A DNA stretch of 37,355 nt from an uncultured Oscillospiraceae bacterium. Lineage in GTDB: Bacteria > Bacillota > Clostridia > Oscillospirales > Oscillospiraceae. The DNA is taken from contig CANRMY010000022.1 of the NCBI GenBank assembly GCA_947631845.1, positions 1 through 37,355 of the forward strand. The letters are read 5' to 3'. Of this stretch, positions 1 through 37,355 are shown piece after piece. The position numbers and the translations under genes are program-made. Positions within the stretch are counted from its first letter, which is position 1. Each line of letters opens with the position of its first letter. Under the pieces are notes generated by a model, which searched no databases, was not told the DNA's origin, and saw only the letters and a list, made by a program, of their open reading frames with translations.

Positions 1-7
1 TCCTCAT
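1..7 (-). CDS. Start of a divergent gene cut off by the window edge
   Basis: Only the ATG (7-5) and one further codon lie inside the window, so the product cannot be named. The call rests on an AAAGGGG-like ribosome site 8-9 nt upstream and a good promoter further upstream on the same strand (29-57). Its divergent position next to the rhamnose mutarotase gene would suit a regulator or transporter of the same sugar system, but that is inference. Confidence 0.35.
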
Positions 8-28
8 GGTAGACACCCCTTTCAGAGA

Positions 29-57
29 ATTTTATCATTCCCTCTTTCGGTTGTCCA
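29..57 (-). promoter_or_regulatory. SigA-type promoter of the divergent left-edge gene
   Basis: Read on the minus strand, TGGACA (57-52) and TAAAAT (34-29) are separated by exactly 17 bp. The predicted start of transcription is about 15 nt before the ATG at position 7, leaving room only for the ribosome site. Confidence 0.55.
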
Positions 58-91
58 CTTTTACTATACAACTTTCTTTTCTCTTTTTGCA

Positions 92-131
92 AGCTTTTTC
101 TCTTTTCCATTTTGGGAAAAGAGAAAAAGCT
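92..131 (+). promoter_or_regulatory. 17-bp perfect hairpin in the rhaM upstream region
   Basis: AGCTTTTTCTCTTTTCC (92-108) and its exact reverse complement (115-131) flank a 6-nt loop. It lies 52 nt before the rhaM ATG, between the divergent promoter and the ribosome site. No T-run follows the stem, so it is not a standard terminator in the + direction. It may be a repressor operator or an mRNA-stability/attenuation structure. I saw no convincing -35/-10 pair for rhaM itself. Confidence 0.5.
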
Positions 132-182
132 GATTTCCTCCGCCCTTTTAAGGACGGAAACATAAAAAGGAGGTATTTCCCT

Positions 183-500
183 ATGGAACGTATGGCATGG
201 AAGGGGCGCATCAAGCCTGGATGCAAGGCCGAGTATGTGCGCCGGCACAACGAGATCTGGCCGGAGATGGTGGAGGTGCTGAAAGCCGCCGGGATCTGCA
301 ATTACACCATTTTCGCCAACGGCGAGGAGCTTTTCGGCTACTACGAGTGCGAGAAGGGCATCGAATTTGCCGAGCGCACCCAGGCCCAGAGCGCCGTGGT
401 GGACCGGTGGAACGAGTACATGAAGGATATCCTGGAGCTGGAGATGGATCCGGTCACCGGCGCGCAGCCCAAGCTGGAGCCGGTGTTCCGCCTTGACTGA
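183..500 (+). CDS. rhaM: L-rhamnose mutarotase (RhaM family)
   Basis: The 105-aa product matches the small RhaM/YiiL family, which interconverts the alpha and beta anomers of L-rhamnose so that released sugar can enter catabolism. Family features visible are the N-terminal MAWKGRIKPG segment, the RRHNEIWPEM motif containing the family's conserved histidine, the central NYTIF...FGYYE strands, and a tail ending EPVFRLD. The reading frame stays open upstream to position 6, but the ATG at 183 has a strong AAGGAGG site 8 nt before it and gives the usual family length, so it is chosen. It is followed 11 nt later by the GH105 gene, and the pair probably forms one transcript for rhamnogalacturonan or rhamnoside use. 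Confidence 0.9.
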   Translation: MERMAWKGRIKPGCKAEYVRRHNEIWPEMVEVLKAAGICNYTIFANGEELFGYYECEKGIEFAERTQAQSAVVDRWNEYMKDILELEMDPVTGAQPKLEPVFRLD

Positions 501-511
501 GGAGGGTGAAC

Positions 512-1558
512 ATGAAGCTTGATTTTGACAAGGAGCAGGTGCTGAAGGCCATGGACGCGGTGGTGGAGCGCACCATGCGCATGGATATGACCTGGGACTG
601 GCCCTGCGGCGTGGCCTACTACGGCATCTGCGAGGCCTTTGAGGCCACGGGAAAGCGGGAATATCTGGACGCCGTGCGGGCCCGCGTGGATGAATTCCTG
701 GAGATCGGCCTGCCCACCTGGACGGTGAACACCTGCTCCATGGGCCATTGCTGCTTGAGCCTCTACCAGCACACCGGGGAGAAGAAGTACCTGGACGTGG
801 TCATGAGCAAGATCGACTACCTCAAACATTCCGCTCTTCGCTTCGGCGACCATGTCCTCCAGCACACCGTCTCTGCCAACAACGACTTCCCCGAGCAGGC
901 GTGGGCCGACACCCTCTTTATGGCGGCCTTCTTCATGCTGAGGGTGGGCGTGGAGCTCAAAGACGAGGAGCTCATTGACGACGCCCTGAACCAGTGGTAC
1001 TGGCACATCAAATATTTGCAGGATCCGGCCACGGGTCTCTATTACCACGGGTACAACAACATAACCGGGGATCACATGTCCGGCTTCTATTGGGGCCGGG
1101 CCAACGCTTGGGCGGCCTACACCATGTCCCAGGTGGGCGCCCGCCTGCCCCAGGCCTACCTCTACCCCAAGTTTCTGGACGTGACCGGCTCTTTAAACGA
1201 CCAGCTGGCGGCCCTGAAGCTCTGCCAGACGGAGAACGGCCTCTGGCGCACCATCCTGGACGACCCGGACAGCTACGAGGAGGTGTCCGCCTCCGCCGGC
1301 ATCGCCGCCGCCATGGTCTGCAAGGGCAACCCCCTGCACATCAAGTACATCAACCGGGCCATCCCCGGCATCCTCCAAAATATCTCCCCGGACGGCCGGG
1401 TGCTGAACGTCTCCGGCGGCACCGCCGTCATGCGGGACCGGGACGGCTACCGGAACATCAGCCGTGATTGGATCCAGGGCTGGGGACAGGGCCTGGCGCT
1501 GGCCTTCCTGGCGGGCGTCCTCCGTTACGACCAGTCCGAGGGCGCGAATTCCCTATAA
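512..1558 (+). CDS. GH105 unsaturated rhamnogalacturonyl hydrolase (YteR/YesR type)
   Basis: This 348-aa protein resembles GH105 (GH88-like) enzymes that hydrate the 4,5-unsaturated uronic acid left on rhamnogalacturonan oligosaccharides by pectate-type lyases, freeing the rhamnose-containing remainder. It has the (alpha/alpha)6-barrel pattern, with MTWDWPCGVAYYG near residue 26, QAWADTLFMA at 129-138 (D133 in the position of the catalytic Asp of YteR), GFYWGRANAW at 191-200, and a C-terminal DWIQGWGQGLAL segment. No signal peptide is seen, so it acts in the cytoplasm on imported oligosaccharides. The ATG at 512 follows GGAGGG by 5 nt; an in-frame GTG at 506 overlaps that ribosome site and is rejected. 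It is about 348 aa, close to the family's usual 360-380. It is paired with rhaM. Confidence 0.88.
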   Translation: MKLDFDKEQVLKAMDAVVERTMRMDMTWDWPCGVAYYGICEAFEATGKREYLDAVRARVDEFLEIGLPTWTVNTCSMGHCCLSLYQHTGEKKYLDVVMSKIDYLKHSALRFGDHVLQHTVSANNDFPEQAWADTLFMAAFFMLRVGVELKDEELIDDALNQWYWHIKYLQDPATGLYYHGYNNITGDHMSGFYWGRANAWAAYTMSQVGARLPQAYLYPKFLDVTGSLNDQLAALKLCQTENGLWRTILDDPDSYEEVSASAGIAAAMVCKGNPLHIKYINRAIPGILQNISPDGRVLNVSGGTAVMRDRDGYRNISRDWIQGWGQGLALAFLAGVLRYDQSEGANSL

Positions 1559-1560
1559 AA

Positions 1561-1596
1561 CACAAAAACCGTTGCCTCCGGGCGACGGTTTTTGTG
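1561..1596 (+). terminator. Intrinsic terminator after the rhaM-GH105 operon
   Basis: A 12-bp perfect stem (1561-1572 with 1585-1596) extends by four more pairs, one of them G-U, to a TCCG tetraloop. The 3' arm contains a run of five T and is followed by TGTGTATGC and then TTTTTT. It begins 3 nt after the GH105 stop codon. Confidence 0.75.
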
Positions 1597-1615
1597 TGTA
1601 TGCATTTTTTCGGCC

Positions 1616-1645
1616 TTGACCACTGTGATGCATGGATGATACAAT
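1616..1645 (+). promoter_or_regulatory. Probable promoter of the polysaccharide deacetylase gene
   Basis: TTGACC (1616-1621) and TACAAT (1640-1645) are separated by 18 bp. The predicted transcript begins near 1652, just where the first of three leader hairpins starts. Confidence 0.45.
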
Positions 1646-1650
1646 CATGT

Positions 1651-1770
1651 GGTAGAATATCCGCAAGGCGGATATTCTATATGATTTAAGCCGTTTTTCT
1701 CCCCGGCTGACGCCGGGAACCGAAAAACATGGCACATTCTACCATCCCCGCGCGGCGGGTATGGTAGAAT
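1651..1770 (+). promoter_or_regulatory. Three-hairpin 5' leader of the deacetylase gene
   Basis: Three inverted repeats follow one another. Hairpin 1 is a 12-bp perfect stem with an AAG loop (1653-1679). Hairpin 2 is a composite stem (1690-1733) with GTTTTTC/GAAAAAC outer and CCCGGC/GCCGGG inner arms. Hairpin 3 (1736-1770) has the perfect 10-bp arms ATTCTACCAT/ATGGTAGAAT. GGTAGAAT occurs at both 1651 and 1763, and its complement ATTCTACC lies at 1736, so hairpins 1 and 3 could swap partners. That would make the leader switch-like. No known RNA class was recognised. Confidence 0.4.
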
Positions 1771-1806
1771 AAGATTCAGATCCCACAGAGAGAAAGAGGG
1801 AGAGAT

Positions 1807-2853
1807 ATGAAAAATGTGTGGAAGCTTGTGGCGGCGGTGCTGGCGGCGTGCGTGCTGGCGGGGGTGCCGGCGTTTTTCGCCCTCCGGGAGCACAGAGCCT
1901 TGGGGGAGATGACCGCCAGGGCGGAGAGCCTGCGGGCGGAGGCCGACAGCGCGGAAGCGGCGCGGGACGGGCTGACCCGGGAGCTTTCCGACGCCCGGGA
2001 ACAGCTGGACAGCCAGGGGGCGGCGCTTGACGCGGCGAAGGGGGAGCTGGACAGCGCCGCGTCGGAGCGGGACGGGCTGGCCGCTCAGCTGGAGGAGGCC
2101 CAGGCGAAAATCCGGGAGCTCAGCCAAACGCCGCGCTTTGACCCCGACGGGCCGGCGTATCAGCAGCTCTACCCGGACTTTTACGCGCCCCAGCCCCTGG
2201 ACGCCTCCCAGGCCCCCGCCCAGGTCATCTACCTGACCTTCGACGACGGCCCCTCCGTCCAGACGGGCAAGGTGCTGGAGATTTTGGCCCGAGAGAACAT
2301 CAAGGCCACCTTCTTCATCGTGGGGCGCAGTGGGGCGGCCAGCCCCGATACCCTGCGGGCCATGGTGAAGGCCGGCCACACCGTGGGGATGCACTCCTGG
2401 TCCCACGAGTACAAGACCATCTATGCCAGTGTGGAGGCGTTTTTGGCGGATATGTACAAGGTGTTCACGCTGATCCGGGACGAGACGGGCGTCACCCCCA
2501 CCTACTTCCGGTTCCCCGGCGGCAGTACCAACAGCTACGACTACGGCATCTATCAGGACATCACCGCCGAGATGCTCCGCCGGGGCTTCGTGCCCTGCGA
2601 CTGGAATATGTCGGCCCAGGACGCCACCAAGACGCCCCTGCCCCCGGAGCAGATCGTGGCCAACGTCCTCAGCGCCGGGAACGTGGCCCGCGGCGTGGTG
2701 CTGATGCACGACTCCAAGCCCCGCGCCACCACCGTGGAGGCCCTGCCCGATCTCATCGCCGCCCTGCGCCAGCGCGGCTATACCTTCGCGCCCCTGACGC
2801 CGGAGGTGAAGCCCACCCTGTTCAATTACAAAAATTTCGAGCAGATGCCCTGA
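1807..2853 (+). CDS. Membrane-anchored polysaccharide deacetylase (NodB/CE4)
   Basis: The 348-aa protein has an N-terminal membrane anchor (about residues 5-26), a heptad-rich Ala/Glu/Arg coiled coil (about 30-107), and a NodB domain (about 138-330). All CE4 motifs are present: TFDDGP (144-149, with D146 and D147), the metal-binding HSWSH (H196, H200), RFPGG (R235), DW (265-266) and LMHD (H301). The enzyme is therefore predicted to be active, removing N-acetyl groups from a cell-surface glycan, probably peptidoglycan, outside the membrane. The coiled coil may set its distance from the membrane or form oligomers. The ATG follows a purine-rich GAGGGAGAG site. It stands alone between terminators, with its own promoter and structured leader. 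Confidence 0.9.
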   Translation: MKNVWKLVAAVLAACVLAGVPAFFALREHRALGEMTARAESLRAEADSAEAARDGLTRELSDAREQLDSQGAALDAAKGELDSAASERDGLAAQLEEAQAKIRELSQTPRFDPDGPAYQQLYPDFYAPQPLDASQAPAQVIYLTFDDGPSVQTGKVLEILARENIKATFFIVGRSGAASPDTLRAMVKAGHTVGMHSWSHEYKTIYASVEAFLADMYKVFTLIRDETGVTPTYFRFPGGSTNSYDYGIYQDITAEMLRRGFVPCDWNMSAQDATKTPLPPEQIVANVLSAGNVARGVVLMHDSKPRATTVEALPDLIAALRQRGYTFAPLTPEVKPTLFNYKNFEQMP

Positions 2854-2885
2854 TAAACATTGCTTTAACATCAAAAGCAAATTAT

Positions 2886-2925
2886 AAAAAAGCCGGACGG
2901 GAGAGAATTCCCGTCCGGCTTTTTT
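2886..2925. terminator. Bidirectional terminator between the deacetylase and GH35 genes
   Basis: A 16-bp perfect stem, AAAAAAGCCGGACGGG (2886-2901) with its complement (2910-2925), flanks an 8-nt loop. It ends in T6 on both strands, so it can stop the deacetylase transcript (+) and the GH2-GH35 transcript (-). Confidence 0.85.
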
Positions 2926-2965
2926 GCAGAAAGTAGAAATAATTAAAAATATTATAAAAATATGC

Positions 2966-2994
2966 TTGACAAATACTTTGGCTTGTGGTATAAT
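2966..2994 (+). promoter_or_regulatory. Perfect consensus promoter directed antisense into the GH35 gene
   Basis: TTGACA (2966-2971), a 17-bp spacer ending GTGG, and TATAAT (2989-2994) form an exact SigA consensus in AT-rich DNA. Transcription would start near 3001, which is 11 bp before the stop codon of the oppositely oriented GH35 gene. No + strand gene follows, so the transcript would be antisense RNA, or the promoter is left over from a rearrangement. Confidence 0.7.
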
Positions 2995-3011
2995 ATGCCT
3001 GTAACCGAAGC

Positions 3012-4967
3012 TCAGGGCTCCAGATATACGTCCTGGCGGGGGGCGGTGCAGGCCAGCAGGCACCGGTGCCCAAAGAGCCGGGCGGCCGGGAGCCGCCAGG
3101 GGAGGGTGTCGTAGAACTTATCGGCGGCCAGAACGCCGTCCACATAGAGCTGGGCGATGTCGAAGGGGAACGCCAGCGTGACAAAGCCCCGATCCCCCGT
3201 CACCTCCAGGCGGCGCCAGACCGTCTCCCTGGGCCCGGCCAGCGCCAGCTCCTCCGCCCAACGCGGCAGGGGGTCGGGGGCGGCACAGGGGGTGAGGGTG
3301 AAGGGCGCCTCCGGCGGGGCGGGGCTGTCGTCAAAGCGCGTTTTTCCGTCCACCCGCCGGAGCCGCAGGGCCCGCTCCCAGGGGAGGGTACGGACGGTGA
3401 TACCACCCACGGCCAAATCCGAGATCTTATCCCCGGATGCCGTGATTGTCCCCCGCCCGGAAAAGGCGTATCGCGGTGGGATGCCGGGGACGGCGGCAAA
3501 GACAAAGACATCCCCCTCCCGCAAGGTAAGCTGCGCCGTGGCCCATTGGAGCGTCTCTCCGCCCAGGGTAAGCCCGAAGGGCAGGATAAAGGCGGTGTCG
3601 CCCCGGACGTTGATGGGCGGGAACCGCGTACCCGGGGGCAGGAGCACCGCGTTTTCCACGTCCCGGAGCCTCAGATGGCGCTGGTGGTGGTTCACGAAGA
3701 CGAAGCCGCCGTGCCCGTCGGTGCGCATGGCGTACCTCAGGCGCGTACAGTCCGTCTCCGGCACGAATTCCGCCGCCGGGACGTGCTCCATGGGGGCCAG
3801 GACGGCCCCGAAATCCTGTATAAACAGGTGCAGGAGATTCAGAAGCCCGTAGTGGGGCCGCTCCTCGCCATAGGCGGAGAGGGGGGCCTGAAAGTCGTAG
3901 TCCAGGATAGGCAGGTCGTTGGGATAGCCGGTGGCGGTTGACTCCTGGAGGGTGGTTTTGCCGATCTTGTTGACGCCGCCGTGGTACATGTAATACCCCG
4001 CCAGGTTGTTGCCGCACCCCAGCTTCACCAGGCTCATGGCGTACACGTCCATGGGGCTGACGGCGGGCCGCCGGTGGAGGGTGGGCTGGATACCGCCGCC
4101 CAGCTCGCAGGTGGCGAAGGGGTAGCGCTCGTAGGGGAGGCGCCAGCCGTCGGGGGCCGTGCCGCCCAGAAGATCCATCCCCACGGCGGAGTCGTTACGC
4201 TGGGGATCGAAGGCGTGGTGGGTACACAGGGGCAGCTCCTCTATAGTCCGCGCCCAGGGGGCGTCGGCGTAGCCGCCAAACACGGGGAGGAACTCGTCTA
4301 CGGGGATCCTGGCCCCAAAGCGGCTGTTCCAGCCGGTGACCGTCCAGAGGGGCGCTTCAAAGCCGATCTCCCGCGCCAGATTTTTCAGCGCCAGCAGGTG
4401 CTCCGGGGCGTCCACCAGCTCGTTTTCGATCTGGATACCCACGATGGGGCCGCCGTCCCTGTAAAAAAGCCCCTCCACCTGGTCGTAGATGTGCTGATAC
4501 CAGCGACCGGCCTTCTCCAGGTAGCCGGGGTTGTTGTCCCGCGCCTTGAAGGGCTTTTGGAGGAGCCAGTCGGGCAGGCCGCCGTTGCGCACCTCCCCGT
4601 GGCACCAGGGGCCGATGCGCAAGAAGACCTCCAGGCCCTGCCGGGCACATTCCTCCACAAAGGCCCGGATATCCCGGTCGCCGGTGAAGTCAAAGACCCC
4701 CTCCGTCCCCTCGTGGTAGATCCAGAAGAGGTAGGTGGAGACGATGCCAACGCCGCCGGCGCGAATCTTTTGAAGCTCCCGGGGCCAGTTTTCCCGGCTG
4801 TCCCGGACGAAGTGGTATTCGCCCATCACCGGCAGCCAGGGCGCCCCGCCCCGCTCAAGGTACCGGGAGGTGACGTCGATCCGCTCCCCCCGGGGATTGG
4901 CCCCGCCCAGGCGCAGATGGCCCCGCAGAAGCGGCGCGGGCGTATAGCGCTGAAAGCGGTAGTCCAT
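3012..4967 (-). CDS. GH35 beta-galactosidase-type glycosidase
   Basis: This 651-aa product has the GH35 TIM-barrel signatures. The substrate-pocket motif GPWCHGEVRNGGLPDWL is at 119-135, the acid/base motif GIQIENEL at 177-184 (E183), and the probable nucleophile lies in ATCELGGG (E288). Later parts look like the small beta domains and jelly-roll found after GH35 barrels. The family mostly cleaves terminal beta-galactose; the exact linkage cannot be told. No signal peptide is visible, so it probably acts in the cytoplasm. Its ATG lies 1 nt after the stop of the upstream GH2 gene, with GGAG inside the GH2 3' end, so the two are translationally linked. The pair probably trims galactosylated plant oligosaccharides alongside the rhamnogalacturonan enzymes. 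Confidence 0.88.
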   Translation of the reverse strand: MDYRFQRYTPAPLLRGHLRLGGANPRGERIDVTSRYLERGGAPWLPVMGEYHFVRDSRENWPRELQKIRAGGVGIVSTYLFWIYHEGTEGVFDFTGDRDIRAFVEECARQGLEVFLRIGPWCHGEVRNGGLPDWLLQKPFKARDNNPGYLEKAGRWYQHIYDQVEGLFYRDGGPIVGIQIENELVDAPEHLLALKNLAREIGFEAPLWTVTGWNSRFGARIPVDEFLPVFGGYADAPWARTIEELPLCTHHAFDPQRNDSAVGMDLLGGTAPDGWRLPYERYPFATCELGGGIQPTLHRRPAVSPMDVYAMSLVKLGCGNNLAGYYMYHGGVNKIGKTTLQESTATGYPNDLPILDYDFQAPLSAYGEERPHYGLLNLLHLFIQDFGAVLAPMEHVPAAEFVPETDCTRLRYAMRTDGHGGFVFVNHHQRHLRLRDVENAVLLPPGTRFPPINVRGDTAFILPFGLTLGGETLQWATAQLTLREGDVFVFAAVPGIPPRYAFSGRGTITASGDKISDLAVGGITVRTLPWERALRLRRVDGKTRFDDSPAPPEAPFTLTPCAAPDPLPRWAEELALAGPRETVWRRLEVTGDRGFVTLAFPFDIAQLYVDGVLAADKFYDTLPWRLPAARLFGHRCLLACTAPRQDVYLEP

Positions 4968-4968
4968 G

Positions 4969-7614
4969 TCAGATCGCTCCTTCCATGATTTTCCGGATCG
5001 TCTCCGGGGTCATGACCTGCCGGGGCGCGAAGTCCGGGGAGGCCATGTAGGCGTAGAGGGCGTTTTGGAGCGCCCGGGCCTCGGGGGCGTCGAGGCGGTG
5101 AAGGCCGAAGGTGCTGACCAGGAGCCGTCCGGCCAGGCACCGGCACTCGAAGAGGCAGGACAGGGCCCGGAGATAGGCGTAGGAGTCCATCAGCGTGACG
5201 ATGCTCTCCGTCCCCTCCGGGACCCGGAGGGCGTAAGCGCCGGCGAGACCGCGCCATTGGTAATCGGTATGGGATCCGGTGGGGAAGCCCTTGAAAACCG
5301 GGTGCCGGTCATCGATCAGCAGGCCCATGGCCCCGGACTGCTGGGGGAAGGTGCCCACGGACCAGAAATCCGTGGAGAACTGCCCCTTGACCGCCCCCGG
5401 CGGGGTGTCCTCATCGAAATCCGGTGCCAGGAGCACCGCGCCGCCCCGGCTTAAGACCCCCAGGGCCGCCGCGTCCAGCGTCCGGCACTCATGGACGCCG
5501 GCGGGACGCAGGGCTGTCTCGTTGGGATAGACCCAGATGTCATAGGCGTTTTGGGCCCCGGCCAGGGCGAGGGTCAGGGTGTACGCGGCGGGGGCGGGAA
5601 GGCTTGTTAAGGGGACCGTCAGCGTCCCCAGCTCCGTGAGGCCGCCGGGGCCCGCCGTCACGGGCGGCAGGGCGCCGCCTCTTTCCGCGCCGGGGCCGGC
5701 GAGACGCCAGCGGGGCGTGTCCGTCAGGGCGTTCTTGCCGTAATTGGCCATCAGGCACCGGGCCGTCAGGGTCCCCCCGGCGGCGAAGGTGCGGGTCTTC
5801 AGGCGGATCAGGGGCAGGACGCCGGTGAAAAACGACCGGAACCGCTCCGGGCGGGCGAAGGCGCAGGGCTTGGGCTCCAGGTGCGCGTTCAGCATCCCCA
5901 CCAGAGCCGTGCCCTGGCCGGGGAAGTCCTGGAGGCCCAGCAGGCCAATCCCCCCGAGGCCAGGGGTGGCCAGGGCGGCCTCTACCTCCGCCCGGTAGCA
6001 CAGCCGGGAGAGCTCCCCGGAGGCGGCGACGTAGTCCCCCCAGCGGGGCAGGAGGCCCCGGCGCTCCACGCGCTCCCGGATGAGCCGCAGATTGGCCGGA
6101 TCCGTGACACCGCGAAAGGCGTCCAGCTCCGCAAAATCCGGCAGGACCTCATACTGGCCCACCTCAAAGGACATCACCGGGCCGGAAAAATCCGCGCGGG
6201 CGGCGGCCATCGCCTCCGTGTAGTCCGTATCCAGGGGCTTGCCCTCGTTGAGCCAGCCGGTCATACCGGCGTTGGCGGCCCGGAGCGGGCGGCCCAGCCA
6301 GGCGCAGGAGGTGTAGTAATCCGCGCCGGCGTCGGGCTTCCGCTGGCCGTAGTCGTTGTTGGAGCCGGGGGCGTAGAGGCGGGTGTCGTCCAGGGCATGA
6401 GCCAGGGCCAGAAGCTCCTCCATAAAGGCGCGGCCGGCCTCCCCGGCCTGGAGCTCGTTGCCCAGGGAGAGCATCACGAAGGAGGGGTGGTTGGCGTAGG
6501 TTTTCAGAATTTCGCGCAGCTCCGTCCGGTAGTAGTTACGGCTCACCTCGTCCCCGAAGGCGTCGCGCGGGTCCCAGAGGGACAGCTCCGGCTGGAGGAG
6601 CAGGCCCAGCTCGTCGGCGGCCTCAAAGACGGCCTCCGGGGGGCAGTGGGAGTGGAAGCGCAGATGGTTGACGCCGTAGGCGCTGTAGGTCCGCAAAATT
6701 TTCCGCCAGCTGCCCGTGTCCATGGGCTCATAGCCCGTCTCGGGGAAGACGGCGCAGTTGGCCTCGCTCCGCAGAAAGAGCTTCCGACCGTTGAGGGCGA
6801 ACATCCCCTCCAGGGCGGTGAAGGAGCGGACGCCGAAGCGGACGCTCAGGCGCTCCGCGCCCAGGGCGGCGGTGAGGGTGTAGAGGTTCCCCTCCTCCTC
6901 GTCCCAGCGGCGCACGTCCCGGCGCAACGGCAGGAGGCAGATCCCCGCGGCGCTGTCCACAGCGGCGGGTGCCTCCAGGGCGTCGCACGAAAACCGCACC
7001 GGCTCGCTTGTCTCCCCGTCCACCTCCCAGCGGAGCTCCAGCTTGTCCCCCCGGGGGTAGACCCGCAGGGAGGCGAAAAAGGCGCTGTCATGGAGGACAA
7101 GGCCCACGCGGCCCAGGACGCCGTTCCAGTTGGTCTGCGTCTCGTCGGTGGCGGCGGAGGAGGCCAGAAGGGCGCGCCGGGGCCAGCCGGGGTAGGAGTT
7201 GTCCGAAATAAGCAAAAATTCGTCGTCCCCGGTGAGAAGACCCGTTACCTCAAAGCGCCGGGGCGTGGAGAGGGTGGGGGGATCGGCCTCCGGGGCCGGG
7301 ACGCCGTTGACGTAGAGCTTCAGCGCCCTGGCCCGGCCGCAGACGAAAAAGGCCCGCTTTCCCGCCGGAAGGCCGGCCTTTACCCGGCGGGTGAGGACGG
7401 CGGGGCCCTCGTAGGTCACACGCCGGGTAAACCGGGTGGCGATGACGTCCGCGCCCGCCAGGGCCGCGTTGACCCGCTCGTCCGGGTGCCAGGGCGCTTT
7501 GACGGCGTCGGGGAAGCCGATGCCGGCCTCGTCCAGGGTGCCGGGGAGGCGGACCTGGCCCCGCTGTCCGGGTATCTCACAGGCCCAGAGGCCGGAAAGA
7601 TCGATAAAATCCAT
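4969..7614 (-). CDS. Glycoside hydrolase family 2 enzyme
   Basis: The 881-aa protein has the GH2 order: an N-terminal sugar-binding beta domain (about 1-175), an immunoglobulin-like domain (about 176-270) and a TIM barrel (about 270-600), followed by about 280 C-terminal residues of beta-rich sequence. The acid/base is E387 in MLSLGNEL, and the probable nucleophile is E484 in MSFEVGQYEV. GH2 includes beta-galactosidases, beta-glucuronidases and beta-mannosidases; I cannot assign the sugar, although the GH35 partner favours a galactose-type substrate. The frame stays open upstream to 7719, but the ATG at 7614 has GGGAGG 7 nt before it and starts the canonical MDFIDLSGLW entry strand, so the shorter form is chosen. 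It is probably cytoplasmic, as no signal peptide is seen. Confidence 0.87.
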   Translation of the reverse strand: MDFIDLSGLWACEIPGQRGQVRLPGTLDEAGIGFPDAVKAPWHPDERVNAALAGADVIATRFTRRVTYEGPAVLTRRVKAGLPAGKRAFFVCGRARALKLYVNGVPAPEADPPTLSTPRRFEVTGLLTGDDEFLLISDNSYPGWPRRALLASSAATDETQTNWNGVLGRVGLVLHDSAFFASLRVYPRGDKLELRWEVDGETSEPVRFSCDALEAPAAVDSAAGICLLPLRRDVRRWDEEEGNLYTLTAALGAERLSVRFGVRSFTALEGMFALNGRKLFLRSEANCAVFPETGYEPMDTGSWRKILRTYSAYGVNHLRFHSHCPPEAVFEAADELGLLLQPELSLWDPRDAFGDEVSRNYYRTELREILKTYANHPSFVMLSLGNELQAGEAGRAFMEELLALAHALDDTRLYAPGSNNDYGQRKPDAGADYYTSCAWLGRPLRAANAGMTGWLNEGKPLDTDYTEAMAAARADFSGPVMSFEVGQYEVLPDFAELDAFRGVTDPANLRLIRERVERRGLLPRWGDYVAASGELSRLCYRAEVEAALATPGLGGIGLLGLQDFPGQGTALVGMLNAHLEPKPCAFARPERFRSFFTGVLPLIRLKTRTFAAGGTLTARCLMANYGKNALTDTPRWRLAGPGAERGGALPPVTAGPGGLTELGTLTVPLTSLPAPAAYTLTLALAGAQNAYDIWVYPNETALRPAGVHECRTLDAAALGVLSRGGAVLLAPDFDEDTPPGAVKGQFSTDFWSVGTFPQQSGAMGLLIDDRHPVFKGFPTGSHTDYQWRGLAGAYALRVPEGTESIVTLMDSYAYLRALSCLFECRCLAGRLLVSTFGLHRLDAPEARALQNALYAYMASPDFAPRQVMTPETIRKIMEGAI

Positions 7615-7648
7615 AACGTATCCTCCCGCATGAAGAGAATCTATCTTG

Positions 7649-7677
7649 ATTTTACAGGACGGGGCCGGTTTTGTAAA
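7649..7677 (-). promoter_or_regulatory. Promoter of the GH2-GH35 operon
   Basis: On the minus strand, TTTACA (7677-7672) and TAAAAT (7654-7649) are spaced 17 bp apart, placing the start about 30 nt before the GH2 ATG. The -35 hexamer overlaps the T-tract of the trp terminator. Confidence 0.6.
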
Positions 7678-7710
7678 GAAAAAAGCGGGCGGGATCCCGG
7701 AGAATCCCGC
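7676..7710 (-). terminator. Terminator of the trp operon
   Basis: GCGGGAT (7710-7704) pairs with ATCCCGC (7695-7689) on the minus strand. CCGC and a six-T run then follow. It begins about 20 nt after the trpA stop. Confidence 0.75.
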
Positions 7711-7729
7711 CGCGTTCAAAAATACCGCG

Positions 7730-8500
7730 TCAATTCAGCGTTTCGGTCATGCTGTGGACGTACTCGCCCACGTACCGGGGGGCGTCCTGCTTATAGCGCT
7801 CGATGAGCCGTACGATGGCGGAGCCGACGATGGCCCCGTCGGAGAGAGCGGCCATTTTGTGGGCCTGCTCCGGGGTGGAGATACCGAAGCCCACGGCCAC
7901 GGGCAGGCGGGAATTTTCCCGGATGACCCGGACGATGGCCCCCACGTCGGTGGTGATTTCCTGTCGGACGCCGGTGACGCCCAGGCTGGAGACAAGATAG
8001 ATGAAGCCACGGGCCTCCCGGGCGATCATGGCCACCCGGTTTTCCGAGGTGGGGGCGATCATGGAGATGAGATCCACGCCGTATTTTTCGCACAGGGCGG
8101 AGAACTCCCCCTTCTCCTCGAAGGGGATATCCGGGAGGATCAGGCCGTCGATGCCGATCTTCTGGCAGGTGGAGATGAATTTCTCCGCGCCGTAGGAGAA
8201 GATCACGTTGGCGTAGGTCATGAAGACCAGGGGGATCGTCACATCCCGGCGCAGCTCCCGCACCAGGTCAAAGATTTTGTCGGTAGTGACGCCGCCCCGG
8301 AGCGCCCGGAGGGACGCGCCCTGAATCACAGGCCCCTCGGCGGTGGGATCGGAGAAGGGGATGCCCAGCTCAATGAGGGTGGCGCCGTTTTTCACGCATT
8401 CCCGCGCGCAGGCGGCGGTAGTTGCCAGATCCGGGTCGCCGCAGGTCAAAAAGGGGATGAAGGCCTTGCCATTTTCAAAGGCGCTGTGGATATTACTCAT
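7730..8500 (-). CDS. trpA: Tryptophan synthase alpha subunit
   Basis: The 256-aa TrpA cleaves indole-3-glycerol phosphate to indole and glyceraldehyde 3-phosphate and passes indole through a tunnel to TrpB. The catalytic-Glu motif [19 protein letters not shown] near the N-terminus, the [12 protein letters not shown] loop and the phosphate-binding GFGIS and GSAIV segments are all visible, and the length is normal. The frame is open far upstream, but the ATG at 8500 follows GGGAGG by 6 nt and overlaps the trpB stop by 8 nt, which suits translational coupling of the two subunits. It is the last gene of the operon; a terminator follows at once. Confidence 0.96.
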
Positions 8501-9677
8501 GAAGATCCTCCCCTCTGTAGCGGGCGATGGCGGCGCAGTCCTTGTCGCCCCGGCCGGAGATGGTGATGACCAGGAGCTTGTCCCGATCCATGGTGGGGGC
8601 CAGCTTCCGGGCGTAGGCCACGGCGTGGGCCGACTCGATGGCGGGGATGATGCCCTCGGTGCGGGCCAGATACTCAAAGGCCTCCACGGCCTCCTCGTCG
8701 GTGACGGGCACATACTCCGCGCGGCCCGTGTCGTGGAGCCAGGCGTGCTCCGGGCCGATGCCGGGGTAGTCGAGACCGGCGGAGATGGAGTACACCGGCG
8801 CGATCTGGCCGTATTTGTCCTGGCAGAAGTAGGACTTCATGCCGTGGAAGATGCCTAAGCGGCCCGTGGCCACGGTGGCCGCCGTCTCGAAGGTGTCCAC
8901 CCCCCGGCCCGCCGCCTCACAGCCGATGAGCCGGACGGAGGGATCGCCCAGGAAATGGTAGAAGCTCCCGATGGCGTTGCTGCCGCCGCCCACACAGGCC
9001 AGGACGGCGTCGGGGAGACGGCCCTCGCGCTCCAGAAGCTGCTGGCGGATCTCTTTGGAGATCACCGCCTGGAAGTCCCGGACGATGGTGGGGAAGGGGT
9101 GGGGGCCCATGACGGAGCCTAAGCAGTAGTGGGTGTCGGAAACGCGCCGGGTCCACTCCCGCATGGCCTCGGAAACGGCGTCCTTCAGGGTGGCGGTGCC
9201 GGTGGTGACGGGGATCACGTCGGCGCCCAGCAGGCGCATACGGTAGACGTTCAGCGCCTGGCGCTTTGTGTCCTCCTCGCCCATGAAAACCACGCACTCC
9301 ATGCCGAAAAGCGCCGCCGCCGTGGCGGTGGCCACGCCGTGCTGGCCCGCGCCCGTCTCGGCGATGAGCCGGGTCTTGCCCATCTTTTTGGCTAAGAGCG
9401 CCTGGCCCAGTACGTTGTTGATCTTGTGGGCGCCGGTGTGGTTCAGATCCTCCCGCTTTAAATAGATCTTCGCGCCGCCCAGATCCTTTGTCATCTTCTC
9501 GGCGTAGTAGAGCCGGGAGGGCCGGCCCGCGTACTCGTTGAAGAGGGTCGTGAGCTCCCGGTTAAACTCGGGGTCGTCCTTGAAGCGGTTATACGCCTCT
9601 TCCAGCTCAATGACGGCGTTCATCAGCGTCTCGGGGATGTACTGGCCGCCGTGGATGCCGAAGCGTCCGTTTGTCAT
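8493..9677 (-). CDS. trpB: Tryptophan synthase beta subunit
   Basis: The 394-aa PLP enzyme condenses indole with serine to form tryptophan. The cofactor lysine lies in HTGAHKINN, the phosphate-binding GGGSNAIG loop is present, and the N-terminus [14 protein letters not shown] is typical of the canonical TrpB1 type that pairs with TrpA. Length matches the family. The ATG overlaps the trpF stop as ATGA. Confidence 0.97.
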
Positions 9678-10288
9678 ATGTCTCCGTCCTTTCGCGCGGC
9701 CGCCACGGCCGCCAGGATTTTGGATCTGTCCTTGATCCTATCTGTCTCCACGCCGGAGGAGATGTCCACGCACCAGGGGTGCAGGGCCTCCACGGCGGCG
9801 GGGATAGTTTCGGGCATCAGGCCGCCGGCCAGAATGTAGTCCCGCCGGGCGGACCGTATGAGCGACCAGTCAAAGGCCGCGCCGGTGCCCTGGCCGTTGT
9901 CCAGAAGCACCAGATCCGCGGAGGACTTCTCCGCCGCGGCAAGGTCGGCGGGGCCGCCGATCTGGAAGGCCTTCCAGACCGTGAGGCCGGGGGCGGCCCG
10001 CCGGAGGGCGGCGATGTAGTCCTCGTCCTCGCCGCCGTGGAGCTGGGCGATCCGGATGACGCCGGAGAAGAAGAGATCGGCCACCGTGTCCACGGAGCTG
10101 TCCACGAAAACGCCCACCGGGGCGATCTCCCGGGAGAGCCTTTGCCGCAGCTCGTGGGCGCGGCGGGGCGTGACGCTCCGGTGACTTTTGGGGAAGTCGA
10201 TGACAAAGCCGGCAAAATCGGGCTTCGCCTCGTTCGCGTATTGGATATCTTCGGGCCTCTTAAGGCCGCAGATCTTGATTTTTGTCAT
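9674..10288 (-). CDS. trpF: Phosphoribosylanthranilate isomerase
   Basis: This 204-aa (beta/alpha)8 enzyme performs the Amadori rearrangement of phosphoribosylanthranilate. The start [15 protein letters not shown] contains the catalytic cysteine (C7), and the general-acid aspartate lies in PVGVFVDSS. Phosphate-binding loops ILAGGL and DISSGVE are at the C-terminal end. The frame extends upstream into trpC, but the ATG at 10288 overlaps the trpC stop as ATGA and gives the normal length. Confidence 0.95.
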
Positions 10289-11073
10289 TGGGCGGCCTCC
10301 CGCATATGCGCCAGCAAGGCGGCTTTGTCTTTGGCCCGCATCAGGGATTCGCCCACCAGGGCCGCGTCCGCGCCGATGGCCCGCAGGGCGGCGGCGTCCG
10401 CCGGGGTCTTGACGCCGCTCTCGGCCACATAGAGGCACGTGGGCGGGATCAGATCCCGGAGACGGGCGGCGTTTTCAAAGTCCACGGAGAAGTCCTTGAG
10501 ATTTCTGTTGTTCACGCCGATGATCTTTGCCCCGGCGCTGACGGCGGAGCGGATCTCCGCGCCGTCGTGGGCCTCCACCAGGGCGGCCAGGCCCAGGGAG
10601 GAGCAGATCTGCAAATAGTTTTCGATGGTTTTCGTGTCCAGCAGGGCGCAGATCAGCAGGACGGCGTCGGCCCCCATGGTTTTCGCCTGGTAGATCTGGT
10701 ACGCGTCCACGGTGAAGTCCTTGCGGAGCATGGGCGTCTTGATGGCGGCGCGGATGTCCCGGAAGATCTGATCGGAGCCCAAAAACCACTTGGGCTCGGT
10801 GAGGCAGCTCACCGCGTCGGCTCCGGCGGCCTCATAGGCCCGGGCGATGTCCAAATAGGGGAAATCCGGGGCGATCAGCCCCTTGGAGGGGGAAGCCCGC
10901 TTCACCTCGCAGATGAAGCTCAGACCCGGTCTCCGGAGGGCGTTTTCAAAGGCCGCGCCGCCGGCGGCCCCGCCCCGCAGGGCCAGCTCCCGCATGACCT
11001 CCAGATCGCACGCTTCTGTGTCCGCCTCCACGCGCTCCCGGGCGTGGGCGGCCAGCTTGTCTAAGATGGTCAT
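10285..11073 (-). CDS. trpC: Indole-3-glycerol phosphate synthase
   Basis: The 262-aa enzyme closes the indole ring. Typical TrpC motifs are FICEVKRASPSKGLI (catalytic lysine), CLTEPKWFLGS, MLRKDFTVDAYQIYQA, and GVNNRNLKDFSVD. It is single-domain, not fused to TrpF. Its ATG lies 1 nt after the trpD stop, and its own stop overlaps the trpF start. Confidence 0.96.
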   Translation of the reverse strand: MTILDKLAAHARERVEADTEACDLEVMRELALRGGAAGGAAFENALRRPGLSFICEVKRASPSKGLIAPDFPYLDIARAYEAAGADAVSCLTEPKWFLGSDQIFRDIRAAIKTPMLRKDFTVDAYQIYQAKTMGADAVLLICALLDTKTIENYLQICSSLGLAALVEAHDGAEIRSAVSAGAKIIGVNNRNLKDFSVDFENAARLRDLIPPTCLYVAESGVKTPADAAALRAIGADAALVGESLMRAKDKAALLAHMREAAQ

Positions 11074-11074
11074 G

Positions 11075-12100
11075 TCAGGCGTCCGCGCGGTTGGAGACTT
11101 CGATGAGCTTCTCCAACGTTTTGGCGGCCGCGCCGGAGTCGATGAGGGAGGCGGCCAGGGAGAGGCCCTCCCGCCAGGAGGCCGCCTTGCCGCCGATATA
11201 GAGGGCCGCGCCGGCGTTCAGCAGCACCGCGTCCCGCTTGGGACCCTTCTCCCCGGCCAGGATAGCCCGGGTGATGGCGGCGTTCTCCACCGGGGTGCCG
11301 CCCACCAGGTCGGATTTTTGACAGCGGGTAAGGCCGAAGTCCTCCGGGGCCACGGTGTAGGATTTAAACCAGCCGTCCTTGAACTCGCAGACGCGGGTGG
11401 GGGCGGAGGCGGAGATCTCGTCCAGCTTATCCTGGCCGTAGACCACCATGCCCCGCTCCACGCCCAGGCTGATCAGCACCTGGGCCAGAGGCTCCACCAG
11501 ATATTCGTCGTAGACGCCCAGAAGCTGCATTTTGGGACTGCCGGGGTTGGTGAGGGGGCCCAGGATGTTGAACACCGTGCGGAAGCCCAGCTCCCGGCGG
11601 ATAGCGCCCACGTATTTCATGCTGGTGTGGTACTTCTGGGCGAAGAAGAAGCACATGCCGGCCTCCTGAAGGAGCTCCGCGCATTTTTCCGGGCTCTGGT
11701 CGATGTTGACGCCCAGGGCCTCCAGACAGTCGGCGGTGCCGCACTTGGAGGAGGCGGCCCGGTTGCCGTGCTTGGCCACCTTCATGCCGCCGGCGGCGGC
11801 CACCAGGGCGCTGGTGGTGGAGATGTTGAAGCTGCCGGCTCCGTCCCCGCCGGTACCCACGATCTCAAAGAGGGGCATGTCCACGTGGACTTTTGTGGCG
11901 TGGTCGCGCATGGCGGCGGCACAGCCGGCGATCTCGTCCGACGTCTCGGCCTTGGCGCTCTTGGTGGACAGGGCCGCCAGAAACGCCGCGTTCTGGGTCT
12001 GGCTTGTCTCGCCGCTCATGATCTCGTTCATGACGGCGTAGGCCTCGTCATAGGTGAGATCCTGCTTGGTGACGATTTTTGCGATGGCTTCCTTGATCAT
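11075..12100 (-). CDS. trpD: Anthranilate phosphoribosyltransferase
   Basis: The 341-aa enzyme attaches phosphoribosyl from PRPP to anthranilate. The PRPP-binding motif [14 protein letters not shown], the [12 protein letters not shown] anthranilate site and the metal-binding segment are present. An in-frame GTG at 12109 lies too close to the ribosome site; the ATG at 12100 sits 10 nt after AAGGAG, which overlaps the trpG stop codon. TrpD is not fused to TrpG here, unlike in enterobacteria. Confidence 0.95.
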
Positions 12101-12112
12101 GATCCACACTCC

Positions 12113-12679
12113 TTACAGAGATAAAAAATTCTTCAAAATGGCTTTTCCCTCCGGCGTCAGAATGGACTCCGGGTGGAACTGGACGCCGAACAGGGGGTAG
12201 GCGGTGTGCTGTACCGCCATGATCTCCCCGTCGCCGGTGCGGGCGGTGACCCGAAGACAGGCGGGCATCGTCTCCGGCAGGGCGGCCAGGGAGTGGTAAC
12301 GGGCCACCTGGATCCGTTCGGGCAGGCCCCGGAACAGGGGACAGGCGGGATCCAGCGTCACCTCCGACTGCTTGCCGTGCATGAGGCGCCGGGCGTGGCC
12401 CACCGTGGCCCCGTAGGCCTCGCAGATGGCCTGATGGCCCAGGCAGACGCCCAGGGTGGGGACGGTCCGGCCCAGGATTCTCGCCGCCTCCACGCAGATG
12501 CCGGCGTCCCTGGGATAGCCGGGGCCGGGGGAGAGGATGATGTGGGAGGGACCCAGCGCGGCGATCTCCTCCACGGTCATGGCGTCGTTGCGGACGACCC
12601 GGATATCCGGGTCAAGCTCCCCCACATACTGGTAGAGGTTGTAGGAGAAGCTGTCGTAATTGTCAATGAGAAGCGTCAT
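12113..12679 (-). CDS. trpG: Anthranilate synthase glutamine amidotransferase subunit
   Basis: The 188-aa class I amidotransferase supplies ammonia to TrpE. It has IDNYDSFSYN at the start, the oxyanion loop LSPGPGYP, the nucleophile in LGVCLGHQA (C79) and the catalytic His/Glu in FGVQFHPES. Such subunits often also serve para-aminobenzoate synthase (PabA), and no separate pabA is in the window. The frame is open upstream inside trpE; the ATG overlapping the trpE stop (ATGA) gives the family length. Confidence 0.95.
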   Translation of the reverse strand: MTLLIDNYDSFSYNLYQYVGELDPDIRVVRNDAMTVEEIAALGPSHIILSPGPGYPRDAGICVEAARILGRTVPTLGVCLGHQAICEAYGATVGHARRLMHGKQSEVTLDPACPLFRGLPERIQVARYHSLAALPETMPACLRVTARTGDGEIMAVQHTAYPLFGVQFHPESILTPEGKAILKNFLSL

Positions 12680-14145
12680 TCTATCCCCTCCTGGGCGATC
12701 TCCAGGGCGCGCACCACGGCCTTGGCCTTGTTGACGCACTCCCGGTACTCGTTTTCCGGCACGGAGTCGGCCACAATGCCGGCCCCGGAGCGGACGTAGA
12801 CCTTGCCCTCCCGCTTGTAGGCGATGCGGATGGCGATGCAGGTGTCCAGGTTGCCCGAAAGATCGATGTAGCCGATGGCTCCGCCGTAGATGCCCCGGCG
12901 GCAGTCCTCCAGCTCGTCGATGATCTGACACGCCCGGAGCTTGGGCGCGCCGGACAGGGTGCCGGCGGGAAGAATGGCCTCCACGGCGTCCAGAGCATCG
13001 CGGTCGGACCGTATCCGGCCCCGGACGGTGGAGCCGATGTGCATCACGTGGGAGAAGCGGTGGATGCCCATGTACTGCTCCACCTCCACGGAGCCGAACT
13101 CGGAAATTTTACCGATGTCGTTCCGCCCCAGATCCACCAGCATGTTGTGCTCGGCCCGCTCCTTCTCGTCCGCCAGGAGCTCCGCCTCCAGCCGCCTGTC
13201 CTCCTCGTCCGTGGCGCCCCGGGGGCGCGTCCCGGCCAGGGGGAAGGTGTGGAGAATGCCGTCCTCCAGCTTTACCAGCGTCTCCGGGGAGGCCCCGGCG
13301 ATCTCCAGCTCATTGCCGGAGAAGTAGAACATGTAGGGGGAGGGGTTGACGGTGCGCAGGACCCGGTAGGCGTCGAAGAGACTGCCCTCGAAGTCCGCCT
13401 CCAGGCGGTTGGACAACACCACCTGGAAGATGTCGCCCTCGTAGATGTGCTCCTTGGCCCGCTCCACCATGGAGCAGAAGCGATGTTCGTCAAAGAGGGT
13501 GCGGATCTGGCTGGTCATGCGGCCGGCGGGCGGCTCCGGGCCCACGGGCCCCCGCAGAGCGGCGGCAATGGCGGCGATCTCCCGCTCCGCCCTGGCGTAG
13601 CCGGCCTCCGGGTCATCCAGGGGGACGGTCACCAGGACGGTCAGCTTCTGCCGGAAGTTGTCAAAGGCGATGACCTTGTTGAAAAGCATCAGGTCCAGAT
13701 CCTGAAAGCCCTCGGTGTCCTTCGCCTTCAGATGAAGCGTGGGCTCGGCGTATTGGATGTAGTCGTAGCCGAAATAGCCCACCAGCCCCCCGGTAAAGGG
13801 CGGCAGATAGGGAAGGCGCGGGGCGCGGCGCTCCCGGAGCAGCTGGCGCAAAACGGCCCGGGGATCCGCGTCCCGGGAGACGGTCTCGCCGTCCCGCTCC
13901 GTCAGCACCACCCCGTCCCGGGCGGTGACGCACAGCTCCGGGTCGATGCCGATGAAGGTGAAGCGGCCCCAGCGCTCCTGGGCCTGGGCCGATTCCAGCA
14001 GAAAGCACGGCCTGTCCCGGAACCGGCGCAATGCCTCGATGGGCGTGATCGCGTCGCTCATGAACTCCGCCGACACCGGCGCGACCCGGTACTCGCCGCT
14101 TTTCGCCAGCTCCCTGAATTCGGATAGGGTGGGCCTCAATTTCAT
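12676..14145 (-). CDS. trpE: Anthranilate synthase component I
   Basis: The 489-aa chorismate-using enzyme makes anthranilate with TrpG. The N-terminal domain carries the tryptophan-feedback motif FLLESAQ (about residues 48-54), which supports TrpE over PabB. The C-terminal domain has IASPETL-like GASPETLVKL, PLAGTRPRG, and the GTLSGAPK and GAGIVADS motifs of chorismate-binding enzymes. It is the first gene of the seven-gene operon and starts at an ATG 6 nt after GAGGGAG. Confidence 0.96.
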   Translation of the reverse strand: MKLRPTLSEFRELAKSGEYRVAPVSAEFMSDAITPIEALRRFRDRPCFLLESAQAQERWGRFTFIGIDPELCVTARDGVVLTERDGETVSRDADPRAVLRQLLRERRAPRLPYLPPFTGGLVGYFGYDYIQYAEPTLHLKAKDTEGFQDLDLMLFNKVIAFDNFRQKLTVLVTVPLDDPEAGYARAEREIAAIAAALRGPVGPEPPAGRMTSQIRTLFDEHRFCSMVERAKEHIYEGDIFQVVLSNRLEADFEGSLFDAYRVLRTVNPSPYMFYFSGNELEIAGASPETLVKLEDGILHTFPLAGTRPRGATDEEDRRLEAELLADEKERAEHNMLVDLGRNDIGKISEFGSVEVEQYMGIHRFSHVMHIGSTVRGRIRSDRDALDAVEAILPAGTLSGAPKLRACQIIDELEDCRRGIYGGAIGYIDLSGNLDTCIAIRIAYKREGKVYVRSGAGIVADSVPENEYRECVNKAKAVVRALEIAQEGIE

Positions 14146-14191
14146 GGGATCTCCCTCGCTTCAACGTTTTAGTTAAACAAACTCACAATAA

Positions 14192-14220
14192 ACTTTACCA
14201 CAGGCGGGGAGGGAAGTCAA
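14192..14220 (-). promoter_or_regulatory. trp operon promoter, possibly with an operator just downstream
   Basis: TTGACT (14220-14215), a 17-bp spacer ending TGTGG, and TAAAGT (14197-14192) form a good promoter. The leader is only about 40 nt, too short for a T-box or a leader-peptide attenuator, so control by a DNA-binding repressor is more likely. A weak dyad, GTTT-N5-AAAC, lies just after the -10 (about 14170-14183) and is a possible operator. Confidence 0.65.
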
Positions 14221-14274
14221 GTGGCAGAGGGCCGAATCTGGGCCCGCGCCGGCGCGTTTTCTTGACACTTTACT

Positions 14275-14313
14275 AAAAAGGAAAACCGCCCGCGGCGGGA
14301 TGCCGGCGGGCGG
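14275..14313 (-). terminator. Terminator after the ECF S-component gene
   Basis: On the minus strand CCGCCCGC (14313-14306) pairs with GCGGGCGG (14293-14286), followed by TTTTCCTTTTT. It lies about 25 nt after the stop codon. Confidence 0.75.
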
Positions 14314-14336
14314 AGCGGGGGATGAGCGGAACAGCT

Positions 14337-14903
14337 TCAATCCTTCAGCGTCAGACGGGCCTTTTCCATGGCCATCACCAGCACGGGGATCAGGACGATG
14401 TGCAGGATGATGCCGGGGACGGCGTCGGCCACGGCCCCCGCCCAGAAGGCGGAGAGGGGGAAGGAGGTGTTCTGAAGGCCGGCGATGACGAACCGGGCAC
14501 AGCCCCAGACAAGGCGGCCGGCCACCATGGCCGTCACCAGGGACGCGTAGATGGCCCATTTCTTCTTGGGCAGGAGCTTGTACAGCAGGCCCGAGACGGC
14601 GCCGTAGGCGGCCAGCTCGAAGGTCATGGCCACGGCGGTGAGGAGGGGGGGCATGGGGCCGAAGGCGAAGTGCTTCAGCAGGGGCGCGATGGCGCCCACG
14701 GCCAGGGCCCAGGGCCAGCCGCAGACGAAGCCGCACAGGAAAACGGGGATGTGCATGGGGCTGAGGGCCGCGCCGATCTCCGGGATCTGGCCGGTCAGAT
14801 ACGGCAGGACCATGCACAGGGCCAGAAACATGGCGGAGAACACCAGACGGCGGACAAACAGAGAGCTGGCGGGTTTTTCTTTCACGGGGGGTTGGGTGGA
14901 CAC
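14337..14903 (-). CDS. ECF transporter S component (vitamin-type, ligand unassigned)
   Basis: The 188-aa hydrophobic protein has about six membrane segments and looks like the substrate-binding subunit of an energy-coupling-factor importer. Characteristic stretches are LSPMHIPVFLCGF, HFAFGPMPPL and AVAMTFELAAYGAVSGLLY. Similar sequences are found in S components for pantothenate- or cobalamin-related ligands, but I cannot assign the substrate. No EcfA/EcfT genes are in the window, so it would use a shared module. The start is GTG, with AGGAGG 8 nt upstream that overlaps the end of the DUF3842 gene. The two genes share a leader with a built-in terminator, which points to vitamin- or metabolite-dependent control. 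Confidence 0.8.
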   Translation of the reverse strand: MSTQPPVKEKPASSLFVRRLVFSAMFLALCMVLPYLTGQIPEIGAALSPMHIPVFLCGFVCGWPWALAVGAIAPLLKHFAFGPMPPLLTAVAMTFELAAYGAVSGLLYKLLPKKKWAIYASLVTAMVAGRLVWGCARFVIAGLQNTSFPLSAFWAGAVADAVPGIILHIVLIPVLVMAMEKARLTLKD

Positions 14904-14904
14904 G

Positions 14905-15321
14905 TTAATTCCTCCTGTCGGACAGCAATGTACCCAGGCGGGCGACGGCGTCCTCCAGGATCTGCCCCGAGCCGCCGGCCACGCCGGCCACGTAGGTATC
15001 GCACAGATTCATGGGGATCAGCACCCGCTGGGCCGGACTTTGGGCCACGGCGTTGGCCATAGCCGGGGAAATCTCACCCATGAGCGCGTCGGCCATCGCG
15101 ATGCCGATGGGGCCGGTGATGATGTCCGCTTTGCGGCAGGCCACCAGCACCGGGTTTTCACCTGTGGCGACCCGGTCCGCCCCGCCCCGGAGCATGGCTC
15201 CGGAGGCCTGGGAGTTGGTGCCCACGGCCCACACGAACACGTCAGGAAAGGCCTTTTTGATGGCCTCCACCAGTGTTCTGCCCAGCTTTCCGCCCTGTCC
15301 GTCTATCACAAGCACTGTCAT
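14905..15321 (-). CDS. DUF3842 family protein
   Basis: The 138-aa protein starts MTVLVIDGQGGKLGRTL, a Rossmann-like beta-Gly-rich-alpha motif typical of DUF3842. The rest is a small alpha/beta protein with GADRVATGENPV and GPIGIAMADALMGE. Function is unknown. It is the first gene of the pair with the ECF S component, just 1 nt from its GTG, so a role in handling or sensing the imported compound is possible but inferred. The ATG at 15321 follows AGGAG by 10 nt. Confidence 0.8.
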   Translation of the reverse strand: MTVLVIDGQGGKLGRTLVEAIKKAFPDVFVWAVGTNSQASGAMLRGGADRVATGENPVLVACRKADIITGPIGIAMADALMGEISPAMANAVAQSPAQRVLIPMNLCDTYVAGVAGGSGQILEDAVARLGTLLSDRRN

Positions 15322-15352
15322 TGCAAGCCGCTCCTGTCTCTTTTGATTCCGA

Positions 15353-15390
15353 TAAAAAGCGCCGGCTGACCCTTGTGCGGGCGAGCCGGC
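15353..15390 (-). terminator. Intrinsic terminator inside the DUF3842 leader
   Basis: On the minus strand GCCGGCT (15390-15384) pairs with AGCCGGC (15367-15361), with an inner CCC/GGG pairing, followed by GCTTTTTATC. It lies between the promoter and the first gene, about 30 nt before the ATG, so it can act as an attenuator. Confidence 0.8.
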
Positions 15391-15468
15391 AGCTTGTATT
15401 GCCAGTGTTGCGCTTTGCGTGAGAGTTCCCTCCCGCTTATGCGGGCGTGCGCCGACCTGTATCGGTTA
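15353..15468 (-). promoter_or_regulatory. Structured leader, candidate riboswitch with transcriptional attenuator
   Basis: From the predicted start near 15468 the RNA contains CCGATA, whose complement TATCGG lies after the terminator stem and could close the whole structure. It also has a CCCGC-ATAA-GCGGG hairpin and purine-rich unpaired stretches (AGGGAA, ACGCAAAGCGC, ACTGGCAATACA). GTCGGC near the 5' end can pair with GCCGGC of the terminator arm, giving a possible antiterminator. I compared it by eye with TPP, FMN, cobalamin, THF, c-di-GMP, SAM, ZTP and T-box signatures and found no convincing match. Confidence 0.55.
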
Positions 15469-15474
15469 CCTATC

Positions 15475-15503
15475 AGTTTATCATAGTAAATCCCCGCTGT
15501 CAA
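15475..15503 (-). promoter_or_regulatory. Promoter of the DUF3842-ECF operon
   Basis: TTGACA (15503-15498) and TAAACT (15480-15475) on the minus strand are spaced 17 bp apart, with the structured leader starting just downstream. Confidence 0.65.
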
Positions 15504-15532
15504 TAGGCGAAAATTGCTGGAAAAGATGATAA

Positions 15533-15791
15533 TACTAATATCTATTTAAAAGTAGACACCGAGCGGCGAGGATTTTTCGTGTCAGGCGAGGAAGACGCCG
15601 CAGGGAATACCCTTTGGTATTTCCAAGGCGGCTGACAAAGCATCCGGGGCCCCCATCGGGCCGCTGCCCGATGGGGGAAGGACGAGCCGAGCCAGCGCCT
15701 GAGCCCGAATACTTGGAGGGCGAGGCAAAGCGGCTCGCGCGAGGACGTAAAAAGACCGCCGAGAATGTCTTGTTTTAATTAGATATTAGTA
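15533..15791. mobile_element. MITE-like element with 20-bp terminal inverted repeats
   Basis: The ends (about 15531-15551 and 15773-15793) are inverted repeats matching at 19 of 21 positions, around TACTAATATCTA and TAGATATTAGTA. TAA flanks both ends (15530-15532, 15792-15794), as a short target duplication would. The 259-bp interior has no plausible gene and contains hairpins, such as CCCCCATCGGG with its complement (about 15650-15677) and GGAATACC with GGTATTTCC. The AT-rich ends and GC-rich core are typical of non-autonomous transposable elements. The 15482-15900 gap otherwise holds only the adjacent promoter and terminator. Confidence 0.6.
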
Positions 15792-15850
15792 TAAGGATGT
15801 TCCATAGCGTTGACGAACCCCTGACGCGCGGGGATGACCCGCAATAAAAC

Positions 15851-15879
15851 GGCGCCGTGGGAGGGTGTCCCACGGCGCC
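15851..15879 (-). terminator. Terminator of the opp operon
   Basis: A 12-bp perfect stem, GGCGCCGTGGGA (15851-15862) with its complement (15868-15879), has a 5-nt loop and is followed on the minus strand by GTTTTATTGC. It lies 21 nt after the stop of the 62-aa gene. Confidence 0.8.
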
Positions 15880-15900
15880 TTGCTGCGATAAGAATCGCGG

Positions 15901-16089
15901 TTAAAAGAGGTTGAAGAGGAGCATCATCAAAAGGACAAAACCGCCAAGCACCAGAACGGCAGGTAAAATCAGCGTAAAGAGCGCGGCGATCAGCATGGCG
16001 GGGAGATCCCCCTTTTCCAGCTTCACCCGCTCCTCCTCGGCTGTGGGCTTTACATCCCGAAGATGCTTCCAGTGGCTGAAAAATGACAC
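15901..16089 (-). CDS. Small single-span membrane protein at the end of the opp operon
   Basis: The 62-aa product has a charged N-terminal half (about 1-28, with EEERVKLEKGD) and one long hydrophobic segment (about 31-60). It starts at GTG with AAAGGAG 7 nt upstream, 47 nt after oppF, and is followed by a strong terminator, so it is probably a real gene of the operon. No family was recognised. It could be a small accessory subunit that stabilises or tunes the transporter; this is inference from position. Confidence 0.6.
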   Translation of the reverse strand: MSFFSHWKHLRDVKPTAEEERVKLEKGDLPAMLIAALFTLILPAVLVLGGFVLLMMLLFNLF

Positions 16090-16136
16090 GATCCCGCTCC
16101 TTTCGGTAACGCGTGCCCGCGCGGGCGCCCGGGCGT

Positions 16137-17732
16137 TCAGCCGCGGGCCTGCCCCGCGGTGGTCTTGATGTCGCCGAGATACGACCCGTCAGGGGCGAGC
16201 TTCGGCCCGTCGTAGTGGCAGGCGCAGAAGTGGCCGGGCTCGATCTCCTTCAGCTCCGGGCACACGCGGGAGCACTTCTCGGTGGCCATGTAGCACCTGG
16301 TATGGAACTTGCAGCCCGTGGGGGGCTTGATGGGACTGGGGATGTTGCCCTCAAGGGTGATGCGCTCCTTGGAGGCGGAGTCCGGATCGGTGGTGGGAAT
16401 GGCGGACAGCAACGCCACGGTGTAGGGGTGGCGGGGATCGCGGAAGATGGTCTCGCTGTCGCCCAGCTCCACCACGTTGCCCAGGTACATGACGCAGATG
16501 CGGTCGGAGATGTACTTGACCACGCTCAGGTCGTGGGAGATGAACATGTAGGTCAGGTTCTGCTTCTCCTTCAGCTCCTGCAGAAGATTGATGATCTGGG
16601 ACTGAATGGACACGTCAAGGGCGGAGACGCACTCGTCGCAGACGATGAACTTGGGCTGGACGGCCAGGGCCCTGGCGATGGCCACGCGCTGGCGCTGGCC
16701 GCCGGAGAACTGGTGGGGATAGCGGTGGAGCATATACTCCTGAAGTCCGCATTCCTCCATGGTCTTGATGATATGCGCGCGCATCTTGTCCGAGCCGTGC
16801 TTATAGAACTTGTGGGTCAGCAGGCCCTCCTCGATGATCTGCCCGATGGTCATACGGGGGTTCAGGGAGGAGTAGGGGTCCTGGAAGATGATCTGCAGGT
16901 CCTTACGGAAGAGCCGCATCTCGTTGTATTTGAGGCGGCTCAGATCGATACCCTCGTCACGCATGGCCTCGTATTTGTCAAACTCCGGATCGCCCTTATG
17001 GGAGGCGCGCAGGGTGTTGAGCTCCCCGGTGATCTGGTCGCACACCTTCTGGCAGGCGTCGACTTCAGCCTTGGCGGCGTCCAGGGAGGGCTTCAGGGCG
17101 GCGGCCTTCTTTTTGGCCTTGGCGTCCCCGGCGGCGCTGTCCACGGCGGCGTCGTACTCAAGCTTCACGGTGTTGTACTTCTCACGGGCGGACTTGCGCT
17201 TGAGATTGGCCTCGTACTCCCGCAGGAGGAGCTCGCAGCCCTTCTGCTCGTCCACGGCGAAGAAGCCGCCCAGGATCTTGACGATGTGGTTAAGGCAGGT
17301 CTCCTCGTCGCATTTGGCCAGCGTCTGCTCCTGGAGCGTGTAAAAGTCAGCCTTGTCTTCGCCGCCGGCTTCCTCCACCTTTTTCGCCTTTTCAGCCGCC
17401 TTCTGGCTGGCCTTGTGGAGGGCGGATTTATATTTGTGCAGATTCTTTATGGTACTGCGCACATATTCCGGGGCCGCGTCGGCGAGAGTGGAGCCGTAGT
17501 ACATGGTGGTGCCGGCGGTCTGAGGATAGAGCTGCAACAGCACGCGCCCGAAGGTGGACTTGCCGCAGCCGGACTCGCCCACGACGCCCAGCGTCTCGCC
17601 CTCGTAGATGTCCAGGGAAATATCCTCATTCGCGCGGACGTAAAGCTGCTCCTTCTGGAAGATAGAGGTCTTTGCCACAGGAAAATATTTTTTCAGATTA
17701 CTTATTGACAGTAATTTTTTTGTGCTGTTCAC
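16137..17732 (-). CDS. oppF: Oligopeptide ABC transporter ATPase (OppF/DppF) with a long internal insertion
   Basis: This 531-aa ATPase is about 200 residues longer than usual OppF (about 310-330). Core motifs are intact: Walker A GESGCGKST (52-60), Q-loop FQDP (283-286), signature SGGQRQR (343-349), Walker B FIVCDE (362-367) and H-loop SHD (399-401). The extra part, about residues 80-268, lies between Walker A and the Q-loop and is highly charged, Lys/Ala/Glu-rich and probably helical or coiled coil. The C-terminal Cys set (C474, C480, C487, C491) matches the region that binds a 4Fe-4S cluster in related DppD/OppD proteins. The GTG start has a perfect AAGGAGGTGA site and overlaps oppD by 35 nt. 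It powers peptide uptake together with OppD. Confidence 0.92.
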   Translation of the reverse strand: MNSTKKLLSISNLKKYFPVAKTSIFQKEQLYVRANEDISLDIYEGETLGVVGESGCGKSTFGRVLLQLYPQTAGTTMYYGSTLADAAPEYVRSTIKNLHKYKSALHKASQKAAEKAKKVEEAGGEDKADFYTLQEQTLAKCDEETCLNHIVKILGGFFAVDEQKGCELLLREYEANLKRKSAREKYNTVKLEYDAAVDSAAGDAKAKKKAAALKPSLDAAKAEVDACQKVCDQITGELNTLRASHKGDPEFDKYEAMRDEGIDLSRLKYNEMRLFRKDLQIIFQDPYSSLNPRMTIGQIIEEGLLTHKFYKHGSDKMRAHIIKTMEECGLQEYMLHRYPHQFSGGQRQRVAIARALAVQPKFIVCDECVSALDVSIQSQIINLLQELKEKQNLTYMFISHDLSVVKYISDRICVMYLGNVVELGDSETIFRDPRHPYTVALLSAIPTTDPDSASKERITLEGNIPSPIKPPTGCKFHTRCYMATEKCSRVCPELKEIEPGHFCACHYDGPKLAPDGSYLGDIKTTAGQARG

Positions 17733-18711
17733 TCGTCCTCACCTCCTTTTCCGGATAGAAGCATCTGATATACTGATCGTTGCCGAACTTTTGAAGCTCC
17801 GGCTCCTGCTCCAGGCATTTCTTCGTGGCGTAGGGGCAGCGGGGCGCGAATTTACAGCCCTTTGGCAGGGCCAGCGGGTGAGGGACCACGCCCTGAATGG
17901 GCTCCAGCTTCTCGCCCTTGCTGTCTAAGCGCGGGATGGACTTCATCAGGCCCTCGGTATAGGGGTGGGAGACGGTGTTGTTGGTGAAGATCACCCGGGC
18001 GGGGGCCTGCTCCACCACCTGGCCGCAGTACATGACGGCCACGTCGTCGGCCATTTCGTTGATGACGCCCAGATCATGGGTGATGAAGATGATGGCGGTT
18101 CCCTTCTCCTTCTGGAGCTCATTCATGAGCTTGAGGATCTGGGCCTGAATGGTCACGTCCAGGGCCGTGGTGGGCTCGTCGGCGATGAGGATCTTGGGCT
18201 TGCACGCCAGGGCCATGGCGATCATGACGCGCTGGCGCATACCGCCGGAGAGCTGGTGAGGATATTGCCTGATGACGGCCTCCGGGTTGGGGATCTGCAC
18301 GTCATAGAGCATCTTCAGCGCTTCCTGATGGGCCTGCTTCTTGTTCATGCCCTGGTGGATCATCAGCGGCTCGGAGAGCTGCCTGTCCACGGTAAACACG
18401 GGGTTCAGGCTGGTCATGGGCTCCTGGAATATGACGGAGATCGCGTTGCCTCGGATGTGGTACATCTCCTCGGCGGACAGCTTCGTCAGGTCCTTGCCCT
18501 CGAAAAGCACCTCGCCGGACTCGATGTAGCCGTTGTCGTCAAGGAGCTGCAGGATGCTCATGGCGGAGACGGACTTGCCGGAACCGGACTCGCCCACGAT
18601 GCCGATGGTACGTCCCGGCTCCAGGGAGTAGGTCACGTCGTTGACGGCCTTGACGATTCCCTTTTTTGTTTTGAAGAAGGTGCGCAAATGCTTTACTTCC
18701 AAAAGTGCCAT
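17698..18711 (-). CDS. oppD: Oligopeptide ABC transporter ATPase (OppD/DppD)
   Basis: The 337-aa protein has normal family length: Walker [10 protein letters not shown] near residues 39-47, Q-loop [10 protein letters not shown], signature LSGGMRQRV, Walker [13 protein letters not shown] and H-loop THDLG. The C-terminal oligopeptide/dipeptide domain contains the Cys-rich [10 protein letters not shown]...KKC stretch. It lacks the insertion seen in its partner OppF, so the heterodimer is asymmetric. The ATG follows AAGGAGGG, 14 nt after oppC. Confidence 0.94.
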
Positions 18712-18725
18712 ATCTGTCTCCCTCC

Positions 18726-20702
18726 TTACTTTTCAGCGCTGGACTTGGGGTCCATCACGTCGCGGAGCGCGTCGCCGACGATATTGATGCAGATGGTGGT
18801 CACGGCCAGGAACAGCGAGGTGAAGACCCACTCCCACCAGAACGCGTTGATGATCGTGGCGTTGTTGGCGCCGTTGAGCATGTTGCCCCAGGTGGGACGC
18901 GGGTACTGGACGCCGAAGCCCAGGTACGAGAGGCTCGACTCGGTCAGCATACACGTGCCGAAGTCCAGCATCAGCGACACCAGGATGACGCTCATGACGT
19001 TGGGCAGGATGTGCTTGAAGGCGATGACGCTCTCCTTCACGCCCATGCTCTTGGCCGCCGTGACGTACTCACTCTCACGGGCCAGCAGTACCTGTCCGCG
19101 CACAAGGCGGGCAAGACCCGGCCAGGTCAGAACGCCCAGGATGCACATGATGATGAAGATGCGCATGGTCTCCGAAATGTTCATGTGGCCCATGACCGCC
19201 GAGAGGATCATGGCGAAGGGCAGGAACGGGATGGCGGAGAAGATCTCGGCCACGCGCATGAGGAAGATGTCAATCTTCCCTCCGAAGTAGCCGGAGACGC
19301 ACCCGATGATGATGCCGATGACGCTGGAGATGATGACGGCCACAGCGCCTACGGTCATGGTCATCTTGCCGCCCTGGATGATGCGCTGGAAGATGTTGGC
19401 GCCCCGGGTGTCGGTGCCGAAGAGGTAACCCTTCAGGCCCCAGCTGGTGACCAGCTGTCCGGCGTCGTTGACGCCGTAGGTCTGGTTCGAGCCGTGATAG
19501 AGCTTTGTCACCCCGGCGGTGGATTTGGGCAGGTCGGTCTGGTCAAGCTCGTTCTGGCCCCAGGAGTAGACATTGCCCTTGTTGGTCAGGGCGCTGTAGT
19601 GGTACGCGCCGCCGACGATCTGAACATAGTCCTCGTCCTCGGCCAGGGTGGGCGCGGGGGTGCAGTCCAAATTGAAGTCGCCGGAGAAGGCCACACTGCC
19701 GTCGGACAGGGTGAGGGCCACGCTCTTGTTGGTGGCGGTGAGGGCCTCGATGGTCCGGTCGCCCAAAAATTCACTGGTCTTCACAGCGGGGCTGTTCACG
19801 TTGTCCTTGACCAGGGTGAAAAGGTCGCGGGAGCCGGTGTAGATGGTCTTGTGCTGGCCGTTGAGGCCCACGATGTAGTTGAGGGTGAAGGCGATATCGT
19901 CCAGGGACGGGGTGCGCAGGAAGAGGTCCATGTTGGCGTAGGTCCTCTTGTTGCCCCACAGGTGGAAGCTGCCGTCGTCCATCAGGATGCAGCTGATCTG
20001 ATAGCCGCAGATGAGCTTCTTCACGTGGCTCACGTCCACGCCGTTCTGGCGCAGGTCCTCGCTCAAAAATTCAATGTTGGGGTCGGTCTCCTTGCCCCGG
20101 GCCAAATACTCCGCCTCGGTGTCGTACTGGCCCAGCTGCCACGCGCCCCAGCCGTAGATCTTGCCGTCCTCGCCGATGGCGATGATGTGGTCATAACCGG
20201 CTGCCACCATGGCGATCTTGGCGTTCCGGACCTCCTCGGGGATATCCCCGATGTCGATGCCCGTGGTACCCAGCTGGGTGGAGCCCCACACGTACACCTT
20301 GCCGGCGTTGGAGAGGCCCACGGTGAAGGTGCCGTAGCCGTCGATGGTCTTGATGTCGTTTTTCAGCTCCTTGGGGACCTTCATAAGGCTCATGTTGGGG
20401 GCCATGTTCTGCTGGGTCACGTCGGTGTAGCTGTCCTTGTACTTGGGCATGAAGAGGGGCCCCACGAACATGACGATGAACATGATGATCAGCAGCGCCA
20501 GCGCGCCCACGGCCAGCTTGCGCTCGAAGAAATTGTTCACTATCTGCCGGGAGGGGCTGACGATGGCCTCCACGTCGGCGGCTCTGGCCGCGTCCATCTC
20601 GTCGGCAAACTCAGCGGAGGCAGAGTGGAACAGATGTCCGAACCAGCCTCGGCGGGCGGGCTTGGAGGCCGCCTTTTTCTTTTCTTCCGTCTTATTGCTC
20701 AT
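18726..20702 (-). CDS. oppC: Oligopeptide permease OppC with an inserted RCC1-like beta-propeller domain
   Basis: The 658-aa protein is about twice the length of a usual OppC (about 300). The order is a cytoplasmic N-tail (1-60), TM1 (about 62-84), an inserted region (about 104-425), the canonical OppC entry motif FGTDTRGANIFQRIIQGG (428-445), four to five TM helices, and the EAA loop EYVTAAKSMGV...HILPN (545-568). The insertion carries RCC1-type repeats: GKVYVWGSTQLG (134-145), GKIYGWGAWQLG (180-191), GSFHLWG (244-250), GSVAFSG (335-341), GNVYSWGQNELDQ (376-388) and GQLVTSWG (415-422). By OppC topology it lies outside the membrane, where it could meet OppA, peptides or wall components. The permease core looks functional. 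Confidence 0.93.
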   Translation of the reverse strand: MSNKTEEKKKAASKPARRGWFGHLFHSASAEFADEMDAARAADVEAIVSPSRQIVNNFFERKLAVGALALLIIMFIVMFVGPLFMPKYKDSYTDVTQQNMAPNMSLMKVPKELKNDIKTIDGYGTFTVGLSNAGKVYVWGSTQLGTTGIDIGDIPEEVRNAKIAMVAAGYDHIIAIGEDGKIYGWGAWQLGQYDTEAEYLARGKETDPNIEFLSEDLRQNGVDVSHVKKLICGYQISCILMDDGSFHLWGNKRTYANMDLFLRTPSLDDIAFTLNYIVGLNGQHKTIYTGSRDLFTLVKDNVNSPAVKTSEFLGDRTIEALTATNKSVALTLSDGSVAFSGDFNLDCTPAPTLAEDEDYVQIVGGAYHYSALTNKGNVYSWGQNELDQTDLPKSTAGVTKLYHGSNQTYGVNDAGQLVTSWGLKGYLFGTDTRGANIFQRIIQGGKMTMTVGAVAVIISSVIGIIIGCVSGYFGGKIDIFLMRVAEIFSAIPFLPFAMILSAVMGHMNISETMRIFIIMCILGVLTWPGLARLVRGQVLLARESEYVTAAKSMGVKESVIAFKHILPNVMSVILVSLMLDFGTCMLTESSLSYLGFGVQYPRPTWGNMLNGANNATIINAFWWEWVFTSLFLAVTTICINIVGDALRDVMDPKSSAEK

Positions 20703-20720
20703 TTTTGACGTCCTCCTTCC

Positions 20721-21764
20721 TTATTTGTTCACGCGGACACGCGGGTCCACGAGGCCGTAGATGATGTCGATCAGCAGCGTCCCCAGAAGGGAGATGACGA
20801 TGTAAAACATCTGCATCAGCATCACCACGTCGTAGTCCGCGCTTCTCAGCGCCGTGATCATGATGCGGCCCATGCCGTTCCAGCCGAAGATGTTCTCCAC
20901 CATGATGGAGCCTCCGAAGATACCCAGGAACCAGCCCACCACCAGGGAGACGATGGGGATGAGGGCGTTGCGGAAGGCGTGGGAGTAGATGACCACCTTC
21001 TCCCGCAGGCCCTTGGCCCGCGCGGTCTTGATGCAGTCCAGGCTCAGCGCGTCGATCATGGAGGCGCGCACGTACCTTGTCATGCCGCCCAGGGAGCAGA
21101 AGGTCGTTACGATCAGCGGCAGGGCCATGTAGTACATCTCATCGGCAAACTTCCGAAACCCCGTATATGTATTGCCCGGCGTGCCCATGCCGTTGGTGGG
21201 GAACAGGTGCAGCTTGCCGCAGAAGAACCAGATAAACAAAATGGCGATCAGGAAGGTGGGCAGACTGTAGCCGATGATGGTGAACACCTGCACCGCCTGA
21301 TCCCGCTTACTGCCCCGCTTCACGGCGCAGTGGATACCCAGGGGGATGGTGATGGCCAAGGCGATCACCGTGGCCCAGATGTTGATTTTGATGGTGTTGA
21401 GCATGGGATTTTTCACCATCTGCACCACCGGCGCCTTGTAGTCGTAGGAGTAGCCGAAGTTGCCCTCCAACAGGCCGTCAAACTTGCCGTTATAGAGGGG
21501 GTACACCCCCACCCAGCGCAGATAGCGGATCACTCTGTTGTTGGTGTCCGTGCCGTACATGCGCTGATACTTGAGGTAGAGATCGGCAAGTACCTTGTCC
21601 GCTTCCCCCTTGGGGATGGAGTTTTTCATGGCCTTGAACTCCGTCTGGGCGTCGGTGTACGCCCGGTTGGCGGGTACCAGGGAGTAGATCATGAAAAGAA
21701 TGAAGGAGAGGATCACCGTGACCATCAGCAGATAGCCGAACCTCTTGAGGATATATTTGCCCAT
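20721..21764 (-). CDS. oppB: Oligopeptide ABC transporter permease (OppB/DppB)
   Basis: The 347-aa permease has TM1 at about residues 9-29, the typical GNFGYSYDYKAPVVQM segment (101-116), five further membrane helices and the EAA loop DCIKTARAKGL...HAFRNALIP. The external stretch between TM1 and the conserved segment is moderately longer than in typical OppB and contains a helical, charged portion (about 35-80). The ATG follows GAGGAAAACAA. It lies 18 nt before oppC and forms the translocation pore with it. Confidence 0.93.
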   Translation of the reverse strand: MGKYILKRFGYLLMVTVILSFILFMIYSLVPANRAYTDAQTEFKAMKNSIPKGEADKVLADLYLKYQRMYGTDTNNRVIRYLRWVGVYPLYNGKFDGLLEGNFGYSYDYKAPVVQMVKNPMLNTIKINIWATVIALAITIPLGIHCAVKRGSKRDQAVQVFTIIGYSLPTFLIAILFIWFFCGKLHLFPTNGMGTPGNTYTGFRKFADEMYYMALPLIVTTFCSLGGMTRYVRASMIDALSLDCIKTARAKGLREKVVIYSHAFRNALIPIVSLVVGWFLGIFGGSIMVENIFGWNGMGRIMITALRSADYDVVMLMQMFYIVISLLGTLLIDIIYGLVDPRVRVNK

Positions 21765-21938
21765 TTGTTTTCCTCGCTTTCCTGAAGGATGGGGAAGTCC
21801 GTTCCCGGGAAGTGGCTCTATATATGGTTAATTCGTCGGCATAACACCGCCTTCGGACCCTCCCGACGGCGGTGGCACACCGGCGTCATAAACCATGCGC
21901 TGGATTTATTTCGCTAAATAGTCAATGTATCCCTTTAA

Positions 21939-21976
21939 AAAGACCGCGGGACCGGGGCAGGTCCCCAGTCCCGCGG
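21939..21976 (-). terminator. Terminator between oppA and oppB
   Basis: CCGCGGGAC (21976-21968) pairs with GTCCCGCGG (21952-21944) on the minus strand, with more pairing inside, followed by TCTTTTTAAA. It lies 42 nt after the oppA stop. Partial read-through would keep the binding protein in excess over the membrane subunits. No separate promoter for oppB was clear in the remaining gap. Confidence 0.75.
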
Positions 21977-22018
21977 TGCGAGTTACGCTTTGCCGGGGTA
22001 TTGATGACAGACCGTCAA

Positions 22019-24307
22019 TTAGTCGGCCCAGATGGCGTCGGCCATATCCCTCAGGTAGGCGGCGGGATAACCGTTGTCATACTGCTCGGGATCGTTGTCC
22101 CAGTTGAAGGAGTAGTCGTAGGCGGCGCTGGTGAAGCCGGTGGCGAGGTTGAAGGCGTTGTAGACGGGAACGCCGCTGTAGCCGGCTTCATAGAGGCCCT
22201 GATAGTACTCGTCCATCATCGGGTTGAAGTCGCCGAAGGTGTTCTGCACCACCATGCCGATGGCCTTGATGTTGTCGCTCTCCTGGAAGCCGGTGACCAG
22301 CATGTCGGTGAACTCGTTCTCGGTGGTGCCGTACCAGTTGATGACCAGCGGCATGTAGTAGTAGTCGCCGACCTTCTCAACCTTGTAGGCGCCGTCCTTG
22401 GAGGCCCAGTTGATCTCGTCCTCGTCGATCTGCTCGGCGGAGAGCTTCTTGTAGCGGACGCCGTCGCCGGTGTAATGGGTGCCGTCGGCGTTGTAGCACC
22501 AGCCGTACTCCTCCAGGAGCGCGATGGCGGTGTCGGCGGAGGTGGGATAGGTGTTCAGAACCATGCCGTCAGCCACAGCGGCCTGATACATCCAGGAGCC
22601 GGTGTAGTAGGGGCCGTCAACAACGCCGCCGTAGCCGCCGGTGAAGTCCTTGGCGAAGGTGGCGCGGTCCATGCAGTAGGCGATGGCCTGACGGACCTCG
22701 GTGAAGCGGGCGGGACCCAGGTCGCAGCGGAAGGCCAGCTTACCGTAGCCGGCGCGGCTGTAGTGGGTGGCCACGTACTTGTCGGGGTTGGCGGCCACGA
22801 GAGCCAGGGCCTCGTCGGTGGCGGTGCCGCCGGTGACGCCGGCGAGAACGTCAACGCCGCCGGACTGGAAGTCCTGAAGCTGAGTCTGGGAGATGATGCG
22901 CTTGTAGACGACCTTGCCGATCTGAGGCTTGACGCCCTCATAGTTGCCCTTGAAGTAGGGGTTGACCACCAGGGTGGCGACCTTGGAGGCCTGGTCGAAG
23001 TTGTCGATCATGTAGGGGCCGGAAACGGGGTAGGTCTGGTCGTTGTTGTCGACAGCGGCGGTGATCTGAGCGGCGTGGGTGTAGGTGTCGCCGTTCTTGG
23101 CGTACCAGGCGTCGGTCAGGTAGCAGCCCTCGCCGTCATCCTTGATGTCCACATCGTCGCCCAGCCAGAGCTCCATGGACTCGGGGGAGAAGCCGGCGTA
23201 GGTGATGCCGTAGAAGTAGGGATAGTAGTCGGAGGTAACGGTGACGGAGAAGGTGTAGTCGTCCAGAAGACGGACGCCGGAGAAGGTCCGGGACACGCCC
23301 TCGGCGCCGGCGTTGGTGCCGTCATAGGCGTGATACGCCGCATAGCCCTGAATAGAAAGGCCGGAGGTGCCGTTGCCGCCCGCCTGGACGGACACGGGGC
23401 CGCAGTTCATCAGCAGGGTGACCAGGTAGTTCTTGGCGGTGATGGGGCTGCCGTCGGAGAGCTTCAGGTCGTCCTTGATCTTGATGGTGTAGGTGTGGGA
23501 GCCGTCCTCGTTGTCGGTCTCGGTGAGGTTGTCAACAACGGTGGGGTTCACCGTATAGCCGCCCTCCTTGGTGACGGAGACGGTCTCGAGGCCGGAGATC
23601 AGGCTGTTAATATCCAAATCGGAGGCGGGAGGATTGCCGCCGCCCCAGGTAGGATAACGGAAACGGCCGTTGAGCTCGGTGGAGTTACCAACGATGATGT
23701 CGTTGTCCGCCTTCTCGCTGGTCCATTCGACCAGAGCGTTGATGGGGCTCCAGAAGGGGTTGGTGGGATGCTCGCTGACGCCCTTGATCTGCGCGTTGTA
23801 AATGTCATAGTACTCGTTGGAGTACAGGGGAACCTCGGGCATCAGGTAGTTCCAACGGGTGACGTAATACTTCCACCAGGTGGCGTACACGTCGTCCTCG
23901 GTCTTCCAGCGGCCGCCCTCGGGGACCTGGGTGTTGTACACCATGGCGTAGGAGAGGAAGTTCATGCCCAACTCATAGTCCACGCCGTCAAAGGTGGCGT
24001 GAGCAAGGCCGGTCTCGGGATCCTCGGTGACCTGGTCGATGGTGAAGCCCTTGCCGTAGGTCACGTACACGTCGGTGTAGTCGACGCCGTACTCGGACTG
24101 GCTCAGGATAAAGCGCCTGTCGTCAACAGGCTCGACCCACTCATCGGAGGTGTCGTTGCCGCTTGTATCGTTGCCGCTGGTGTCGTTGCTGCTGGTGTCT
24201 TTGCCGGTGTCGTTGTTGGTGGTGTCGTCGCCGGTGCCGCCGCAGGCAGCCAGGCTCAGGACCATCACCAAAGCAAGCACCAGGCAAAGAAGCTTGGACT
24301 TTTTCAT
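22019..24307 (-). CDS. oppA: Oligopeptide-binding lipoprotein (OppA/SBP_bac_5)
   Basis: The 762-aa protein starts with a lipoprotein signal peptide and lipobox LSLAAC (lipidated C22). A low-complexity Asp/Thr/Asn/Ser linker with repeated NDTSG follows (about 25-55), then a family 5 solute-binding region. Recognisable segments are SDGSPITAKNYLV, SVTSDYYPYFYG, YMIDNFDQASK, VVNPYFKGNYEG and FTEVRQAIAYCMDRATFAKDF-like core pieces. Family members are usually 520-620 aa, so this one carries about 150 extra residues, perhaps to fit large peptides or the decorated permease. It is anchored outside the cell and delivers peptides to OppBC. Start: ATG 8-9 nt after AGGAGG. Confidence 0.93.
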   Translation of the reverse strand: MKKSKLLCLVLALVMVLSLAACGGTGDDTTNNDTGKDTSSNDTSGNDTSGNDTSDEWVEPVDDRRFILSQSEYGVDYTDVYVTYGKGFTIDQVTEDPETGLAHATFDGVDYELGMNFLSYAMVYNTQVPEGGRWKTEDDVYATWWKYYVTRWNYLMPEVPLYSNEYYDIYNAQIKGVSEHPTNPFWSPINALVEWTSEKADNDIIVGNSTELNGRFRYPTWGGGNPPASDLDINSLISGLETVSVTKEGGYTVNPTVVDNLTETDNEDGSHTYTIKIKDDLKLSDGSPITAKNYLVTLLMNCGPVSVQAGGNGTSGLSIQGYAAYHAYDGTNAGAEGVSRTFSGVRLLDDYTFSVTVTSDYYPYFYGITYAGFSPESMELWLGDDVDIKDDGEGCYLTDAWYAKNGDTYTHAAQITAAVDNNDQTYPVSGPYMIDNFDQASKVATLVVNPYFKGNYEGVKPQIGKVVYKRIISQTQLQDFQSGGVDVLAGVTGGTATDEALALVAANPDKYVATHYSRAGYGKLAFRCDLGPARFTEVRQAIAYCMDRATFAKDFTGGYGGVVDGPYYTGSWMYQAAVADGMVLNTYPTSADTAIALLEEYGWCYNADGTHYTGDGVRYKKLSAEQIDEDEINWASKDGAYKVEKVGDYYYMPLVINWYGTTENEFTDMLVTGFQESDNIKAIGMVVQNTFGDFNPMMDEYYQGLYEAGYSGVPVYNAFNLATGFTSAAYDYSFNWDNDPEQYDNGYPAAYLRDMADAIWAD

Positions 24308-24465
24308 TTGGTTTTTCCTCCTGTTAAAATTTTATTTTAAAATGTACCGCCGAAAGTTATGTAACGAAGGGTGCACTTTAAAAACTGAATAATCGAAAAA
24401 GGAAACTTGCAAAATCCGCGCGATTGATACGGTTCCCGCATAACTCCCTTTTTTCGAATACCTGC

Positions 24466-24494
24466 ATTATAACACACGCAATCCAAACATACAA
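24466..24494 (-). promoter_or_regulatory. Promoter of the opp operon
   Basis: TTGTAT (24494-24489) and TATAAT (24471-24466) are spaced 17 bp on the minus strand, giving a leader of about 150 nt before oppA. The upstream DNA (24495-24760) is AT-rich and contains short direct repeats such as GTTTGAC (about 24633 and 24648) that might bind a regulator. No gene was found in the 24308-24834 gap. Confidence 0.65.
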
Positions 24495-24763
24495 GAAAAA
24501 TTTTTTAACCAAAATTAAAAAATATTTGCAAGATGGCCGTTTTTTAGGTCTAATTGCCCAAAATTGCCTGATTTGCCGTCATGTTAAACCAATACGGCGC
24601 GGACGTGGGCGAAAATTTTGTAATAATCCACAGTTTGACCGGACGGTTTGACTTTTTTTGTGGGATGGGGGAACATTTTTTACAATTTTGGGTTGGAATT
24701 ACAAAATGTGGCGTGAACGTGCCGGGAGGGCGCACAAGATGTTCCGGTTTCGGGAAGGCACTG

Positions 24764-24792
24764 TTGCATTTTGCCGCCGCGCGTGGTAAGAT
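24764..24792 (+). promoter_or_regulatory. Promoter of the RlmI-like methyltransferase gene
   Basis: TTGCAT (24764-24769), a 17-bp spacer ending CGTGG, and TAAGAT (24787-24792) lie about 42 nt before the GTG start. Confidence 0.6.
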
Positions 24793-24834
24793 ACTGAAAA
24801 AGAGCGGGGAGATCGCGGAAAGGGCGGTGGCCGG

Positions 24835-26064
24835 GTGAAAGCGGAGAGAGCGTATCCAAAGGTGGTCGTGACGGCCAAGGGCCGGCGCTGGGCGGACACG
24901 GGGCACATGTGGATCTACGCCTCGGACGCGGCCTCAGAGCCGGAGGACTGTGAGAACGGGGCTCTGGTGGATGTGACGGGGCCGGGGGACGTGTATCTGG
25001 GCACCGGCTTTCTCAGCCGGGAGAGCAAGCTGCGGGTGCGGCTCGTCTCCCGCAACGCCAACGACCGGTTCGACGCGGCCTTTTGGGAGCGGCGCGTCCG
25101 CTACGCCTGGGACTACCGCAAGGCGGTCATGGGCGGGGACACGGGCTGCTGCCGGGTGATCTTCGGCGAGGCCGACGGCTTCCCCGGCCTGACGGTGGAC
25201 CGGTTTGAAAATCTGCTGGTGACCCAGACCATGTCGGTGGGGATAGAGCGGTTGAAGGACGTGATCTTTCCCCTTATTGTAAAGGTATTGCGGGAGGACG
25301 GAGCGCGGGTGGACGGGCTATTTGAGCGGGACGACCTGGCGGGCCGGGCCCTGGAGGGTCTGCCCCGGCGGAAGGGCTGGTATGAGCTCCCCGGCGAGGC
25401 CCACCCGGACAGCGCCGCGACGGAGATCCGCGAGAACGGCGTCGTCTACGCGGTGGACGTGGAGAACGGGCAGAAGACCGGCTTTTTCCTGGATCAGAAA
25501 TATAACCGGGCCGCCGTGGCGCGCCTTTCACGGGGGCGGCGGGTGCTGGACTGCTTCACTCACACCGGCTCCTTCGCCCTGAACGCCGCCCTGGGCGGGG
25601 CGGAGCATGTGACGGCGGTGGACGTGTCGGAGGCGGCCATTGAAATGGCCCGGAGGAACGCCGCGCGGAACGGGCTTGCGGAGAGGATGGACTTTCTTTG
25701 CGCGGACGTTTTTGATCTGCTGCCGGGGCTGGCGGCGGAGAATAAGCGGGCCTACGACCTGATCATCCTGGATCCGCCGGCCTTTACCAAGTCGCGGGCC
25801 ACCGCCGGCAGCGCCTACCGGGGGTATAAGGAGATCAACTACCGCGCCATGGCGCTTCTGCCCCGGGGCGGGTATTTGTGCACGGCCTCGTGCAGTCACT
25901 TCATGCCTATGGCGCAGTTTGAGAGGATGCTCCTGGAGGCCGCCCGGGACGCCGGCCGGGAGCTCCGGGAGGTGGAGGTCCGCAAGCAGGCCCCGGATCA
26001 CCCCATCCTGTGGAACGTGCCGGAGACGGAGTATTTGAAATTCTATATTTTTCAGGTGGTGTAA
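24835..26064 (+). CDS. Class I rRNA large-subunit methyltransferase (RlmI-like)
   Basis: The 409-aa protein resembles RlmI/YwbD-type SAM-dependent 23S rRNA cytosine-C5 methyltransferases. It has an N-terminal PUA domain (about 1-85), a central EEHEB-like domain with FGEADGFPGLTVDRFE, the GFFLDQKYNR motif before the Rossmann fold, SAM-binding VLDCFTHTGSFALNAA, the acidic TAVDVSEAA, and the catalytic-loop ILDPPAFTKS. RlmI homologues are about 395 aa. The GTG start has only a weak purine-rich site (AAGGGCGG), so the exact start is less sure than the function. It stands alone, divergent from the opp operon. Confidence 0.88.
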   Translation: MKAERAYPKVVVTAKGRRWADTGHMWIYASDAASEPEDCENGALVDVTGPGDVYLGTGFLSRESKLRVRLVSRNANDRFDAAFWERRVRYAWDYRKAVMGGDTGCCRVIFGEADGFPGLTVDRFENLLVTQTMSVGIERLKDVIFPLIVKVLREDGARVDGLFERDDLAGRALEGLPRRKGWYELPGEAHPDSAATEIRENGVVYAVDVENGQKTGFFLDQKYNRAAVARLSRGRRVLDCFTHTGSFALNAALGGAEHVTAVDVSEAAIEMARRNAARNGLAERMDFLCADVFDLLPGLAAENKRAYDLIILDPPAFTKSRATAGSAYRGYKEINYRAMALLPRGGYLCTASCSHFMPMAQFERMLLEAARDAGRELREVEVRKQAPDHPILWNVPETEYLKFYIFQVV

Positions 26065-26092
26065 GAGGGCCCCGATTTGGCGATTCTCACAG

Positions 26093-26121
26093 TTGCAAAG
26101 GGAGCGCTTTGGTGATATTAT
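26093..26121 (+). promoter_or_regulatory. Promoter of the decarboxylase operon
   Basis: TTGCAA (26093-26098) and TATTAT (26116-26121) are separated by 17 bp. A small hairpin, CGGGATT-GGAG-AATCCCG (about 26132-26149), lies at the very start of the predicted RNA and may stabilise it. Confidence 0.55.
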
Positions 26122-26190
26122 AAACTGGGTCGGGATTGGAGAATCCCGGTTGAAAGGAACCATTTTATCCCTGACGGAGGTAAAACGTAC

Positions 26191-27591
26191 ATGAAAAGGG
26201 TTCAGTTTACAGAGACGGTGCTGCGGGACGCCAACCAATCCCTGATGGCTACGCGCCTGCCCTACGCCGATTACGAGGCGATCCTGCCCACCATGGACAA
26301 GGCCGGGTATTACTCGGTGGAGTGCTGGGGCGGGGCCACCTTCGACAGCTGCCTTCGGTATCTGGGGGAGGACCCCTGGGAGCGGCTGCGGAAGATCCGG
26401 GAGCGGATGCCGAATACCCGGCTCCAGATGCTCCTGCGGGGCCAGAACCTCCTGGGCTACAAGCACTACCACGACGACGTGGTGGAGGAGTTCGTCCGGC
26501 TGTCCATCAAGAACGGCATCGACGTGATCCGCATTTTCGACGCCCTCAACGACTTCCGCAACATCAAAACGGCCTTTGAGGCCACCAAGAAGTACGGCAC
26601 CGAACGCACCGTGGCTTCCGGGTGCATCAGCTACACCCAGAGCCCCGTCCACACGGTCAAGAAGTATGTGGAGATGTGCCGGGAGCTGAAGGAGATGGGC
26701 TTCGACACCATCTGCCTGAAGGATATGGCCGGCACCATGTCCCCCGCCGAGGCGGAGGGGCTCATCAAGGGGATCAAGGACGAGGTGGGCGACATCCCCC
26801 TGATCCTCCACACCCACTGCACCACGGGCATGGCGTACATGACGCTTTTGAAGGCCGTGGAATCCGGCGTGGATGTGATCGACACCGCCACGTCCTGCTT
26901 CTCGGGCGGCACCAGCCAGGCCGCCACCGAGACGCTCTACTACGCCCTGAGCCAGCTGGGCATCGAGACGGGCCTGGACGAGAAGGTGATCAACAAGGTC
27001 AACGATTTCTTCAAGCCCGTGAAGCAGAAATACATCGACTCCGGGCTCATCAATCCCAAGTCCATGGGCACCGACGCCCAGGCGCTGGTCTACAAGGTCC
27101 CCGGCGGGATGCTCTCCAACATGATCGCCAACCTGAAGGACATGAACGCCATGGACAAGTTTGACGAGGCCCTGGTGGAGATCCCCAACGTGCGCCGCGA
27201 TCTGGGCTATCCCCCGCTGGTGACGCCCCTCAGCCAGATGGTGGGCAACCAGGCGGTGGTCAACGTTTTGATGGGCGAGCGGTACAAGCAGATCTCCAAC
27301 GAGATCAAAAACTACTTCAAGGGCGAGTACGGCATCGCCCCGGCCCCGGTGAGCCAGGAGCTTCAGGATCGGATCATCGGCGCGGGCAACGAGCCCGTGG
27401 ACTGCCGGATCGAGGACGCCAGGCGCACCGGGAAGGAGTTTGCCGACGCCAAGTCCGCCCTGGGGGATCTGGCGGAGTGCGAGGAGGACTACATGAGCTG
27501 GATCTGCTACCCCGACCAGACCATGAAGTTCGTGAAGGAGCGGCGGGAGCGGGAGGAGCACCACGTCCGCTACTCCATCGTGGAGGAGTGA
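26191..27591 (+). CDS. oadA: Oxaloacetate decarboxylase-type carboxyltransferase, alpha subunit without biotin domain
   Basis: The 466-aa protein matches the carboxyltransferase part of OadA and transcarboxylase 5S. It starts with FTETVLRDANQSLMATR, has the TICLKDMAGTM motif with the active-site lysine, metal ligands in HTHCTTG, and the C-terminal conserved carboxylase domain with PGGMLSNM and PPLVTPLSQMVGNQAV. It moves carboxyl from oxaloacetate (or a related 2-oxo acid) onto biotin. The usual C-terminal biotinyl domain is absent and is supplied by a separate gene two positions downstream. With the beta and gamma genes it forms a membrane complex that couples decarboxylation to Na+ export. 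The ATG follows GGAGG. Methylmalonyl-CoA decarboxylases use a different alpha subunit, which favours the Oad reading. Confidence 0.87.
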   Translation: MKRVQFTETVLRDANQSLMATRLPYADYEAILPTMDKAGYYSVECWGGATFDSCLRYLGEDPWERLRKIRERMPNTRLQMLLRGQNLLGYKHYHDDVVEEFVRLSIKNGIDVIRIFDALNDFRNIKTAFEATKKYGTERTVASGCISYTQSPVHTVKKYVEMCRELKEMGFDTICLKDMAGTMSPAEAEGLIKGIKDEVGDIPLILHTHCTTGMAYMTLLKAVESGVDVIDTATSCFSGGTSQAATETLYYALSQLGIETGLDEKVINKVNDFFKPVKQKYIDSGLINPKSMGTDAQALVYKVPGGMLSNMIANLKDMNAMDKFDEALVEIPNVRRDLGYPPLVTPLSQMVGNQAVVNVLMGERYKQISNEIKNYFKGEYGIAPAPVSQELQDRIIGAGNEPVDCRIEDARRTGKEFADAKSALGDLAECEEDYMSWICYPDQTMKFVKERREREEHHVRYSIVEE

Positions 27592-27596
27592 GCCGG

Positions 27597-27941
27597 ATGG
27601 ATCTGAAAATGAATCTGGGCGACGCGGCCATTGACGCCGTCATGGGCTACGCCATCGTCTTTCTGGGCATCGCCCTTTTAGTGCTGGTGGTGGTGCTGAT
27701 GGGCCGGATCATGAGCCGCAAAAAGCCCGCCCCCGCCGCCCCGGCGGCGGAGCGGCAGCCCGTCCCCGCCCCGGCCCCCGTCCCCGCCGGCCCCACGGCC
27801 CCCGGTACGGCGGGCGATCTGAAGCTCTACGGCACCCCCGACCGGGACGCCGCCATGATCATGGCCATCGTGGCCGACGAGCTGAAAATACCCCTCAATG
27901 AACTGCGCTTCATCTCAATTCGGGAGGTCAATAAGAAATGA
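27597..27941 (+). CDS. oadG: Decarboxylase gamma subunit (OadG family)
   Basis: The 114-aa protein has one N-terminal membrane helix (about 16-38), a basic stop (RIMSRKK), a Pro/Ala-rich linker and a small C-terminal domain (DRDAAMIMAIVADELKIPLNELRFISI). This is the OadG layout, in which the tail holds the alpha subunit to the membrane. It starts 5 nt after oadA, and its TGA overlaps the ATG of the biotin carrier gene. Confidence 0.85.
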   Translation: MDLKMNLGDAAIDAVMGYAIVFLGIALLVLVVVLMGRIMSRKKPAPAAPAAERQPVPAPAPVPAGPTAPGTAGDLKLYGTPDRDAAMIMAIVADELKIPLNELRFISIREVNKK

Positions 27942-28336
27942 AATATTTAGTCACACTCAACGGAAAGACCTACGAGGTGGAGGTGGAGCACGGCGAGGCC
28001 ATGCTCCTGGACGAATATGACGCCGCCGCCCCGGCCGGGAAGACCCCCGCCGCGCCCGCCGCTCCGGCGGCCCCCGCGCCCGTGCCCGCTCCGGCGCCCG
28101 CGCCCGCCCCGGTGGTGGCCGGCGGCGAGAGCGTCAACGCCCCCATGCCGGGGGACATCGTGAAGATCAACGTGAAGGCCGGCGACGCGGTGAAGGCCGG
28201 GGACGTGCTGGTGGTGCTGGAGGCCATGAAGATGGAGAACGAGATCATGGCGCCCCGGGACGGCACCGTGGCCCAGGTGGTGACCCAGAAGGGCGCCAAG
28301 GTGGAGACCGGCTCGCCCTTAGTGGTGCTGGCATAA
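27938..28336 (+). CDS. Biotin carboxyl carrier protein of the decarboxylase
   Basis: The 132-aa protein has a short N-terminal beta segment (MKYLVTLNGKTYEVEVE), a flexible Pro/Ala linker (about 33-62), and a biotinyl domain (about 64-132) with the EAMKMENE motif; K98 is the biotinylated lysine. The swinging domain carries CO2 from the alpha subunit to the beta subunit. Similar free-standing carriers occur in methylmalonyl-CoA and glutaconyl-CoA decarboxylases. ATGA overlap with oadG supports co-translation. Confidence 0.9.
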   Translation: MKYLVTLNGKTYEVEVEHGEAMLLDEYDAAAPAGKTPAAPAAPAAPAPVPAPAPAPAPVVAGGESVNAPMPGDIVKINVKAGDAVKAGDVLVVLEAMKMENEIMAPRDGTVAQVVTQKGAKVETGSPLVVLA

Positions 28337-28349
28337 GGGGGCGCGATCC

Positions 28350-29663
28350 GTGAACAACATCCTGGAGACCCTGAAAAAGCTGTGGATGGAATCCGGCTTT
28401 ATGGGCTTCTTTGAAAACGGCGGCTGGAAGTCCTTCATCATGATCATCGTGGCCCTGGCGCTGCTGTACCTGGGCATCAAGAAGAAGTTCGAGCCGCTTT
28501 TGCTGGTGGGCATCGCCTTCGGCACCCTGCTCACCAATCTGCCGGGCGCGGGCCTGTACCACATGGAGATGTGGGACGCCTACGTCTATGAGTGCCCCTA
28601 CGACGCGGCCAACGAGGCCATCCTTTACGATGTGGAGGAGGAGCGCGTCCTCTCCGTGGAGGAGTATATGGCCTCCCTCCCGGAGGACGCCCAGGAGCCG
28701 GAGATCATTGAAAAGCTCTCCTTCACCGACATCGCCCATATCGGCGGGCTTCTGGATATCCTGTACATCGGCGTCAAGGCCGGCATCTACCCCTGCCTCA
28801 TCTTCATCGGCGTGGGCGCTATGACCGACTTCGGCCCCCTGATCGCCAACCCCAAGAGCTTCTTCCTGGGGGCGGCGGCCCAGTTCGGCGTGTTCTTCGC
28901 CTTCTTCGGGGCGGTGCTCCTGGGCTTCAACGGCAACCAGGCCGCCTCCATCGGTATCATCGGCGGCGCGGACGGGCCAACGGCGATTTTGACGTGTATG
29001 CTCCTGGCCCCGGCGCTCCTGGGCCCCATCGCCATCGCCGCCTACTCCTATATGGCCCTGATCCCCATGATCCAGCCGCCCATCATGCGGGCGCTGACCA
29101 CGGAAAAGGAGCGAAGCGTCAAGATGGAGCAGCTGCGGGAGGTCTCCAAGACCGAGAAGATCGTCTTCCCCATCCTGGTGGCCGGATTCGTGATCCTGCT
29201 CCTGCCCTCCACCGCGCCCCTGATCGGGTGCCTGATGTTCGGCAACCTCCTCAGAGAGACGGGCGTCACCGAGCGCCTTTCCGACGTGGCCCAGAACGCT
29301 CTGATGAACATCGTCACGCTGTTTTTGGGTATCTCCGTGGGCGCTACCACCGTGGCCGCCCGGTTCCTCACCGTCAACACCCTGAAGATCGTCCTGCTGG
29401 GCCTCATCGCCTTCTGCTTCTCCACGGTGGGCGGCTTGCTGGTGGGCAAGCTCATGTATAAGCTCTCCGGCGGGAAGATCAACCCCCTCATCGGCGCCGC
29501 CGGCGTCTCCGCCGTGCCTATGGCCGCCCGGGTCGCCCAGGTGGAGGGCCAGAAGGCCAACCCCTCCAACTTCCTGCTGATGCACGCCATGGGCCCCAAC
29601 GTGGCCGGCGTCATCGGCTCCGCCATCGCCGCCGGATTCCTGATCAAGGTGTTCGGCGCGTAA
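28350..29663 (+). CDS. oadB: Na+-pumping decarboxylase beta subunit (OadB family)
   Basis: The 437-aa integral membrane protein carries the OadB/GcdB/MmdB signatures: GVGAMTDFGPLIANP, the intramembrane NGNQAASIGIIGGADGPTAI segment with the conserved Asp used for Na+ translocation, and the C-terminal GVSAVPMAARVAQ...HAMGPNVAGVIGSAIAAG. About nine to ten membrane helices are expected. It decarboxylates carboxybiotin and exports Na+. A hydrophilic acidic stretch after TM2 (about 70-118, with YDVEEERVLSVEEY) is longer than in the Klebsiella-type subunit. GTG start with AAGGGGG upstream, 13 nt after the biotin carrier gene. Confidence 0.92.
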   Translation: MNNILETLKKLWMESGFMGFFENGGWKSFIMIIVALALLYLGIKKKFEPLLLVGIAFGTLLTNLPGAGLYHMEMWDAYVYECPYDAANEAILYDVEEERVLSVEEYMASLPEDAQEPEIIEKLSFTDIAHIGGLLDILYIGVKAGIYPCLIFIGVGAMTDFGPLIANPKSFFLGAAAQFGVFFAFFGAVLLGFNGNQAASIGIIGGADGPTAILTCMLLAPALLGPIAIAAYSYMALIPMIQPPIMRALTTEKERSVKMEQLREVSKTEKIVFPILVAGFVILLLPSTAPLIGCLMFGNLLRETGVTERLSDVAQNALMNIVTLFLGISVGATTVAARFLTVNTLKIVLLGLIAFCFSTVGGLLVGKLMYKLSGGKINPLIGAAGVSAVPMAARVAQVEGQKANPSNFLLMHAMGPNVAGVIGSAIAAGFLIKVFGA

Positions 29664-29678
29664 CACTCGAACATATGC

Positions 29679-29933
29679 GCAAAGAAGCGGCTGGAACGAG
29701 ATTCCAGCCGCTTCAGCTTGTCAAAAAACTCAAATTCGTTATTTTTTCCGGCGACATGCGCGTCGGAAAAAATCCCTTTTGTCGCGCAAGTGTGCCGCTT
29801 TGCGGCGCGCGCAGCGCGACGGCAGGGAAAAATTTACTGAATTTCGCAAAATTCAGTAATTTTTCCCGCACGTTCCCTTTGTCGGAAAAAGCCCGTCAGG
29901 GCTTTTTCCGACAGTCTCAAGCCGCTTCTTTGC
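29679..29933. repeat. Hairpin-rich intergenic element with 14-bp terminal inverted repeats
   Basis: GCAAAGAAGCGGCT (29679-29692) and its exact complement (29920-29933) bound a 255-bp stretch made almost wholly of stem-loops: 29684-29714 (13-bp perfect stem), 29741-29773, 29825-29867 (about 19 bp with one bulge) and 29881-29912 (14-bp perfect stem). No gene is present. It fills the gap between the convergent oadB and SDR genes. The stems can end transcription from both sides, and the outer repeats suggest a mobile or folded RNA element. Confidence 0.55.
29881..29912. terminator. Strong hairpin serving the convergent oadB and SDR transcripts
   Basis: GTCGGAAAAAGCCC (29881-29894) and its perfect complement (29899-29912) surround a 4-nt loop; each strand carries T5 in its 3' arm. 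It sits 36 nt beyond the SDR stop codon. Confidence 0.55.
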
Positions 29934-29947
29934 TTTTGAAAACCGGA

Positions 29948-30748
29948 TTACGGACGCAGGCCCATGCCGCCCTCCAGGGTCAGCGTCTCGCCGGAGAGGT
30001 ATTTAAAGTCTGAGCTTGCAAGCTGGACGCAGACCCGGCCGATCTCCGTCTCCGGGTTGCCGTAGTGGCCCATGGGGGGCATGTGGACGTTGGCCTTGAA
30101 GGCCTCGGGGTAGGCGTCCTGGAAGTTCTCCAGCTGGGCGGTCCAGGCCAGGGGGCAGATCACGTTGACGTTGATGCCGTCCTTGCCCCACTCGGTGGCG
30201 GCCACGCGGGTCAGGCCCCGGATGCCCTCCTTGGCGGCGGCATAGGCGCACTGGCCGAAGTTGCCGAAAAGGCCCGCGCCGGAGGCGAAGTTGATGACAC
30301 TGCCCCTGGCCTCCTTCAGGTAGGGATAGCAGGCCTTCATGTAGTAGAAGGCGCTGTAAAGGCCGGAGTAGATGGCCAGGTCGAACTGCTCCGTGGTGTG
30401 GTCGGCCAGGGTCACCCCGGAGGCGGAGGCCTGGGCGTTGTTGATGAGCACGTCGATGCGGCCGAACGCCGCGATGGTGGCGTCCACCACCTTCTTCACG
30501 GCGGCCTCGTTGTCCGCTCCGGCGTTGATGTCCGCCTGGACGGGCAGGACGCGGATGCCGTAGAGCCGCTCCAGCTCCTCCCGGGCGTCCGTCAGCTTTT
30601 TCACATTGCGGCCGGTGATGACCAGATTGGCCCCCTCCTTGGCGAAGGCGATGGCGATGCCGTAGCCGATGGAGCCGGCGGAGCCGTCCTTGAGGGTGGC
30701 CCTGCCGCCGCCGGTGATGATCACGGTTTTTCCTGTAAGCTCTCCCAT
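29948..30748 (-). CDS. Short-chain dehydrogenase/reductase with an enlarged glycine loop
   Basis: The 266-aa protein is a classical SDR by its catalytic set, S156 in NFASGAG and Y169-K173 in YAAAK, plus the NNAQ structural motif (103-106). It ends with LTLEGGMGL, as SDRs often do. The cofactor loop is unusual: TGGG (12-15) and SIGYGIA (26-32) are separated by about ten extra residues (RATLKDGSAG), where TGxxxGIG is normally compact. The substrate cannot be assigned. It is the last gene after the two rubrerythrin genes, 17 nt from the fusion gene, so NAD(P)H chemistry linked to oxygen defence is possible but inferred. Start: ATG after AAGGAGG. Confidence 0.85.
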   Translation of the reverse strand: MGELTGKTVIITGGGRATLKDGSAGSIGYGIAIAFAKEGANLVITGRNVKKLTDAREELERLYGIRVLPVQADINAGADNEAAVKKVVDATIAAFGRIDVLINNAQASASGVTLADHTTEQFDLAIYSGLYSAFYYMKACYPYLKEARGSVINFASGAGLFGNFGQCAYAAAKEGIRGLTRVAATEWGKDGINVNVICPLAWTAQLENFQDAYPEAFKANVHMPPMGHYGNPETEIGRVCVQLASSDFKYLSGETLTLEGGMGLRP

Positions 30749-30765
30749 AGTGAGATCCTCCTTAC

Positions 30766-31860
30766 TTATTTAAAATATTTGTCCAGCAGTCCCTTCAAAG
30801 CCCTGCCATGTCGGGCCTCGTCGCGGGCCATCTCATGGACGGTGTCGTGAATGGCGTCCAGACCGTTCTTCTTGGCGCAGGCGGCCAGGTCGAACTTGCC
30901 CTGGGTGGCGCCGAACTCGCAGTCCACGCGCCAGGCCAAATTCTTCTTGGTGCTGTCGGTCATGTTGGGCTCCAGGTCGCTGCCCAGGAGTTCCGCAAAT
31001 TTGGCGGCGTGCTCGGCCTCTTCACGGGCGGCCTTGCGCCAGTAGTCCGCCATCTGCGCGTCGCCCTCCCTGTCGGCCACGCGGGCCATGCACAGATAAA
31101 GCCCTACCTCGGAGCACTCCCCGGTAAAGTTTGCCTTGAGCTGATCCAAAATATACTTCTTATCCTGGCCGCTGATGTCCGGGTTTTCCGCCACCGTCTT
31201 GCCGTAGACGCCGAAGGTGTGCTCCGCGGCGAGAGAGGCGTCCGGCTTCCTCTCCGTGAACCGGCTTCCGGGCACATGGCACACCGGACACTGATCCGGC
31301 GGCTCCGGCCCCTCGTAAACATAGCCGCACACAGGACAGACCCACTTCTTTACGGGCTTGCCGGCCGCCGGCGCGGGCTTGGCCGCCCGGGCCTTGATGA
31401 CCGTCTGATAGTAGTTGTAGGTGGCGCTGGGGGCGTCGGAGAGCACTTCGCCGTCGGTCATCTCCCCGATGAAGAGGGTGTGGGAGCCCAGGTCGTGGCT
31501 CTCCGTGACCTTCACGGACAGAAAGGCGTTGCAATATTTTGTCAGATACAGGAGCCCGTTGGCGCTCCTCGCCGTGTCCGCAAAGCCCGCCAGCTTGTCC
31601 GTATCCCGGCCCGACTGCATCCCGAAGCGCCTGAAAAGCTCCATGGGGGCCTCCTCCGTCAGGGAGCTCACGTTGAATTCGCCGGTTCGGGCGATCATAT
31701 CGTGGGTACATCCGCCCTTGATGGAGGCGACGGAGATACGGGTGGGGTTGGAGGCCGTCTGGACGGCGGTGTTGATGACACAGGCGTTGTCCCGGTCCCC
31801 CTCCCGCGCGGAGAGAAGGTAGACGCCGTAGCTCAGCTTATAGAGGGATTTTGTGTTCAT
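30766..31860 (-). CDS. Flavin reductase-rubredoxin-rubrerythrin fusion protein
   Basis: The 364-aa protein joins three redox modules. Residues 1-157 form a flavin-reductase-like FMN domain of the kind found in high-molecular-weight rubredoxin. A Pro/Ala linker leads to a short rubredoxin (171-200) with C175, C178, C191 and C194. Residues 210-364 form a ferritin-like diiron rubrerythrin domain with ExxH-type ligands ([15 protein letters not shown]). Electrons could pass from NAD(P)H via FMN and the rubredoxin Fe to the diiron site, reducing peroxide or oxygen in a single chain. The ATG follows AAGAGGTG. The C-terminal 62 residues are almost identical to those of the upstream rubrerythrin. Confidence 0.9.
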   Translation of the reverse strand: MNTKSLYKLSYGVYLLSAREGDRDNACVINTAVQTASNPTRISVASIKGGCTHDMIARTGEFNVSSLTEEAPMELFRRFGMQSGRDTDKLAGFADTARSANGLLYLTKYCNAFLSVKVTESHDLGSHTLFIGEMTDGEVLSDAPSATYNYYQTVIKARAAKPAPAAGKPVKKWVCPVCGYVYEGPEPPDQCPVCHVPGSRFTERKPDASLAAEHTFGVYGKTVAENPDISGQDKKYILDQLKANFTGECSEVGLYLCMARVADREGDAQMADYWRKAAREEAEHAAKFAELLGSDLEPNMTDSTKKNLAWRVDCEFGATQGKFDLAACAKKNGLDAIHDTVHEMARDEARHGRALKGLLDKYFK

Positions 31861-31873
31861 AGATCCACCTCTT

Positions 31874-31901
31874 GCAAAAATGGCCCTCGGCGCGGAGGGC
31901 C
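31874..31901 (-). terminator. Terminator or attenuator between the rubrerythrin and fusion genes
   Basis: GGCCCTC (31901-31895) pairs with GAGGGCC (31888-31882) on the minus strand, then ATTTTTGC. The ribosome site of the fusion gene follows at once, so read-through is needed unless a promoter was missed. Confidence 0.6.
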
Positions 31902-31925
31902 TATAGGATTTATGGGAAACAGAGA

Positions 31926-32513
31926 TTATTTAAAATACCGCTCTAAAAGTCCCTTCAGGGCTTTGCCATGTCGGGCCTCGTCCCGGGCCATCTCATGGAC
32001 GGTGTCGTGAATGGCGTCCAGGCCGTTGCGCTTGGCGCAGGCGGCCAGGTCGAACTTGCCCTGGGTGGCGCCGAACTCGCAATCCACGCGCCAGGCCAGA
32101 TTCTTCTTGGTGCTGTCGGTCATGTTGGGCTCCAGGTCGCTGCCCAGGAGCTCGGCGAACTTGGCGGCGTGCTCGGCCTCCTCAAAGGCGGCCTTCTCCC
32201 AGTAGAGGCCCACCTCGGGATAGCCCTCCCGGTGGGCGATGCGGGCCATGCACAGATACATGCCCACCTCACTGCACTCGCCCTGGAAGTTGGCCATCAG
32301 CTGCTCGTGGATGTACTTCTTGTCGCCGTCGGAGATGTCGGGGTTGTTCTTCACGGTCTTGGCGTAGACGCCGAACTCGTGCTCGGCGGCCAGCTTGGCG
32401 TCGCTCTTCATCTCGGTGAACTTACTGCCGGGCACCTTGCAGACGGGGCAGGACTCGGGGGGATTCTCCCCCTCGTAGACGTAACCGCATACGGGGCAAA
32501 CCCACTTCTTCAT
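31926..32513 (-). CDS. Reverse rubrerythrin (rubredoxin domain first)
   Basis: The 195-aa protein has an N-terminal rubredoxin ([14 protein letters not shown]...CPVCKVPGS) followed by a ferritin-like diiron domain (about 40-195) with EEAEHAAKF and DEARHG ligands. This order is the reverse of classical rubrerythrin and is typical of clostridial NADH-linked peroxidase/oxidase rubrerythrins that protect anaerobes from H2O2 and O2. An ATG at 32528 overlaps the GGAGG site; the one at 32513 lies 8 nt after it and starts the rubredoxin directly. It lies 41 nt after the Fur-family gene and is probably co-transcribed and controlled by it. Confidence 0.92.
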
Positions 32514-32554
32514 AACATTTACCTCCATTTGTAAAGTAAAAATATATACACAGT

Positions 32555-32947
32555 TTAAGGCTGTATATCCTTATCCATGCAGTCCCGGCACAGGCCGGTC
32601 ATGCGCACCTCCACGCCCGTCACATGGCCGTGGGGGCCGTCGGCGAGACGCTCCAGGTCCATTTCGGGCAGCGCCACGTCCAGCACGGCGCCGCAGCTTT
32701 TGCAGACAAAGTGGCCGTGGGCGGAGAGATCCCCGTCAAACCGCTCCTGCCCGTCCACCACGCCCACGCTCCGGATGAGGCCCGCCTCGGCAAGGACGCG
32801 GAGATTCCGGTAGACGGTGCCCAGGCTCAGGTCCGGGTAGGTCTTGCGAAGCTCGCTGTGTACCCACTCCGCCGTGGGGTGACAGTGTACATCCCGCAAA
32901 AGGGCCAGGATGGCGTCACGCTTTACGCTCTTTCTTGCGGCGCTCAT
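32555..32947 (-). CDS. Fur-family regulator, PerR-like
   Basis: The 130-aa protein has the Fur winged-helix ([19 protein letters not shown], about 40-58), the regulatory-site stretch [21 protein letters not shown] (about 66-86) and a zinc site made from CKSC and CRDC. The context, rubrerythrins directly downstream, favours a peroxide sensor (PerR) over an iron or zinc regulator. It probably represses its own operon through the palindrome in its leader. It starts at an ATG after GGAGGGAG. Confidence 0.87.
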
Positions 32948-32963
32948 GCTGCTCCCTCCTAAC

Positions 32964-32976
32964 AGGAATGATTCCT
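32964..32976. promoter_or_regulatory. Probable Fur/PerR-type operator
   Basis: AGGAAT-G-ATTCCT is a perfect 6-1-6 palindrome placed just after the -10 element of the Fur-family gene. The 6-1-6 (7-1-7-like) layout is that of Fur-superfamily boxes, although the bases differ from the Bacillus PerR box. Confidence 0.6.
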
Positions 32977-32981
32977 ATTTA

Positions 32982-33010
32982 AGGATACCACACCGGGCGG
33001 AGAATTGCAA
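32982..33010 (-). promoter_or_regulatory. Promoter of the oxidative-stress operon
   Basis: TTGCAA (33010-33005), a 17-bp spacer ending GGTGTGG, and TATCCT (32987-32982) precede the palindrome and the Fur-family gene on the minus strand. Confidence 0.6.
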
Positions 33011-33058
33011 GGGGAAATCGCGAAAATTCCGCCGCGCCCCCGAAATATCCGGCGGCGT

Positions 33059-33895
33059 TCAGCGCTTGTCGTAGGTCTCCAGGAAGAAGTGCTCCACGCC
33101 CTTGGTCTTGTAGGCCGGAAAGGTGTCCAGCGCCAGCTCGTGGATGGCGTTGAAGATGGATTTTTCCACGTTGGGGTCCGTCTTCTTGAGCGTTCGGATC
33201 AGCTCCTTTGTCTGATGGCGCTTGCCCTGGAGCTCGCCCGCCGCCAGCCCCTCGGTGAAGCGGCAGGCACAGCGCAGGAATTCCAGACTGTTGTACCGGG
33301 CCCAGGCGATGATGTGGTCCTCGTGGACGCAGTACAGGGGCCGGATCAGCTCCATGCCGGGGAAGTTGGTGCTGTGGAGCTTGGGCATCATCCCCTGGAG
33401 CTGGGCCCCGAACAGGAGGGCCATCAGCGTCGTCTCGATGACGTCGTTGAAGTGGTGGCCCAGGGCGATCTTGTTGCACCCCAGCGCCCGGGCTTTGGCG
33501 TAGAGATTCCCCCGCCGCATCCGGGCGCACAGATAGCAGGGGTTCTTCTCCTGGGCGTTGGCCACCGCGAAGACGTCGCTCTCAAAGATCTCCACCGGCA
33601 CATTGAGCAGCGCGGCGTTCTCCTCGATCCGCCGCCGGTTCTCCGGGGCGTACCCCGGATCCATGACGATGTATTTTACGTCGAAGGGAACGGTGGTGTG
33701 GCGGTGCAGCTCCTGCATCAGCTTGGCCAGGAGCATGGAGTCCTTGCCCCCGGAGACGCACACGGCGACGGCATCCCCGGCACGGATGAGCTCGTACCGG
33801 TTGATGGCGTAGGTGAAGGGGTTCCACAGCTCCTTGCGGTATTTTTTGATGATGCTCCGCTCGATCTGCTGAGTGCGTGTCAGTTCCTTAGCCAT
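33059..33895 (-). CDS. TtcA-like PP-loop tRNA thiolation enzyme
   Basis: The 278-aa protein has the PP-loop SGGKDSMLL (about 49-57), used to adenylate tRNA. CYLCARMRRG (about 119-128) carries the CxxC, and a further Cys lies in FLRCACRF; together they match the 4Fe-4S ligands of TtcA, which makes 2-thiocytidine in tRNA. GHHFNDVIETTLM is the conserved family stretch. TtcA homologues are 280-310 aa. Related TilS and Ncs6 enzymes lack this exact Cys layout. The ATG follows AGGGGGG and lies 10 nt after the methyltransferase gene. Confidence 0.83.
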   Translation of the reverse strand: MAKELTRTQQIERSIIKKYRKELWNPFTYAINRYELIRAGDAVAVCVSGGKDSMLLAKLMQELHRHTTVPFDVKYIVMDPGYAPENRRRIEENAALLNVPVEIFESDVFAVANAQEKNPCYLCARMRRGNLYAKARALGCNKIALGHHFNDVIETTLMALLFGAQLQGMMPKLHSTNFPGMELIRPLYCVHEDHIIAWARYNSLEFLRCACRFTEGLAAGELQGKRHQTKELIRTLKKTDPNVEKSIFNAIHELALDTFPAYKTKGVEHFFLETYDKR

Positions 33896-33905
33896 GGTAT
33901 CCCCC

Positions 33906-34538
33906 CTAAACGTCAGCCTGGAGAGTGGCCGTGGCGCCCCACCTGGCCAGCTCCGTCACCTGTGTAAAGCCCGCCTCCCGCAGAACCGACGCCTCGTGCT
34001 CCGCCGTCAGGGGCGTATCGTAGTGATAAAGGCCCTCCGGCAGGCCCTGGGCCTGCCTTAATTGGCGAAGCTCCTCGAAATATCGCGCCTCCAGCGCCGG
34101 ACTCTCGGAAAAATAGTCCGTGAGGATGAAGTACCCCGCCGGCTTGAGCGCCGCTCGGAGCCTCCGGTAGAGCGCCCGTTTCCTGTACGCCGGGAAGTGG
34201 TGCAGGGACTCCACCGACACCGCCGCGTCGTACCCCGCCCCCAGATCCACGTCAAAATAGGAGCCGCGGATGAGCGTCAGGTCCTTGTCCGGGAATTTCT
34301 CCCCCAGCGCCGCCAGCATCCCCCGGGAGAGGTCGATCCCGGTGACGGCGGCCCGGGGACAGCGCCTGAAATATGCCTCCAGCTCCAGCCCCGTGCCGCA
34401 TCCCAGATCCAGGACACGACAGCCGGGGAACGACGGCAGGAGCGAGGCGGTAAAGGGGTAAAAGGCCGCGCTTCCGTCGATCTCCGTTTTCATGTGCTCA
34501 TCGTATCCCGCCAGCCGGTTTTCAAAAAACGACGCCAT
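33906..34538 (-). CDS. Class I SAM-dependent methyltransferase
   Basis: The 210-aa protein has SAM-binding motif I VLDLGCGTGLELE (about 43-55), motif II GIDLSRGML, and motif IV-like YDAAVSVESLHHF, as in UbiE/type 11 small-molecule methyltransferases. The substrate is unknown. The ATG at 34538 lies only 2 nt after GGAGG, so the in-frame TTG at 34550, preceded by a G-rich GGGGGG stretch, is an alternative start. It is co-oriented with the TtcA-like gene and divergent from the fumarase gene. Confidence 0.75.
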   Translation of the reverse strand: MASFFENRLAGYDEHMKTEIDGSAAFYPFTASLLPSFPGCRVLDLGCGTGLELEAYFRRCPRAAVTGIDLSRGMLAALGEKFPDKDLTLIRGSYFDVDLGAGYDAAVSVESLHHFPAYRKRALYRRLRAALKPAGYFILTDYFSESPALEARYFEELRQLRQAQGLPEGLYHYDTPLTAEHEASVLREAGFTQVTELARWGATATLQADV

Positions 34539-34586
34539 TTCCTCCAGCAAGGTCCGTCCCCCCTGTGCGCCAAAAATTTTAAAATC

Positions 34587-34619
34587 ATTATACCACACCG
34601 GGCCCGGATATGGTATACT
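34587..34619. promoter_or_regulatory. Divergent promoter region with dyad symmetry
   Basis: TATAAT for the methyltransferase (34592-34587, minus) and TATACT for the fumarase gene (34614-34619, plus) face away from each other across a dyad: TATACCA (34589-34595) and TGGTATA (34611-34617) around CCGGGCCCGG. The -35 boxes are poor on both sides, so one bound protein or polymerase could control both directions. Confidence 0.5.
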
Positions 34620-34664
34620 TATTTTATCGACATATTGACTTATTGACCGCAAAGGAGCCAGACT

Positions 34665-35507
34665 ATGAGAGAGATCCTCTGTTCCCATATCACCGACACT
34701 GTTGAGAAGCTCTGTATCCGCGCCGCCACGGTGCTGACACCGGATCTGCGGGCCGCCATCGAAAGGGCCGCCGGGGCCGAGCCGTCGGAGGCCGGGAGCG
34801 CCGCTCTCCGGGATATGGTGGACAACTTTACCTGCGCCGCCTCCGGCGGCCTGCCCATCTGCCAGGACACGGGCATGGCGGTGGTCTTCGCCGACCTGGG
34901 CCAGGACGTCCACATCACCGGCGGGGACTTCGAGGCCGCCGTCGCCGAGGGGGTGCGGCGGGGGTATGTGAACGGGTACCTGAGAAAATCCGTGGTGGCC
35001 GACCCCTTCCGGCGGGTGAACACCAACGACAACACCCCGCCCATCCTCTGGACGCGGATCGTCCCCGGCGACCGGCTGACCCTCACCGTGGCCCCCAAGG
35101 GCTTCGGGAGCGAGAACAAGAGCCGGATGAAGATGTTCCTGCCCTCCGCCGGGATCGGGGCGTTTGAGGACTTCATCGTGGAGACGGTGGAGCTGGCCGG
35201 GGCCGACCCCTGCCCGCCGGTGGTGCTGGGCGTGGGCATCGGCGGCACGGTGGAGAAGGCCGCCATGATGGCCAAGCTGGCCCTGACACGGCCGGTGGAC
35301 CGGCGCAACCCGGACGAATTTTACGCCGCCATGGAGGCGCGCGTGCTGGAGAAGGTCAACGCCCTGGGCATCGGCCCCCAGGGCTTCGGCGGCAGGACCA
35401 CGGCCCTGGCCGTGAACATCGACGCCTACGCCAGCCACATCGCCGGCACCGCCTGCGTGGTCAACGTGGGATGCCACGTCACCCGCCACGCCACGGAGAT
35501 ACTGTAA
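34665..35507 (+). CDS. Class I fumarate hydratase (or tartrate dehydratase) alpha subunit, orphan
   Basis: The 280-aa protein matches the N-terminal, Fe-S-binding subunit of class I fumarases. LPICQDTGMAVVF (about 63-75), NTNDNTPP and GSENKSRMKM are typical, as is GVGIGGTVEKAAMMAK; cysteines in PICQD, DPCPP and VGCH fit the 4Fe-4S ligands. L(+)-tartrate dehydratase alpha subunits look the same, so the substrate is open. Two-subunit versions need a beta protein, usually the next gene, but here an unrelated XRE gene follows after a repeat. The beta gene must be elsewhere or has been lost. The ATG follows AAAGGAG. Confidence 0.87.
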   Translation: MREILCSHITDTVEKLCIRAATVLTPDLRAAIERAAGAEPSEAGSAALRDMVDNFTCAASGGLPICQDTGMAVVFADLGQDVHITGGDFEAAVAEGVRRGYVNGYLRKSVVADPFRRVNTNDNTPPILWTRIVPGDRLTLTVAPKGFGSENKSRMKMFLPSAGIGAFEDFIVETVELAGADPCPPVVLGVGIGGTVEKAAMMAKLALTRPVDRRNPDEFYAAMEARVLEKVNALGIGPQGFGGRTTALAVNIDAYASHIAGTACVVNVGCHVTRHATEIL

Positions 35508-35512
35508 CTGAC

Positions 35513-35538
35513 GGGCAAAGGCCAGAGGGCCTTTGTCC
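35513..35538 (+). terminator. Possible terminator after the fumarase alpha gene
   Basis: GGGCAAAGGCC (35513-35523) pairs with GGCCTTTGTCC (35528-35538) around an AGAG loop. There is no proper T-run after it, so termination would be weak. Confidence 0.35.
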
Positions 35539-35562
35539 GACGTACATGTCGCCGGAAAAAAT
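35535..35562 (-). repeat. Second copy of a palindromic intergenic motif
   Basis: Read on the minus strand, this 28-nt stretch matches 29741-29768 at 25 positions, around TTTTTTCCGGCGACATG and CGTCGGA. It contains a near-palindrome, CCGACG..CATGTCGCCGG. The two copies lie in opposite orientation about 5.8 kb apart. Confidence 0.55.
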
Positions 35563-35662
35563 TGTCCCAATTCGATTTTGTGTTCCCAGTCAAAGCCGTG
35601 GATCATTCTCAACTCTTGACACTAACAATGGAAAAGGTGAAAAAATCGGGAGCTTATGCACA

Positions 35663-35713
35663 GTCAAACACTTTTGACAGGAACTAAAGGAGGCCATGTC
35701 AAGGAGCTTTGAC
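35663..35713. promoter_or_regulatory. Two operator-like palindromes upstream of the XRE gene
   Basis: GTCAA-N6-TTGAC occurs at 35663-35678 and again at 35698-35713, 35 bp apart. The second overlaps a TTGACA (35709-35714), and TTAAAAT lies downstream at a longer than ideal distance. Paired palindromes before an XRE gene suggest autoregulation. Confidence 0.5.
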
Positions 35714-35762
35714 AGCAAATTTTTTCTCCCTTGGTTAAAATGTGCTATGGGAGGTGACAAAG

Positions 35763-36347
35763 ATGGAACTCGGTGAGCAGATAAAGAAATATCGGGCAAA
35801 AGCAAACTTATCTCAAGAGGAACTGGCAGATAGAATATTTGTTTCAAGGCAAACCATATCAAATTGGGAGAACGACAAAAATTATCCTGACATCAAAAGC
35901 ATAGTGCTGATGAGTGAAGTCTTTCAAGTATCTCTCGATAATTTGATCAAAGGAGATATAGAAAGAATGAAGAAAGAGATCGACACACGGGAGTACGCGA
36001 GATTTCAAAAGGACAGTACCGTTTTTACCGTATTATTTATGGCCATGCTGATACTGCCGGTACCGCTTATCATGCTATTGAAATGGTTTGGGCTGGCGCT
36101 ATATGTATGCTTGTTTGGGTTCGGGATGTATTATGCTCTCAGAGTCGAAAAGTATAAGAGGAAATATGATATTCAGACTTATAAAGAGATCTTTGCGTTT
36201 ATTGACGGGAAAAGCTTGAATGAGATCGAAAAAGCGAGAGAGGAAGGAAAAAGGCCGTATCAAAAAGCTCTCTTAACAGCAGGTTCTGCGGCATTGGCTG
36301 TTATCATTGCGCTTATTATGATGGCCGCGATAAAGTCTTTCCTTTAA
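35763..36347 (+). CDS. Membrane-bound XRE-family transcriptional regulator
   Basis: The 194-aa protein has an N-terminal helix-turn-helix (about 5-60; LSQEELADRIFVSRQTISNWENDKNYP), a charged linker (about 65-90), a membrane hairpin (about 92-130), a cytoplasmic stretch with KRKYDIQTYKE, and a C-terminal helix (about 170-192). It is AT-rich and uses codons such as AAA, ATA and AGA that are rare in the neighbours, so it was probably acquired. An upstream in-frame ATG at 35742 is possible, but the ATG at 35763 has a perfect GGAGGTGA site and starts the HTH directly. Target genes are unknown. The 36348-36494 gap after it holds no recognisable gene. Confidence 0.85.
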   Translation: MELGEQIKKYRAKANLSQEELADRIFVSRQTISNWENDKNYPDIKSIVLMSEVFQVSLDNLIKGDIERMKKEIDTREYARFQKDSTVFTVLFMAMLILPVPLIMLLKWFGLALYVCLFGFGMYYALRVEKYKRKYDIQTYKEIFAFIDGKSLNEIEKAREEGKRPYQKALLTAGSAALAVIIALIMMAAIKSFL

Positions 36348-36494
36348 GACCGTTTGTCAGCGAAGGCTTACCGCGGTCACAACTATGATGCTCCGGGAAC
36401 ACAAAAGGGAATTGGGAAAAAATATTAAAGAAGAAATATGAAATGGGGTTTCGTCACTCGGTCAAAATTTTTTATTCTTTTTTCAAAAAACTTG

Positions 36495-36523
36495 TTCATT
36501 TTTTCCACACGGTATGATATAAT
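36495..36523 (+). promoter_or_regulatory. Promoter of hpf
   Basis: TTCATT (36495-36500) and TATAAT (36518-36523) are 17 bp apart, about 45 nt before the hpf ATG. The -35 is weak, while the -10 is perfect. Confidence 0.5.
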
Positions 36524-36567
36524 ACTGCCACGGGAGGAATCCCGCATACAGAAAGGAGCTGACGACA

Positions 36568-37104
36568 ATGAGGTTTACTTTTACCGAGAAGAAGCTTCCG
36601 GTCTCCGCGGATGTGAGGGCGTATGCCGAGAAGAAGCTGGGAAAGCTGGACAGGCTTTTCAAGAGCGAGGCCGACGCCTCCGTTACCTTCTCCATGGAGA
36701 GGGGCCGCTTCATCGTTGAGGCCACCATCCGGGCCGGCGGCATGATCTACCGTGTCACCGAGACAACGGGGGATATGTACGCCTCGATTGATTCCGCCGC
36801 CGCCAGCATCGAGCGGCAGATCCGTAAGAACAAGACCCGCCTGGCCAAGCGCCTGCGCGACGGCGCCTTTGAGCGGGAGATCGCCGTCCCCGCCGTCCCG
36901 GAGGACGACGAGGAGGAGGGCGAATTCCAGGTGGTGCGCACCAAGCGCTTCTCCATCAAGCCCATGACCGTGGACGAGGCGATCCTGCAGATGAACCTTC
37001 TGGAGCACGAGTTCTTCGTGTTCAAGAATCAGGACGAGGAGGACCGGTTCGCCGTGGTCTACAAGCGCAAGAGCGGCGGCTACGGCCTCATCGAGAGCGA
37101 CTGA
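36568..37104 (+). CDS. hpf: Ribosome hibernation promoting factor, long form
   Basis: The 178-aa protein has the RaiA/HPF ribosome-binding domain (about 1-100, beginning MRFTFTEKKLPVSADVRAYAEKKLGKLD, basic helix IERQIRKNKTRLAKRL), an acidic linker (EDDEEEGE, about 111-118) and the C-terminal dimerisation domain (about 122-178; VVRTKRFSIKPMTVDEAILQMNLLEHEFFVFKN). The long form binds the 30S decoding centre in stationary phase and joins two 70S ribosomes into an inactive 100S dimer. Length is typical for Firmicutes. The ATG follows AAAGGAG. Confidence 0.95.
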   Translation: MRFTFTEKKLPVSADVRAYAEKKLGKLDRLFKSEADASVTFSMERGRFIVEATIRAGGMIYRVTETTGDMYASIDSAAASIERQIRKNKTRLAKRLRDGAFEREIAVPAVPEDDEEEGEFQVVRTKRFSIKPMTVDEAILQMNLLEHEFFVFKNQDEEDRFAVVYKRKSGGYGLIESD

Positions 37105-37121
37105 AAAACCGAAAATGAACA

Positions 37122-37189
37122 AGGGGGCCGGTATCCCGGCCCCCTCGTTCCGCTTGAAAACGCCGCCCCCGGCAAGCCGGGGGCGGCGT
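37122..37189 (+). terminator. Tandem GC-rich hairpins after hpf
   Basis: The first stem is AGGGGGCCGG with its complement (37122-37145, TATC loop). The second is a 14-bp perfect stem, ACGCCGCCCCCGGC with its complement (37160-37189, AA loop). Neither has a strong T-run on the + strand; on the minus strand the second follows TTTTTTGACAG. Confidence 0.55.
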
Positions 37190-37209
37190 CAGTCTGTCAA
37201 AAAACCACC

Positions 37210-37355
37210 TCACGCCCAGCGTAAGCGGGCGTATGGGTGGCTGAAAAGAGAAAATATGGTAGTGCTGGCTGGCGAGGCGGAGTTCTTCCAACTCCAATTC
37301 GCCAGCTTTTTCAGGTTCATCGCGGCAAATTTGAGCCTCACCCAGCGTTCTACGC
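37210..37355 (-). pseudogene. C-terminal end of a transposase, cut by the window edge
   Basis: An open frame runs from the window edge to a TGA at 37212-37210, giving 47 residues that include RWVRLKFAAMNLKKLANW. This resembles the C-terminal end of DDE transposases of the IS1182/IS5-like type common in Firmicutes. Most of the gene lies outside the window, so I cannot tell whether it is intact. It marks the start of an insertion sequence to the right. Confidence 0.5.

Follow-up and report, generated by a model that had tools for sequence, protein, structure and literature searches.

The OppC permease encoded in the window (the whole 37,355-nucleotide stretch of DNA analyzed here) carries an RCC1-type beta-propeller in the loop between its first two transmembrane helices, and the operon to which it belongs is a real, conserved variant of the Opp importer that is undescribed as far as we searched: the literature searched, which comprised neither preprints nor most subscription journals, yielded no account of an ABC transporter permease with an RCC1 domain. 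A type I importer is usually depicted as consisting of a binding protein, two bare permeases and two ATPases. The whole operon group described here combines a propeller of a protein-binding type in the permease with a helical bundle in the ATPase OppF.

Gene organization and domain order of OppC

The genes of the operon and their features are listed in Table 1. The oppC gene begins at an ATG and is read from 20702 down to 18726 (window ORF list), with the ribosome-binding-type stretch GGAAGGAGG upstream of its start; 18 bp separate it from oppB, which precedes it, and 14 bp from oppD, which follows. By Pfam, the five opp proteins of the window are one binding protein, two permeases and two ATPases with oligo_HPY, the composition of an Opp/Dpp importer. 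OppC itself belongs with the OppC/DppC family, as it has OppC_N (1.5e-7, residues 49-102) followed by BPD_transp_1 (5e-31, residues 463-653) with an EAA-type loop, and an OppC fold. Its best NCBIfam model is Opp4C, at 280 bits versus a cut-off of 350, so it is an OppC relative that is none of the named OppC/DppC/NikC equivalogs. The insert matched RCC1_2 (4e-20) and RCC1 (4e-7), and the WD40_RLD/RCC1-like match of OppC (7e-27) falls below that model's own curated cut-off.

An earlier sequence-only reading of this DNA had placed RCC1-type repeats between TM1 and the OppC core, and the ORF, the Pfam matches and the structural model all bear this out. The four repeats that it quoted lie at residues 134-140, 180-186, 244-250 and 376-382, and the GTDTRG motif and EAA-type loop (EYVTAAKSMGVKESVIAFKHILPN), which it had called intact, are indeed so when read directly in the OppC sequence.

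The G+C content of the propeller region (0.617) matches that of the OppC core (0.611) and of the window (0.623), which rules out a gene piece of foreign base composition. The neighboring genes (7730-14145, minus strand, and 26191-29663, plus strand) are a group for tryptophan biosynthesis and a set for a sodium-pumping oxaloacetate decarboxylase; nothing evident ties either of them to the importer.

Table 1. Coordinates of the opp genes in the window and of their features.
Feature	Position	Strand	Evidence
oppF, ATPase with inserted four-helix bundle, 531 aa	16137..17732	-	ABC_tran and oligo_HPY; predicted model
Predicted four-helix bundle, Walker A to Q-loop of OppF, residues 98-244	about 16953..17492 (helices 17001..17441)	-	
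oppD, ATPase, 337 aa	17698..18711	-	ABC_tran and oligo_HPY
oppC, permease with extracellular RCC1-type propeller, 658 aa	18726..20702	-	ORF, Pfam, AlphaFold2 model
Canonical OppC core with EAA-type coupling loop, residues 432-658	18729..19409	-	
OppC fixed-length junction from last blade to GTD motif, residues 423-431 (LKGYLFGTD)	19410..19436	-	Gap-free in 43/43
OppC seven-bladed RCC1/BLIP-II-type propeller, residues 117-422	19437..20354	-	
OppC TM1, residues 62-84	20451..20519	-	Model helix 62-84; hydropathy peak 57-89; OppC_N 49-102
oppB, partner permease, 347 aa	20721..21764	-	BPD_transp_1 1.2e-39
oppA, lipoprotein-type binding protein, 762 aa, circularly permuted	22019..24307	-	SBP_bac_5 3e-32; lipobox-like LAACGG
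OppA body, residues 204-744	22076..23698	-	Window 202-744 vs L077 OppA 62-614, 48% identity
Relocated C-terminal piece of OppA, residues 112-193	23729..23974	-	L077 OppA 649-718, 50% identity, 4e-19

Structure of the propeller and its junction

In an AlphaFold2 model of OppC built from a 43-row alignment, the propeller (residues 117-422) forms seven blades of three strands each, with pLDDT values of 80-95 over ten-residue blocks, most of them at 85-95. Seven blades of RCC1-type repeats place the domain among the RCC1/BLIP-II propellers, and they rule out a partial or open propeller. The count of at least six repeats in the sequence-only reading thus becomes a complete propeller, and the structure prediction that it had recommended for the 658-aa protein returned seven blades and not a bladeless fold. 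With the insert skipped, the model could be aligned over the full 278 residues of OppC from E. coli (chain 8z21_B); the top structural match of the propeller was BLIP-II. In phmmer searches against solved structures, the C-terminal part of the protein matched OppC/DppC chains and the insert matched UVR8, RCC1 and BLIP-II. Eukaryotic RCC1 carries out guanine nucleotide exchange on Ran and binds chromatin, and RCC1-like repeat proteins were reportedly reviewed by Stevens and Paoli in 2008.

The propeller would be on the extracellular side, because the insert sits in the TM1-TM2 loop and the TM1-TM2 regions are periplasmic in the E. coli Dpp structure, as described in PMC12136057. The outward-facing insert proposed earlier agrees with this position and with the alignment to 8z21_B. 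The same paper describes a TM1-TM2 scoop of DppB that enters the cleft of DppA (PMC12136057). From the final Gly of the last blade to the GTD motif there is no indel in any of the 43 proteins (x-G-x-x-G-[YFH]-x-x-G-[TS]-D), and conservation among them is 0.78 in the junction, 0.73 in the permease core and 0.48 in the propeller. Based on this gap-free, conserved junction, we expect that the propeller is held in a fixed orientation relative to the channel. The long inter-blade loops are poorly conserved (means of 0.27-0.44).

Distribution and phylogeny

By Pfam, OppC_N, RCC1_2, WD40_RLD and BPD_transp_1 were found in all 43 RCC1-OppCs of our comparison set, and RCC1 in 41 of them. These proteins are 34-82% identical to the window OppC and their group is spread through the phylum; the set excludes L001, L039, L002, L010 and L013 (the window's gene, its 97% identical copy, or a duplicate of L044) and the partial OppC of L055. 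Judged by how much of the profile each match covers, RCC1-OppC occurs in 30 of the 394 genomes drawn from the order (43 matches less 13 core-only), 17 of 391 of the class (30 less 13) and 14 of 398 of the phylum (15 less one), in draws that overlap and each include the window's genome, and of whose matches the Pfam scan covered part. The group covers the window's class together with genomes of the same phylum beyond that class. The earlier reading had named recurrence in many species as support, and the architecture does recur in many genomes, in the 43 relatives and in all three draws.

The best ortholog of the window OppC is 97% identical and lies in another assembly. Named ortholog contigs are from MAGs labelled Oscillospiraceae, Clostridia or Lachnospiraceae, one of them from sheep rumen. 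RCC1-OppC is single-copy in the window's genome, where no further RCC1_2 match (E <= 0.001) was found; none of the 14 control genomes had one. The order oppA-B-C-D-F on one strand was found in all 27 first loci, and the second set of 31 loci showed no other opp gene order within the reach of their contigs and ORFs.

A tree of the OppC core (89 rows, after L158, L169, L110, L032, L035 and L038 were removed by the core-motif or length filter) has a single branch that separates the 55 RCC1 rows from the 34 other OppCs (100/100; 100% of 200 bootstrap trees). This one-branch grouping, in an unrooted tree, makes a single origin possible, and RCC1-OppC may have arisen once. On the same tree the OppC cores of L007, L008 and L009 sit on a long branch (0.84). 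Their OppB and OppC core are less window-like than those of L080-L082 and L091, and their OppA and propeller are not, which suggests that the permease pair was replaced or has evolved at an accelerated rate.

The comparators were the best core-only or insert-bearing OppC matches and are thus a non-random choice. Nine of the ten that we scanned are enlarged (441-781 aa), the tenth being of ordinary length (300 aa), and no Pfam domain above cut-off was found in the inserts. L097, L100, L103-L106, L108, L110 and L111 have large inserts of this kind, located between OppC_N and BPD_transp_1. Judging from these sequences, the OppC loop between TM1 and TM2 appears to be a hot spot for insertion.

OppA and neighboring genes

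The match to the L077 OppA (Table 1) is permuted, which rules out that the window OppA is merely an "extended" protein. Among 56 OppA ORFs, 13 are permuted, 42 are sequential (some of these being partial ORFs) and one was too short. All permuted OppAs fall inside one 21-row group on the OppC-core tree, which also has seven sequential ones. By sequence, the nearest solved relative of OppA is 9p48, named as the peptide-binding protein OppA. The cargo would be a peptide, based on family names and on M3 peptidase genes, the latter also standing beside comparators: by blastp, an M3-family peptidase gene is near 14 of the 58 RCC1 loci (seven Pfam-confirmed), L004, L086, L088 and L091 among them, and near 5 of the 17 comparators.

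The ORFs of at least 120 aa at the first 27 loci included no additional conserved surface gene next to the operon, and the widest clusters of neighboring ORFs at these loci resemble, in our judgment, shadow frames of the opp genes. A conserved accessory gene was considered and rejected, as the widest plausible cluster was the M3 peptidase, at 8 of 27 loci and shared with 5 of 17 comparators.

The OppF insert

The spacing from Walker A to the Q-loop is 223 aa in the window OppF versus 42-44 aa in 14 of the 17 comparators. The extra segment is predicted to form helices at residues 98-121, 130-158, 162-199 and 204-244, with pLDDT of 79-98 over ten-residue blocks, most above 90. By the looser of two motif patterns, which overstates the spacing of L099 (96 versus 39 by the stricter one), the insert is present in 52 of 53 measurable RCC1 operons and in none of the 17 comparators; the stricter pattern gave a measurement in 15 of the 27 RCC1 operons and in 14 of the 17 comparators. 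Among the 394 genomes of the order, 30 have RCC1-OppC, 28 the OppF insert and 27 both. As for the mismatches, G104 and G305 are contig ends and G225 has an enlarged OppF of 538 aa that the insert search missed. The mismatch in G408 is a real exception: this is L088, the sole operon with a propeller but without the OppF bundle (336-aa OppF).

Pfam gave scattered matches to the insert, each of them shared by at most 3 of 21 members, and the insert of the window OppF had no match; these 21 were drawn from 23 located insert segments (L009 and L078 left out; L085, L088, L089 and L093 skipped). The VIA-align matches of OppF were filled by its ATPase domains, with the bundle itself barely probed. The bundle probably serves regulation or a partner protein, a regulatory partner being the simplest guess. 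DppC pairs with DppF, according to PMC12136057, and by analogy OppC would pair with OppF, which would put the propeller and the bundle on the same half-transporter, outside and inside the cell.

Two further features of the ATPases were observed. Cysteines 474, 480, 487 and 505 of OppF are invariant in 35 proteins, a part of the OppFs obtainable, and their spacing is that printed for the [4Fe-4S] site of DppD in PMC12136057. In addition, the window's OppD and OppF (16137-18711, minus strand) are 95-98% identical to those of L077/L078, whereas the propeller is only 37-38% identical. Such near-identity beside a divergent propeller indicates a mosaic operon and suggests that the oppDF block has been exchanged.

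Correlation of propeller and OppA distances

Pairwise distances of seven operon parts were compared in set A (n = 25), set B (n = 19) and all operons together (n = 44). These are 44 of the 58 loci: L003 (short OppA ORF) and L088 (no insert) were dropped, as were L140, L141, L144, L153, L155, L157, L161, L162, L165, L166, L168 and L169, twelve loci with incomplete, split or several OppA ORFs. An initial run on set A agrees with the later three-set analysis.

The correlation between propeller and OppA distances was 0.86, 0.92 and 0.86 (set A, set B and all, the order used throughout), each time the highest of the propeller's six values; with its own permease core the propeller gave 0.60, 0.82 and 0.70. 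With the other parts held, the propeller-OppA partial correlation was 0.72, 0.34 and 0.55, ranking second, sixth and second of 21. As yardsticks we used two contact pairs of solved importers, OppB-OppC core (partials of 0.73, 0.55 and 0.71) and OppD-OppF (0.57, 0.21 and 0.48). The partial between the propeller and the OppF insert was 0.32, -0.15 and 0.09, even though this intracellular insert evolves still faster. In set B, the propeller-OppF partial (0.36) was slightly above that of propeller-OppA.

The propeller-OppA partial was 0.51-0.57 when single operons were left out. It fell from 0.72 to 0.39 in set A and from 0.55 to 0.47 in all (41 operons left) without the long-branch loci L007-L009, and set A contains mosaic operons. 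With sequential OppAs only, it was outside the six highest, and the raw value of 0.87 exceeded those with OppB and the core. Both the propeller and OppA are extracellular and fast-evolving, so shared exposure could yield the same correlation; moreover, the inserts of other OppCs show that the loop tolerates insertion, and the propeller therefore need not contact OppA. We take the distance data as moderate support for contact between the propeller and OppA. Of the roles suggested by the sequence-only reading, OppA docking thus stands insofar as OppA tracked the propeller best in all three sets and the junction is gap-free in 43 of 43 proteins, and is weakened by the low partial in set B and the other limits just given. 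That reading also offered a peptide selectivity filter and a sensor, and the OppF bundle leaves room for a regulatory role; neither the OppF insert nor the permuted OppA figured in it.

Proposed function and alternatives

The explanation of these results that we tentatively favor is that the propeller serves, outside the cell, as a rigid platform on which the cognate OppA docks and is retained. OppABCDF is an ABC importer of the Opp type (cluster C), and a closed seven-bladed RCC1-type propeller has taken the place of the TM1-TM2 loop in its OppC. Lipid-anchored OppA would bind the cargo, and the propeller, beside the channel mouth on OppC, would contact and hold OppA, raising its local concentration and picking the cognate binding protein. 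Release of the cargo would be the task of OppB and the OppA cleft, with ATP binding driving it, as in Dpp, and the four-helix bundle of OppF, on the cytoplasmic side of the same half, would act in regulation or bind a partner protein. The fold of the propeller and the OppF bundle that accompanies it are well supported, and what we infer is the rigidity of the propeller and its contact with, and selection of, OppA.

The nature of the domain also fits a somewhat unlikely alternative, that the propeller binds a target other than OppA, such as cell-wall material, a peptide or a protein of the host or a neighbor, and so brings food or a peptidase to the transporter. BLIP-II is its top match and RCC1-type propellers are surface or secreted binders in other bacteria, including the LPxTG-anchored RCC1-repeat proteins of honeybee Bifidobacterium (PMC4449606); the poor conservation of the inter-blade loops is as expected of a diversifying binding face, and M3 peptidase genes are near some loci. 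The gap-free junction with the permease and the strongest correlation being with OppA argue against it, as do the lack of a conserved extra surface gene at the operon and the presence of M3 genes near comparators. That the propeller is instead the outer end of a sensor, altering ATPase activity through the OppC-OppF half with the bundle as its inner element, we regard as distinctly unlikely. Propeller and bundle do occur together in 27 of the 31 genomes with either and in 52 of the 53 measurable RCC1 operons, their carriers correspond to the subunits paired in Dpp (PMC12136057), and the partials with the bundle in set A and with OppF in set B are positive. However, the propeller-bundle partial is negative in set B and near zero overall, L088 has a propeller without a bundle, and the two are co-inherited in one operon group, so that their co-occurrence need not mean coupling.

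It is very unlikely that the propeller is a structural spacer or passive ornament that fills space or protects the gate: related bacteria do hold inserts without a Pfam match in the same loop (nine of ten comparators being enlarged), but both the RCC1 repeats and the junction persist in all 43 proteins, at 34-82% identity to the window OppC, in a phylum-wide group. An assembly or annotation artefact joining two adjacent genes, which the earlier reading had named as a possible refutation, is practically inconceivable. Apart from the fact that the window's genome is a 119-contig assembly we found no support for it, and it is ruled out by the architecture shared by all 43 proteins, the 97% identical copy in another assembly and the single branch that holds the 55 RCC1 rows.

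A further proposal goes beyond the docking platform. The operons might represent a distinct importer class in which the propeller is a second, captive receptor that selects one OppA and is coupled via OppC-OppF to the bundle, which we consider unlikely; the reading as a whole, in which the external binding state and internal regulation are read through one half-transporter, is just as doubtful. If the propeller does hold OppA as a docking platform, it offers a way to learn how importers of Gram-positive bacteria retain and choose the binding proteins that they anchor by lipid, as well as a ready construct with which to capture the docked state. Taken together, the propeller and the permuted OppA show that Opp parts can be extensively rebuilt and yet be kept by selection.

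Comparison with known systems

Relative to the Opp and Dpp importers of E. coli (OppBCDF/DppABCDF; 8z21, 8z1y) and M. tuberculosis (OppABCD/DppABCD), the system described here differs in three respects: a propeller of 306 residues occupies the TM1-TM2 loop of OppC, a four-helix bundle is inserted in OppF between Walker A and the Q-loop, and the OppA of the window is circularly permuted. BLIP-II (beta-lactamase inhibitory protein II, 1jtd_B) is a secreted binder according to PMC9218822, whereas the propeller of OppC is built into a membrane permease. The RCC1-repeat surface proteins of honeybee Bifidobacterium likewise have their repeats outside the cell, on average seven per domain; unlike OppC, they are LPxTG wall-anchored products of tandem genes, with no transporter in the available part of that source (PMC4449606). 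Finally, a counterpart to the window OppA exists in TpMglB-2 of Treponema pallidum, a natural circularly permuted ligand-binding protein of an ABC transporter, which binds glucose according to PMC4990184, whereas the window OppA is a cluster C binding protein.
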